NCBI GenBank assembly: GCA_951799425.1 | Contig: OX637409.1 | Span: 23,776,501-23,840,500, forward strand | Direction: 5' to 3' | DNA: 64,000 nucleotides | Source of the DNA: Ilex aquifolium | Taxonomy: Eukaryota; Streptophyta; Magnoliopsida; Aquifoliales; Aquifoliaceae | Part shown: in pieces, positions 1 to 64,000 of the stretch | Numbering within the stretch: the first letter of the stretch is position 1 | Layout of the letters: every line of letters starts with the position of its first letter | The notes under the pieces: generated by a model | Seen by the model: only the letters and a program-made list of their open reading frames with translations | Databases searched by the model: none | Told to the model about the DNA's origin: nothing | Program-made: the position numbers and the translations under genes

Positions 1-210
1 CTTCATCTCCGGAAGGGGTTTGGGCGCCAGCTTCATCTCCGGAGGGGGTCTGGGCGCCTGCTTCAGCTCCGGAGGAGGTCTGGGCGCCAGCTTCATCTCC
101 GGAAGGGGTTTGGGCGCCTGCTTCATCTCCGTAGGGGGTCTGGGCGCCAGCTTCATCTCCGGAAGGGGTCTGGGCACCTGCTTCATCTCCGGAGGGGGTC
201 TGGGCGCCTG
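1..210. repeat. 30-bp tandem repeat, seven copies, probably open to the left
   Basis: Seven head-to-tail 30-bp units run without gaps, each beginning cttcatctcc and ending tgggcgcc(a/t)g. Variants alternate (ggaagggg/ggaggggg; ccag/cctg), which suggests a 60-bp higher-order unit for part of the array. The array starts at base 1, so it probably continues outside the window. It lies downstream (minus-strand sense) of the gag remnant and is GC-rich, unlike the rest of the window. It is best read as a minisatellite inside a retrotransposon. The frames open across it are low-complexity by-products. Confidence 0.9.
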
Positions 211-585
211 CTTGGGGCTGCCTTGGGAGCTTTGGCAAGCATGAGGCCTTTTGGGGAGCTTGGGCGAGCCTGGGACCTGGAGAGCTCCCTTGGGCAAGCT
301 CCACTGAAGTAGGTGGCATTTTGGCGAGGAAGCCTGCGTAGAGGGGCGTGCAAAGGCTGATCTGGGTGACCAGGATGACCAGGCAACTGTGTACGCTGAT
401 CTAATGAAGTCCCTCGGGTTGCAGATGACCTAAGTTTGAAGATCCTGCCTAGAGATGGCAAAAATAATGTTATTCCAAACATTAAAATATTTAACATGAT
501 TACCTGGAGAGAGAGGCAGGCTGCTTGCGCGAGAGCAAATGCAGAGTTTGATGACTGTTCGTGAAAGAGCTACACCTTTTGAGGT

Positions 586-1090
586 CTAGCTTTTGGCGAC
601 CCATGAGAGAGTCTTTAAGCTGGAGGTAAGGGCTGCTTGCTTGAGAGCAGTGCAGAGGTAGGTGGGTTGCCTGCTTGAGAGCAGTGCAGAGATAGGCTGC
701 CTGCTTAAGAGTATAGCAGAGATATGCCAGGCTTTTTTGGCGACCCGCGAGAGAGCTGCTAAGTTGGAAATAGGCTGTCTGCTTAAGAGCAGTGCAGAGA
801 TAGACAGTCTGCTTAAGAGCAGAGCAGGGATATGACAAGCTTTTGGGCGACCCGCAAGAGAGTCGCTAAGCTGCAGATAGGCTGCCTGTTTGAGAATAGT
901 GCAGAGGCCAAGCTTTTTTGGCGACCCGCGAGAGAGCCGCTAAGCCGGAGATAGGCTGCCTGTTTGAGAACAGTGCAGATGCCAAGTTTTTTGGCGACTC
1001 GCGAGAGAGCTGCTAAGCTAGAGATAGACTGCCTGTTTGAGAACAGTGCAGAGGCAGGTCAATCTTTTGACGATCCGCGAGATGATTCGT
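586..1090. repeat. ~73-bp tandem repeat with internal sub-repeats
   Basis: Units begin gctttttggcgacccgcgag and continue through a 'gagatagrctgcctgyttgagaayagtgcagag' type segment. Starts are near 586, 730, 839, 912, 986 and 1063. The last full units are about 73 bp. The first two are longer because the 'gcctgcttaagagcagtgcagagat' segment is itself duplicated inside them. The array abuts the 3' part of the decayed gag on the minus strand, so it probably belongs to the same gypsy element. Confidence 0.8.
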
Positions 1091-2190
1091 CTCGCCTAAA
1101 CTTGTTGATTTCCTCAGCATTCATATATTTTTTAGCTTTTGCCAATAGTTCTAGCATGCTCTTTGGTGGTCGCTTCATCATGGAGAAAAGGAAAGCTCGA
1201 TGATCGGAGGCCTCCCAGAAAGGCTGTCATGCTGACTTTTTCATTGGGTTCTTCGACTTGAAGGACCCCCTCATTAAAACGAGTGAGGTAGTTTCTCAGA
1301 CTTTCATCTTGGTCCTGCTTTATGCTGAGCAGATGGGTGACAGGCTTCTACTGGCGACGTCCACCAATGAACTATGCCACAAATGATCTGCTCAGTTCGA
1401 CGAAGGAGCCTATGGAGGTCGGGGTGAGTTTGGCGAACCATTGTCACGCTGATCCCTTCAAGGTGGTTGGGAACGCCCTACACATGATCTCGTCGGGGAC
1501 ATTGTGCAGCTGCATTAGAGTTTTGTAAGTTTCGAGGTGGTCTAATGGATCCTTCGTTCCGTCAAAGATCTCCATAGATGGCATTTTAAACTTTTGAGGA
1601 AGGGGATAGTTCGCCACGTTTGGCTTGAAAGGTGTGTCTGTTCGCCTTACGAGGTAGTCCATTGTCTCGGGTCCCTGTGCCTTCATGGCGTTGAAGACGT
1701 CACCCAGTTGATTTTGTACCTCCTTAATTTTCTTATCCCAATGGTTGGGAGCTCCTCTTGAATTGTCATGGAAATGACTCTCATGCTTCATGCTCTGGTT
1801 TTCACCCTTATCCTCTTGGAGATGAGGGTCTCCACCGTGAGGAGCAGGAGTTGGAGGAGGAGGAGGTGGAGGTCCCTCATGGGGAGCTCCCCCATGCTGG
1901 GCTTCCAAGGGGGCTCCCATGGGTAGGGCGCCCAAATGGGCTCCAAAGGTGGTGCCCAGATGGGGAGCACCCATGTGGGGAGCTCATTGACGCCCAAGGC
2001 GTGGAACTCCTCTCACTTGAGGTCCAGGTTGTGCTCCTCCTTGCGCAGCGAGCATTAGTTGAAGGATCTGTTGGTTCTGGGGCACAAGCTCCTGCATGGT
2101 CTCCAACATCTGCTGTGTACTTGGGACAGGATTGGTTGGGGGAGGAGCAACCTACTCTTCTCTTGGTTGGTTATCCTCAGGCTGGTTCAT
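1060..2190 (-). pseudogene. Ty3/gypsy retrotransposon gag, decayed
   Basis: Minus-strand capsid-precursor gene of a plant LTR retrotransposon. The ATG at 2190 (MNQPEDNQ) starts a Gln/Pro-rich N-terminal region. This leads into a Pro/Gly/His-rich linker and then the retrotransposon gag domain, with the family motif FDGTKDPLDHLETYKTLM near 1530-1590, LLSIKQDQDESLRNYL near 1300 and a FLGGL motif further on. One reading frame can be followed most of the way, but it is interrupted by stops: TAG near 2155, TGA near 1985, TGA at 1444-1446 and TAG near 1350. Several of these fit C-to-T decay of CGA or CAG codons. No protease or polymerase region is present in the window. The element is inactive. Confidence 0.88.
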
Positions 2191-2251
2191 CGATCAGGTA
2201 GTGATCGCCATTGATTCAACAGAGAAAGTGTTTAGAAATGAGAATTTTGTC

Positions 2252-2271
2252 GATTCCCACAGATGGCGCCA
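2252..2271 (-). other. Retrotransposon primer-binding site
   Basis: Directly inside the LTR end, on the minus strand, lies TGGCGCCATCTGTGGGAA. This is the TGGCGCC-type primer-binding sequence common in plant gypsy elements. The first bases fit the 3' end of tRNA-Asp; the tRNA assignment is from family knowledge. Confidence 0.65.
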
Positions 2272-2274
2272 AAC

Positions 2275-2848
2275 TGATGATGCACAAATCGGTTTCCGTG
2301 CAAGTTCAACAGTCAAGAAGGTGAATGAGTATTGATGAGTGTGCAGTAAACAAACAATAAATGACAAAAATAGCAAATAAAAGATCAACACAGAGGTTTA
2401 TAGTGGTTCGGCCGTGGTCTACGTCCACTTTGAATGGCAGCGGTGTTCTTTATTAATGAATAATTGTCACTGGAGGGTTTACACCGGAGAGTTACAGTGC
2501 TTTGAGAGAGAGAGGAGCAACAATGTTGTCCAAGGTAGGAGAGGAGGTTTATTGGGAGGCGTGCCCTAGATGATGAAAGGGCTTACATTTATAGAGTTAG
2601 AGTTTGGAGGTGAGGCGGTGACGTGAGGGAGGAGTTTCCTACTTGTTTTGGTAATTACAAATTTGGTAGGGTTTCTCCGTGCGCCGCATTTCTCTCCCTC
2701 GTACTCCAATTCCTTCAGAGGAGGGCCCCAGCTAGATTGGACTTGAACTTGGACTTGGTGGGTCTTTGCATGGTTGGACTCTTCAATCGAGGTTGGACAT
2801 TTTTCACATAAATTGGGCTATTTGAGCTTGACCCATCAATATTTAACA
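2275..2848 (-). mobile_element. 5' LTR of the gypsy element
   Basis: On the minus strand the segment starts TGTTAAATATTGATGGG and ends TGCATCATCA next to the primer-binding site, giving TG...CA termini and a length of about 574 bp. A TATA-like CTATAAATG lies at about 2588-2600 (minus). The downstream part contains the 'gtggttcggcc...tacgtccac' block (2403-2431) often seen in plant gypsy LTRs. The partner LTR is not in the window, so the left boundary relies on the TG terminus only. Confidence 0.7.
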
Positions 2849-5800
2849 CTTAAAATATATTAAATAAATTTTTTTCATATGTTTTGATACGAACACGACA
2901 CAAAAATATATGACATATAGGTCACACGACACGAATTGGCACCCCTAATTATTTTTCAATTTTTCTTTTTGGATACAAAATTATAGTTAGGGCTTTCAAT
3001 TTTCAAAATATTTGAAAAAAAATACCCTAATCTTTATTCATTTCAACATCTACATGGAATTCCTTGGGACAAGTCCAAGAAGTCTTATTCAAGTTCTTTA
3101 GCCTCAGACAACCAAGTCCAATTTTCACCTTTTTTTTTTTTCAAGCTCAAGGGATAATCGGGGTGAAACATCTGTATAGGCGTGATCATAGCAGTGGAAC
3201 CTATAAGGGAAGCCTATCAGTGGGGCCTAAACTGCAAAAAATTATAGGCATTCTCAAGGGCTAACTCAAGTTATATGTACCACTGTTAATTAAACTGAGC
3301 TTTGAGTTTGACTTGAGTTCGGTTCGGGTTCGGCTCGTTTAAGTTCGATTCATTTTCTAAACAAGTCTAAACTTGAACAAGTTTTAAGACTCGTTTAGAA
3401 AACAAGTCCTACAAGTTTGGCTCAAACTCGACAAGCTCGACTCGTTTATGTGCAAATACTCAGATTTGGCTCGGGCTCGACTTGTTTTTGACTCGTTCAG
3501 GCTCGGCTCGTTTCTTAAACGAGCCGAACTTGAACAATTTTTTAGGCTTGATTAAGAAACAAGTTTTTCAAGTCCGGTTCAAACTCGTTCGATGAGCCGA
3601 ACTTAAACAATTTTTTAGGCTTGATTAAGAAACAAGTTTTTCAAGTTCGGTTCAAACTCGTTCGACTAACAGCCCTAGTCATAGCCTTCCCTCCTCCCGC
3701 ACAACACAAAACTGTTAATGGGAATAAGGAGAGTACTCATAAATCAAACGTTGTTTACTAATTTCATGTGAGTCAGGAAGACCCTAAACGAAGCACTGTA
3801 AGCCACTGGACCACCACCCCCGTTGTCAATTTTTACCTAATTGGAAAAAATATATTTTATAAACTATCTCACTTTAATCCTCACTTTTATCATTTTTTAG
3901 CTTTACAATCTAAAATTCTAGTATATGACCAATTGTCCGATAAAATGGTATTTAATTTGGTAACAAAGAGTATAATGTGCACACTTTTGGACCTTAGAGT
4001 CGTGAACAATTCTGGTCTCGAAATTATCAATTCTATTACTTAAGTGTGTCCATGATCAGATAATCTAAACATAGATTGAAAAATTTTAAGGATTAAAGTG
4101 ACAATGAGAAAGAGATTGAAACGAGACGATCATTTTCTTGTGTTTTATTCTCACACAAGGCTTTGTGAGTGTTTTACTTTTTTTTTTTACCCCATTTTAG
4201 CCTCTTTATTTTCCTTTCATTTTCTTTGTTTTCAATGAAGCAAATAACAATGAAAAATAGCAAATTAAAAAGTGAGGGGCTCTAATTTCAAAATATTTGC
4301 ATACATTTCCCAAACCTTTATATATTCTTCAATTTTAGATGAATTCTTCTAGAAAAATCTTGGATTGCAAAATAATTAAATTCTACTAAATTTCTATTGG
4401 CTTAATACAACTACATCCTAATTTTAATCTATTAATTGGTTTATAGACGCGTTACATATAAATAATTTGAGAGTTACAATTAAAAAAAAAAAAAACTATT
4501 TGCGAGTATTAGTCCTTACTATACCTTATTAGTGTTCCGTAGTAATCAAGAGATACCAAAAATCTCCCTACTAATTATAGAATACACATATGTTTAAGAA
4601 AAATTGAAAAGTTTCTGAACTAATTATGAAATACGGATATGTTGAGGGACAATTGAAAAGTAAAAATGAGGGTGAAGATAACATAAGAGATAATATAAGG
4701 ATTAATTTTAACGGGTATTATATGCGAGGAGTGTTTTTGTAACAAGTTATGAATGTTAGGGGTCACCGTATTATTTTTGTATTGTCAAAGGGTGTCTGTG
4801 CTATTTGATCAAATGTCAAGGTGTGAGTGAAATTTACCCTTACATTATTCATCTGTCATACTTGAGAGAATAATTTGCAACCAAATAAATTACAATTAAC
4901 ATAAAAATAAATCTAAAATAAATCATTACAATAACTAGAATATTTATTCAAGAATTATATCGAATATATTCACAATAGGCAAAGGAGAAAATCAGTGCAG
5001 CTATTAAAAATTTTAACTAGGAACAATGACAATGTACATAACCACCCCAAATGAAGCCTTATTCTTTTTTTATTTTTTTTTTTAGTTTTGCTTAGCAAAA
5101 AAAGGTGGGGGCAAAGGAGAGCGTCCAAAGACCACCCTCGATAGGCCCTTATTAGTGAGATTATAAGGCCTGTGACCACGTCCGTTACACCTCTCGAAAA
5201 CAAACTTAATTAGACTAGCATAACAGTCAACCACCGAATCTCAATGTGGACTTTAAAACTCGAACCTCCAATATCAGGATGAGACGTTCAGCCGGTACCC
5301 GTACTAGAACACCCTACTCGGTGGTAAATGAGGCCTTACTCACAACCCTCATCTAACACACACACAAAAAAAAAAAAACATGAGAGATTTTCTTATTGTC
5401 AAAAACAAAACCCCAACTATTCACATATTTCACCAACCATGGGGAATTTATATTTATTCCCTAAATAATAGTAGGTGAATTTATACCCTGGATTTATTGT
5501 CTGGGCTATTTTTTAACATTTCATTTTTTTTAAGCCAAAGAATTATACAACAACTTTGATTATTTCTTAACATTTCGCTTATACTTTCCGGGAAAAAAAA
5601 ACATTTTCCTTTTTTTTTTATCCAGAGATTTATACAGCAACTTTTGAAAGCATCTGTCAAAGTGCAAATCAAGATGAATGCATTTTTGGAAGTAAAAACA
5701 ATAAAATGCAGCAAAAGACATAAGTTTCAACATCCTGGCATACCAAGCAAAGGTGAAAAATGCAAGAACTACAACTATACAATGGTTATTAAAGGGTCTT

Positions 5801-5950
5801 CAGGTAATCTTACTGGATACAGCAGAACTAACCTTTTCTTCCTAAGCCAAAGACACAATTACAAAGTTCAATGGATTAATCTCAACCCCTAAACTCCTAA
5901 TAAAAATTGGGTAATGTCATTGGCACTCCGAAAACAATTTCAGGCGCTTC
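2849..5950. other. Intergenic, repeat debris
   Basis: No gene recognised. At 2875-2945 there is a fragment of a 'gacacgaattggcacccc' type element end, related in style to 39295-40073. At 3287-3680 lies a low-copy dispersed repeat (listed separately). At about 5090-5330 (minus sense) a segment with 'gtaccggctgaacgtctcat' and 'ggaggttcgagtttt' looks like an old SINE-type sequence with a B-box-like motif. The remainder is AT-rich with poly-A/T runs. Confidence 0.5.
3287..3680. repeat. Dispersed 'gagccgaac' repeat, copy 1, with internal duplication
   Basis: The sequence is rich in variants of 'ttcggctcgttt' and its complement. A ~75-bp piece (cgaacttgaacaatttttta onward) occurs twice in tandem at about 3525-3600 and 3597-3668. 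Related sequence is found at 9680-9960 and 50870-51070. The ends resemble (a/g)gggctgttagtcgaacgag. This is probably a non-autonomous DNA transposon family; no target duplication was identified. Confidence 0.6.
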
Positions 5951-6024
5951 GTTCCATCTTCAGTGATGGTGTAAAAATATGACTAATAATATGTTCCAAA
6001 CTTGGTTTTGTAAACTCGCGTAAA

Positions 6025-7178
6025 TCAAAACTCATATGGATCAAAATGTGTGATTTCTGCTTTTGGTGATGCTCGAGGAAATTGTATCAAGTCTTCCAAT
6101 ATTCTGGATCTACCATCATAAACTTTTGCAAAAATTACCAATTTTTCAAGAACAGTTGAGCATGCTAACAGAATCTTGAGAAACTCCACCTTGAGAAAGT
6201 CCATTTCCGGCTGCACTCCAGAGAAAAGTGCAAACACTTTTCGAAGCTGATTCAAGGAAAATTGCGACTTTTTTGCGCTTTCAAATACTCTACAATGGAT
6301 TCCATGTTATGAATCGAAGAGCAGGATATCTAGAAAAGAAATTAAAAAATAAATGTCATATCAATCTCAACCTTGCGAATATACATAATCAAGAGAATAT
6401 TAAAAACCAACTCACTAGAATCTTCAAGTTCTTGCAAGTTGGGGGAACTTCTGATCAAGCAAAGAGCACAAGAGCTCTCTTCAATCTTTCCAAATCGCAC
6501 ACTAGATAAATCCATGAATTTGAGGTGGTCCAATATACGAGGAAGTCTCTTTAGTACATTATCTACACCCAACAACTTCAAAGAAATGGACCAAAAGGAA
6601 GAAGTAAGAAACATGTTTTGCATTGAAGGTCCACTATGTACCTAAACAATAAACATAGAGCTTTCTTACCTCCAAAAGTATACCATCCAGCTTCAGTTTC
6701 TCAATAACAGGTTGACAATTTGAAAACATGATAACATCTGAGGTTTTCCCTTCCTCATGACTATAATTCAAATGCCTGAACATGAACCTCAGTGAAATTT
6801 CCTCAAGAAGAGGGGCATGCTTGAAACAAATGGATTTGAAAATGCCACAAAAGGTGAAAATTTTGAGTCTAGGACAATCAATTTCAATGTAATCAAACTC
6901 TGTGATGCCAATCCACTTCAATTGTTCAAGCTGCGGGGAATTAGAGATCAACCATGCAAACCTTTCAGGTACAACTGTAACATTTACAAGCTCAAGGCCA
7001 ACAAGCCTGGAAAATCCTTTGAACGTAGGTGGAGGTTCGAATACACAATTAAAAAGATGCAAACGCCTTAGTTGTAGGAAGGTGAACAGGTGAGAAGGCA
7101 ATACATGGGGATCCTTTCTGTGATATCAGTTAGCAAATTACTGATAATATCTGAACCAGAACTCCTAACCTCCCTCAT
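6025..7178 (-). pseudogene. F-box/FBD/LRR pseudogene A (F-box deleted)
   Basis: Minus-strand relative of the At1g13570-type F-box/FBD/LRR family, whose members act as substrate receptors of SCF E3 ligases. The ATG at 7178 gives MREVRSSGSDIISNLL. The sequence then jumps within about 20 codons to the LRR segment (LPSHLFTFLQLRRLHLF at 7101), so roughly 330 bp holding most of the F-box and the first repeats is gone, and the join shifts the frame. The LRR exon is open to about 6670. The middle exon (LLGVDNVLKRLP...) lies at about 6570-6400. The C-terminal FBD exon (6025-6310) has a further frameshift near 6260 and a short duplication (EMDFLKVEFLKILLACS against EMEFVKVLLACS in the other copies). 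The locus is non-functional as an F-box protein. Confidence 0.85.
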
Positions 7179-7839
7179 CAAAGATTTTTTATCGAATTTC
7201 CTGGAAATCAATAGCAAGGAAGACAATTAAATTATAGGATCAAATTTTGTATACAGGTACCACCAAGTACCAGACCCATATGATCACATTTTTAGAAGAA
7301 TTTAGGATGAACACAAAACCAACAGTACATGAAAGAACTAAAAAGGCACAAGCCATCATAATTCATAAACAATCTTCCACTTCAACAGTCTTTGCAACTA
7401 TGAATAAAATTAAGTTGAACATTCACACTTAGAATTGGGGTGTCAACTCTGACTCATTAACAAGAATTCGACACGACACGATTCTAAAATTGACACGATT
7501 ATTAAATAATACGCATGATAAATGGTATAGATTAATGTTTGATACTTAGAACACACTAAATAATTTTTTTTTTTTCGTGGGTCTCGACACCAAGTCGACC
7601 CTACTTAGAATCAACCCTTTTTTTTTTTTTGAAAATTATCTATTTGATCAACTCACAGCTTTCGGAGGATGGCATTGGCACATATTCCAGATAGAGACCA
7701 TAAATATCAAGAAATTATTAAAATATTTGACTTTTGGAAATGTATGGGACTGGGATATGAATTTTTTTGTTTTATTTTCCGAATGAAACAATTGAAAAAA
7801 TAAGTATTTTTCAGATTTTTTTTTTTTTTTTTGCAAATT

Positions 7840-8190
7840 GTAGCGCACGAAAAATTCATTGAAAATAATAAAATTAGTATTTTCAAGACAAAAATCTGAA
7901 AATTGTTCTGCAAGAAAATTCCAACGAAAATATAAAATAAGTATTTTCACGACAAAAAAATCCGAAAATTGTTGTGCAAGAAAAATCCATTGGAAAAAAT
8001 AAACTTAGTATTTTCAAGACAAAGAAATCTCAAAATTGTTGTGCAAGAAATTCCATTGAAAATAAATACAACAAGTATTTTCTAAAATCTAAAAAATTTG
8101 TTTGTGCAAGAAAATTCCATTGAAAAAAATTAAATAAATATTTTCAAGCAAAAAAAAATCTGAAAATTGATGTGCAAGAAAACTACAATC
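7840..8190. repeat. Degenerate ~65-75-bp tandem repeat
   Basis: The phrase 'aaaattgttgtgcaagaaaattccattgaaaa...aagtattttcaagacaaaa' recurs about five times with small indels between 7840 and 8190. It is AT-rich and not coding. Confidence 0.7.
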
Positions 8191-8309
8191 TCCGAAATCA
8201 AGCCAACCTGCCATTGATCTATAGACACACAAACATATATCTCTGCTTATAAGTTATTAGTTACAAACATCTACACATAAAGGGCGGGAAGAGAGAGAGA
8301 GAGGCCTTA

Positions 8310-8647
8310 GAGCAACTCCAAATGAGTTGTCGTTTTGGGGTGCCAAATCACTCATTTGTAATCTTGAACAGTGTTTTGTCATTCTTGAATTATAAATTTA
8401 CTCCAATGACAAATGCCAAAATGGGGTGTCATTTTAATATTCTTTACGACCATTTTAATATTTTAATATTCTTTGCAACCTCTCCCTTTCTCTCTCCAGA
8501 AGTTAGAAAATTGTCACCCCGAGCGTATTGTTGTCATTTTTCAACTCTTGATGCCACCCCTCTTGGAGTGAAATTTTTTGAATTTGAGTTGGCATTTTGA
8601 CAGTTATAAGATTGCCACCCCTGATACCACCTCCCTTGGAGTTGCTC
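8310..8647. mobile_element. Tourist/PIF-Harbinger-like MITE
   Basis: A 338-bp element starts GAGCAACTCCAA and ends TTGGAGTTGCTC, with perfect 12-bp terminal inverted repeats. It is flanked by TTA on both sides (8307-8309 and 8648-8650). It contains no coding sequence. The 3-bp TTA duplication is the PIF/Harbinger signature. Confidence 0.88.
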
Positions 8648-8651
8648 TTAC

Positions 8652-8790
8652 CTGCAAGCTGCCATCGTGACGAAGATTAGAGATAGTAGAGGGAAATGAT
8701 AGAGAGATAATCTTGAAGTCAAATTCCGGCGAGTAGATAGCCGAATTCCAGCGAAGGGTTTTTCTCTGACTCGCACTCTGTTTTAGTGTC
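8652..8790 (-). promoter_or_regulatory. Probable 5' UTR exon of locus A
   Basis: This segment is upstream of locus A and ends (minus sense) in GGCAGCTTGCAG followed by GTAAGA. It is GC-richer than its surroundings and has CT-rich stretches, like plant leaders. It is called by analogy with the untranslated first exons of D and E. The transcription start is not visible. Confidence 0.4.
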
Positions 8791-10175
8791 TCTATAATAA
8801 TTTTCCTATATATATATTCTTAAGAAATCGCAAAAGATGCACAAAAATTCCTTAGTATATGTGTATATATTTTCGTCAGTATATGACTATGCAATTCATT
8901 TGATGTACAAATCTTCATATTTTTTCTTACAATTAAAAATTATCTCATCACGTCTTATAATTTTTTGGTGGCTGCTATGTAAATCTGCAATGCCAGTAAT
9001 TAAATACATACTACCGGAGCATCTCGAGATATTGTCAAAGAAACTTTGCTATCAAAGCTACTTTGTCAAATAAATCTTCCTAAACATTTTGGTTAGACTT
9101 AATTTTGAATTTGTATATATAAATATTTGATTTGATTATATGGCCCAATCCAAAGTGATTACATTATAAAATTGAATAGAAATTCAAAAGTAATTTGAAA
9201 AAATTCAGTTATAATTAAATTATCTAGATTGTGAAAATAAATTTTTTCATATTTTAAAATCAATTTTGAATCCGAGTTTACAAATCAGATTTAAATACAA
9301 TTTGGCCAATATCTTATCTAAATTCACGCATAATCCGTAGCGGTGGGCTTAATATGACCCTACCTTAAAGAAGTTTCTCGTCACTTAAAAAAATAAAAAT
9401 AAAAAAATAACACCAACAATTTAATAATCCCATATTTATAGTTGTGCATTGAATCATAAATCATAATCTCTATTTTCCTTTTATACTAGAGTGTCGGAAT
9501 GGTCAGTGTAATTTAGTCCAATCTCAACCCCTAATACTCGAAATAAACAGTCTTTAGAATTGTCATTTTTTTATAGTCATACTAATTAATTTCTAATTGG
9601 GTTTAAAAAGGGAGTAAAAATTTGTTCCCCATGATAATTATTCAAATAGACAAACAACAAAAACTCAAGCATGCAATGCATTGAACCGACTTACTCGAGT
9701 TCGGCTAAGATAGAGCTCAACTCAAACTTGACTCCTGTTCTTAACAAGCCGAGTTTAAACAATTTTTTAAACTAATTTAGAAAACGAGCCTAAAAAAATT
9801 CAGTTCAAGGTCATAAAACTTTACTCATTTATATGTAAAATAATTGAGTTACTCGAACTTGGCTCAAGGTTGGCTTGTTTTCTAAATAATTTGAACTTGA
9901 ATAATTTTTCAAACTCATTTAAAAAAATAAGCTCAACAAGGTTGACTTGATTATCACCCCTAAATGCATTTACAATTAAACACACCTCCTTCTGAATTGA
10001 ACTCAGACATTAACAATGAGAGCTTCTTGCAACAAAACACTGGTCCAAACTCCCAACTTTGGGCATGGATGTGTCACAAAACATTTGGCAGAGACTATTC
10101 TGTTCCAAACTTGGCTTTGTAAACATGGTTTTCGTTGTCATTGCAATAAATTACTGAAAAATTAACACAAATAAA
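8791..10175. other. Intergenic between loci A and B
   Basis: AT-rich spacer with no recognisable gene. A second copy of the 'gagccgaac' dispersed repeat lies at 9680-9960, ending gattatcacccctaaatgc. Confidence 0.5.
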
Positions 10176-11619
10176 TCAAAACTCATCTGGATCAACATAT
10201 AAGAACTCTGCTTTCGGTGATGCTCGAGGAAATCGTCTGAATTCTTCCAATAATCTGGATCCAACAACATCATAATTTTCTGCCACGATTACCAATTTCT
10301 CAAGTACGGTTGAGCTTGCTAATAGAACCTTAACAAACTCCATTTCAGGCTGCACTCCAGAGAAAAGTACAACATTCACTTCTCGAAGACAACTCAAGGA
10401 ACAATCTGAAAATTTTTGTGCTTGCAAATACTCTACAACTGGCTCCATGTTAGCAGTGGGATCGGCAGATGCCTAGAAAAGAAAAAAAAAAGAATCCAAT
10501 CATATCAATCTAAACCTTTCAACTATACATAAATAACAGAAAATTAAAAACTAGTTCGGCAGTAACTCACTTCAAGTGTAAGTACTTGCAAGTTGGGGGA
10601 ACTTTTAATCAAGCAAAGAGCACTAGAGACCTCTTCAATCATTCCGAAACAAATAGAAGATAAACAAACGATTTTGAGGTGGTCCAATATACCAGGAAGT
10701 CTCTTTAGTACATTACCTACATCCAACAGCTTAAAAGAAATGGGCCAAAAGGAAGAAGTAAGAAACATGCTTTGTGTTGCAGATCTACGGTGTAGGTAAA
10801 CATAAAGCTCTCTTACCTCCAAAAGGTAACCATCCAGGTTCAGTATCTTAATAGCAGGTTGACAATTTAGAAACTTGATACAATTAGAGTTTTTTCCTTC
10901 CCCAGGGTGATCCACATTCACATCCATGGAAGTTAGATTCATCCAAATTTCCGAAAGAAGATGGGTGTTCTTGAAACAATGGATTTGAAAATGCCAAAAA
11001 AGCTAAAAGTTTTGAGTCTGGGAGCATCAATTTCAAGGCAATCAAACTCGGTGCAGCCATCCCACCAAAATTGTTCAAGTTCAGGAGAATTAGAGATCAG
11101 CCACACAAACCTTTCAGGTACAACGATAACTCCTGAAAAAAAAAGGCTGACGAGCCTACTAAATCCTTCGAATGTAGGCAGAGGTTTGAACACACAGTTA
11201 GAAAGATTCAAATGCCTTAGTTGTCGGAAGGTGAACAAGTGGGAAGGCAATATATGGGGATCACCTTCATAAATGCATAGGGTGAATTCCTGGACGTTGT
11301 TCTTGGACAGGAAAAGGATCCAATGATTGATATCAGGACAGCTTCTGAGACCACGGACGGAAAGGGTGAACTTAAGTATAGGTCCCTTGTGAAGTAACAG
11401 AACTTGGTAAACAATTGTTTTAAATTTCTGGCTTTCCTGTAATTCGAGGGGGTGCCAGCGATCAAATATAATGACTGGAATTGTTATCCATCTATATCTC
11501 CATTCTCTTGATAAGATACTTGTCCTCACAGCATCCCGCAATGGCAAACACTTGAGAATAATTTCTGTGATATTATCTGGTAAAGTACTGAAAATATTTG
11601 AACTCCTAAGCTCCCCCAT
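10176..11619 (-). pseudogene. F-box/FBD/LRR locus B, near-intact, one frameshift
   Basis: Three coding exons on the minus strand: 11619-10817, 10729-10571 and 10472-10176, all with GT-AG borders (donor GAG|GTAAGA, acceptor TTTTAAG|CTG; donor GAA|GTGAGT, acceptor TTTTCTAG|GCA). The protein begins MGELRSSNIFSTLPDNITEI, with an F-box over about residues 8-52 (IILKCLPLRDAVRTSILS). LRR-like repeats follow (QLRHLNLSNCVFKP), then the FBD region with FSGVQPEMEFVKVLLAS. Exons 2 and 3 have exactly the same lengths as in intact copy C (159 and 297 nt). Exon 1 is 803 nt, and one A is missing near 10978 (acaatgg against acaaatgg in A, C, D and E). This shifts the frame at about residue 213 and creates an early stop. 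It would be a truncated F-box/LRR protein without FBD, or a young pseudogene; a sequencing error is also possible. Confidence 0.85.
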
Positions 11620-12399
11620 TTCACAATTTTTATTGATTATCCTGGAAATCAAAAGCAAGGAACGACAATTAGATTCTGGTACCAGATCTATATCATTTCA
11701 TTTTTATACTAATGTGGCATAAACACAAAAGAAACAACACTTGGAAGAACAAAAATGGCCAACTCAGGTCACCGGTATCATCCACTTCAACCAAGTCTGC
11801 AGTTATGAATAAAATTAAGTACAAGGGATCATTCACACTTCAAATCAACATTCTCTAAAACTTTCTCCTTGAGCAACTCAATCGTTTTCAAGATAGCAAA
11901 CCCCCCTCCCCCTCCTAAAAATAAAAATAAAGCAATAGTAGTTTCATTATTCACCTAATAATTCAGCTTCACTTTCTCCACTTAATAGGATTGGATACAT
12001 ATTATATGTATCAAAAAATTTGTAAAATTATTTTTGAACTTTGGATAGGTTTGGGACATGCTGAAGTTATATAACCAAACCTTTGGGGTACACAATGATT
12101 TGACAGTGCCAGATATATGTTTTTTTTTTTATTCTGGAGCCACGGGAGGAAACAAAATAAGCGTTTTATTTAAAACAAAAATTGGAAAATTGAAGGTGAT
12201 TTTTCAATTGAGAATTTGAAGGCAAGAAAAATTACTTTTGTGGGCAAGTGGCTTTGGAGATTTCCCATTGAATGAAATTCGTTATGGCATTTAGTTATCA
12301 AGAGTAATTATTATTTACAGAACAATGGATGAGATGCTATTAGAATTAAAAGTAGAAGTTTCTAGTGCCCATGAAAATTCATCTCTAAAAAATTGACAA

Positions 12400-13260
12400 G
12401 TTTTTCCCAAATCTTGAGTTTAGAGTGGGTAATGGGGAGGGTTCGTTTTTGGGTGGATACTTAGTTGGGAGAGTCATCTTTTTTATATTTGTTTCCACGC
12501 CTCTATCATTTATCTTTCTTTTCACGATGCATCCATATTCCATAGATCTTGTGCTTCCGTTTTATAATCATATGTATTCTTGGACTTCAGATGCCGTAGT
12601 AAAAAGATGATAGAGACAGTAGGGATTTGATGTCATTCCTTGATATTCTTAACTATTTTTCATTGATATTCTTAACTATTTTTCATTGACTCAATAGTCG
12701 TGCAATAAAAGGTGGGTTTTCTAGCCTTCAAATGTTTTCTCTAGGAAATCCTTCCATTTTTTTTGGATAAATCTTCTTGTCCTCCGTTTACCTTTACTTT
12801 GATGATTTGGAAGGCCAAATTGCCAGTATAAGTGTAAGTTTTTGCAAGGGCCATTGCACATGGAAAGATTAATACCTATGATATGTTTTTAAAAAAAATA
12901 CATAATACTTGTCTTTCCTAGTGGTGTGTGGCGTTAGAGGTGATTATGAAAGCATTGATCATTTATTTTTACATTGCCCAGATTCTTTGTCCTTATTGCA
13001 TAAATTTCTAGCTTGGCAGGTTTGAGTTCGGTGATTCCCGCGTCATCCACATCCTTGCTTGTTAAAAATTTGAAAGGTCTTGGGCGGCTTGATATAGGCG
13101 TGATTCGTTGGGCTTATGAAGTGATTGATATTGCTACTTTTGGGTTAATTAGAAAGAAAATAATGAAAGAATTTTTCAAGATCAAAGCAAGTGGTTGAAT
13201 GAATTATAAGACCGTAGTCATTTCATCGCATCATTTTGAGATTCGATTCCTAAGAATTTC
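12400..13260 (+). pseudogene. LINE ORF2 C-terminal remnant, copy 1
   Basis: Plus-strand, heavily decayed C-terminal part of a non-LTR retrotransposon polyprotein. The VGNG...F-GGYLVG segment (about 12425) corresponds to the family's 'VGdG..tfWeD.WlG' motif. It is followed by the zinc-binding zf-RVT region (WKAKLP near 12808, 'SINHLFLYCP'-like near 12950) and a tail in which the family reads 'rKeRNeRiFed'. Stops and frameshifts are frequent. Copies 2 and 3 are at 22020-22860 and 30340-31150. Confidence 0.7.
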
Positions 13261-13802
13261 AAAGGAATTCTGCTTTTTTGTTAATTTAGGGGGATGAAGA
13301 GCTTTATAAGCTAATACATGTTTGATATCATGGGACATCTTCTTCTTTTAAACATTTACTATTTTCAACTCCTTTTTGAACAATACTTAATCTAAAGTCG
13401 GAATATTAAAAGAATATATTAATCGATGTCTAAAAATGCATCGTGGGATGCCCAACACCTTTCATACACTCAATCAAAAAAAATTAGCATTTAAGGCTTA
13501 GTAAAACAAACCATTTTCAATTTTGAATTTAAAAGTCAATTCTAGGCTATCAGTGACTCATCACACCTTTTTATTTAGATTTTTTTTAACATTTATTCAT
13601 TGGCATAACCATTTTTCAAAATCTGCAAAATTGCCACATATTCATTTTTTTTTTCACACAAGAAACATGAAAATCTATTAATCATAAAAAAACCGTGAAA
13701 AAACATGAGAGAACAAGGAATCCTCATGAAATAAGACGAGGTACAATAAAATATAAACAAAAGCTATGAGCGAAAAAATCAAGCCTCAACAATTGGCATC
13801 TA

Positions 13803-14602
13803 GGAAGCACAAACACTCAATTTTAGCTAGAATGTCAATGTCGAATATGTCTGGGACACGAACACGCTTCGGACACATGTCAGACACACTAAAATGAGTG
13901 TCTGATTTTTTTATTGTTATTTTTTTAGGACACGTTGAGGACATGCGACCAACACGCTTAGACACGTTGAAGACACATAGCTGACACGCTTAGGACACGT
14001 TTTAAGATTTTTTTTAATTTTTTGGGAACTTTTTTAGATAAATTCATAATTAAGATTTATTTTTTTTTAATTTGAAAGAGATATGAATCAAAATTATAAT
14101 ATAAGAGAATTTATAATCACTAAATTGAACAAAGGGTATGAATGTAACATAATTTTGGATACGAATACGAACTTATATACAAATGAAAAAAAAATTTAAT
14201 ATGAAAATAACGTGAGAAAAAATGGGGTTACAAAATTGGGGTAGTTTGAAATTGATGAAAATTAGTGTTACGAAGTGAAATATTTTTTACAATGAAAATT
14301 GTAGTAGTTATTGATTGTTGGATCATGGATATTAATGTTGAATGTAAATTGGTATATTTTATATTATATTTTTTATGCAATGATAACATGATGTGAATTT
14401 TCAGAATTAGAGAAAACATGAATTAAAAGATTATTATGATAATATTTTTATTTTGTCACATGATTATACATATATTTATATATATAAATATATAATATTT
14501 AACGTATCAACAACGTGTCCGTATCCTAATTTTTTGAAAAATATCGTGTCAGCATGTCCGTGCCATGTTGTATTCGTGTCTCATATCCGTGTCTGTGCTT
14601 CT
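13803..14602. mobile_element. MULE-type non-autonomous element
   Basis: About 800 bp inserted in copy 1 but absent from the two later copies of the same segment (23365 and 31670 read straight from 'atcggca' into 'catacttgagg'). The ends are GGAAGCACAAACAC and GTGTCTGTGCTTC. The interior has many 'gacacg' motifs near each end. The flanks attggcat (left) and attggtacat (right) look like an imperfect 8-10-bp target duplication, which favours a Mutator-like origin. Confidence 0.7.
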
Positions 14603-15866
14603 TATATTGGTACATACTTGAGGCCAATGATCCTTAATTAGACACGATTATATTCCTCCAAAGCTTTTAGATGCAGTAACCCAAAGAAGAGCCTGGAATG
14701 ATTTTATGCCATAAATCTTATCAAGAGGCCTCTAGTTTTTCAAAAATTCGACCATGTCTTTCCAACGACATTATCGAAACGCTGATAAAACTGCACAGCT
14801 CAATAAGATCTTAGCTTTATTACTTGAATCAAGGCCAACAAAGTGAATCTCAAATATCAAAATACAATCTTTAAGACACACCCCTAAGGAATTCCAAACA
14901 TTCCCAAATGTAAATGATTCATCTTCAACATCAAACTCAAAAGTCATCAAGAGTAAATTTTATCATAAAATAATACAATATATAAAATTTATGAGCATTT
15001 ATTGACATTTCTTTCCTTGTATATATTTGTTTAGGTTTTACTGCATCATTGTATCTACATCGTTCATGCCTATATTTCGTATGCTCATTCATGCTTCATT
15101 ACCAAGAAGTGTTAAGGTTCTGAAATATCTAAATTTTATCTAAGTTTAGGAATGACGAAGGACTGAATCTCGATAATATCTTCTAAACCCAATGCATCTC
15201 ATTATTGTCATTATTACAAGCCCAACAAAACATTAATGGAGCAAAAACACTCGGACAATGGGTTAATTTATTTCATAATGTTCTTCGTTAATCATTCAAT
15301 AAAAAAATCAAAATTATTGATGAAAAATTTCTAATCAAAAAAAAATTATTGATGGAAAATTCAAATCACTTTAGACCTCAATCCAAAACTACTAATGTTG
15401 AAAGAATTATCTACTGCTACTTGAGAGTGCAAATTGAAAATATAAAATCCTTCAGGGTGTAAAGTAGTAAAGTGTGATTCGCCCTAAATTGGGGTTGCAA
15501 CTTTAATCAACTTAACAGATCTGGCTCAAACCTTTAACTTGATATGCAAAATCTTCCAGATAATCAGTAGGGCACCTTATTGAAGATTAATCAATACTAA
15601 TCCAGAATGAGATTATGTTGGATATGAAGCCTAAACCTTAATATGTAATAGCAGAGAACGGCATGGAAGAACAAATAACACGTATAAAATCCATCTAAAG
15701 AGGGCTAGACAATCCAGAAATCACCAATCCATAAAATTTCAACTTAAAAGCAGTAAAGAACACCCACGCACCGCCACACAACAGAGAACCCACAGCCCAT
15801 GAACACACACACCCACAACACTCACAAGCATGCAGAGACACACTAATAGAGAGAATGGAGACTGAC

Positions 15867-15975
15867 CCGGATGGATTGAGAGAGAAGAGATGATCGGTGA
15901 GGCTTGAGAGTGACGAGAGAGACGAGCGGGAGACAGAGCGCGGGACTCAGAAAAATGAATTCGGTTTGGGTTTCG
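15867..15975 (-). promoter_or_regulatory. Candidate leader exon/promoter segment of locus B
   Basis: A purine/CT-rich segment (minus sense) ends CATCCGG followed by GTCAGT. It is conserved at 25490-25640 (donor GTGAGT) and at 33917-34070 (donor GTCAGT). Conservation of this block, including the splice-site-like end, suggests an untranslated first exon of B-type F-box genes. No clear TATA box was assigned. Confidence 0.4.
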
Positions 15976-17153
15976 GGTTTTTTGGAAGTGAGCTGCGAAT
16001 TTGAGGATTGGAAAAATGACACTTTATACCCTAAATTTTTTTTAAGTTTCTAATTTATACCCTTAAAGATTTAAATTTCTTATATTGAATGCTCATTTAA
16101 ATTAAAAAAAAATAGCAATGTGCTCCATTTTTAATAAAATAGAATACCAAATTTTCATGTAAATTGCTTAAAATTTAGAATAATTCAAATAATTGTGAAT
16201 AGAAATGCGATAATATAACACATATAACAAAAAATATTGTCAAAAAAGGAAACAAAAGGTTAGTTTCAAACCATATTACTACATTTTTTGTCTGATTGAA
16301 GATGCAATATGGGATTAAAATGACGGAGAATAGTTTGGTGGAACACTCAATTCAAATAGGTTTTGACATATTTTTTATTTCTAAAAACAAAAAATAGTTC
16401 CAAGATACAATCCAACAAGACCTTAATGTTTTAAGTTTTAACTTAAGATTTTTGAGATTTTAAAATGTGTAAGTGTCATTTCTCCAAGCATTGCCTAAAT
16501 TTAATGTCAGTTGAGACCTTTATTTATTTAAATTCCAGGGCTTTTCGCACTTTGAACCCTAATTTTTTTTTAAATCTTTTAATTTGCAAATTCAAAGATT
16601 AAATTTTTCATATTGTACTCACTCTCAATGTATCAAAAGTGTTGTAATGTGACACTTCTGTTAGCTTCTACTATTTTTTCTATCAAAAGTCAACCCATTG
16701 ACATTGACAGAAAAATTAACAAAAAACTTAGTTACTAATGAGTGAATATAAAAGTGGTGAATTTAGTAACTAATTAGGTGAATATAGATCGAGTGAACTT
16801 AATAATTTAAGATTAAAAGTTAAATGGGATGGGGAAGGATATTTAAGGGGTGGGACATTGGTATAGCCCCACCCGACAGTAATTGCCAAAGGTTTTTCCC
16901 TCTTTTTTTTGTGTTATTTTTTATTTCACTTGTCACACTTTGTTCACTTATCATTTTTTTGAATAAAGTCTATTATACGATACTAGAAAAATAAAAAATC
17001 CTTTAAGTCATATGAACTGAGGTAAAATATAACCTAACCTCATCATTTTACCGGGTTCAATCCGATTTAATGAACTCGGCCAAATTTCATGTTTGGTTAT
17101 GGATATGATAAGAGCAATGTTACATGGACTTCATAAATAATTGACTTCAATTT
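15976..17153. other. Intergenic, old inverted-repeat element remnants
   Basis: The 'tataccctaaatttt...aatttatacccttaaag' segment (16027-16070) and the related 16480-16600 segment resemble the termini of the palindromic element at 38260-39000. The segment at 16690-16880 resembles the 45200-48890 element ('gtgaacttagttattag', 'atagccccacc'). No gene seen. Confidence 0.45.
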
Positions 17154-17339
17154 CTAGCTCTCCTCTAATTCGAGGAGGAACTCAAATACGATGTCTAGAA
17201 TCGTTACCCGTCTATATCTCCATTCTCTTGATAAGATACTTGTCCTTGCAGCATCCCGCAATGGCAAACACTTGAGAATAATTCCTGTGATATTATCTGG
17301 TAAAGTATTGAAAACATCTGAACTTCTAAGCTCCATCAT
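17154..17339 (-). pseudogene. F-box fragment H (5' exon only)
   Basis: The ATG at 17339 (or 17336) starts M(M)ELRSSDVFNTLPDNITGI, an F-box closely similar to copy B. The frame stops after about 61 codons, where similarity to B ends, so no LRR or FBD region is present. The upstream sequence matches B's upstream sequence, interrupted at about 17356-17513 by a ~155-bp MITE-like insertion with imperfect inverted ends ('tatgcaccaaaac'/'ttttggtgcacaaat'). The Harbinger element at 17770 then splits the rest of the upstream segment. Confidence 0.85.
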
Positions 17340-18139
17340 TTCACAATTTTTATTGATGAGCAATACTATCTGCACAAAAAATATGCACCAAAACATTCAC
17401 CAAATCATTTGCAATCATTGGATCAGTAGATCCTATTAATGATCCAACGACTACAGTTGATTTAGTATAAATTTTGGTGCACAAATTTAATGCACATAGA
17501 ATTATTCTTTATTAATTATCCTGGGAATCAAAAGCAAGAAACCACATCATTACATGGCATAAACACAAAAGAAACAACATTTGGAAGAACAAAAATGGAC
17601 AACTCGGGTCATCATTATCATCCACTTCAACCAAGTATGCGGTTATGAATAAAATAAATCAACATTCTCTAAAACTTTCTCCTTGAGCAACTCATAGTTT
17701 TCAAGATAACCCCCCAACCCCCCTCCTAAGAAAAAAAAACAAAGCAATATTAGTTTCATTATTCACCTAGGTTATGATTGGTAACGTTTTTGTTTTTATG
17801 TTTATTTAAAAAAAAAAAAAACATAATCAATTTTTTCTTTTCTTTTTTTGGTTAAAAATTGAAACAAAAAACGTGTTTAGATGTAGTTGTTATTTTAAAA
17901 AATCAAAAAACTAAAACAGAAAACATGTTTGATAACCATTGTATTTTCTGTTAAATATTTTACCTTTATATTAATTCTTACTAAAACACAATCACATTAT
18001 TTATATCAATACATTCATCAACCCATAACACAGTGCACAATACATCAACCCAAAATAATAGAAGTTGTTAAATATTTAAAGTAACAATAGATCAACCCAT
18101 TATTAATAATCTACCAAATACCAGACTACACCATAATCA

Positions 18140-19435
18140 CTTTACTAAAATCCTAATTTGTGCTTGTGAACTAGTTCCTGCACCACCTCTACTATCATCA
18201 ATATCCTCTTTTCGTTCAAAGTCAACAAGCAACCAATCATGTGGAGAATGACTTCTGATGGAGTTATGGACGGTATAACAAACTGTGGGCAAATATTTCT
18301 GCGTGGTTATGGGATCAGGTGGCATTAGTTTGAGAATGGAAAAATGAATCTTCAAAACTCCAGTGCAACGCTCAATTATATTTCAAAGTGATGAGTTACG
18401 ATAATTGAATAACTCCTCTTTATTGGTTGGTTGTTAACCTCTCCCTCTATAATTACGTAAGTAATATTTCTCACCGCGATAAGGAGACAAAAAAGCTGAC
18501 ATGTTTGTAAAACCCAAATCCACAACATAAGATTTATTTGTGAAAATATATATCATTGTAAGACATAATATTGGATTTATACAAATTACTTATCTGAAAT
18601 CCAGGAATAAATTTACTTCCTAGCAACATTGAAAATTTGTTTGCGGGATTAGTGACACTATAAAAACTCTTGAGTCATGAGTTGTACCTTCCCACCTACT
18701 CAACATAAATGTAAATCGCATGTCAAATGAACATGCACACATTACATTGAGTTTGTACAGTCTATTTTCCACAGTATGACACTTGCTGATCTACTATAAC
18801 ATGTGTATCAACATAAGTATCACCAATTGCACTAACATAATTCTATAATGACAAACATATGCTGATAACATCAAAACCCGTTAACCGTCATATTATAGTT
18901 TATATATTGGTCGAAGATACAATAATACTTTTAATTACCTTAAAAAAATGGATAATATTTAGGATTGAATCTAATCCGAGGTTGAATGACATCAAAATTT
19001 GGGGATTGTATGATATCAATTCCACGCCTATAAACTCTCTTCAACACACACTTGAAGTATTTGGAAATTGTCTCACCCAAATGTTGAAACCTTTTAGCCA
19101 CTATGCGATTTTGCTCATTGTGAGCTATAGTTACAAAAAATATAACTACTTGCCCTTAAACAGTGAGATATCTAGAGTTTTGCAAATCTCTATTTTTTAA
19201 CTCTGCAAAACAACACAAACACAAGTGGATCCATTCTAAATTGGTCAAAACACTTATCTTCATGCCCATTAATTAATTCCAATACATAATCATGCTCCCT
19301 AAGTTGAGATGTTCTACACGGACATAGTCCTAACTTTTGACTAGAATAAGTATCTAGTGCTATTGCAATCATGACAATACTTATCTCATCATCACTATCA
19401 AATATCGTATCCAATTCCTCATCTAAATCCATTAG
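18140..19435 (-). pseudogene. Harbinger transposase (DDE_Tnp_4), decayed
   Basis: Pieces of the PIF/Harbinger DDE transposase are readable in order on the minus strand. They are an N-terminal helix-rich part (RTSQLREHDYVLELINGH, about 19300), NRMVAKRFQHLGETISKYF-like sequence at about 19100, an Asp-containing RWEGTTHDSRV block near 18700, SAFLSPYRGEKYYLRNYRGR near 18470, and the C-terminal ELFNYRNSSL..IIERCTGVLK with a conserved Glu, ending around HNSIR. Stops and frameshifts break it, so it cannot encode an active enzyme. Confidence 0.85.
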
Positions 19436-19639
19436 TGTCGAAATACCTATAGCACATAATAATTATAAGTATGCAAATACCAAATAAAACATGTACAACC
19501 AATAAACAAACATAAATCCCAACTTAGACATAAAACAAACACATGCAAACATCCATGACAGTCATAAAGAAACATGCATCCCAAAATACCAAGTTTAATA
19601 GAAATACATATCCTGATACGTAAAGAGAAAGCATAAAAA

Positions 19640-20633
19640 TCACAAGCACGTAATCCAATCCCTCTTCCTATGGTTCGGCATAGCCATGAATAGCTTCCTC
19701 CAAGTCATACCCTCACTAAATTTTGTTATGGCTTTTGCATAGCCATCTGCATCAATGTCGTCCAGATTATTCAAAGCAGCCACACACTCATTTACCAAAT
19801 CACCCTTATGGTTAGTAACCTCACTATCCCCATACGAAGATGTCACCACCATAGCGTTAGACATCTTGTACTCCAAATACTCATTTTTTTTCTTTGAAGT
19901 TTCCACAAAAACATTAAGGGCAGATGTAAGATTAACCATGATATTATCCTTCTCCCGACATTGACTACAGGTTGGAGTGGTAGACCTACTATGAGAACAG
20001 TTGCTTGGCCCTTTATCATTTTCATTGTCATCGCCTTTACGAACCTCGTTTATAGGATCAAATGTTGGATCTTTTTCTTCATTGCTGCGAGATGTATGTT
20101 GGGTTGAAGGATGAGCATGTTTACCAATTGCACTTGTCTTACCATATATTCTACCAAGTTTTTTATAATGAGGACAACCTTTTTTCTTGAATTGTCTAGC
20201 ATGCTTATTCACCTGACAGAAATAAAAACTAATCAATACTAAACCCTTATAAAAAATAGACATAACAATGATTACAAGTTTTAAGAAGAATTGACTACCT
20301 TGAACAAATTCTTCCAGACATCATCTGGTAAAGTAATTGTCTGTCTCTCTGGGTCCCAACCTACTCCTGTTGTTTCATTCAATAACTTCTTAAATGCATT
20401 GAACATTGTTCTCAAAGTATTGTATTTGTTTCGAATCTGCTCATGGCTGTAATTATACCCCTCTTTGCTCTAAGTTGCACGATGATTCTGTTCCACGCAT
20501 CCTTTTCAAATGTAGATGTGTCTTTATGTCGACCTGGTACTTCCAAATCCATCAATTCAATAAAAATGGCCTCATTTTTAGCCGTCCATGGCCCGCCAAC
20601 TATTTTATCCCCAACCTCAACAACATTTTCCAT
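19640..20633 (-). pseudogene. Harbinger Myb/SANT-like accessory protein
   Basis: The second gene of the PIF/Harbinger element, which in this family supplies DNA binding and helps the transposase. Exon 1 is 20633-20299 (MENVVEVGDKIVGGPWTAKN, then the Trp-rich Myb_DNA-bind_3 domain continuing to GVGWDPERQTITLPDDVWKN). A GT-AG intron spans 20298-20213. Exon 2 is 20212-19640 (VNKHARQFKKKGCPHYKKL, a Ser/Asn-rich linker, then the typical C-terminal helix ending RDWITCL). Exon 1 is 335 nt and needs a one-base correction near 20465, between ...QLRAKRG and GYNYSHEQI, so the gene is frameshifted. Confidence 0.85.
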
Positions 20634-20724
20634 CTACATACCAATTTCCAACAACTCCAAATATTCAAACATTCAAACTTATAACACCCTCTCAAATCCC
20701 AACTAGTTACATAAAGCATAAAAT

Positions 20725-20950
20725 AAAAAACAATAAAATAATTCATACTTCATACTTCATAATTCATAATTCACAATTGATACTTTATAATTCTCAAATC
20801 TCAATTCATAAATCATAATTCATAATTCTTGATTCATACTTCATAATTCTCAAATCCCAATTCATACTTCATAATTCATAATTCACAATCCACAATTCAT
20901 AATTCAATTCATAGTTCATATCAATTCATAGTTCATAATTCAATTTATAC
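20725..20950. repeat. AT-rich minisatellite ('ttcataattca')
   Basis: Tandem variants of 'tcataattcataattcaca' and 'attctcaaatcccaattcat' occupy about 220 bp upstream of the Myb-like gene inside the Harbinger element. They are followed by a short CA-rich run (20965-21000). Confidence 0.8.
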
Positions 20951-22019
20951 ACAAACAGATGCATACACACACACACATGCACACATACACACGTGCAAAC
21001 ACAGAGAGAGTGAGATGTTAAAATCAACAACGAAACAAAACAAAACAAAGATGAAGAAAAATCACTAGATCTGCAAAAATAAACTATAGATCTCCAAAAA
21101 TAAACCCTAGATTTGAAACAAAAATCCTATATCTGAAACAAAAATCCAAAGTGAAGAAGAAACCTTACTATAGAGCTTCGTCGGATTGCTTCGAGAACAG
21201 CTTTGTCGAAGATGGCAGAGAGAGACAAGAGACAACAATGACAGTGGAGAAAGGCGAGAGACAGACCGATTCAACTTTGTTGCTGCAAATGAGTTTTTAT
21301 ATGTAAGGGAAAAATGTTGTTTTTTGTTGTTAACAGGTTTGACTTGGAGATCTCATAAGAAGGAGGATGGGGTGTTTGCGTGTTTTTGTGTTTTGGATGT
21401 TTTTTAAAATAGTTTTTTTATATTTGCATTTTTTGTCCTTGTTTTCAAAACAGAGTACCAAAAAAAAAAACCGAAAACATTCACCAAACACATTTTTTTT
21501 CTTTCCAAAAACTGAAAACAAAAAAAAATAAAAAAAAATAAAAACACCCTGTTACCAAACGCACCCCTAATAATTGAGCTTCACTTTCTGCACTTAATAG
21601 TATTGGATACATATTATATGTATCACAAAATTTGTAAAATATTTTTAAACTTTTGGATAGGTTTGGGACATGCTGAAGTTTTATAACCAAACCTTTTGGA
21701 TACACGGTGATTTGCCAGCGTAAGATATATGTTTTTTTTTTCCTTGGGGCCATGGGAGAAAACAAAATAAGTGTTTTATTTAAAACAACAATTGGAAAAT
21801 TGAAGGTGGTTTTTCAATTGACAATTTGAAGGTAAGAAAAAATTACTTTAATGGAGTTGGCTTTGGAGATGTCCCTTTGAACAAAATTCCTTAAGACATT
21901 TAGTTATCAAGAGAAATTATTGTTTACTGGCCAATGGATGGAATGTTAACAGAATTAAAAATAGAAGTTTCTAATACCCATGAAAATTCACATCTCAAAA
22001 ATTGACGAGTTTTTTTGAA

Positions 22020-22860
22020 ATCTTTAGTTGGTGGTGTGTAACAGGGAGAGTTCGTTTTTGGGTGGATACCTAGTTGGAAGAGTTATCTTTTTTATATTTG
22101 TTTCCACACCTCTATCATTTATCTTGCTTTTCACAATGCATCCATTGCTCTTGTGCTTCGATTTTATAATCATCTGTACTTGGACTTCGAATTCCGTAGT
22201 TAAAAGATGATAGAGACACTAGGGTTTTGATGTCATTCCTTGATATTCTTAACAATTCTTCATTGACTCAAGAGTCAAGTGATAAAAGGTGAGTTTTCTA
22301 GCCTTTAGATGTTTTCTCTAGGAAATTCTTTCCTTTTTTTTTTGGATGAATTTTTTTGTCCTCTCTTTACCACTACTTTGATGATTTGGAAAGCCAAATT
22401 GCCTCTAAAAGTGTAAATTTTTGCAAGGGGCATTGCACATGGTAACTATGATATGCTTTATGGAAAAAAAAGAAGAAGACATAATACTTGTCTTTCCCAG
22501 TGGTGTTTGGTGTTAGAGATGATTATAAAAGCATTAATCATTTATTTTTATATTGCCCTACTATTTTTCCTCATGGCATAAATTGCTAGCTTGACATGTT
22601 TGAGTTCGGTAATTCCCGAGTCATCCACATCCTTGTTTGTTAAAGATTTGAAAGGACTTGGGCGGATTGATGTAGGCGTGATTCGCTGGGGTTATGAGTT
22701 GATTGTTATTGCTACTTTTTGGGTTAATAGGAAGGAAAGGAATGAAAGAATTTTTGAAGACCGAAGCAAATTGTTGAATAGATTCTAGGACCGTAGTCAT
22801 TTCAACGCATCATTCTGAGATTAAATTCCTCAGAAATTCAAAGGAATTCTACTTTTTTGC
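22020..22860 (+). pseudogene. LINE ORF2 C-terminal remnant, copy 2
   Basis: Same remnant as at 12400-13260. The readable pieces are FLGGYLVGRVIFFIF near 22055, WKAKLPLKVKVFA near 22390, a zinc-binding-like region with NHLFLYCP near 22540, and NRKERNERIFEDRSKLL at about 22725-22775, which is the diagnostic end of plant LINE zf-RVT regions. It is broken by stops. Confidence 0.75.
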
Positions 22861-24019
22861 TAATTTAGGGGGACAAGGAGTTTTATTGGCTGATACATGC
22901 TTGACATCATGGGACACATCTTCTTTCAAATATTTACTATTTTCAATTCCTGAACAATATTCAATTTAACGTCAGAATATTCAAAGAATATACTAATCGA
23001 TGTCTAAAAATGCATTGCGAGATGCCCAACGCCTTTCATACACTCGATCAAAAAATTTAGCATTTAAGGCTTAGTAAAACAACCATTTTAAATTCCGAGC
23101 TTAAAATTCAATTCCAAGCTATTAGTGTCTCTTCACACCCCTTTATTTGGATTTTTTTTACGTTTATTCATTGGCATAAACCATTTTCAAAATCAGCCCA
23201 ATTGCCACATATTCATATTTTTTTAACACAAGAAACACAAAAATCTATTGATCATCAAAAACCGTGAAAAAACATATAAGAGGAGAAGGAATCCTCGTGA
23301 AATAAGACGAGGAACAATAAAATAGAAAGCAAAGCTATGAGCAAAAAAATCAAACCTAAATAATCGGCACATACTTGAGGCCAATGATCCTTAATTAAAT
23401 AGGATGATATTCCTCCAAAGCTTTTAAATGCGGTAACCCAAAGGAGAGTCATGGAATGATTTTGTCCCATAAATCTAACTAAGAGGTGTCTAGTTCTTCA
23501 AAAATTCGACCATCTCTTTCCAACCACATTACTAAAACACTACTAAAACTGCACATCTCCATAAGATCTTAACTTTATTACTTGGACCAAAGCCAGCAAA
23601 ATGAATCTCCAACATCAAAGTACAATCTTTAAGACACCCAAGGAATTCCAAACATTAACATATCTATATCATTCAAGCATGTATCACGTATGCTCATTCA
23701 TGCTTCATTACCAAGAAATGTTAAGGTTCTGAACTATCTAAGTTCAGGAATGACGAAGGGTTGAATCTTGATAATATCTTCTAAACCCAATGCATCTTGC
23801 TATTATCATTAGTACAAGCCCAAGAATAACACTAATGGAGCAAAAACACTTAGACAATGGGTTAATTTCTTTCATAATGTTCTTTGTTAATCACTCAATA
23901 AAAAACTCAAAATTATTGATGGAAAATTTCTTATAAAAAAAAAAATTATTGATGGAAAATAAAAAATAACTTTAAACCTCAATCCAAAAGTTCTAAGGTT
24001 GAAAGAATTATTTATTGCT

Positions 24020-25080
24020 ACTTGTGACTTGGCATACTAGACAAGTAAAAATTACAGTAATGGTCCCAAGACGGGGTAGATTTACGCATTGTTCAACATT
24101 ATGATTACTGTACTTAACCAGCCAACTACCCAAAATCAAGCAATTTGATCTAGATCTTTTTTATTTCTCAAGCAGATTGCCCACCCAATAAATGCAAATT
24201 ATCATATCACGGTGAGACTACCAACCTAGTGATCAAGGTAGATGAATAATAAACCGAGAAAATGTTAATATTCTGTATCGAACGACCGAATGATATGAAA
24301 TGCAATCATTTAGTCTCAATATCCCCCACCTAATTCAATAAGATAAAGTAACATATTTAAAAGAAACAATTAAGAGGAATTACTTGCAGGCATATGAGTA
24401 ATGGCCATTGTTTGGTGAGTGGTGGAAGTATCAGTTTTGCAACCATGAGATTCTGGATTTGAATACGAGCACAACTACTTTGTGCAAACACTACCAAAAT
24501 ATGGGTTTATACCTAATGAACACCTCAAAGATGTCCAATTAATAGGACCTTGTTTGTCTTTTAGGCTTATGAGTGTGTCACTAATGCCATTTCCCATTCA
24601 AGTTCACACACACAAATACGAAATTTCAGAAGAAAAATTTTAATGATCAACAAATGGAAAGGTAAGAAAAACAGCAGGCATACAGTGTTGATATAAAAAC
24701 TGAGAAATTATGAGAAATTAAAATAAGTGATTTGAAAACGAGATGGAACTTTGAGACATCTTTTCCCCGAAGGCGCACTTCGAAAGTTACTAGAATGAAT
24801 GTGACATTTGGAAACAGGAGGATCTTAATTTAGTCATTTACTACTTGTGCTGAGTCAGGTAGGGATTTTTCAACAGGGGTTGGACATATTTAAATGTCTA
24901 TCCGGACTAAACTGAAGTTGTAAAACCCTCAACTGAGCTCAACCCAAATCCTTTAACCCGAGCACTACTCATGTTTAGATTTTTGGGCATGGGTTGAACA
25001 TGAGTAACCCATCTGAGGTTCAGTAGTCAGGTTCAATCTTTGGGTTGAAATTCGGATTTCTTGGGAGAATCACACTGCAC
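24020..25080. other. Segment present in both tandem units but not in locus B
   Basis: Relative to the B-linked copy, which reads 'ctacttgagagtgcaaattg' near 15420, about 1.1 kb is extra here and at 32330-33450. It contains a SINE-like stretch with 'gattctggatttgaatacg' (24450-24480). No protein-coding similarity was recognised, and the open frames at the matching position in unit 2 are not conserved genes. Confidence 0.4.
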
Positions 25081-25489
25081 ATGTAAAGGTTTTAAAATTC
25101 TCAATTTGTATCTTCAAAGTGAGAAAATTAATCTTTGAGTGTAAATTGAAAATGTAAAACCTTCCAGCGTACAAAGTGTGATTCGCCCTAAAATGAGGTT
25201 ACAACCCCATAGTTTACTAAACTTACAGATCTTGCTCAAACCTTTAACTTGATATGCAAAATCTTTCAGATAATTAGTACGGCATCTTATTGAATAGTAA
25301 TAATCAGCATTAACCCAGAATGAGATTATGTTGGATATGAAGCCTAAACCTTAAAATGTAATAGCAGAGCACGGCATAGAAGAACAACTAACACGTAAAA
25401 TCATCAAAAGAGGGCTAGACAATCCAGAAATCAACAATCCATTAAACCCAGTCACGGCACACACAAATATAGAGGATGGAGACTCACCC

Positions 25490-25640
25490 GGATGGATTGC
25501 GAGAGCACAGATGATCGGTGAGGCTTGAGAGTGACGAGAGAGACGAGCGGGAGACAAAGCGCGGGACTGAGAAAAATGGATTCGGCTTGGGTTTCGGGTT
25601 TGGTTTGGAACTGAGCTGCGAATTTGAGGATTAAGATACC
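25490..25640 (-). promoter_or_regulatory. Leader-exon-like block, unit 1
   Basis: Counterpart of 15867-15975. It ends (minus sense) CATCCGG|GTGAGT, a good splice donor. The next F-box coding sequence downstream on the minus strand is fragment H, now separated by the Harbinger element, so this block has probably lost its gene. Confidence 0.4.
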
Positions 25641-25649
25641 AAACCAAGT

Positions 25650-26340
25650 TTTATATTTTAATTATTTGTGCTCGACCATATGAGTCCATATTTATTTTTC
25701 ACTTTTGTCATGTGTATGTTTATTTAAATTAAATATTTTTATATATTTTTTTATTTTGTTTAATATTAATTTAAATCTATCTTTACTCTTAGTATTATTC
25801 AGAGAAATTTTATCATTTTTTTCTAACTAGCATCTTTATTCATCACCGTTGAATATGATCAAATCATATTAATTTATTATCTCTCAACTTATGTTTAATT
25901 AGATTTACTCATACTATTTTTTTATAATACGGTCATTTTTAGATTTTTCATACATTTACCTTAATATTCTCATTTTCGCTATATTCATTTGATCATATGC
26001 CTAAAGGAATTCATCCATAATTAAGATGAATAAGTATGAACTTAAGTTTGATCTTTAGTGTAATCCCACCATGATGGAAATTTTTTTATTTTTTTCTACA
26101 TAAGACTTAATTATAATCATAACCCCATCATACATGTCATTTATCACTATACCTATTTGTCACCCTTTTTTCTATCAATGACCCTTCATATTATATTTCT
26201 AGCCACTTTATCATACACCTTTTTAAGATTTGTAAATATTATATGGAGATTTTTATTGATCAGTGTCCTTGATAAATATATAACCTCAACAGTTGATCTA
26301 CTAGGCATAAACCCAAACTATTTTTTTTGACATTGTAATC
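25650..26340 (-). pseudogene. RTE-type LINE reverse transcriptase debris, unit 1
   Basis: On the minus strand a decayed reverse-transcriptase segment can be read near 26330-26150: FGFMPSRSTVE, corresponding to the family motif 'GFmPGRSTmEaI', then a 'LKKVYDKV' like segment corresponding to 'lEKAYDkVPR'. It then runs into AT-rich sequence shared with unit 2. Many stops are present. Unit 2 retains a different part of the element (34080-34650). Confidence 0.65.
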
Positions 26341-26512
26341 TCAACTATTACTCATAGGCAACCAAAGATTTTCAATTGAGAGCTCAATTTATCCAACCAG
26401 AAAATTGCATTTAAACAAAATATGTCATACCAACTCAGTTATGTACAATGACTTTCTTGCAACAAAGTACAGGTCTTTTATATTTGGCACTGGATGTCAC
26501 TACACTTGCTAC

Positions 26513-27960
26513 TTACTCATCTGAATCCACATATCTGACTTGTGCTTTTGGTGATGCTCGAGGAAATCGTAACAACTCTTTCAATGTCCTGGAACCACCA
26601 CCATCAGAAACCTCTTCTACAACAATTACCAATTCTTCAAGTACGGTTGAGCATGCTAACAGAACCTTAACAAACTCCATTTCAGGCTTGACACCAGAGA
26701 AAAGTCCAATCTCCACTTTTTTAAGCCGATTAAAAGAACAATCTGAAAAGTCTTGCGCTTGCAAATATTCTGCAACGGATTGCATATTGTTTGAGGGGTT
26801 GGTGCATGCCTAAGAAAGAAACAAAAAATGGAATCATATCAATGTGAACTTTCCAAAAATACATAAATTACAGAAAAAAAAAATTGAATTGAGCAACAAC
26901 TCACTACAATTTCAAGTTCACGTAAGTTGGGGGAGCTTCTAATCAAGCAAAGAGCACATGCGACTGCTTCAATCTTCTCGAAACACATAAGAGACAGATA
27001 AAGAAATGTGAGGTGTTCCAACATAATAGGAAGTCTCTCTAACACATGACCTGCAGCCAAAAACTGCAAACAATTGCACCAAAAGAAAGAAGTAAGAAAC
27101 ATGCCTTCCAGAGCATGTCCACTATATATCAAAAAATAAACCTTCCTTACCTCCAAAACGTTTTCATCGAGATTCAGTTTCTCAATGGCAGGTACACCAC
27201 TAAAAAACTTGATCAAATTAGAGATTTTCCCTTGGTTCTGGTGTTCAACATCCAAACTATTGGAAATCAAAGTCACTGAAATTTCAGCAAGAAGAGGGGT
27301 ACATTTGAAGCAAATGGATTTTAAAATACCACAAAAGCGAAAAAATCTGAGTTTGCGTGCATCGATGTCAAGACAATCAAACTCGGTGCAGCATTCACAC
27401 CTCAACCATTCAAGCTGAGGGAAATTTGAGATCAAATTCCCAAACATTTCAGGTACAAGGGCAACAGATGAAAGATCAAGGTGGACGAGCCTACTAAATC
27501 CTTTGAACGTAGGTGGAGGTTTGAACACACAATTATGAAGATTCAAATGGCTTAGCTGCAGGAAGGTAAACAGGTAAGAAGGCAATCTATAGGGATTGCC
27601 ATTGGAAATGCGCAAGGTAAATTCCTGGATATTTTTCTTTGACAGGAAAAGGATCCAATGATGGATATCAATACAGCTTCTGAAATCAGGGACGGAAAGT
27701 TTAAACTTAACTATAGGCCCCTGATGAAGTAACAGAACTTGGTAAACAATTGAAGACAATTTGCGGTTGCCCCGTAATTCTGGGGGGAGCTGGTGATCGA
27801 ATATGATGTCTGGAATTGTTACCCATTTATGCTTCCACACTGTAGATAAGATACTAGTCCTTGCAGCATCCCTCAATGGCAAGTGCTTTAGAATATTTTC
27901 TATAATATGACTTGGTAACTTACTGATAATATCCGAGTCAGAACTCCTCACACTCTTCAT
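26513..27960 (-). CDS. F-box/FBD/LRR-repeat protein, intact copy C
   Basis: Three exons, 27960-27151, 27063-26905 and 26809-26513, joined by GT-AG introns of 87 and 95 bp, give 421 residues, the usual size of the At1g13570-type family. The F-box spans about residues 8-52 (IISKLPSHIIENILKHLPLR, then RTSILSTVWKHKWVTIPDIIFD). Leu-rich repeats occupy about residues 105-300 (QLSHLNLHNCVFKP, RLVHLDLSSVALVPEMF, SSPNLRELEIV). The C-terminal FBD segment contains FSGVKPEMEFVKVLLACS and ends YVDSDE. Family knowledge: F-box proteins bind SKP1 and present targets to an SCF ubiquitin ligase; the target is unknown. Exons have no stops or frameshifts. The acceptor of the upstream UTR intron (TTTCCAG|GACAGTCCC) is present at 27984/27983. 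The ancestral leader exon is missing because of the tandem-duplication junction at 29703, so expression may depend on another promoter. Confidence 0.9.
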
Positions 27961-27983
27961 TCAACAATGATTTAGGGACTGTC

Positions 27984-29703
27984 CTGGAAATAAAACATCA
28001 TGGCAGGCAGTTAGATTATATTAGAAACCTACATGATCTATTTTTGTAATGCTATCGCATAAAAAGAAAAGTGACACTACATAGAAGAAAAAGTTAAGTC
28101 AAGTCACTACTCTTTCCAGTTCAACCAATTCTGCAATTATGAATAGAATCAAGCCGAATCGACTAATTTCAAACCAACATTTCAAAAGTCTTCGTTCACC
28201 TAATGAAAATGATAGAAGACGTCTTTCTCATAAATAAAATCATAGTTGTCGAGACAATACCCTCTTCCCCCCTGCCCCCACCCAAAAAAAGGAAGACAAC
28301 GCTATCCCAATATCATTCTTCAACAAATTGAATTATTCAGTTTCACTTTCTTCAATTATTATATGGCCACTACTGCATTGAATGTAGCAGCTCTAATGTA
28401 AAATTTCCACCAACTTTTACAGTTTTATTTACTTCACGAATAGGAGCGATGAAGGGATGAATCTCAATATCCTCTAGACTTGAGGCGTGTTATTATTATC
28501 ATTATTATTATTGTTGCTATTATTGTTGTTGTCAGTATCAGTACTATATCATCATCATCACTATCATAATGATTTGTTTTCTGAGCAGAACACTTAATGC
28601 CCAATACCGACAAATACGTATTTCATATGATTGTCGTTAGTTAGACATAATACTCAAAACAGTCATAGAAATCTGCAAATTGCTTTAAACCGCAGTCCAC
28701 AAATACTGAAGTTGTGATGATATCTTACTCCTATTTGACTTAATCATGCTTCTATAGGGGACTAGATAATTAGGGTATTGATCCAAATGATGAGTTAGAT
28801 CTACTCATTGCTTCGGTATTATTGTTGCTTCAGTTGGTTAATCAGTCAATTAACAGGAATGAATTAATTTGACCTGTTTTTCCTTAAGTACAATGCCCCC
28901 ATTCCCAAGGACAAAACAAATTATGATATCAAAATTCGTTGGAAAGATAAATGGGTTTTGAGTGTGAACCCATCATGCAAGGGTGAGGTTACAGGTCCAA
29001 TGACGAAGTTAGATAAGAGTAGAAAGTCCTTATTCAATCTGGTCCCTGTTAGTCAATGGTGCTGGGGACAATGGATTGGGTATCTACCCAAAAATCTGAA
29101 ATAACATGAAGTGCTTGCCTTCACAATTGAACCCAAAACCTCACTCTTATTAACCAAACACTTTGATCACTGCCCCTATAGTAGGAGAAAATTACCATGA
29201 CATCACTGTCACATGGTATCACTATCTAATTAGAAGCCAACAAATGAGCAAGTGGATCTCACAAAATTTAATAATCACCCATCTAGAATAACTACCCCAT
29301 GTAAAAACGTTAAGTTCACTTTATACATTGGGTGGTTTTTAGTTGGATGATGATACTACGAGACCGTGATGATGTAGTATTACCGTTATATTGAATATTT
29401 TCTCCCATGTTGGATACATAATATCAGAGAACATTCGATTTCTGAATTAATCGGCCACATGTATGAAAATACAATCATTTAGTTTCTATATTTTCAATAC
29501 AATAAGCTATATTAGAAAACAAACGAAAAAAGACCAATTGTGTGGAACCCTTTGCAGTATATGAGCCTGTGATTGAATCTATTTCTCATTCATGTTCAAT
29601 AAATACAATATGCATCATGCTCAACAAAAGGAAAAGAATGAAGAATAACAGGCGTATACAACTGAATATAACAACTAAACTTGTTCTTTGAGTGATATAT
29701 AAT
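27984..29703 (-). other. UTR intron of locus C, truncated at the duplication junction
   Basis: This is intron-like sequence shared with D (36263-38001) and E. It contains a trinucleotide-type microsatellite (28490-28572, att/ttg/atc) and a SINE-like stretch on the minus strand around 29170-29040 ('gaggttttgggttcaattgt' B-box-like). It stops about 20 bp before the donor that D retains. Confidence 0.6.
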
Positions 29704-30339
29704 AGGGTGTTAGCGTGTTTTTGTTTTTTGAAAATAGTTTTTTTATGTTTGCATTTTTTGTCCTTGTTTTCAAAACAGAGTACCAAAAAAAAAAAATTCA
29801 CCAAGCACGTTTTTTTTCTTTCCAAAAACTGAAAACAAAAAAAAAAAAAAATAATAAAATAAAAACAACTTGTTACCAAACGCACCCCTAATAATTCAGC
29901 TTCACTTTCTCCACTTAATAGTATTGGATACATATTATATTTATCACAAATTTTGTAAAATATTTTTAAACTTTTGGATAGGTTTGGGACATGCTGAAGT
30001 TTTATAACCAAAAGTTTGGGATACACAGTGATTTGCCAGTGTTAGATATATGTTTTTTTTTCTTGGAGCCATGGGAGAAAACAAAATAATTGTTTTATTT
30101 AAAACAACAATTGGAGAATTGAAGGTGGTTTTTCAATTGACAATTTGAAGGTAAGAAAAATTACTTAAATGGAGTTGGCTTTGGAGGTATCCCTTTGAAC
30201 GAAATTCCTTATGACATTTAGTTATCAAGAGTAATTATTGTTTACAGACCAATGGATGGAATGCTAATAGAATTAAAAATAGAAGTTTCTAATACCCATG
30301 AAAATTCACATCTCAAAAATTGATGAGTTTTTCTCAAAT

Positions 30340-31150
30340 CTTTAGTTTGTGGTGTGTAACGGGGAGAGTTCGTTTTTGGGTGGATACCTAGTTGGAAGAG
30401 TTATCTTTTTTATATTTGTTTCCACACCTCTATCATTTATCTTGCTTTTCACAATGCATCCATAGCTCTTGTGCTTCGGTTTTATAATCATTCGTACTTG
30501 GACTTCGAACTCCGTAGTAAAAAGATGATAGAGACACTAGGGATTTGATGCCATTCCTTGATATTCTTAACAATTCTTCATTGACTCAAGAGTCAAGTAA
30601 TACTAGCCTTTAGATGTTTTCTCTAGGAAATTCTTCCCTTTTTTTTTTTGGATGAATTTTTTTGTCCTCCCTTTACCTCTACTTCGATGATTTGGAAAGC
30701 CAAATTGCCAGTAAAAGTGTAAATTTTTGCAAAGGGCATTGCACATGGTAACTATGACATGCTTTATGAAGAAAAAAAAAAGACATAATACTTTTCCCGG
30801 TGGTGTGTGGTGTTAGAGATGATTATGAAAGCATTAATCATTTATTTTTATATTGCCCTACTATTTTTCCTCGTGGCATAAATTGCTAGCTTGACAGGTT
30901 TGAGTTCGGCAATTCCCGCCTCATCCACATCCTTGTTTGTTAAAGATTTGAAAGGACTTGGGCAGATTGATGTAGGCGTGATTCGCTAGGGTTATGAGAT
31001 GATTGCTATTGCTACTTTTGGGTTAATTGGAAGGAAAAAAATGAAAGAATTTTTGAAGACCGAAGCAAGTTGTTGAATAGATTTTAGGACCGTAGTCATT
31101 TCATCGCATCATTCTGAGATTAAATTCCTAAGAATTTCAAAGGAATTCTA
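30340..31150 (+). pseudogene. LINE ORF2 C-terminal remnant, copy 3
   Basis: Unit-2 counterpart of 22020-22860, with the same VGNG/GGYLVG, WKAKLP and RNERIF-like landmarks (for example 'attggaaggaaaaaaatgaaagaatttttgaag' near 31025). Additional stops are present. Confidence 0.7.
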
Positions 31151-33916
31151 TTTTTTTGCTAATTTAGGGGGGCACAGAGTTTTATAGGCTGATACATGCT
31201 TGACATCATGGGACACATCTTCTTTCAAATATTTATTATTTTCAATTCCTGAACAATATTCAATTTAATGTCGGAATATTCAAAGAATATACTAATCGAT
31301 GTCTAAAAATGCATTGCGAGATGCCCAACACCTTTCATACACTCAATCAAAAAATTTAGCATTTAAGGCTTAGTAAAACAAACCATTCCAAATTCCGAAC
31401 TAAAAATTCAATTCTAGGCTATTAGTGACTCTTCACACCCTTTTATTTGGATTTTTTTTACGTTTATTCATTGGCATAAACCATTTTCAAAATCAGCCCA
31501 ATTGCCACATATTCATATTTTTTTAACACAAGAAACATGAAAATCTATTGATCATCAAAAACCGTGAAAAAACATATAAGAGGATAAGGAATCCTCGTGA
31601 AATAAGACGAGGAACAATAAAATAGAAAGAAAAGCTATGAGCAAAAAAATCAAGCCTAAAAAATCGGCACATACTTGAGGTCAATGATCCTTAATTAAAT
31701 AGGATGATATTCCTCCAAAGCTTTTAAATGCAATAACCCAAAGAAGAGTCATGGAATGATTTTGTCCAATAAATCTTACTAAGAGGTGTCTAGTCCTTCA
31801 AAAATTCGACCATCTCTTTCCAACCACATTACTGAAACACTACTAAAACTGCACATCTCCATAAGATCTTAGCTTTATTACTTGGACCAAAGCCAGAAAA
31901 ATGAATCTCCAATATCAGAGTACAATCTTTATGACACCCAAGGAATTCCAAACATTCCCATATCTATATCATTCAAGCATGTATCACGTATGCTCATTCA
32001 TGCTTCATTACCAACAAGTGTTAAGGTTCTGAACTATCTAAATTTTATCTAAGTTGAGGAATGACGAAGGGTTGAATCTCGATAATATCTTCTAAACCCA
32101 ATGCATCTCGTTATTATCATTAGTACAAGCCCAAGAATAACACTAATGGAGCAAAAACACTCAAAAAATGGGTTAATTTCTATCATAATGTTCTTCGTTA
32201 ATCACTCAATAAAAACTCAAAATTATTGATGGAAAATTTCTTATCAAAAAAATTTATTGATGGAAAATTCAAATCACTTCAAACCTCAATCCAAAAGTAC
32301 TAACGTTGAAAGAATTATTTATTGCTACTTGTGACTTGGCATACTAGACAAATAAAAATTATAGTAATGGTCCAAAGACGGGGTAGATTTACGCATTGTT
32401 CAACATTATGTTTACTGTACTTAACCAGCCAACTACCCAAAATCAAGCAATTTGATCTAGATGTTTTTTATTTCTCAAGCAGATTGCCCACCCAATAAAT
32501 GCAAATTATCATATCACAGTGAGACTACCAACTTAATGATCAAGGTAGATGAAGAATAAATCGAGAAAATGTTAATATTCTGAATCGAAAGACCGAATGA
32601 GATGAAATGCAATCATTTAGTCTCAATATCCCCCACCTAATTCAATAAGACAAAGCAACATATTTTAAAGAAACAATTAAGAGGAATTACTTGCAGGCAT
32701 ATGGGTAATGGCCATTGTTTGGTGAGTGGTGGAAGTATCAGTTTTGCAACCATGAGATTCTGGATTTGAATACGAGCACAACTACTTTGTGCAAACAATA
32801 CCAAAATATGGGTTTATACCTAATGTACACCTCAAAGATGTCCAATTAATAGGACCTTGTTTGTCTTTTAGGCTTATGAGTGTGTCACTAATGCCATTTC
32901 CCATTCAAGTTCACACACAAATACGAAATTTCAGAAGAAAAATTTTAATGATCAACAAATGGAAAGGTAAGAAAAACAGCAGGCAAACAGTGTTGATATA
33001 ACAACTAAGAAATTATGAGAAATTAAAATAAGTGATTTGAAAACCAGATGGAACTTTGAGACATTTTTTCCCCGAAGGCGCACTTCGAAAGTTACCAGAA
33101 TGAATGTGACATTCGGAAACAGGAGGATCTCAATTTGGTCATTTACTACTTGTGCTGAGTCAGGTAGGGATAGGTATCCTATTTTCCAACAGGGGTTGGA
33201 CAGATTTAAATGTCTATCCGAACTAAACTGAAGTTGTAAAACCCTCAACCGAACTCAACCCAAATCCTTCAACCCGAGTACTACTCATGTTTAGATTTTT
33301 GGGCACGGGTTGAACATGATGAGTAACCCGTCTGAGGTTCAGCAGTCAGGTTCAATCTTTGGGTTGAAATTCAGATTTCTTGGGAGAATCACACTTTGCA
33401 CATGTAAAGGTTTTAAAATTCTCAATTTGTATCTTCAAAGTGAGAAAATTAATCTTTGAGTATAAATTGAAATTTTAAAACCTTCCAGCGTACAAAGTGT
33501 GATTCGCCCTAAAATGAGGTTACAACCCCATTGTTTACAAAACTTACAGATCTGGCTCAAACCTTTAACTTGATATGCAAAATCTTTCAGATAATTAGTA
33601 TGGCATCTTATTGAATAGTAATAATCAACATTAACCCAGAATGAGATTATGTTGGATATGAAGCCTAAACCTTAAAATGTAATAGCAGAGCACGGCATGG
33701 AAGAACAAATAACACGTAAAATCATCAAAAGAGGGCTAGACAATCCAGAAATCAACAATCCATTAAATTTGAACTTAAAATCAGTAAAGAACACCCACAG
33801 CCCATATACACACACACACACAAAACACTCACAAGCATGCAGAAACACACCAACCAGCGCAAAGCACGCCCACTCATATGAAACCCAGTCACGGCACACA
33901 CAAATAGAGAGGATTG

Positions 33917-34070
33917 AGACTGACCCGGATGGATTGCGAGAGCAGAGATGATCGGTGAAGCTTGAGAGTGACGAGCGGGAGACAAAGCGCGGGACTGAGA
34001 AAAATGGATTCGGCTTGGGTTTCGGGTTTGGTTTGGAACTGAGCTGCGAATTTGAGGATTAAGATACCAA
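33917..34070 (-). promoter_or_regulatory. Leader-exon-like block upstream of gene C, unit 2
   Basis: Third copy of the block at 15867-15975, ending (minus sense) CATCCGG|GTCAGT at about 33927/33926. Because of the tandem duplication this is now the nearest leader-exon candidate upstream of C on the same strand, about 6 kb away. Splicing from it to the acceptor at 27984/27983 is an inference, not seen. Confidence 0.35.
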
Positions 34071-34079
34071 ACCAAGTTT

Positions 34080-34650
34080 TATATTTCAATTATTTGTGCT
34101 CGACCATATGAGTCCGTATTTATTATTCACTTTTGTCATGCGTATGTTTATTTAAATTAAATATTTTATATATATATTTTTTATTTTGTTTAATATTAAT
34201 TTAAATCTACCTTTACTCTTAGTATTATTCGGAGAAATTTTATCGTTTTTTCCTAACTAGTGTATTTATCGACCTCCATTGAATATGGCCAAATCATATT
34301 AATCTATTGTCTCTCAATTTATTCTTAATTGGAGTTACTCTTAATATTTTTCCTAATACAATCATTTTTAGCTTTTTCACACATTTACCTTAATATTATC
34401 ATTTTCGCTATACTCATTTGGTCATTATATTGTTTCCTAGTTACCTAACAATTCGTCCCACAGCATTGTTATCCTTATGACTGTACAATAAAACTCGTCT
34501 TCTAATTTTATTTGTATTCTTCTATCACATAATATGTCATACGCTTTCCAAGTCAACCATCATTGATTCTATGAGTTACATTGTCTCTAATCTCTCCATC
34601 ATTTTTAATGTTCAATCTTAAATATATAAATCGTTTACTCGTTGGTATTT
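34080..34650 (-). pseudogene. RTE-type LINE 3' debris, unit 2
   Basis: Minus-strand remnant with a segment readable as FRYL-like and GEIRDNVTHRIN (about 34610-34560), the position where RTE LINEs read 'FrYLGS.i...GeiddDv.hRI'. It is followed by AT-rich sequence common to unit 1. Stops are frequent. Unit 1 keeps the preceding reverse-transcriptase part instead. Confidence 0.6.
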
Positions 34651-34806
34651 ATTGATTTTCAATCTCAAATGAGAACTCAATTTATCCAACCAGAAAATTG
34701 CATTTAAACAAAATATGGCATACTCAGTTATGTACAAAGACTTTCTTGCAACAAAGTACAGGTCTTTTATCTTTGGCACTGGGTGTGTCACTACACTTGC
34801 TACTTA

Positions 34807-36239
34807 CTAATCTGAACCAAAATATCTGACTTGTGCTTTTGGTGATGCTCGAGGAAATCGTAACAACTCTTTCAATATCCTGGAATCACCATCAGAAACC
34901 CCTTTTACAAGAAGTACCAATTCTTCAAGTACGGTTGAGCATGCTAACAGAACCTTAACAAACTCCATTTCAGGCTTGAAACCAGAGAAAAAGAAGAACT
35001 GCACTTTTTCAAGCCGATTAAAAGAACAATCTGAAAAGTCTTGCGCTTGCAAATATTCTGTAACGGATTGCATATTATTTGAGGGGTTGGTGTATGCCTA
35101 GAAAAGAAACAAAAATGGAATCATATAAATCTGAACTTTCCAAACATACATAAATCACGGAAAAATAGAAATGAATTGAGCAACAACTCACATAAATTAT
35201 AAGTTTACGTAAGTTGGGTGAGCTTCTAATCAAGCAAAGAGCACATGCGACCGCTTCAATCTTCCCGAAACACATGCAGATCAAGAATATTGAGGTGTTC
35301 CAACATAGTAGGAAGTCTCTCTAACACATGACCTGTACCCAAGAACTGAAAACAATTGCGCCAAAAGAAAGAAGTAAGAAACATGCCTTTCAGAGCATGT
35401 CCACTATGTATGTAAACATAAACCTTCCTTACCTCCAAAAAACATCGAGAATCAGTTTCTGAATGGCAGGTAAACCACTAAAAAACTTGATCAAATTAGA
35501 GATTTTCCCTTGGTTATGGTGTTCAACATACAAACGACTGGAATTCAAAGTCACCGAAACTTCGGCAAGAAGAGGGGTACATTTGAAGCAAATGGATTTT
35601 AGAATACCATAAAAGCAAAAAAATCTGAGTTTGTGTGCATCGATGTCAAGACAATCAAATCCAGTGCAGTTTTCACACCTCAACCATTCAAGCTGAGGGA
35701 ATTTTGAGATCAAATTCCCAAACATTTCAGGTACAAGGACAACAAGTGAAAGATCAAGGCTAACGAGCCTATTAAATCCTTTGAACATAGGTGGAGGTTT
35801 GAACACACAATTACGAAGATTCAAATGGCTTAGCTGCAGGAAGGTAAACAGGTAAGAAGGCAATCTATAGCGATCGCCATTGGAAATGCGCAAGGTAAAT
35901 TCCTGGATATTTTTCTTTGACAGGAAAAAGGATCCAATGATGGATATCAATACAGCTTCTGAAATCAGGGACGGAAAGTTCGAACTTAACTATAGGCCCC
36001 TGATGAAGTAACAGAACTTGGTAAACAATTGTCTTCAAATTCTGGTTACCCCGTAATTCTGGGGGGAGCTGATGATCGAATATGATGTCTGGAATTGTTA
36101 CCCATTTATGCTTCCACACTGTAGATAAGATACTAGTCCTTGCAGCATCCCTCAATGGCAAGCGCTTTAGAATATTTTCTATAATATAACTTGGTAACTT
36201 ACTGATAATATCCGAGTCAGAACTCCTCACCCTCTTCAT
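34807..36239 (-). pseudogene. F-box/FBD/LRR pseudogene D
   Basis: Tandem-duplicate twin of C. Exons are 36239-35433, 35345-35192 and 35097-34807, with all splice sites kept. The F-box (IISKLPSYIIENILKRLPLR) is intact. Three lesions follow: a one-base insertion in an A-run near 35924, a four-base deletion at the end of exon 1 near 35440 and a two-base deletion in exon 2 near 35275. The exon-length arithmetic (807 = 810+1-4; 154 = 156-2, with exon 2 compared to E) agrees. The FBD exon is open and ends YFGSD. The first frameshift truncates the protein soon after the F-box. Confidence 0.88.
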
Positions 36240-36262
36240 TCAACAATGATTTAGGGACTGTC

Positions 36263-38001
36263 CTGGAAATAAAATATCATGGCAGGCAGTTAGATTATAT
36301 TAGAAACCTACATGATCTATTTTTGTAATGCTATGGCATAAAAAGAAAAGTGACACTACATAGAAGAAAAAGTTAAGTCACTACTCTTTCCAGTTCAACC
36401 AATTCTGCAATTATGAATAGAATCAAGCCGAATCGATTAATTTCAAACCAACATTTCAAAAGTCTTCGTTCACCTAATGAAAATGATAGAAGACGTCTTT
36501 CTCATAAATAAAATCATAGTTGTCGAGACAATACCCTCTTCCCCCCTACCCCCACCCAAAAAAAGGAAGATGACGCTATCCCAATATCATTCTTCAACAA
36601 ATTGAATTATTTAGTTTCCCTTTCTTCAATTATTATATGGCCACTACTGCATTGAACGTAGCAGCTGTAATGTAAAATTTCCACCAACTTTTACAGTTTT
36701 ATTTACTTCACGAATAGGAGCGATGAAGGGATGAATCACAATATCCTCTAGACTTAAGGCGTGTTATTATTATCATTATTATTATTGTTGCTATTATTGT
36801 TGTTGTCAGTATCAGTACTATATCATCATCATCACTATCATCATAATTTGTTTTCTGAGCAGAACACTTAATGCCCAATACCGACAAATACATATTTCAT
36901 ATGATTATCGTTAGTTAGACATAATACTCAAAACAGTCATAGAAATCTGCAAATTGCTTTAAACCGCAGTCCACCAATACTGAAGTTGTGATGATAACTT
37001 ACTCCTATTTGACTTAATCATGCTTCTATAGGGGACTAGATAATTAGGGTATTGATCCAAACGATGAGTTAGATCTACTCATTGATTCGGTATTATTGTT
37101 GCTTCATTTGGTTAACCAGTCAAGTAACAGGAATGAATTAATTTGACCTGTTTTTCCTTAAGTACAATGCCCCCATTCCCAAGGACAAAACAAATTATGA
37201 TATCAAAATTCGTTGGAAAGATAAATGGGTTTTGAGTGTGAACCCATCATGCAAGGGAGAGGTTACAGGTCCAATGATGAAGCTAGATAAGAGTAGAAAG
37301 TCCTTATTCAATCTGGTTCCTGTTAGTCAATGGTGCTGGGGACAATGGATTGGGTATCTACCCAAAAATCTGAAATAACATGAAGTGCTTGCCTTCACAA
37401 TCGAACCCAAAACCTCACTCTTATTAACCAAACCCTTTGATCACTGCCCCTATAGTAGGAGAAAATTACCATGTCATCACTGTCACGTAGTATCACTATC
37501 TAATTAGAAGCCAACAAATGAGCAAGTGGATCTTACAAATTTAATAATCACCCATCTAGAATAACTACCCCGTATAAAAACGTTAAGTTCACTTTATCCA
37601 TTGGGTGGTTTTTAGTTGGATGATGATACCACGGGATCGTGATGACGTAGGATTACCGTTACATTGAATATTTTCTCCTATGTTAGATACATGATATCAG
37701 AGAACATTTGATTTCTGAATTAATCGACCACGTGTATGAAAATACAATCATTTAGTTTCTATATTTTCAATACAATAAGCTATATTACAAAAACAAACGA
37801 AAAAAGACCAATTGTGTGGAATCCTTTGCAGTATATGAGCATGTGAGTGAATCTATTTCTCATTCAAGTGCAATAAATACAATATGCATCATGATCAACA
37901 AAAGGAAAAGAATGAAGAATAACAGGCGTATACAAGTGAATATAAAACTAAACTTGTTCTTTGAGTGATATATAATGAGAATGGTAGATTCTGAGACTTA
38001 C
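36263..38001 (-). other. 5' UTR intron of locus D
   Basis: A 1739-bp GT-AG intron runs from the donor CATTCTG|GTAAGT (38002/38001) to the acceptor TTTCCAG|GACAG (36263/36262). It contains a trinucleotide microsatellite (36765-36845) and a SINE-like stretch (around 37450-37310, minus sense). Confidence 0.65.
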
Positions 38002-38200
38002 CAGAATGAATCTGAAAATTGAAAACAAAAGGGGCTAAAAATCAGATGGTGACCAATATCAATGGTGAGAGATTAGGGCTCTCTTCTTCTCGATTTGACC
38101 TTCCGCTACTTCGGTCGGGTCAAGTAACTTGGGCTTCCCAATTGTCTCTGTAGCTGTCAAAGAGAGACTTGATTCCGTGCTCTCTCTCTCTCTCTCTTCT
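38002..38200 (-). promoter_or_regulatory. 5' UTR exon and proximal promoter of locus D
   Basis: The leader exon ends CATTCTG|GTAAGT. The same exon and donor are conserved at E (43954-44110) and G (52631-52730), each with a CT-rich upstream edge, so it is a real ancestral feature. A (CT)n run (38180-38197) and a (TA)n run (38213-38239) lie just upstream in the presumed core promoter. The exact transcription start is unknown. Confidence 0.55.
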
Positions 38201-38239
38201 AAATTCGAAGAAAATATATATATATATATATATATATAT
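38180..38239. repeat. (CT)n and (TA)n microsatellites
   Basis: A CT run of about nine units, then after 15 bp a TA run of about 13 units, at the presumed promoter of D. Confidence 0.9.
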
Positions 38240-38259
38240 TTTAAACCTGAAAAAAAATT

Positions 38260-39000
38260 GGGTTAATTACAAATTGTACCCTAAAAAATAGTTTAAATCT
38301 CAATTTATACCCTTAAAGATAAAAAAATTTCAAAGATAGAAATTTGTATTAATGCGCACCTGAAACTAACAACCGTCAGTTTGCCATTTAAAACTAAATG
38401 AATAAATTACACTTAAATCCCCTCTTACTTGTCACTTAATCATTTAGACCCCCTCACATTTAGAATATTACTCCTACACCTCCTGACGTTTGTGCATGTG
38501 TAACACATAAATCCTTGTAGTTGATATTTGTCAATATAATCGTTAAAAAATATGATTTTATCATAATAAAAATTTATAATTTCACACTACCTTTTATTTT
38601 GTGGGTCCGTTATATTTTAAAATTTAAAATCAAGCTTATCATTTGAATACCCAATATAATGCAGGTATTTATATAATATTCTTTATATTCAATACAATAC
38701 ATCACTTAAACAAAATTATTTGAATGCCCAATTGGGAGAACATTTTTAGTCATATTTGGATTCTCAAGGGATATATGTGTGATATTTCAAATATGAGAGG
38801 TCTAGGTGATTAAGTACAAGTATGAGGGGTCTAGGTGTAATTTATCTATTTAGTTTTAAACGACAAATTAACGGCTGTTAACTTCAAGTGCGCATTAATA
38901 TAAATTTTTATTTTTTGAGGGTGTAAATTGAGATTTTTAATTTTTGAGGGTATAAATTAAAATTCAAACGATCTTTCTGGGTATAATTTGAAATTAACCC
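38260..39000. mobile_element. Palindromic MULE-type MITE
   Basis: A 741-bp element whose two ends are long imperfect inverted repeats: GGGTTAATTACAAATTGTACCC at the left and the complement of GGGTTAATTTCAAATTATACCC at the right. Inner motifs such as 'gcgcacctgaaactaac' and 'gttaacttcaagtgcgc' also mirror each other. Flanks aaaaaaatt (38251-38259) and aaaaaattt (39001-39009) fit a 9-bp target duplication in an A-rich site. No coding sequence. Confidence 0.75.
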
Positions 39001-39294
39001 AAAAAATTTTCACCAACGATTTTAATTTGATCCATAAACTATCAAATGAGACCCTCCGCTTTTAATTTGGTTCATGAACTATCAATCGTCTCAATTGATA
39101 ATTGACAGACTAAATTAAAATAATTAAAAATTTAAGAATCAAATTAAAATAGAAGATCAAATTTAAAGATCAAATATGGACTTATTTAATAAAAATTATC
39201 CAAAATTCATAGGCATGCTTTTCAGCTCTCACAACAGTTGCACAAACTGCCCAAGTGTCAGGGTCTTAATACATGCAACTTGGATTCAATTTAC

Positions 39295-40073
39295 GGCTGT
39301 CAATTTTCGATACGACACGTTAACATGACACGAATCAAACACGAAATTAATGAGTCAAACATGAAATTAAACGAATTAATGGGTTAAAATGAGTCAACAC
39401 GTTTAAACACGAAAAAAATTATGTCAGGTTTACGTCAAAATCAGGTCAACTTGATTTTGACCTGATTAACCCGTATATTTTAAACGGGTTGGCATGATTC
39501 GGACACGAATCCGACCTAACCCATCGTAGACTCGTTTATGGCAGTATAGTTTGTCTATTATGTATGACTGATGTGGTATTAATATTATTACTTATTAGTT
39601 CTTACTTCTACTATGATAATTGACAATATAGTTTTTAACATTATTATGACAGTATACTAGTGTAATTTTTTAATTTTTGGGTTGAAACTTGAATGCATTT
39701 TAGTTAATTTCATTAATGAGATGTGATATGTTTTTTGTAAAAAAATTATTTGAATTTTTGGATGAATGATTGAATGATGTATTTAATGGTAATGAACTGA
39801 TATGGAAATAGGTTATGTGTGTTAACAGGTTTGTGTTATGTGTGCTAAACAAGTTAAATAGATCATGTTATGTGTGTTAACCCGAAAACGACATGTTTAT
39901 TAAACGTGTCAAACAGGTCGGGTTCGGATAACCCGTTTAATGGTCATGTCAGGTTAGTGTTTACACATCTCGATACGATTATTAAACATGTCAGGTTTGG
40001 GCTTTGATATTTTCAACATAAACTCGAAATCAATCCGACACGAAATGACCAAACCCGACACGTTTGACACCCC
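39295..40073. mobile_element. hAT-like MITE with 'gacacg' termini
   Basis: The ends are GGCTGTCAATTTTCGATACG and CCGACACGTTTGACACCCC, inverted relative to each other. Internal 'aacccgtttaaa' and 'acacgtt' motifs are mirrored. Fragments of the same family lie at 7437-7560 and 2875-2945. No clean target duplication was found, so the superfamily is uncertain. Confidence 0.6.
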
Positions 40074-41000
40074 TAAATTTCAATCCCTCCTCAACACTCC
40101 TTTTCCCCCGATCAGTACATATTTCCATTTACCATCTATGTGTTGATCCATAATATTCCTATCGTTCAGGATACAACCTATAAATAAGTATCATAATCGC
40201 CTTGATAAAGTGTGATTAAAAGGAAGTTTCAGTATTTGAATATCTACTTTGAAGAAAAATCCTTCTTTTTTTCTTAGGTTAAAGTAAATCAAATGGGAAT
40301 GACATTTAATCGAATGAAAGTTTTTTTGAAATAAAACATCAACGTATTCAATTGTAGTTATTAATTTCACATTACTTATTGTTTCGGTTGCATAAGCTAT
40401 TGTTAAAGGAATAAAAAGTTGTAATTTTGTTCACGAACTATGTAATATGAACGGTATACTACGATCTAACAAATAATGGGTATTTTATTTTTGTTCAGTG
40501 TAAAATTATTTCAAATAATTAAGAGAATAATGTGAGCAACTCAAAGTAAATAGGGTGTAGTGAAATAAGGATCAAGGTTTAAAACTACAAAATGCAATTT
40601 ACTGAGCCGAAGATGGCCAATGTTGGCATTTCCTATGACAAAGCAATATGGTACATTGAATGTTCCGTATTTCACCTTATAAGTGCCTAAAAAACCTATA
40701 AGCTTTGCAAAGAAACGAGTATCCTCAGGAAGTAAGGACAACCAAGTTCTCAAGTTTTTAAAAAGTTATGTCAAAGGCCACACAGAGAAGAGTATATACA
40801 GATATCGAAGAAAGATCATGAAGAACTGGTCAACTTAAAAGCTAAGAAAAAGGAGAAGGAACAACTGAACAAAGAGATTAAAGAATAGATGGATCGGGTC
40901 AAATAGCTGGATAAGGAGATTCAATCGCTAGAGATTAAGGGTAAACTAAAGAAGAACATCGTTGGTGCAACTCTAATGAAATAATTTAACTTTAACAGAT
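40074..41000. other. Intergenic between D and E
   Basis: No intact gene. At 40800-40975 the plus strand reads as a Lys/Glu-rich coiled-coil-like string (EELVNLKAKKKEKEQLNKEI), with stops, which may be the tail of an unrecognised decayed gene or element. Confidence 0.4.
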
Positions 41001-41154
41001 AAAGAAAACCATTATTGTACAATGACTTTCTTGCAACAAAGTACCGGTCTTATCTTTGGTCCTGGAAAAGAAACAAAAATGGAATCATATCAATCTAACT
41101 TTCCAAACATACATAAATCACGGAAAAATAGAAATGAATTGAGCAACAACTCAC

Positions 41155-42205
41155 AAAAATTATAAGTTTACGTAAGTTGGGTGAGCTTCTAATCAAGCAA
41201 AGAGCACATGAGACCGCTTCAATCTTCCCGAAACACATATGCAGATCAAGAATATTGAGGTGTTCCAACATATTAGGAAGTCTCTCTAACACATGACCTG
41301 TACCCAAGAACTGAAAACAATTGCGCAAAAGAAAGAAGTAAGAAACATGCCTTCCAGAGCATGTCCACTATGTATGTAAACATAAACCTTCCTTACCTCG
41401 AAAATGTTTTCATCGAGATTCAGTTTCTGAATGGCAGGTAAACCACTAAAAAACTTGATCAAATTAGAGATTTTCCCTTGGTTCTGGTGTTCAACATACA
41501 AACGTCTGGAATTCAAAGTCATTGAAACTTCGGCAAGAAGAGGGGTACATTTGAAGCAAATGGATTTTAGAATACCACAAAAGCAAAAAAATCTGAGTTT
41601 GTGTGCATCGATGTCAAGACAATCAAACACAGTGCAGCTTTCGCACCTCAACCATTCAAGCTGAGGGAATTTTGAGATCAAATTCCCAAACATTTCAGGT
41701 ACAAGGACAACAAATGAAAGATCAAGGCTGACGAGCCTATTAAATCCTTTGAACATAGGTGGAGGTTTGAACACACAATTATGAAGATTCAAATGGCTTA
41801 GCTGCAGGAAGTCAAACAGGTAAGAAGGCAATCTATAGGAATCGCCATTGGAAATGCCCAAGGTAAATGTCTGGATATTTTTCTTTGACAGGTGAAGGAT
41901 CCAAGGATGGATATCAGTACAGCTTCTGAAATCAGGGACGGAAAGTTCGAACTTAACTATGGGCCCCTGATGAAGTAACAGAACTTGGTAAACAATTGTC
42001 TTCAAATCTGGTTGCCCCGTAATTCTGGGGGGAGCTGGTGATCAAATATGATGTCTGGAATTGTTACCCACTTATGCTTCCACCCTGTCGATAAGATACT
42101 AGTCCTCACAGCATCCCGCAATGGCAAGCGCTTAAAGATATTTTCTATAATATGAACTGGTAACGTGCTGATAATATCCAAGTCAGAACTCCTCGCACCC
42201 TCCAT
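41155..42205 (-). pseudogene. F-box/FBD/LRR pseudogene E (FBD exon deleted)
   Basis: Exon 1 is 42205-41397 (MEGARSSDLDIISTLPVHII, F-box with LPLRDAVRTSILS). It has a one-base deletion near 42006 (aaatctgg against aaattctgg in D) that stops the frame at ELRGNQI. The rest of exon 1 and exon 2 (41310-41155) are open. The intron between them is 86 bp instead of 87. The third exon (FBD) is missing: sequence passes from 'gtcttatctttgg', normally 3' of the gene, directly to 'cctggaaaagaaac', normally in intron 2. The upstream UTR intron and leader exon are retained. Confidence 0.88.
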
Positions 42206-43953
42206 TCACTAATGTTTAGGGAATGTCCTGGAAATAAAATATTAGGGCAAACAGTCAGATTATATTAGAAACCTACATGATCTAATTTTGCAATGCTATG
42301 GCATAAAAAGAAAAGTGACACTACATAGAAGAAAAAGTTAAGTCAAGTCGCTACTCTTTCCAGTTCAACCAATTTTGCAATTATGAATAGAATCAAGCTG
42401 AAGTGCTTAATTTCAAATCAACATTCCCAAAGTCTTCTTTCACCTACAGAAAATCATAGAAGACTTCTTTCTTATAAATAAAATCATAGCTGTCGAGACA
42501 ATACCCTCTCCTCCCCATCCCCCCACCCAAAAAAAGGAAGACGAAGCTATCCGACTATCATTCTTCAACGAATTATTCAGCTTCACTTACATCAATTATT
42601 AGATGGCCACTACGGCATTGAATGTAGCAGCTCTAATGTAAAGTTTCTTCAACTATTTTTACAGTTTTATTTACTTCACGAATAGGAGCGATGAAGGATG
42701 AATCTCAATATCCTCTAAACTTAAGGCGTGTTATTAATATTATTATTGTTGTCGCTACTATCACTATCATCATCATAAACATCATAATTTGTTTTCTGAG
42801 CAAAACACTTAAAAATGCACAATACCCACAAATAAGTATTTCATATGATTGTCGTTAGTTAGACATAATACTCAAAACAGTGATAGAAATCTGCAAATTG
42901 CTTTAAACCGCAGTCCACAAATACTGAAGTCGTGATGATAACTTACTCCTATGTCACTTAATCAAGCTTCTACAGGGGACTAGATAATTAGAGTAATGAT
43001 CCAAAACACGACTTAGATCTACTCATTGCTTCGGTATTATTGTTGCTTCAGTTGGTTAATTAGTCAAGTAACTGGAATGAATTAATTTGACCTGCTTTTC
43101 CTTAAGCACAATGCCCCCAAAGACAAAACAAATTATGATATTGGAAAGATAAATGGGTTTTGAATGTTAACCCATAATGCAAGGGTGAGGTTACAGGTCC
43201 AATGATCAAGCTAGATAAGAGTAGAATGTCCTTATTCAATCTAGTCCCTGTTAGTTAATGGTGCTGGCCTGCTGGGGACTATGGATTGGGTATATACCCA
43301 AACATCTGAAATAACATGAAGTGCTTGCCTTCACAATCTAACCCAAAACCTCACTCTTATTAACCAAACACTTTTATCACTGCCCCTATAGTAGGAGAAA
43401 ATTACCATGTCATCACTGTCACATGGTATCACTATCTAATTAGAAGCCAACAAATGAGCAAGTGAATCTTACAAAATTTAATAATCAACCATCTAGAATA
43501 ACTACCCCATGTAAAAATGTTAAGTTCACTTTATCCATTGGGTAGTTTTTAGTTGAATGATGATACTACGAGACAGTGATGACATAGTATCACCATTGAC
43601 TATTTACTCCTATGCTATGCCAGATACATAATATCAAAGAACATTCGACTTCTGAATCAATCGGCCACAGGTATGAAAATGCAATCATTTAGTTTCTATA
43701 TTTTCCATACAACAAGCCACATTACAAAACAAACGAAAAAAGACCAATTGTGTGGAACCATTTGCAGCAAATGAGAGTGTGATTGTACCCATTTCTCATT
43801 CTAGTGCAATAAATACACAATATGCATTTTCAGCATAACAATTATCATGATCAACAAAAGGAAAAGAGTGAAGAATAACAGGCGTATACGAGTGAATATA
43901 ACAACTAAACTTGTTCTTTGAATACAATGAGAAGGCTAGATTCTGAGACTTAC

Positions 43954-44110
43954 CAGAATGAATCTGAAATTTGAAAAGAAGAGGGAATAAAGATCAGAGG
44001 GTGAACAACAACAATGGAGAGAGATTAGGGTTCTCTTCTTCTCGAAGTGGTCTTCTGCTACTTCCGTCGGGTCATCTAACTTGGTCTTCCCAATTGTCTG
44101 TGTAGCTCTC
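43954..44110 (-). promoter_or_regulatory. 5' UTR exon of locus E
   Basis: Conserved leader exon ending CATTCTG|GTAAGT at 43954/43953, homologous to 38002-38200. The UTR intron extends to an acceptor at about 42227 (TTTCCAG|GACATTCCC). Confidence 0.55.
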
Positions 44111-44138
44111 TCTCTCTCTCTCTCCCCCCCCCCCCCCC
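44106..44138. repeat. (CT)n followed by poly-C
   Basis: About nine CT units followed by about 15 C, at the upstream edge of the E leader exon. This is equivalent in position to the CT run at D. Confidence 0.9.
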
Positions 44139-44681
44139 TCCCTTTTTCTAAATTTGAAGAAAAGAGTTTTTTTTTTTAATCTGAAAAAGGTAAATATGAT
44201 AGTTTGCCCCTCAATTTTATCTCCGATTTTAATTTGGTCGATGAAGTATCAATTATCTCAATAAATAATTTGAAAGAATAAATTAAAATAATTAAAAATT
44301 CAACAATCAATTAAAATCGAAGATAAAATTTAGAGATCAATTATGTTATTTATCCAAAGAAAAGTAGTTAAAGTAGTAGCAAGTGATAAAAAATAAGAGT
44401 AAATCCTATAACCCCTGAACTATAGTGTTTGTTTTAAATTGTCCCCTCAACGTTTAATTTTTTTAATTTATCCCCCAACTATTTAAATCGTTTCAATCAC
44501 CACCTTATATTAAAATCAGTCGTTAAATTAGAATGAAACCCATCATGTGACTTGCACATCAAAATCTATGTAAAATTGGGTCAATTGAGTCGTATCGTAT
44601 CATGTTTATGTTTGTCTTATTTGAATTCATATAAAGGGTGAATTAAAATGGCAAGACTATTACGCAATTGTCTCTCAACTA

Positions 44682-45108
44682 GGCCCGTTAATGGATCAGA
44701 TTCGGATCCTAATGTGAATCTGATTAGTTGAATATGGATTAATATTTTTTATCATTAATCCAAATCTGAATCTAATACATTATATTTAACGAATTCGAAT
44801 TTCGATATACATATATTCAATCCGATTATGGCCCGATCAAAACTATTCATATATTTTTATATAAATATTAAAAAAAATTAAGTGATATTTAAAAATTTTT
44901 AGTTAAAATTTAGATATAATTTGTTAAAGATTAGTTAATTAAGTTATTCGGATTGGATTGAATTTTCAGATTTTTAACAGATTCGGATATGAATTACGAA
45001 AATAAAATCCGTTGGATTATCGAATCGAATTTGGATTTGTCTTTTGAAATCGAATTCAAATTCAAATCAGTCAGAATCGGATCTAAACTCGATCCGTTGA
45101 GAGACATA
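44682..45108. mobile_element. MULE-type MITE with 10-bp target duplication
   Basis: A 427-bp AT-rich insert flanked by identical CTCTCAACTA (44672-44681 and 45109-45118). The ends GGCCCGTTAATGGATC and GATCCGTTGAGAGACATA are weakly inverted around CGTTAA(T/C)GGATC. 'Gattcggat' motifs are frequent inside. The target length favours a Mutator-like origin. Confidence 0.72.
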
Positions 45109-45199
45109 CTCTCAACTAAGGTGCATAGGTACTCAGTTATTTACAATGACATTTCTTGTCTCACTATACTTGGATGATACTAATGTGCTCCTAACTTAG

Positions 45200-48100
45200 T
45201 TGGGTGGAGTTACTTCCACCTCACAAATCTCTGTTTTCACCCCATTAAATTATAAATCATAGAACTACTAAGAGCATCTCCAACCACACTCAGCAAAATA
45301 GTTACTCAAAATATATTTAGATATTCAATTCACTACTTTAGTTAGCAACTTTTTAAAATTCACTCCAACCACGCTCTCTATTTTAGCTAACTACTTCAAC
45401 TAACTTTAACTAACTTTCAATAATATAATTCAAAAATGTCACGTGGCATAACACGTAAGCGTCATAATGATGACGTGTTGTGCCACGTCATCAAATTTTA
45501 AATTTTACAACGGTCATATTTACAATGGCCATATTTATAACGGTGGAATATGCATGGAATGTTTAAGATAGTAATATGCTATGAAAAACTTAATTTAGAA
45601 TTTGAACTATTATGGTCTTTAATTCCAATTTAGGCTTGCTTTTTGGTGTTATAATTTTCTTTTCTTTATTAAACTTATTTTCTGTTCCTCCTTCATTTGC
45701 TTGAGTTGTACATTCTCTTGTTCAACAGCCACCTTCTCTTGATCGATCATGAAAAATACGGTATCGATTCCAATATTTTATGATCAAGCACCACCCTTGA
45801 ACAATACTGTTTAACCCATTCAGTCTCTCTCTTTTCTCTAGTAATTCAAAGACTTGAATCTTCTTCTAATATAATTCACTGAAATGTGATGCAGAAGAAA
45901 ATAGCAATAAATTCCAATTTTTCTTTCAAATCACACACCAAATTCCCTTTCTCATTAAAGAAAGAGATGTCATTCCATTGGCTAGCTGCTCATCAGATAA
46001 TAGCTGAGTGCAACAATTACAAAGGAACCTCCTATGACTACTCACCTCCAACTATTATTATCTTTGTTCATTCACAATTATGTTGTACAACATAAAGGTA
46101 GATCAGAAGAAACAAAAAAACATGTTAAGAGAGTTCTCAAGTTGAGCAAAATTACTGCATCTCCATTCCTCTTACAAGGGGGCATGCTACAGCAGAGTAA
46201 TTCCACATAATGATTTGCTTATCTCAATTATTGGCCAAAGAATCTCCATACTTTTTTTCTTCCAGTTGAGTGCCCCCACTAACACAAAACCTCAGCAATC
46301 CTACATGTTATGCGTTTGAAGGAAGCATATGGATGCTAAATTGGACATACCAAATTATTCTCTTCACACTGTCTCTTTTTAGTTTGTTTTTCCTGACATA
46401 TAATGTCCCAAAATGTTACAGAAAATGGTTCAAAAGTAAAATAAACATCATATATGAATGAAGGAGCATCTATATGAGATGTTCATATAGAGCATGTAGA
46501 TCTATTACATATATATCTATTCTAATCCACTTATTTTGATATACAACCTCTTCCTTGATTATTATTTACAACAACAAATGCTTACAAAGTCATCATCTAA
46601 ATCGAGATCCTTTGTTTGATCCACCATTGTTCCTCCCATACCATGCAGAAGCCCAGAAAAATAAGGACATCCAGAACAGAACAGCAAAGAAGATCTGCAG
46701 AATGTCTTGAAATCTAGAGAAAGTTGCTGCATTACCTGTTTCAAGGACAGCAGAGGATGGTGAAAACTGGGCTTCAAAGGACCTCAGTAACATTTGATTT
46801 TTGTTCCTAGGGAAGCCTAGGGTCATAGAAGTGACCTTATCATCAGAAAGGCCATTGATTAAAAATAAAATTTGATAATGTTTTGTTCTCATTGGAACCT
46901 ATTATATCCAATTATTTAAAACCAGCAGCATGCAGTAAATTGTCATTAAAGAGACTTATCACAAAGTCCAAGCAAAACCGGCCAAAACCCTCATATGAGC
47001 AAAACCCAGATATGCCTGCAGCATGTGTGTTAAGTGTCTGGAGAAAAGTGGGAAAAAATGTCATTAGAGCTGACTGGTACTCTTGAGAGATATCAAATTT
47101 ATGAGTATTTTCATTAGTGACTGCATAGCACCAAATATAGCCTTGTATCAATGAGCTATATAAGTATGTGTAACATATCATTCTCTTGAATAATTATGTT
47201 TAAATACAAACCTGTTCACAGGCTCAATATCAGAAACTAATCACCACTGTGTTCGTCTACCATGGTTTCAGGGTGCAGGACTAGCAACAGACACCAATGA
47301 TACTCAGAGTCCAGCTGTTTACCACTTCATGGGCATCTATATTGTCGGCTTCCTTAGCTCTCTCTCAGCAGCTATCCTGTATTTCCTATTAGAAACTCAG
47401 AATTCAGATTTTGAACTCACTTCCACTAGGACATGTGCTTCCCATTGGCTACAAGAGGGACCCGACAGAGTGGAATTGGGGGAAGCACTTCGAAAAATAA
47501 ATGCAAGCTAAAACAACAGAACAAAGTACAAAAAAATACAGTTCAAGCTACAGAGCATAAATCTGGAGGAGCAAATCATACAAGGGCAACAATAGAACAA
47601 ACTTTTGCGAAAAAAAAAAGATGACCCAATTGGCAAAAGAAAGAATAAAGAAGAATTTATGTTTGGAAAACTAAATACAATATCAACAAATCTCAAAATA
47701 GCAATACACACATCACATACTACTAAACAATCAAAACCAATCAATTCAACAAGAGAGATTGAGAAGTGAAAACAGTGGAATTGTGAATGGAAGGAGGCTG
47801 AATCGAGTGCATATCTCATTGAGGCAATTTATCAAACATATTGTGAACAATTTAAAGAAACTCATCTCAAAAAATTTCAAGAAGTCAGGCTGTTCATAGA
47901 AAGGAAGAAAAAACATATATTTGAGGAAGGAACACATACCTGAAGGAGGAAGGAAGACCGTTCACAGTGCAGAAATGGAGCAGAACTAGAGAAATGGAGG
48001 AAGACAGGCTGAGCGGGAGAGAGACTGGCGAGCAACTAGCCCTCGCCAGATCTGGCGAGCAATTTAGCTTCCTAGATTTTGGCGAGTGCACTGGCGAGTG

Positions 48101-48890
48101 CGTTGGAGTAGCAAAATATGGAATTTGCTCGCCAAAATGGCTAAAAGGTATGCACTAGCTAGGCCGTTGGAGATGCTCTAAGTTCACCTTTTTTGTACTC
48201 ACCCCACTAATAACTAAATTCACTCCATTCTATATCCATCCCCATTAATAATAAAACTTATTTCAATCTTCACCTTTAAAGTTTCTTTTTATACCCATCT
48301 CATATAGTCTATATACAAAATATACTCAACTGGATTCTACTATAAGTTTATTTTATAAAAATTGCTTCAATTGTTATCGTCCGATCTATATTTTCTCTGA
48401 TCTCATCGTCGAAATAATACTCCGATTTTACTATGCCCTTCTCTTTGTTCTTTTCTTATTTGCCGGTTGAAAGAATTTGCAAAGAAAAAAAATTTCTTCA
48501 CACGCAATTTTTTAATATATAGAAAGAAATCCCTTGGAGTTTTCATTGGAGATCGCATCTAGAGTTAAGTTTCTTGAAAAAGAAAAGAAAAAGATCATCA
48601 AGTCTCCCTCCTCGAATCAGACAGTCTATACATAATTGTTTGTTCAGTTTTAATAGATAATTTTGTTGAATATATTTGGTATAAACTGTGTGAGATGACG
48701 TATAAAAAAAAACCCCAAAAATAAAAATTAAGATAATTTTAGTTATTAATTTGGTGAGTATAAAATGGAGTGAACTTAGTTATTAGTAGGGTGTGAACTT
48801 AGTTATTAGTAAATTTAGTAGTGATATGACTTATAGTTTAATGGGTATAGGAACAAAGATTTGTCGGGGTGAAAATAGCCCCGCCCATAT
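45200..48890. mobile_element. Inverted-repeat element split by a nested insertion
   Basis: The left arm (45200-45271 continuing at 48179-48320) and the right arm (about 48700-48890) are inverted copies. Both contain 'ttttcaccccattaaa' or its diverged form, an 'actactaa' block and the 'ctaataactaa(a/g)ttcactcc' block. The nested 45272-48178 element interrupts the left arm. A remnant of the same family is at 16690-16880. Confidence 0.6.
45272..48178. mobile_element. 2.9-kb TAA-flanked TIR element without visible transposase
   Basis: The ends are GAGCATCTCCAAC and GTTGGAGATGCTC, perfect 13-bp inverted repeats. TAA is present on each side (45269-45271 and 48179-48181). TIR style and target size fit PIF/Harbinger and resemble the short MITE at 8310-8647. 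No DDE or Myb motifs were recognised. The interior has a few gene-like stretches, for example the minus-strand segment at 46593-46892 with a hydrophobic stretch ILQIFFAVLFWMSLFFW, and a plus-strand segment at 47313-47400 (FMGIYIVGFLSSLSAAILYF). These may be captured host exons. Confidence 0.75.
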
Positions 48891-48929
48891 TATTACGTGG
48901 TTGGTGAATGCCTAGAAAAGAACCGAAAA

Positions 48930-49885
48930 ATATAAACACATCAATATGAAATTTCCAGATATATATAAATTACAGAAAAACAAAACTTCTGCAATAACTC
49001 ACTGTAATTTTAAGTTTTTGCAAGTTCCGGGAGCTCCTAATCAAGCAAAGACCACACGCGACCTCTTCAATCTTTTCGAAATACATAAGAGATATATGCG
49101 TAATGTTCGTCTCTTATCAAAAACCAATCATTTATCGCTATTATTAGGACAACCATGCAGATCTAGTCTAGTTTTCCCTTCACTCCACCAGGATCAAGAT
49201 CAAATGAATGCTCATTCTCTTTCTGTCAAGAGTAGATATATTTCTAACCTCTCAATAACTAATAATCAAGCCACCTGGGTTGTAGTATATTCCAAGAGTT
49301 GGGTTGTTCGCCCTTTAGACGGTACGTGAGCTGGGTTCAGAACATCGTGAGACAACCAATTGTTCAAGCAGTGGGGAATTAGAGATCAGACCTCCAAACA
49401 TTTCAGGTACAAGAATAACTAGTGACAACTCAAGGCTGACAAGCCAACTAAATCCTTTGAACGTAGGTGGAGGTTTGAATGCACAATTATGAAGATTCAA
49501 ATGCCTTAGTTGCAGGAAGGTAAAGAGGGAAGAAAGCAATTTATGGGGATTGCCACTGAAAATGCGCAAGGTAAATTCCTGGATATTGTTCTTTGAGAGG
49601 AAAAGGATCCAATGATCGATATCAGTACAGCTTTTCAGATAAGGGACGGCAAGGGTGAAGTAACAGAACTTGGTAAACAACTGTGTTAAATTTCCAGCTG
49701 CCCTTTAATTCTAAGGGGAGCTGCGGATCAAATATTGGCTCTGGAATTGTTGCCCGTCTATGCTTCCACCCCCGTCTACTAGTCCTCACAGCATCCTGCA
49801 ATGGCAAGCTCTTTAGGATATTTTCTATGATGTGACATGGAAACTTGCTGATAATATCTAAATCAGAACTCCTAAACCCCATCAT
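48930..49885 (-). pseudogene. F-box/FBD/LRR pseudogene G
   Basis: The ATG at 49885 starts MMGFRSSDLDIISKFPCHII. The F-box is damaged: SILST-like codons are deleted after RTS. The frame breaks again near 49655. The LRR part (QLRHLNLHNCAFKPPPTF) continues to about 49345 and then leaves the family. About 240 bp of unrelated sequence (49090-49330) replaces the end of exon 1 and the start of exon 2. The end of exon 2 (SPNLQKLKI-like) and its GTGAGT donor are at about 49080-49000, and the acceptor side of exon 3 starts near 48912. The FBD exon is absent. Confidence 0.8.
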
Positions 49886-50257
49886 TTAACCACTTGTATG
49901 GACTAACCTAGAAATAAAAAATCAGGGCAGGCAGTTAGACTATAGTAAAAGTCCACATGATTTAGTTTGTAATAGTACAGCATAGACACAAAAGAGACAA
50001 ATACATAGAAGAAAAAAGGTTTGAATCAAGTCACTACTATCACCCAGTTCAACAACTTGTTTATTTATGAATAGCATTCCAAAGGCTTCTTTCTCATAAA
50101 GAAGATCAGATATTCCGAGAAAACCCAACCCCTCCCCTCCCCCTCAACCCACTAAAAAAGAAGAAGAAGAAGAAGTAATCACAATTTCATTCCTCAACAG
50201 ATTACAACTTCATTGTCTTCGGTCAATAGTTGGGCACTACTGCATTGCATGGGTACT

Positions 50258-50671
50258 CATGATACACAAAATGTGTTTATGCACCACCTGTCAAGTATTT
50301 AATGCAGTAATTAAGAAAGAGACTCAACACAACCAAATAGGAATTAAGTGGTTCGGTCAGGTGAGTAATTTCCCCCTTGTGTAGGTGGGGCTTATAATTT
50401 ATATGCGTTTTTAACAGATTGAAACGTCATTCCCGTAATCCTAATAGGTGAGTTAGTTCAGTTGAGGTGGCACTATTCTTGTAATAGGTGAGTCAGTTGC
50501 CTGGAGGTGGCGACGTGCACCCGATGACTGTATCCCACGGAGATCTCCTCGTGTGTTCATTGTGGACTAAGTCTCTCAAGATGACGAGACTGACCCGACT
50601 GAACTTTTCTTAATTATGTGGTGGGTTTGACTTATATATTTGAATTGAGTCTGGTCTGACCGGGCCCATTA
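50258..50671 (-). mobile_element. Solo-LTR-like insertion in the G locus
   Basis: About 410 bp present in G but not in the matching intron of D or E, bordered by GGTACT on both sides (50252-50257 and 50672-50677). It contains 'gtggttcggtcaggtgag' and, on the minus strand, AAATATATAAGTC. The style resembles the LTR at 2275-2848. The TG/CA termini and the direct repeat do not line up perfectly, so the boundaries are uncertain. Confidence 0.45.
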
Positions 50672-50869
50672 GGTACTATCACTGTTACTACTATCACTAT
50701 CACTACCATCATCATTTGTTTTTTGGTTGAGCAAAACACTTAAAGAGTCACAGTTATAAACCGATGTATTTTCGCTCATTATGCTTGTAATTACTTGATT
50801 GGAATCATAATCAAAATAATGATTGAAAACTGCAGATTGCTTTAAACCTCAGTCCATAAATACTAAGTT

Positions 50870-51070
50870 GTGTGTATGGCTGATAATCGAACATGTTCGA
50901 ACAAGTTCGAACTAAACTTAAAAAAATTGTTTTCTTAACTAAGCCTTAAAAATTATTCAACTTTGATTTGTTTAGAAAACGAGCCGAACCTGAACGAGCC
51001 CAAAACGAACCGAGCCTGAGCCGAACCTGAATTCAAGTTCGAACCTGAATTTCCTGTTCGAATTCTCCCG
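50870..51070. repeat. Dispersed 'gagccgaac' repeat, copy 3
   Basis: Same family as 3287-3680 and 9680-9960: 'aacgagccgaacctgaacga' and 'gttcgaacaagttcgaac' motifs, with one end 'ggctgataatcgaac'. Confidence 0.6.
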
Positions 51071-51289
51071 GATGGAAGAAAATTCTTCAGTTCACAAGAT
51101 ACAGCCTCCAATATGCTGCTCACCTAGACGTCTTGCTGGTGCATATATTCCACGTGCTTCTACTGGCCAAACCAACCCTAACTCGTTTTGCTTTCTCTGT
51201 GCTTGTTTCCCACTTAAAATGAAATGGTTGTACCCATTTTGTGTATGAAATAATTTAGGCACTTTTTTCTGACACTATAACAATTTTCA

Positions 51290-52360
51290 TGTGAATAAGT
51301 TTTTAAAGAGTGAAACAAAAGAACAAATAATTTTTTGAGGACTCAACGGACTTTTGATTAAAGCATAAATTACAACACCCACCTCCACACATTCATTCCC
51401 ACATATGACCAGACAACCCATAATAACTAGTATACAACCACAACCCACCCACACAAACCTTTGACCAAAATCTACAAAATGTATTATCACTTGACATGTC
51501 AAGTTAGTGTGAACTAAACATGATTATAATCCCCTCCAAAAGAAACCTTAACATTTGTCCAAACTTGTATGCAATCGACCCCAGAAGCAAAGCCAGAGAA
51601 AAGAAGGCACTCTTGGTGAATACTACTTCAGAGGCAATATAAAGAGACTTGCTATAACCACCTGAAATTTTTGCTTTGTGACCTCTCTCTTATATTTCAT
51701 CATTCTAACCTCCACAACCAGAGTTATAAACACAGCCACAACCATCAAGACAACATTAATCCATCGTGATTCTATTCCCTATCAGTCGAAGTTGTGGTGT
51801 GGATGGCTTACAAGTTTGCAATATTAGCCCTTGTTGGGGAAATATTTTATAGTTCTTGATTGATAAGGAGTAGACTCATGATGGATTAATCTTGTTTTGA
51901 TGGTTGTGGCTGTGTTTATGACTCTGGTTGTTGAGATAAGAATGATGAAATACAACACGTTGCAAGAGCAAAAATTTCATTTTGGTGGTTATTGCAGGTT
52001 TCTTTATATTGCCTAGTATTCACCAGCGTGCTTTCTTTTCTCTAACCTTGCTTTTGGTGTCGATTACACCTTTATATACAAGTAGTTTGGACCAATGTTA
52101 AGTTTTGGGATTGGAAATCATTTTAGTTCACACTCACAACTGTCAAGTGATAATAAATTTTGAAGTTTGTAATCAAAAGTTTGTGTGGGTGGGTTGTAAT
52201 TGAATACTAGTTATTGTGAGGGAATGAAACAGTTTGTGTGGGGTGGGTGTTGTAATTTATGCTTTGATTGGGTGTATTACAATAGCCAAAAGTCCATTGA
52301 GTCCTAAAAAAAAAAATTGTGTTATTTTATTTCACTCTGTAAAAACTTAATTCAGATCGA
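51290..52360. repeat. 1-kb imperfect inverted repeat (hairpin-forming)
   Basis: The left arm 51290-51784 and the right arm about 51860-52360 are reverse complements with scattered mismatches and small indels. Examples are 'accacaacccacccacacaa' at 51438 against 'tgtgtgggtgggttgtaat' at 52182, and 'ttaatccatc' at 51758 against 'gatggattaa' at 51882. The spacer is only about 75 bp. It lies within the UTR intron of the dead locus G. Confidence 0.85.
51803..51859 (+). other. Signal-peptide-like mini-ORF in the hairpin spacer
   Basis: The 18-codon ORF MAYKFAILALVGEIFYSS almost exactly fills the spacer between the inverted arms. The left arm carries a TATA-like ATATAAAG at 51637-51644 about 160 bp upstream, and leader-like CA-rich sequence. 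It may be the truncated 5' end of a secreted-protein gene whose promoter region was duplicated in inverted orientation. No family recognised. Confidence 0.35.
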
Positions 52361-52630
52361 AATTGTTAAACTGCCAGAAAAAATCCAAAATCATTTCATA
52401 CACAAAGGGGTGCAAAAAAAAGAACAATTGTGTGGAATCACTTGCATGAATATAGCTGTGTGATTAAACCCATTTGTCATTCAAATGTACCAAAAACAAA
52501 CAAGCATTTTCAGCAGAATAATTATCATGATTGAAAAAAAGGAAATGAAAGAAGAATAACAGGCATATGCATTTGGAATATAAATACTAAACTTTTTCTT
52601 TGAATGAGAGGAACAGGTTTTGGGACTTAC

Positions 52631-52730
52631 CAGAATGAATCTTAAAATTGAAAACAACCAGAGGATAAAGATCACAGAATGCCCTCTCCTCCACTGCTCT
52701 CTCTCTCTCTCTCTCCCAGTTCCTCCATTC
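52631..52730 (-). promoter_or_regulatory. 5' UTR exon of dead locus G
   Basis: Conserved leader exon with donor CATTCTG|GTAAGT (52631/52630) and a CT-rich upstream edge (52698-52716), homologous to 38002-38200 and 43954-44110. It shows that G was once a complete locus of about 3.8 kb. Confidence 0.5.
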
Positions 52731-53297
52731 CTACCATTTTTTTTTCTGGTAAGCCATACTTTCCAACGAGGGAGGTTGAATGTACATGGATATTGTTCTC
52801 CCTTGGCTTTTCTGGGTGTTGTGTGCTTGTATGGTGTTTATATGCGTTCTGCCTTTGCAGGCGCTGTTTGCATGTGTAGTCTTTGTGTGGGTGTGAGTTA
52901 TGCTGTGTTATGTGTAAATGTGTATGGAGGGAAGTCCTAGTGATCTATGGGCTTAGGTCACTCATTCATAACGGGTGAGGTGAGATGGTATGGAGTTTTA
53001 GTGAATTAGTGTTGAAAAATACTCTACTTATATATAATTTTATTTATTAATTTATGTCTAATCAATTATATCATATTAAGTTTGTGTCGTTATGAATGGA
53101 GTATAAATGAGTCATTTTGTATATTTTTTTTTGATTGATTTCATTTATATCTAATTTATTTATTAATTGAGTAGTGTCGATTTTTTTTTTTGCTAATGAA
53201 AAAAAATGGGTGAGGGTAAAGAAGAGTGCTCACATATCACCCCAATAGGTTCTCAAGTGGAATAATGATATCCTAACTTCACCCGTTATACTTTATT

Positions 53298-53824
53298 GGG
53301 ATAATTGTTTTTTACGTCCTTGTGGTTTTGGATAGATGCACCTTATCTACTTGACGTTTAAAATTATGCACATTAACCCCTTAAAGTTATGTACCAAAAT
53401 AAAATAATTATCACCGTTAATAGAATAATAAAATTACCATACTACCCTTTTTTTTTAATGGGAATAGAAACTTATCTTCCAATTATTCATTTAATGGATA
53501 ATAAATAAATAAAATTAGCTTCCAATTATTCATTTTATGGATAATTAAATCTGGGAATATAAACTTACTCATTTAATGACCCTAGCTATTTTAGTATAAA
53601 GGGCATTTTAGGTATTTAGACAATACTTTTTTGGAGGGAAACAATGAAAACAAAGTCCACAACATATTTGGAGCATGTGAAGTACACTCTCCGCTAAGTT
53701 GGATGATAAAAGTAACGGTTTTACTTTGGTACATAACCATAAGGGAGTCATGTGCATAATTTTAAACGTTAAGTAGGTAAGGTACTTTTAGACGAAACTA
53801 CGGGGGGTAAAAAGCAATTAACCC
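53298..53824. mobile_element. Palindromic MULE-type MITE with 9-bp target duplication
   Basis: A 527-bp element starts GGGATAATTG and ends CAATTAACCC, with long imperfect inverted arms ('ttatctacttgacgtttaaa' near 53342 against 'tttaaacgttaagtaggtaa' near 53761). It is flanked by identical TACTTTATT (53289-53297 and 53825-53833). No coding sequence. Confidence 0.88.
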
Positions 53825-53833
53825 TACTTTATT

Positions 53834-55037
53834 TTCTCCAGGAAAAAATTACATTTATACACTTGAATTATGACTCTCATTTCACTTCGTCTCCTAAAGT
53901 ATTCATTTTTTTGCATTGCATCTTAAACTATTCATTTAAATTTTACATCACCCCAATCTCTCTCCTCAGCTAAGAAAAATTCTATATTTTCTTTGATTCG
54001 AGGCAAAACATTGGATAGAAATTAACTATAGGTGTAATGTGAAGCTCAAACAGATATTGTAAGGTACAATGCGAAAAAATAGATAGTTTTAGAGTCGATA
54101 TGAAACAAGAGACACAGTTTAGAAAGTCTAAATATAATTTGTGAGTTTTCATCATATGTATTTTGTTCCTAGGCTTTTGAAGTTTTAACTTAAAATGATA
54201 TGAATTCGCATAGTCAAATATGATTTAATTATTTTTGGGACAAATAATCTCGTTTTTTATAATTGAATTAGTCTCGTAATGAATATTTTCTTTCAGAATA
54301 TCAAAACATTCTCCTACGACACGCTGACAATAAAGTCTATATTCTTCAACTATTGTTTCAACAATCAAATTTCCAAAAAAAAAAAAAAGGGTTAACTAAT
54401 TTAAAGTATATGGCCTTACACTAATTATGATTCTACAGGGGATGAATTTGACTTGCTCCATTCAAAAGAATAACAACTCATTCTTCAAAACATAGATATA
54501 TTAACTTATACAAGGCGATTCAAGTGGTAAAACGTAAATTCATTCATCCTAAGTTTGAATCTCTCTAGATTAAGAACGATGCATTTAATTTTGTGGGCGA
54601 TTGTCTGTATCTGAAATTTGTGTTGCAAATAGAAATCGAGCTGCACATGGTTGACATCATTCCGCATCACAAAAGTTTATATATTCATTAGGAGAGGACG
54701 GATGCTATCATAACATCAAACTTGCCCAATTGTGATATATGCGTCACAATTTCGAAACACATAAATAATCTCTCCCAACAAGGTAAGAAAGCATCTTCTT
54801 TGGACTTGTCAATACCTATGATGGGGGTATCAGACTTTTGCACATAAACAAGAGTGAGGACAATCCATTGATTGTTGTAGTGTTTGAAATATTAGAGCTT
54901 AAATGATGAAATAAATAACAGCATAGGGTTGTCCAGGTTATGGGTGTTACTAGGAAAGGAATAATCTCATATTACAAAATATGATAAATGGATAAATAGA
55001 AGATAACTGTGAAATTGAACTAAAAAATAAAATCTCA
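53834..55037. other. Intergenic, downstream of the LTP-type gene
   Basis: AT-rich. At about 54510-54660 a segment with 'gattcaagtggtaaaacgta' and 'cctaagtttgaatctc' resembles SINE A- and B-box regions and is similar to 58225-58450. The last few hundred bases are probably the 3' UTR of the gene that ends at 55038. No other gene seen. Confidence 0.45.
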
Positions 55038-58000
55038 TCAGAAGAATGTTGTAAGAAATGCAATTGCTAAGCCAAGAAGGAAGGATAGGTCAGATGCTGC
55101 AATTCTTGGAGCTCCATTTTCATGTTTTCCTGATGAAGGGCTTGCTGTTAATCCTTCTGGGGACATTCCACCTGGTCAAGAAATTTTTTTTTAAAAAAAA
55201 AAAAAACTTGATAAAAACATTAAAAATGAATGAAGTCCAAAGCTCAATATAAGTTAAAAATTAGGGTAAAATACACTTTTGATGTCAAAGTATACGTTTA
55301 GTGTCTATTTGGTCCTTAAAATTCTTAATTTGTATCTACGTGGTTCAATCTCAAACGTCCGTCAGAAAATCGTGACGGTTCTGGTCACTCGCCAATTACG
55401 TTGTTCCTAATTTTGTGTCTATTGGGTCCTTAAAGTTCCTAATTTTGAGTATATTTGGTTCTTAAAGTTAACAAGGGAAAGTTTGGGAATATAGTTGAGA
55501 GAGTGAAAGTGTAATTTTCTCTTTAGCTTTGATGCCTCTGGCCCACATGAATTTGATGAAGCAGCTCTTGGGGCATAGGATAAAAGTCCTGTCTCATCTC
55601 TCAGAAAACAAATTGTCAAGTTTTTTTGTATCAAACAACATTTGAATATTGCAAAACTTAAAGGGCAAGATGATTATTGCAGGTGTATTTTGTTTGTTCC
55701 CGGTCACTAAAATTGCTTTCAAGCACCAGATAAAACCACTCAACATGCTTTTCAAAACATTTTTGAAGGATTAAGCATAGGCTTAAAGTGACAACCCGTA
55801 AGTATAGCATGATGAACCCAAGTTACGACAGCTCCAGATAAAGGACGAAAAAGGATTTTCCAAGTATCTAACTTTACTATCTATCTTCTTTTTCTCGCCT
55901 CTCTATATGATAAAGAATTCATTATGTAGATAGAGAGGGGAAGGATCATGATTCACGAGTACTCCTCACATTTTCATCAATTCCGACCTACCTTTTTTAT
56001 TGTTAGAATATTTGAATGAGAGCTTTGTCACTTTTTTCTTAAAAACCTCAACAAATTTCAGAAAATAAATCAAGGAGGGAGAAGTTACCAGTTGGTGCTG
56101 GTGCTGGTGCTGGCCCTTCACTTGTTGGGGGAAATGCCACTGGGAATCCAGCAGCTGCAAAATACAAGTATCGAAGATCACTAACCACATTGACATATAA
56201 AGTGATGGATTGTTCAGTAAACCTATCTTTCATTGAGCTGCAATTTTGTCAACTTTGTCTCTAATATGACAATCTATTAAATTTTTGTGACAGAAGTAAA
56301 CCACGTGTCATTTTTTTGGATGGTTATCACGTGATCATTCCGTCAAAAACTTAACGGTCCGTCTATGTAGGAACTAAAATGACACGAATTAAATATTTTA
56401 GAAACCAAATTGATACAATCAGGATTAAACTGACAAAAAAATATATTTTAAGAATCAAAAATTACTATTAACCCTTATAATTTAGTTATAGTCAAGTTAC
56501 GATTCAGAATAATCAATTGCGACTCAAAAAGGCAAGCTACGACTCAAAACGTATAGAGTATTTGGGGTCGATTGTAAAATTGTTAGGATCAACCCTAACA
56601 ATTTAGAATCGATCTCAGATACCTCAAAAGTTATAACTTAAATTTTAAATAAAAGTTGTAATTTTTTTTTTTGGGTTATAAACTGCCCCCAAAACTTATA
56701 TCTAAACCCAAAAAACTTAAAATTAAAAAATATTAATTTTTTTGATACTATTAATCTTTTTAATTTTGGTCAAATTTTTGCAATAGACAAGACAAATGAG
56801 CAAACCACCGGCTGGGACAGGGTGGGTAGTTGTGTGTATTTAGGTACCATAAATGAGGGCATCAAATAAGTGCGGTGGATGGTTAGCTCGGTCTCTCCCA
56901 TTAATGGAGTGGGGGCACTCGGTCAAGGATCTCACTCCAATGTCACGCAGCCTAGCACAAAAAATTGAATACAAATATATCTAGACTTTATTTAAAGATT
57001 TAATATCAGAATTTAATTAATTATAATTGTTAGATTGAAAGTGAGTTCTGTCCATACATTTTTTTGTGTTCAAGGCATTTTCTCGAAAAACCACTAAGAA
57101 ACCAGCGTTAGAAACTCATATATCTTGAATTCGAAATTTAGTAACTCTCTTTAAGATAGATCATGAGTGATTTATCTCTCATGATCTCTCTAGTCCGATC
57201 ATGGATGACTTGTCATTGACAGAACTGAAGAGAAAATTAATCGAAATATACAAATACCCACAATCGTAATACCCAAAAAAACACCCACCAACCACTAGCT
57301 CATCTGGTACCATGCCATAGGGAAGATGTATTAGCCTACATGGGGCATGATTAAATTGGATAAAAATTGATAGGATCTGAAAATGGTAAAGTTGTATTAG
57401 ACTTCAATGTAATCTAAGGAACAAAACAACCTCTTGATCTACTTACTGCAACCAAGAGAAAAAAAAAGGTATAGTCTACAAGTTCTCAAAAGATTTGTAT
57501 GGAGTGAAAAAAAAAATTAAAAAGCAAAATAAAAAAATACAGAATCATTAGACAAAAGATGTGCAGAAAAACTTACTACTTACTGGCAATCAAATGTAAA
57601 TTGAGAGAGAGAGAGAGAGAGAGAGAACCTGAGCAGAGACTAACAGAGGGAGTGGTGACTCCACACAGATCAGGAAGCTTGAGTGCCTTTTTCATATCAA
57701 TTTGGACTCCAAAACTGTCAGCGTTCCCAAGCAGCTGGCACAAGCAAATGGGTTGACTCTCCACCAACCCTGCCATCTCCGGGCAACATCCCTTTTCTGG
57801 CATGGTCAGGTTACTTCCGGCCTCCACAAAAGTCAGGCAGTCCGACACGTTGGCCAAGTAAGTAAAGCAGTCCAGTGATGGCCCTGGCGCCGCCACCGGC
57901 AACCCTCCTGATGGCCCTGGCGACCCCGCCATGGGGGCTGGTGGTGATGGACCCGGCGCACCCATGGGTGGCTGTGCTTTTGTGGCCGGAAGTGTTGTTA

Positions 58001-58058
58001 AAAAAATGGCCACGACAACGAGTGTCCCGGCCAGAATGGTGGTTTTGGTGGTGACCAT
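55038..58058 (-). CDS. GPI-anchored non-specific lipid transfer protein (LTPG type)
   Basis: Three exons, 58058-57629, 56154-56089 and 55171-55038, all GT-AG with matching phase 1, give 209 residues. Residues 1 to about 28 are a signal peptide (ILAGTLVVVAIFLTTLPATKA). A Pro/Gly/Ala/Ser-rich stretch follows. Then comes the eight-cysteine LTP domain (from DCFTYLANVSDC through GCCPEM, ICLCQLL, to DLCGVTTPSVSLCS), with the C, C, CC, CXC, C, C pattern. Exon 2 encodes a Pro/Ala-rich linker (GPAPAPAPT). Exon 3 ends with a Ser-rich stretch and a hydrophobic tail (FLLGLAIAFLTTFF), a GPI-attachment signal. Family role (LTPG1/LTPG2-like): lipid export or cuticle lipid deposition at the outer plasma membrane. 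The start is the only ATG in frame at the leader. All parts are intact; introns are 1474 and 917 bp. Confidence 0.93.
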
Positions 58059-58224
58059 TGTCAATATATGTTTGTTTTTGGTTACAATATGTTTGGTTGG
58101 AGTGATTTGGAGAGAGAAAAAGGAGAGGGGAGGGATTTAATAGTACTGTTGGATCTTCTAGCTGTGGGAGAGACACAACACCGGTTGTTATAAGCGTAGG
58201 ACTACACCACCAAGGTTATCTTAT

Positions 58225-58450
58225 AGAAACCCAAATGTTAATTCAAGTGGTAAGAGAGACCATACGTAAACTTAGACGTCTTAAGTTTGAATTTGAATTT
58301 TGTTAATTTTTTGGGATCAAGTTATAAAGGATTTATCTTCATGAATACCCTAATTCCGGCGTAGATAGTCTGGCTTTAATCAGAGAGAAAATTAATGAAA
58401 GTGTGTATAAATTAGACCAGATATCCTTAACTATTGAAACAAAAAAAAAG
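58225..58450 (+). mobile_element. SINE-like element
   Basis: About 225 bp with 'attcaagtggtaagagag' (A-box-like), 'cttaagtttgaatttg' (B-box-like) and a poly-A end (58440-58449). Diverged relatives are at 59835-60050 and about 54510-54660. It lies about 170 bp upstream of the LTPG-type start codon. Confidence 0.5.
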
Positions 58451-60290
58451 TTATCGTATGAAAGTGATAAGTAAATAGGGTAAAATTTATTTTGGATCCA
58501 GTTGGCCCTCAAAAAAAAAAAAATGTTACAATTTAATAGGGTGAAATTATAATTTACTACCCTAAATTGTACAAAAATATTATGATCGATCCAAAATAAT
58601 TCGATTTTACAGGTGATAACCCTACCAACATAAATTATAAGTTCAACATTATTTTGTGCAACTTTTCATAGGAGGAGTCTACGGTACCAAAAAAGATAAT
58701 TCAGTACAGTATTGTTATTTACAAGTTTTTACGGGTTTTTGTTACAAAATTTGAGAATCTTTTATAAATTTTTATGGTTTTTATAATTTTTAGGCATCAT
58801 TTATAACCTTTAAGGATTAGTTATAATTTTATAGGATTATTCGTGTTTGATCCTAAAAATTTTATGATCGATAGCAAGTAATACTAAAAAATTATAAATA
58901 AGCCACAAAATTTAAAAACTTTGACAATATGGTACTATTTTTTATTTATTGGTACCGTAATCTTCTCTATAATTACAGTATAATGTGATTGGGTTGAGTG
59001 GGGAAAGGGTTTTCCTAACTTTCTTGTTGTGGCAGCCCCCGTATTAAATTCGCAACCTACTAACTACCAACCGGATTGATGTTTGCCTTCACTATCTTAG
59101 GTGTGGCGGTGACGCCGTGATGGCATTTTTCTTTCTTTCTTTCTTTCACCCATTGACGGTCGGAGTCTTTTCAATTATACATTTTTGTCCCCCCCCAAAA
59201 AAAAAAAAAAAAAAACCCAATTTCTAGTATATAATTTGGTACACTTTCAAGATGATGCTTACCTAACATTTCATAGTTTGCAAAAGTCTGGAGTCTATTT
59301 TCTAAAGTTTATTTTTCAAATGAATTTTTATTTTGAGAAATTACGCCGAATGTAAATCAAATCATTCACAAGTTGGAATTCATTTAGATAAAGAAAAATA
59401 ATATATACTCAAAATGAAACCCAAAAGTTAAAACTCAAATGCATATCATTATTTGGATGAGTGTGGGATGAGTAAGTTCTACTGAAAAAATTGATGAGAC
59501 TCACTCATCTGAGATATAATATGCATTTGGGTTTCATTTGAATTTTGTACCATGGCTCTTAGATAAAATAGGTTATATTGGAATTTGTGATGTGTGGTCC
59601 AATATTCCGAATATTGTTAGTAAAATTGATGGAAAAGCTAAAATGACCATTTTACTAAGTGTTTAAAGTCAAATAAACTCAAACTTGCTACCAAACCAAA
59701 GTTCGAATGCCAAAAGAGTTGCAAAATCATGTGGCTCATAATATGCCATGGGGAAGTCAGTGATTGCCCTTATCGATGTGTGTGTGTGTATATATATATA
59801 TAATGCGCAATGATAATGTGGAAATGTAAATGATAACGTGTAAGTGAAGGGCAATTGACGAGTTGTAAATTCAAACATTTTAAGTTTGAATTTTAGTAAT
59901 TTTTTAAGGTCAAATAATAAGGAATTTATCCATTATGAATACTTTAGTTCTGGCGTGCATGTCATGTCTTTAATTAGATTGAGAATGAGATAATCAAAAT
60001 ACACGTAAGTTAGACTAAACACCCATGACCATTAAACTAAACGAAAAAGACAATGGAATGCCTCGACACCCATAAATTTGAGTGGAGAAACAAGGAGTAT
60101 TGTTACTCCTTAATGTGAAAGAGTCAGACCTAGTTTTTGTTTGTATTATTGTAATGAATGAATTCTCACGCCACGTTTCTGTTGCTCCAAAATCTGTTGA
60201 GATCGATAGAAAAATTTCAATTGACAAACTATTTTTAGATTTAGGCGATTGTTTGTGAGTGGTTCAAATATCTTGTTTCAAAATTTTTTT
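58451..60290. other. Intergenic, upstream of the LTP-type gene
   Basis: AT-rich spacer with a short (cttt)n run (59131-59149), a poly-C/poly-A run near 59190-59215, a (TG)n-(TA)n run near 59777-59801 and a second SINE-like copy at 59835-60050. No gene recognised. Confidence 0.5.
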
Positions 60291-60299
60291 GGATGAAAT

Positions 60300-61090
60300 T
60301 AATGGATAAGCATACAATACAAGGAACTAATAAAAGATGACTCTTTTATTAATTCAATCGGAGGGACTTCGGTTACAAAAATACTGAATAAACAACATTG
60401 ATTGCAACAATAACTGCATCCTAAAAATAATCTAAAACTACTCCTAAAATACCCAGATCGTAGGCCTTGTGAGTGTATGTTTTATCTTCTCCACTAAATA
60501 TCATTTTATAGCCACTATTTTCGACGATTTTTCTTTCATCGACCGTTACTGGATGGTAATCTCCAATTAGTTATTCTAATCATCTCTTGTCTTTTATCAG
60601 ACTCTGTCACGTAACATTTTCTTAATGCACTTGAGACGTCAAGTGTCGATACACTCAATATTCTTGAGAATTTATATTGTATATCTAAACAATTTGAAAC
60701 CTGAAAATGGGTGGACTGAATCACTAATGATTGGATGATTTTAGATATACTTTATAGCATTGAGCTCCTTGGCGCCTCGAGACGGGAGTAAACATTCTAG
60801 GACTTAGTATGACTTGGAGGAGTCACAATATCGTAGGTTATAGGCAATGTCATCCATCGTATATGTTCATGTTTTGTTTTTCTTTATTGATTGTGAATTA
60901 TACCTAACATTCTCCAATCTCAAACAAATTGAAAGGAAGCTTTTATCCCAGGGAAGTCTTCAAGTGTATTACTTCATTACCTGGACGTACAAGAGTCTTA
61001 CGTTCAGGTAATCACATTCTTCATTCGAGGGTGTGACAACAACATTGCTAGTTGGTATCAAAATCAGTATACACCCTCTTGAAGTATAGA
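60300..61090 (+). mobile_element. Possible copia-type LTR end with primer-binding site
   Basis: At 61056-61070 'TTGGTATCAAAATCA' resembles the initiator-Met tRNA primer-binding site 'TGGTATCAGAGC' that follows copia LTRs. The preceding 700 bp has no coding content and could be the LTR. Termini and target duplication were not found, so this is tentative. Confidence 0.3.
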
Positions 61091-61099
61091 ATTAGCGTC

Positions 61100-62860
61100 T
61101 AACCTTCTTAGACTAAGGTTGGGTTCTCTCTCTCTCTTAGAATTCGAATCTTAACACCCAATATTTAATTGCATATTAGCAAAAAGACCCACAAGGTTCG
61201 CTTGGATTCATAAAAAATAATTTTTTTGATATTTAAAAATAATTTTTTTGATAGGTTAGTTCAACCCGAGAATGAAATATCAAACTTTTTGGACTTGTAC
61301 CAAAACTTCATTAAATCACAACTCAACTGTCTGGTGTGATGTATGTTCCAGGCTATTCTTATCCACAAGTTTTAAGAGAGTGTGAAGTTCTTGGAGCTGT
61401 CAATGAATGGGTAACCTTGATGCAGGTAGAAAACATTTATTAATGAGAATGAATGCATAGAACAGTGGCCAACTTTCAAAAGTACAGGTCTAGCATGGCA
61501 TGCACAAGAGTTGTATTTTCTTTATCTTGAACATCGTGCTTTTTTTTCTTCTTTTTTTAGAAAATTTCAATCACACTCTTTTTAATTTATTATCTCTTCG
61601 AGAACATCCTTTCTGTTTTTTAAATTTTCACTAACATCCCTTATCAGATTAAAAGTGTTAACTAGAATACAATTTTATTAAATTATCCATTATATATTTT
61701 AGAAAAAACTTCATCCACACTGTCTTTAGATAGACATATCTTTAATAAAACCCCCTCTATTTTTTAATTTTTTTAATACATGCTGATTAAAATTCGATTC
61801 TAGCTAATTAAAATTTATTTTTTACGTATTAAAATTCTATTCGAGCCGACTAAGGTTAATCGGCTCGAATCAAAATTTAATCAACTCCCATTGAATTTTA
61901 ATCAACTTGAATTTTGATACATAAAAAATATAAATTTTTATACTTAAAAAATAAATTTTAATCAATTTGAAACGAATTTTAATTGACACATATTTTAATA
62001 AGTAAAAAAATATAAATTTTAATCGGAGCTAACAGCTCAAGTAAAGCTCAAATATGCTTGATTTTTAATACGTAAAAACAAAAATTTAATAGACTCGAAT
62101 TTTAATACGTAAAAAAAAAAAAAAATTTAATCAGTTCAATCGAATTTTAATCGTCTCAAATTTTAATATACAAAAAAACGAATTTTAATTAACTCAAATT
62201 TTAATATGTAAAAATAAATTTTAATCCGCTCGAATTTTATGTATAAAGATTGTTTGGGGTTTATGTATGGGCAATTTTAATATTTAGATAAAAAAAAATT
62301 TGTTAGAAGCAGTAGTTTAACAACAAAAGGTGTCGATAATGTTTAAATATAAATTAGAAAAGGTGTCAATAATATTTTGAATACTAGAGGGAGTATTTTT
62401 CAAAATATAGTAAACTATAACGAATATGGCTGATTTTTTTTTTTTTTCCCCCTCTCAATCCTCTTTAATAATAGCACAAATCACGTGGAAATGAATGGAT
62501 AGTTTGATGAAGGTAGAAAGCATTTAAATGCAAGAGAATGGATGAAATAATTGCCTATTTTCAAAGAACTAGGCCTATCATGGGATGCATGAGAATTTTC
62601 TTGTGATCTTATTCTTTCGTATTTTCTCTCCCAATTCTTTTTAGGGTTTATTACACGTTTTCGCTCTACATTTTACCTAGTTTCCACTCTAATTCTCAAT
62701 TTTTTTTAATTAAATTCATCCTTTATTTTTTTACAAAAGATAGTCAAAGTTTTCACGTGTCATTTTTCCATAGTTAGGGAAGCCTGCTTACCTGGTTCAA
62801 ACCAATGATACTTTTCCCCTGATCGTGAAACGCTTGGTGCACCTGCAATCCGGGCATACC
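61100..62860. other. AT-rich region with degenerate short repeats
   Basis: Between about 61780 and 62240 the phrases 'gaattttaat(c/t)' and 'aatacgtaaaaa' recur many times in direct and inverted form. Related 'gaatggatagtttgatgaaggtagaaagcattt' sequence at about 62490 echoes 61405-61460 ('caatgaatgggtaaccttgatgcaggtagaaaacattt'), suggesting a local duplication. No gene. Confidence 0.55.
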
Positions 62861-62862
62861 TG

Positions 62863-63093
62863 GTGCAAACTTTAAAATTGTCCAACAGATTAATAGAAAA
62901 CGATAATGCAGAATTGATAGTCCCGAGTTCTAAGGATTTAGTAAAAATGGAAGCTTTGGTACAAGATGTCAGAGTTTCTGCAAGAAATTTCCATACCCAA
63001 TTTAGCTTCAAACCAAGGAGTTGTGACAAAGTAGCACACTATGTGGCCTCTAAAGTCATTGCAGGTTCACTTCCAGACTTACCAGTGGACTAA
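62863..63093 (+). pseudogene. LINE RNase H (RVT_3) fragment
   Basis: A 76-codon open stretch contains ENDNAELIV..KDLVKMEALVQD and FSFKPRSCDKVAHYVASKVI. The second part matches the RNase H-like C-terminus of plant LINE proteins ('f.hVpRscNkvAh.LAk'). No reverse transcriptase or other element parts lie around it. It is an isolated fragment, and the conserved catalytic residues of the N-terminal part are not present. Confidence 0.65.
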
Positions 63094-63719
63094 TCTCATG
63101 CCAACCTATTGATTTGCTTTTGTCATCGGATTGTAATTCTGTTTTCATCTAGTTTCAAGAAAGCTAATACACTCATACAAAATAAAAATATGTCAAATTG
63201 AACTGCTAGACATGTCTACCCAAGCTGCATGTGTACATGTACATGTATTCAACCTGGGTACTTTCCATATATTGAAGAGTCCTGGGTACAAAATTCTTGG
63301 GGTAAGAAAATCATACAGTGCCCGAGTTTGTTTAATCATTCTATCTCGTCAATCATATTTATGCTGGTGGATCTGCCAAATTTACAGTCAACTCATCTCC
63401 ACAGTAACCCCATACAGCATCAAGCTCGTTGGAGAACACATCTATTTAGAAGTTTCAGTACAGTTTGGAGCAAGCCAGCCAGAGCTTCGGACTGAATAGC
63501 TTAATATAAAACTTTTAAGGTATCTTCATGAATTTCAAATATTTCCAAAAAAAATTCATCATCTTTCATATAAGCAACTTGAAAAATATCATCACGCATT
63601 TCTCAGTACAATAACCCATAAACTTTCCAAATCTAGTAACTCTTTGTTGCCATGATAGCTGACATACCTAGGAACGTCAGTGTCTTGAGTTTTTATGGAC
63701 CAAAGGCACAAAGCTTCTG
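63094..63719. other. Intergenic/3' flank of the homoserine dehydrogenase gene
   Basis: No convincing gene. The open frames at 63212-63499 overlap each other in two frames and show no family motif. The part next to 63719 is probably the 3' UTR of the minus-strand gene. Confidence 0.45.
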
Positions 63720-63845
63720 TCAGGGAAAGAGATCCTGAGTATCAAGGATATCCGCAAGGACGCCTGCTGCTGTAGTATCATTGCCTGCTCCCGCACCTTG
63801 AATAACCAATGGTTGATCATTATAACACCGGCTGTATATCTCCAA
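63720..63845 (-). CDS. Homoserine dehydrogenase, last exon (partial gene)
   Basis: The final exon of a minus-strand gene encodes 41 residues plus stop: [20 protein letters not shown], then [14 protein letters not shown] and DTQDLFP. The G(A/Y)GAGN(D)xTAAGVxADIL signature is the C-terminus of homoserine dehydrogenases, where this glycine-rich turn completes the NAD(P)-binding domain. The exon is preceded by an acceptor (CTAATGCAG|TTGGAG at 63846/63845) and is in frame 0. Homoserine dehydrogenase reduces aspartate-semialdehyde to homoserine for Thr, Met and Ile synthesis in plastids. The short DTQDLFP tail suggests a monofunctional-type plant homologue rather than the bifunctional aspartokinase fusion, but only this exon is in the window. 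Positions 63846-64000 appear to be intron. Confidence 0.8.
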
Positions 63846-64000
63846 CTGCATTAGATGGAACACAAATGCTAAAATCGTAAATCTTCATCTAAGGTGTAGT
63901 AGATGCATATTTCCCAAAAATGCTTTAAAGCATACGAGAAATTTAAGTAAAATAATGTTCAAACAATATTTATAAACGCGACAGGCTTTCATCAAAATAG

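Follow-up and report, generated by a model that had tools for sequence, protein, structure and literature searches.

This locus raises the question of whether a tandem duplication that separated an intact F-box gene from its promoter also gave that gene a new one. The window, meaning the whole stretch of DNA analyzed, is 64,000 nt of the forward strand of Ilex aquifolium assembly GCA_951799425.1 (OX637409.1, here C19, 23,776,501 to 23,840,500). We found that the duplication broke inside the 5'UTR introns of two adjacent F-box genes, so that the break separates promoter from coding sequence. Gene C lost its ancestral leader and keeps an open frame and intact splice sites, and the same fusion is present in a related cluster on a second chromosome (C17). 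Judged from the DNA, the best explanation is that duplication exchanged the promoter of C and that the foreign leader would be spliced to it, a reading to which we give a probability of about 0.5.

The duplication and its breakpoints

Self-alignment of the window resolved two direct tandem copies of about 8.3 kb. The ends of that alignment, the comparison of parental with joint letters, and the same joint on C17 define the junction.

21369 to 29703: duplication unit 1 (part of the A' intron, orphan A' leader, gene C, part of the D-type intron)
29704 to 37976: duplication unit 2 (part of the A' intron, A'-type leader upstream of C, gene D, part of the D-type intron)
29703/29704: junction of units 1 and 2, the joint of the hybrid intron
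17770 to 21566, minus strand: PIF/Harbinger-like transposon inserted in gene A' within its 5'UTR intron, ends accurate to one base
29704 to 29887: right-end fragment of this transposon, carried into unit 2

In BLAST, 21367-25446 matched 29702-33767 at 93.6% identity and 26372-29703 matched 34665-37976 at 94.2%. Counted as substitutions, the units differ by 4.6% in the A' intron and leader and by 3.3% in the D-type intron. The earlier note had placed the junction at 29703/29704, about 20 bp before the donor of the D-type leader exon. The location was confirmed and the distance is slightly larger: homology between C and D ends at 29703/37976, which is 25 bp into the intron after D's donor (exon end at 38002).

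Tandem repeats are prone to misassembly, and an assembly error at 29703 was one of the dangers that the earlier note had named for its claim. A stretch of C17 (28546485-28554179) spans the junction in one alignment piece (93.9% with gaps) with identical joint letters. The joint is therefore not an assembly artifact, barring an identical error at the two loci. Neither such an error nor a rearrangement that arose very recently on a single chromosome has any real likelihood, given this copy and the divergence of the units. Additionally, a 9-bp deletion in the leader is common to unit 2 and its C17 counterpart and absent from unit 1, gene B, and unit 1 of C17. From the shared joint and the shared deletion, we conclude that the fusion is older than the split between C19 and C17.

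The left breakpoint lies within the Harbinger-like element, 198 bp from its right end. Compared with the empty site in gene B (11954-11957), the element is a filled site, with CTA on both sides as a 3-bp target duplication (CCTA is also possible) and terminal inverted repeats alike by eye at 12 of 16 letters. A Myb/SANT-like second protein was detected (Myb_DNA-bind_3, E values of 5.5e-10 and 8.7e-5, both above the cutoff). Of five fragments searched, one matched DDE_Tnp_4 below the cutoff (E = 0.0036; 17.4 bits against 24.8) and the other four gave no match; the longer frame at 19640-20263 had no above-cutoff domain match. Position 21369 resembled a terminal repeat, and we considered a breakpoint exactly at the end of a MITE. 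Among the 39 hits of this stretch besides the locus itself (40 of 749 candidates were scored), 10 begin to the left of 21369, so the break is internal to a longer element. Unequal crossing-over mediated by the element was also rejected: the element is absent from D at 37976, and the letters of the joint common to both parents are just 2 to 3 bp (AT, possibly ATG).

The leader lost by C and the leader now upstream

We then compared C with D, the copy that keeps the ancestral 5' end.

26513 to 26809, minus strand: last coding exon of gene C, including the stop
26905 to 27063, minus strand: coding exon of gene C
27151 to 27983, minus strand: exon 2 of gene C, 23 nt of 5'UTR and coding sequence from the ATG at 27960
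34804 to 36262, minus strand: coding region of gene D, approximate ends by homology with C; frameshifts at 35929, 35442, and 35275
38002 to 38190, minus strand: D-type leader exon and repeat-rich 5' region, kept by D and lost by C

As the earlier note had stated, the coding sequence of C is intact: its three exons form an open frame of 421 amino acids with matches to an F-box (PF00646, E = 2.6e-7, 30.7 bits against a cutoff of 20.5), an LRR region (PF24758, E = 8.4e-13), and an FBD domain (PF08387, 22.8 bits against a cutoff of 22). The note's account of D was likewise accurate, in that D carries the leader and three frameshifts; measured against C these are +1, -4, and -5 nt, and a further change of -3 keeps the frame. 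All four copies with a D-type leader that were read against C (D, C17-D, E, and C1-E) are broken by frameshifts or an insertion. The D-type donor CATTCTG/GTAAGT occurs without mismatch three times in the window, in D (37996-38008), E (43948-43960), and G (52625-52637), exactly the genes said to retain it. The window scan did not find it beside C, and homology to D stops at the junction, which bears out the claim that C has no ancestral leader exon or promoter. Allowing up to two mismatches gives five matches, where chance would give 2.2; the two extra ones lie inside the copies of the A' intron (24785-24797 and 33090-33102).

The segment that now lies upstream of C belongs to the neighboring gene type, for which gene B serves as the reference.

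10181 to 16009, minus strand: gene B, used as the A'-type reference; at least one coding frameshift, 4.2-kb 5'UTR intron, leader ending at 15867
17128 to 17769, minus strand: truncated gene A', first ~230 bp of the coding exon and the adjoining intron end
25488 to 25632, minus strand: unit 1 copy of the A'-type leader, an orphan with just truncated A' downstream (donor match at 25479-25498 and alignment)
27984 to 33924, minus strand: hybrid 5'UTR intron that C would have with the A'-type leader, 5,941 bp; splice sites read, splicing predicted
33090 to 33126, minus strand: relic, now decayed, of the end of a D-type leader in the A' intron, donor now GTAACT
33925 to 34060, minus strand: A'-type leader exon upstream of C, no upstream ATG, probable 5' end near 34050

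Truncated A' matches B at 85.6% (11402-11637) and 80.9% (11715-11957), and the intron and leader of B (11954-16009) are collinear in blocks with 21566-25632 and 29887-34060. An F-box-type leader block at 33917-34070, on the same strand as C, had been proposed before; we recovered it with an intact donor. As a description it was incomplete, because 29888-34060 also holds most of the A' 5'UTR intron and the TATA region, with a TATA-like ATATAAAA at 34084-34077. The unit 1 leader copy, a point the earlier note had left open, belongs to truncated A'. The hybrid intron thus consists of an A'-type 5' part, the transposon fragment, and a D-type 3' part.

The donor of the foreign leader, AATCCATCCGG/GTCAGT at 33916-33935, is common to B (15858-15877) and unit 1 (25479-25498, GTGAGT), giving three matches against 0.01 expected, and is kept in B, unit 1, unit 2, and C17. 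The B leader differs from the unit copies at 8 of 140 and 8 of 132 sites, and the aligned intron blocks differ by 13.8% and 12.3% (Fisher P = 0.005 and 0.03). Because it has fewer differences than these blocks, the B leader behaved as a constrained exon. The new upstream segment of C is the 5' part of a neighboring F-box gene, oriented like C and ending in a donor predicted to be usable. A genome search with the leader returned 12 places; a spliced retrocopy, considered as proof of splicing, was not among them.

Does C use the foreign leader?

The anatomy is stronger than the earlier note knew, because the joint runs from intron to intron and the foreign segment is a genuine 5' half of a neighboring gene. 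The event was a direct tandem duplication, about 8.3 kb long, with both breakpoints in 5'UTR introns of neighboring F-box/LRR/FBD genes, the left one in the Harbinger-like element of the A' intron and the right one 25 bp beyond the donor that the C/D ancestor had. It cut C from the ancestral promoter and set a copy of the A' leader exon and TATA region in front of it, and D, which retained the ancestral promoter, decayed. Since the fusion joined one intron to another and their ends match, a leader transcribed from about 34050 to 33925 could be spliced across the 5.9-kb hybrid intron onto the C exon at 27983. The transcript would encode a normal F-box protein behind a foreign 5'UTR; start, splicing, and expression are all predicted here.

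A start elsewhere is improbable, whether a cryptic promoter lay in the D-type intron left by the truncation, in the piece of transposon, or in the D-type leader relic at 33090-33126. Promoters in 27984-29703 were looked for by homology. It is consistent with such a start that 1.7 kb of D-type intron still adjoins C and that the imported intron holds the relic with CATTCTG/GTAACT, whose neighboring intron resembles E (32876-33008 versus 43771-43908). However, the recognizable leader in this relic is just ~35 bp, and its donor is weakened, with additional change in the copies of unit 1 and C17 (CTA/GTAACT).

More weight falls on the possibility that C is an unexpressed, drifting copy that lost its promoter at birth, with a frame kept open by chance or conversion and the foreign leader as a passenger; we consider this a serious contender, short of even odds. 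The fused gene is open in both copies, C and its C17 counterpart (410 amino acids). Between them, ~3.7 coding frameshifts are expected and none occurs before the last five codons (P of none, 0.024); all three internal coding indels have lengths divisible by 3, which holds for 3 of 22 noncoding indels (chance 0.0025). The D-type copies, by contrast, are disrupted. This indel evidence against drift is modest, because C17-C has one 10-nt deletion in its last codons that, if counted, raises the P of at most one frameshift to ~0.11.

Substitutions in C, on the other hand, look neutral. Polarized replacement-to-silent counts in the first coding exon are 8:3 for C and 9:3 for C17-C, the neutral expectation, and the exon has 38 changes against 33.2 expected at the noncoding rate, no lower than the intron rate. 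Purifying selection on C was looked for in replacement and silent changes and was not found. Pairwise, C and C17-C show an excess of replacements (67:11, P = 0.007 for the whole coding sequence, the lowest of ten pairs; P = 0.047 for the first coding exon). Positive selection was dropped because broken-copy pairs lean likewise (two pairs including a broken copy are also at P < 0.05) and the polarized counts do not show it. The lack of stops in C was also dropped as a sign of function: stops are equally rare in the broken pair (one in D, none in C17-D). Conversion tracts were seen in D with E and in C17-C with C17-D, and gene conversion could have held frames open without selection. On C17, a hAT-like element of ~650 bp splits the core promoter between TATA and leader, with another 4.4 kb of extra sequence further upstream. 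PMC3030570 also describes lineage-specific F-box genes as often little expressed and under relaxed selection. Taken together, the suggestion that C is a promoter-swapped gene stands as to the removed leader and promoter and the foreign leader with its donor; the neutral-looking substitutions and the interrupted C17 promoter tell against use of that promoter by C.

Known systems and wider meaning

The class of event is already known. As presented in PMC7072070, the cucumber F locus gene CsACS1G arose by a tandem duplication that put the upstream region of a neighboring gene before the second copy, which is held to alter expression. In that copy the original proximal promoter (to -410) is still in place and the distal part was exchanged, whereas C exchanged the whole promoter and leader exon, through introns. 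The cucumber event is recent, variable among lines, and linked to a trait; the C fusion is old, on two chromosomes, and known from DNA. In Drosophila yakuba, tandem duplications that make chimeric genes and shuffle UTRs likewise fuse the 5' portion of one gene with the 3' portion of a second through a within-gene breakpoint, with regulatory novelty as the expected outcome (PMC5460883). Those variants are young, polymorphic, and backed by RNA-seq, and the C fusion is old, links paralogues, and does not alter the protein. Plant F-box genes and pseudogenes that are lineage-specific and under genomic drift share the tandem birth, frequent death by frameshift, and relaxed selection (PMC3030570), and the portion of that paper available describes no intron-to-intron promoter exchange. 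Titles and opening lines of abstracts on F-box genes, tandem duplication, and chimeric promoters revealed no such exchange.

A bolder reading, judged as one whole, is improbable. The A'-type leader, donor, and intron start might form a portable expression module that replaced an older D-type leader in the A'/B lineage (the relic in the intron being its trace), was joined to C by duplication, and was independently captured by a hAT transposon, the leader lying upstream of a transposase frame on the same strand in at least seven places. C would then be alive solely through the exchange, and the four of four copies examined with the ancestral leader would have died.

Because both chromosomes hold the fusion and ancestral-leader controls, one RNA experiment could tell whether the exchange decided which duplicate survived. 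The locus is a clean natural case in which duplication breakpoints in 5'UTR introns part a coding sequence from its promoter and leave the protein untouched, and the C fusion is of value as an example open to test in a gene family with rapid turnover.

Duplication units and the joint upstream of C

The window is plant-type DNA, and its minus strand bears clustered F-box/LRR/FBD genes and gene fragments. Self-alignment resolved two direct units, 21369-29703 (unit 1) and 29704-37976 (unit 2), with 4.6% substitutions between them across the intron and leader of A', the truncated sister of gene B, and 3.3% across the D-type intron. Homology between C, in unit 1, and D, in unit 2, ends at 29703/37976, 25 bp into the intron past the D-type donor CATTCTG|GTAAGT; exact copies of this donor occur at D, E, and G, and none lies beside C. 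This bore out the junction reported in the earlier note and the loss of the D-type leader from C. The coding states that it described were also confirmed: C is open over 421 amino acids in three exons (27960-27151, 27063-26905, and 26809-26513), with protein matches to F-box, LRR, and FBD, and D is frameshifted three times relative to C (+1, -4, and -5 nt, plus one in-frame -3).

Gene B (ATG at 11619) has a coding exon from 11641, a 4.2-kb intron, and a leader exon to 15867 with the donor CCGG|GTCAGT. Its upstream sequence, 11954-16009, aligns blockwise with 21566-25632 and 29887-34060. Against the unit copies, the B leader has mismatches at 8/140 and 8/132 sites; the aligned intron blocks are more diverged, at 13.8% and 12.3% (Fisher p = 0.005 and 0.03). 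Together, the alignment, the structure of B, and the less diverged leader identify the left portion of unit 1 as the 5' half of A'. The remaining features of A' are as follows:

17128-17357, coding remnant of A'
17770-21566, Harbinger-like element of 3.8 kb, with CTA on both sides, Myb-like frames, and a weak DDE match

The element separates the coding remnant from the remainder of A'. Unit 2 has a second copy of the A' 5' half; the cut is 198 bp in from the right end of the element, and the copy passes directly into C's own intron. The alignment with B identified this copy as the block containing the F-box-type leader that had been noticed upstream of C. The fusion is intron-to-intron, and we regard the structure of the duplication and fusion as near certain. 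If transcribed, the leader at ~34050-33925 would be followed by an intron of 5,941 bp (33924-27984) with GT and AG ends. The putative leader-C transcript has no ATG ahead of 27960, and a TATA-like ATATAAAA lies at 34084-34077.

B has extra sequence from 16010 on, precisely where it ceases to resemble the unit copies. A MITE-like stretch, 16010-16486 (GGAAAAATGACACTT ... AAGTGTCATTTCTCC, by eye), begins exactly at the 5' end of the B leader, near the site matching a hAT-like insertion on C17. Elsewhere in the window, 51228-52415 is a long near-palindrome with a 72.7% match to its own reverse complement.

The related cluster on C17

The assembly searched comprises 800 Mb in 103 contigs, the window being 64 kb of contig C19. 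The leader was found at 12 places; the window accounts for three and C17 for two, and the other seven lie within a transposon. C17 28546485-28554179 aligns with window 26293-34065 in one piece (93.9%, 154 gap positions), and the letters of the joint are identical on the two chromosomes, which rules out an assembly error at 29703. A 9-bp deletion is common to the C19 and C17 unit-2 leaders and is not in unit 1, B, or C17 unit 1. The C17 copy of the joint and this deletion show that the fusion is older than the separation of the two clusters. Next after the fused gene on C17 is a D-like copy with a D-type leader (28562153-28565674, aligning with 34665-38184).

The fused gene on C17 (C17-C) is open over 410 amino acids and differs from C by indels of 12, 3, 9, and 3 nt; a further 10-nt indel falls in the last codons. 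Its neighbor, C17-D, is frameshifted (+4, -5), the -5 deletion being common to D on C19. E is frameshifted, with no last exon; in a C1 relative of E, the first coding exon carries an insertion of 191 bp; and G has the D-type leader but consists only of fragments. Of the relatives on C1 and C17, the frame comparison covered C17-C, C17-D, and the C1 relative of E. Separately, C1 31478663-31496567 matches window 39111-57032 in inverted, collinear pieces (~89-97% identity) and C17 matches ~23400-41060, the window's two parts being duplicated on two different chromosomes.

Tests for function of C

Between C and C17-C, 3 of the 22 noncoding indels (6,432 sites) are multiples of three, as is every one of the 3 or 4 internal coding indels, the count depending on the alignment used. 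At the noncoding rate, the chance of no frameshift is 0.024 over the coding sequence and, taking only the first coding exon, 0.09; scoring the terminal 10-nt deletion as a frameshift gives a chance of ~0.11 for one at most, by our own arithmetic.

Replacement:silent counts in the first coding exon, polarized on five sequences, were 8:3 for C and 9:3 for C17-C. The substitutions look neutral, which counts against function. The pairwise C/C17-C comparison leaned towards replacement over the whole coding sequence (67:11, p = 0.007) and the first exon (33:5, p = 0.047). However, two more of the ten pairs fell below 0.05 (C/C17-D, 0.047; C17-C/D, 0.027), each including a broken copy, and the polarized counts were flat. 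We therefore set this excess aside and conclude nothing from it.

Between C and C17-C, divergence is 10-11% in the two later coding exons, more than in the 5'UTR intron, and 8% in the intron separating these exons, a pattern that favors conversion over selection. D and E show a clear conversion tract, at about C coordinates 27800-26900, in which D=E sites dominate 5/6 windows of 150 columns. This tract (~35180-36070 and 41150-42040) is 95-97% identical, against ~80-94% in most flanking windows and 96% in one. Across the intron and the first 165 bp of coding sequence, C=D sites dominate most windows.

Candidate starts for C and precedents

Positions 33090-33102, within the A' intron, have the sequence CATTCTGGTAACT, a short match that by itself could be chance. 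Around it, however, E and D can be aligned over ~35 bp of leader end, and E also matches the intron alongside (32876-33008/43771-43908). We read 32876-33126 as a decayed D-type leader end with adjoining intron, which suggests an earlier leader change in the A'/B lineage. This remnant near 33090, aligned with the D-type leader though decayed, is a minor rival to the A'-type leader as a start for C.

On C17, TATA and leader are split by a ~650-bp element that has hAT-like ends and an 8-bp target copy (ATTAAGAT); a further 4.4 kb of extra sequence is found upstream. Because of this split, the C17 fused gene may require a start elsewhere, which leaves C19 as the basis of the case for promoter use. 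We put transcription of C from the imported leader on C19, the new promoter that the earlier note had suggested, at about even odds.

The A'-type leader also occurs in a ~4.6-kb hAT element (sites L025:959-5573, in the C19:23715961 region, L026, L027, and L028; further matches on C2 and C11) with dimerization and RNase-H domains and, at three loci, 8-bp target copies. The captured ~0.7-kb piece comprises leader, donor, and intron sequence, lies 5' of the transposase frame on the same strand, and matches the C17 unit-1 copy at 98.6% identity over the leader portion. Among the best 40 of 1586 candidates, at least seven places have the captured sequence (93-100%), and the C3, C4, and C7 matches cover the terminal part only, as far as the capture boundary.

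The kind of event behind the C fusion is already known. Cucumber CsACS1G is the nearest precedent (PMC7072070), and tandem-duplication chimeras in Drosophila represent the general case (PMC5460883). The turnover of F-box genes, with relaxed selection, is well documented (PMC3030570).
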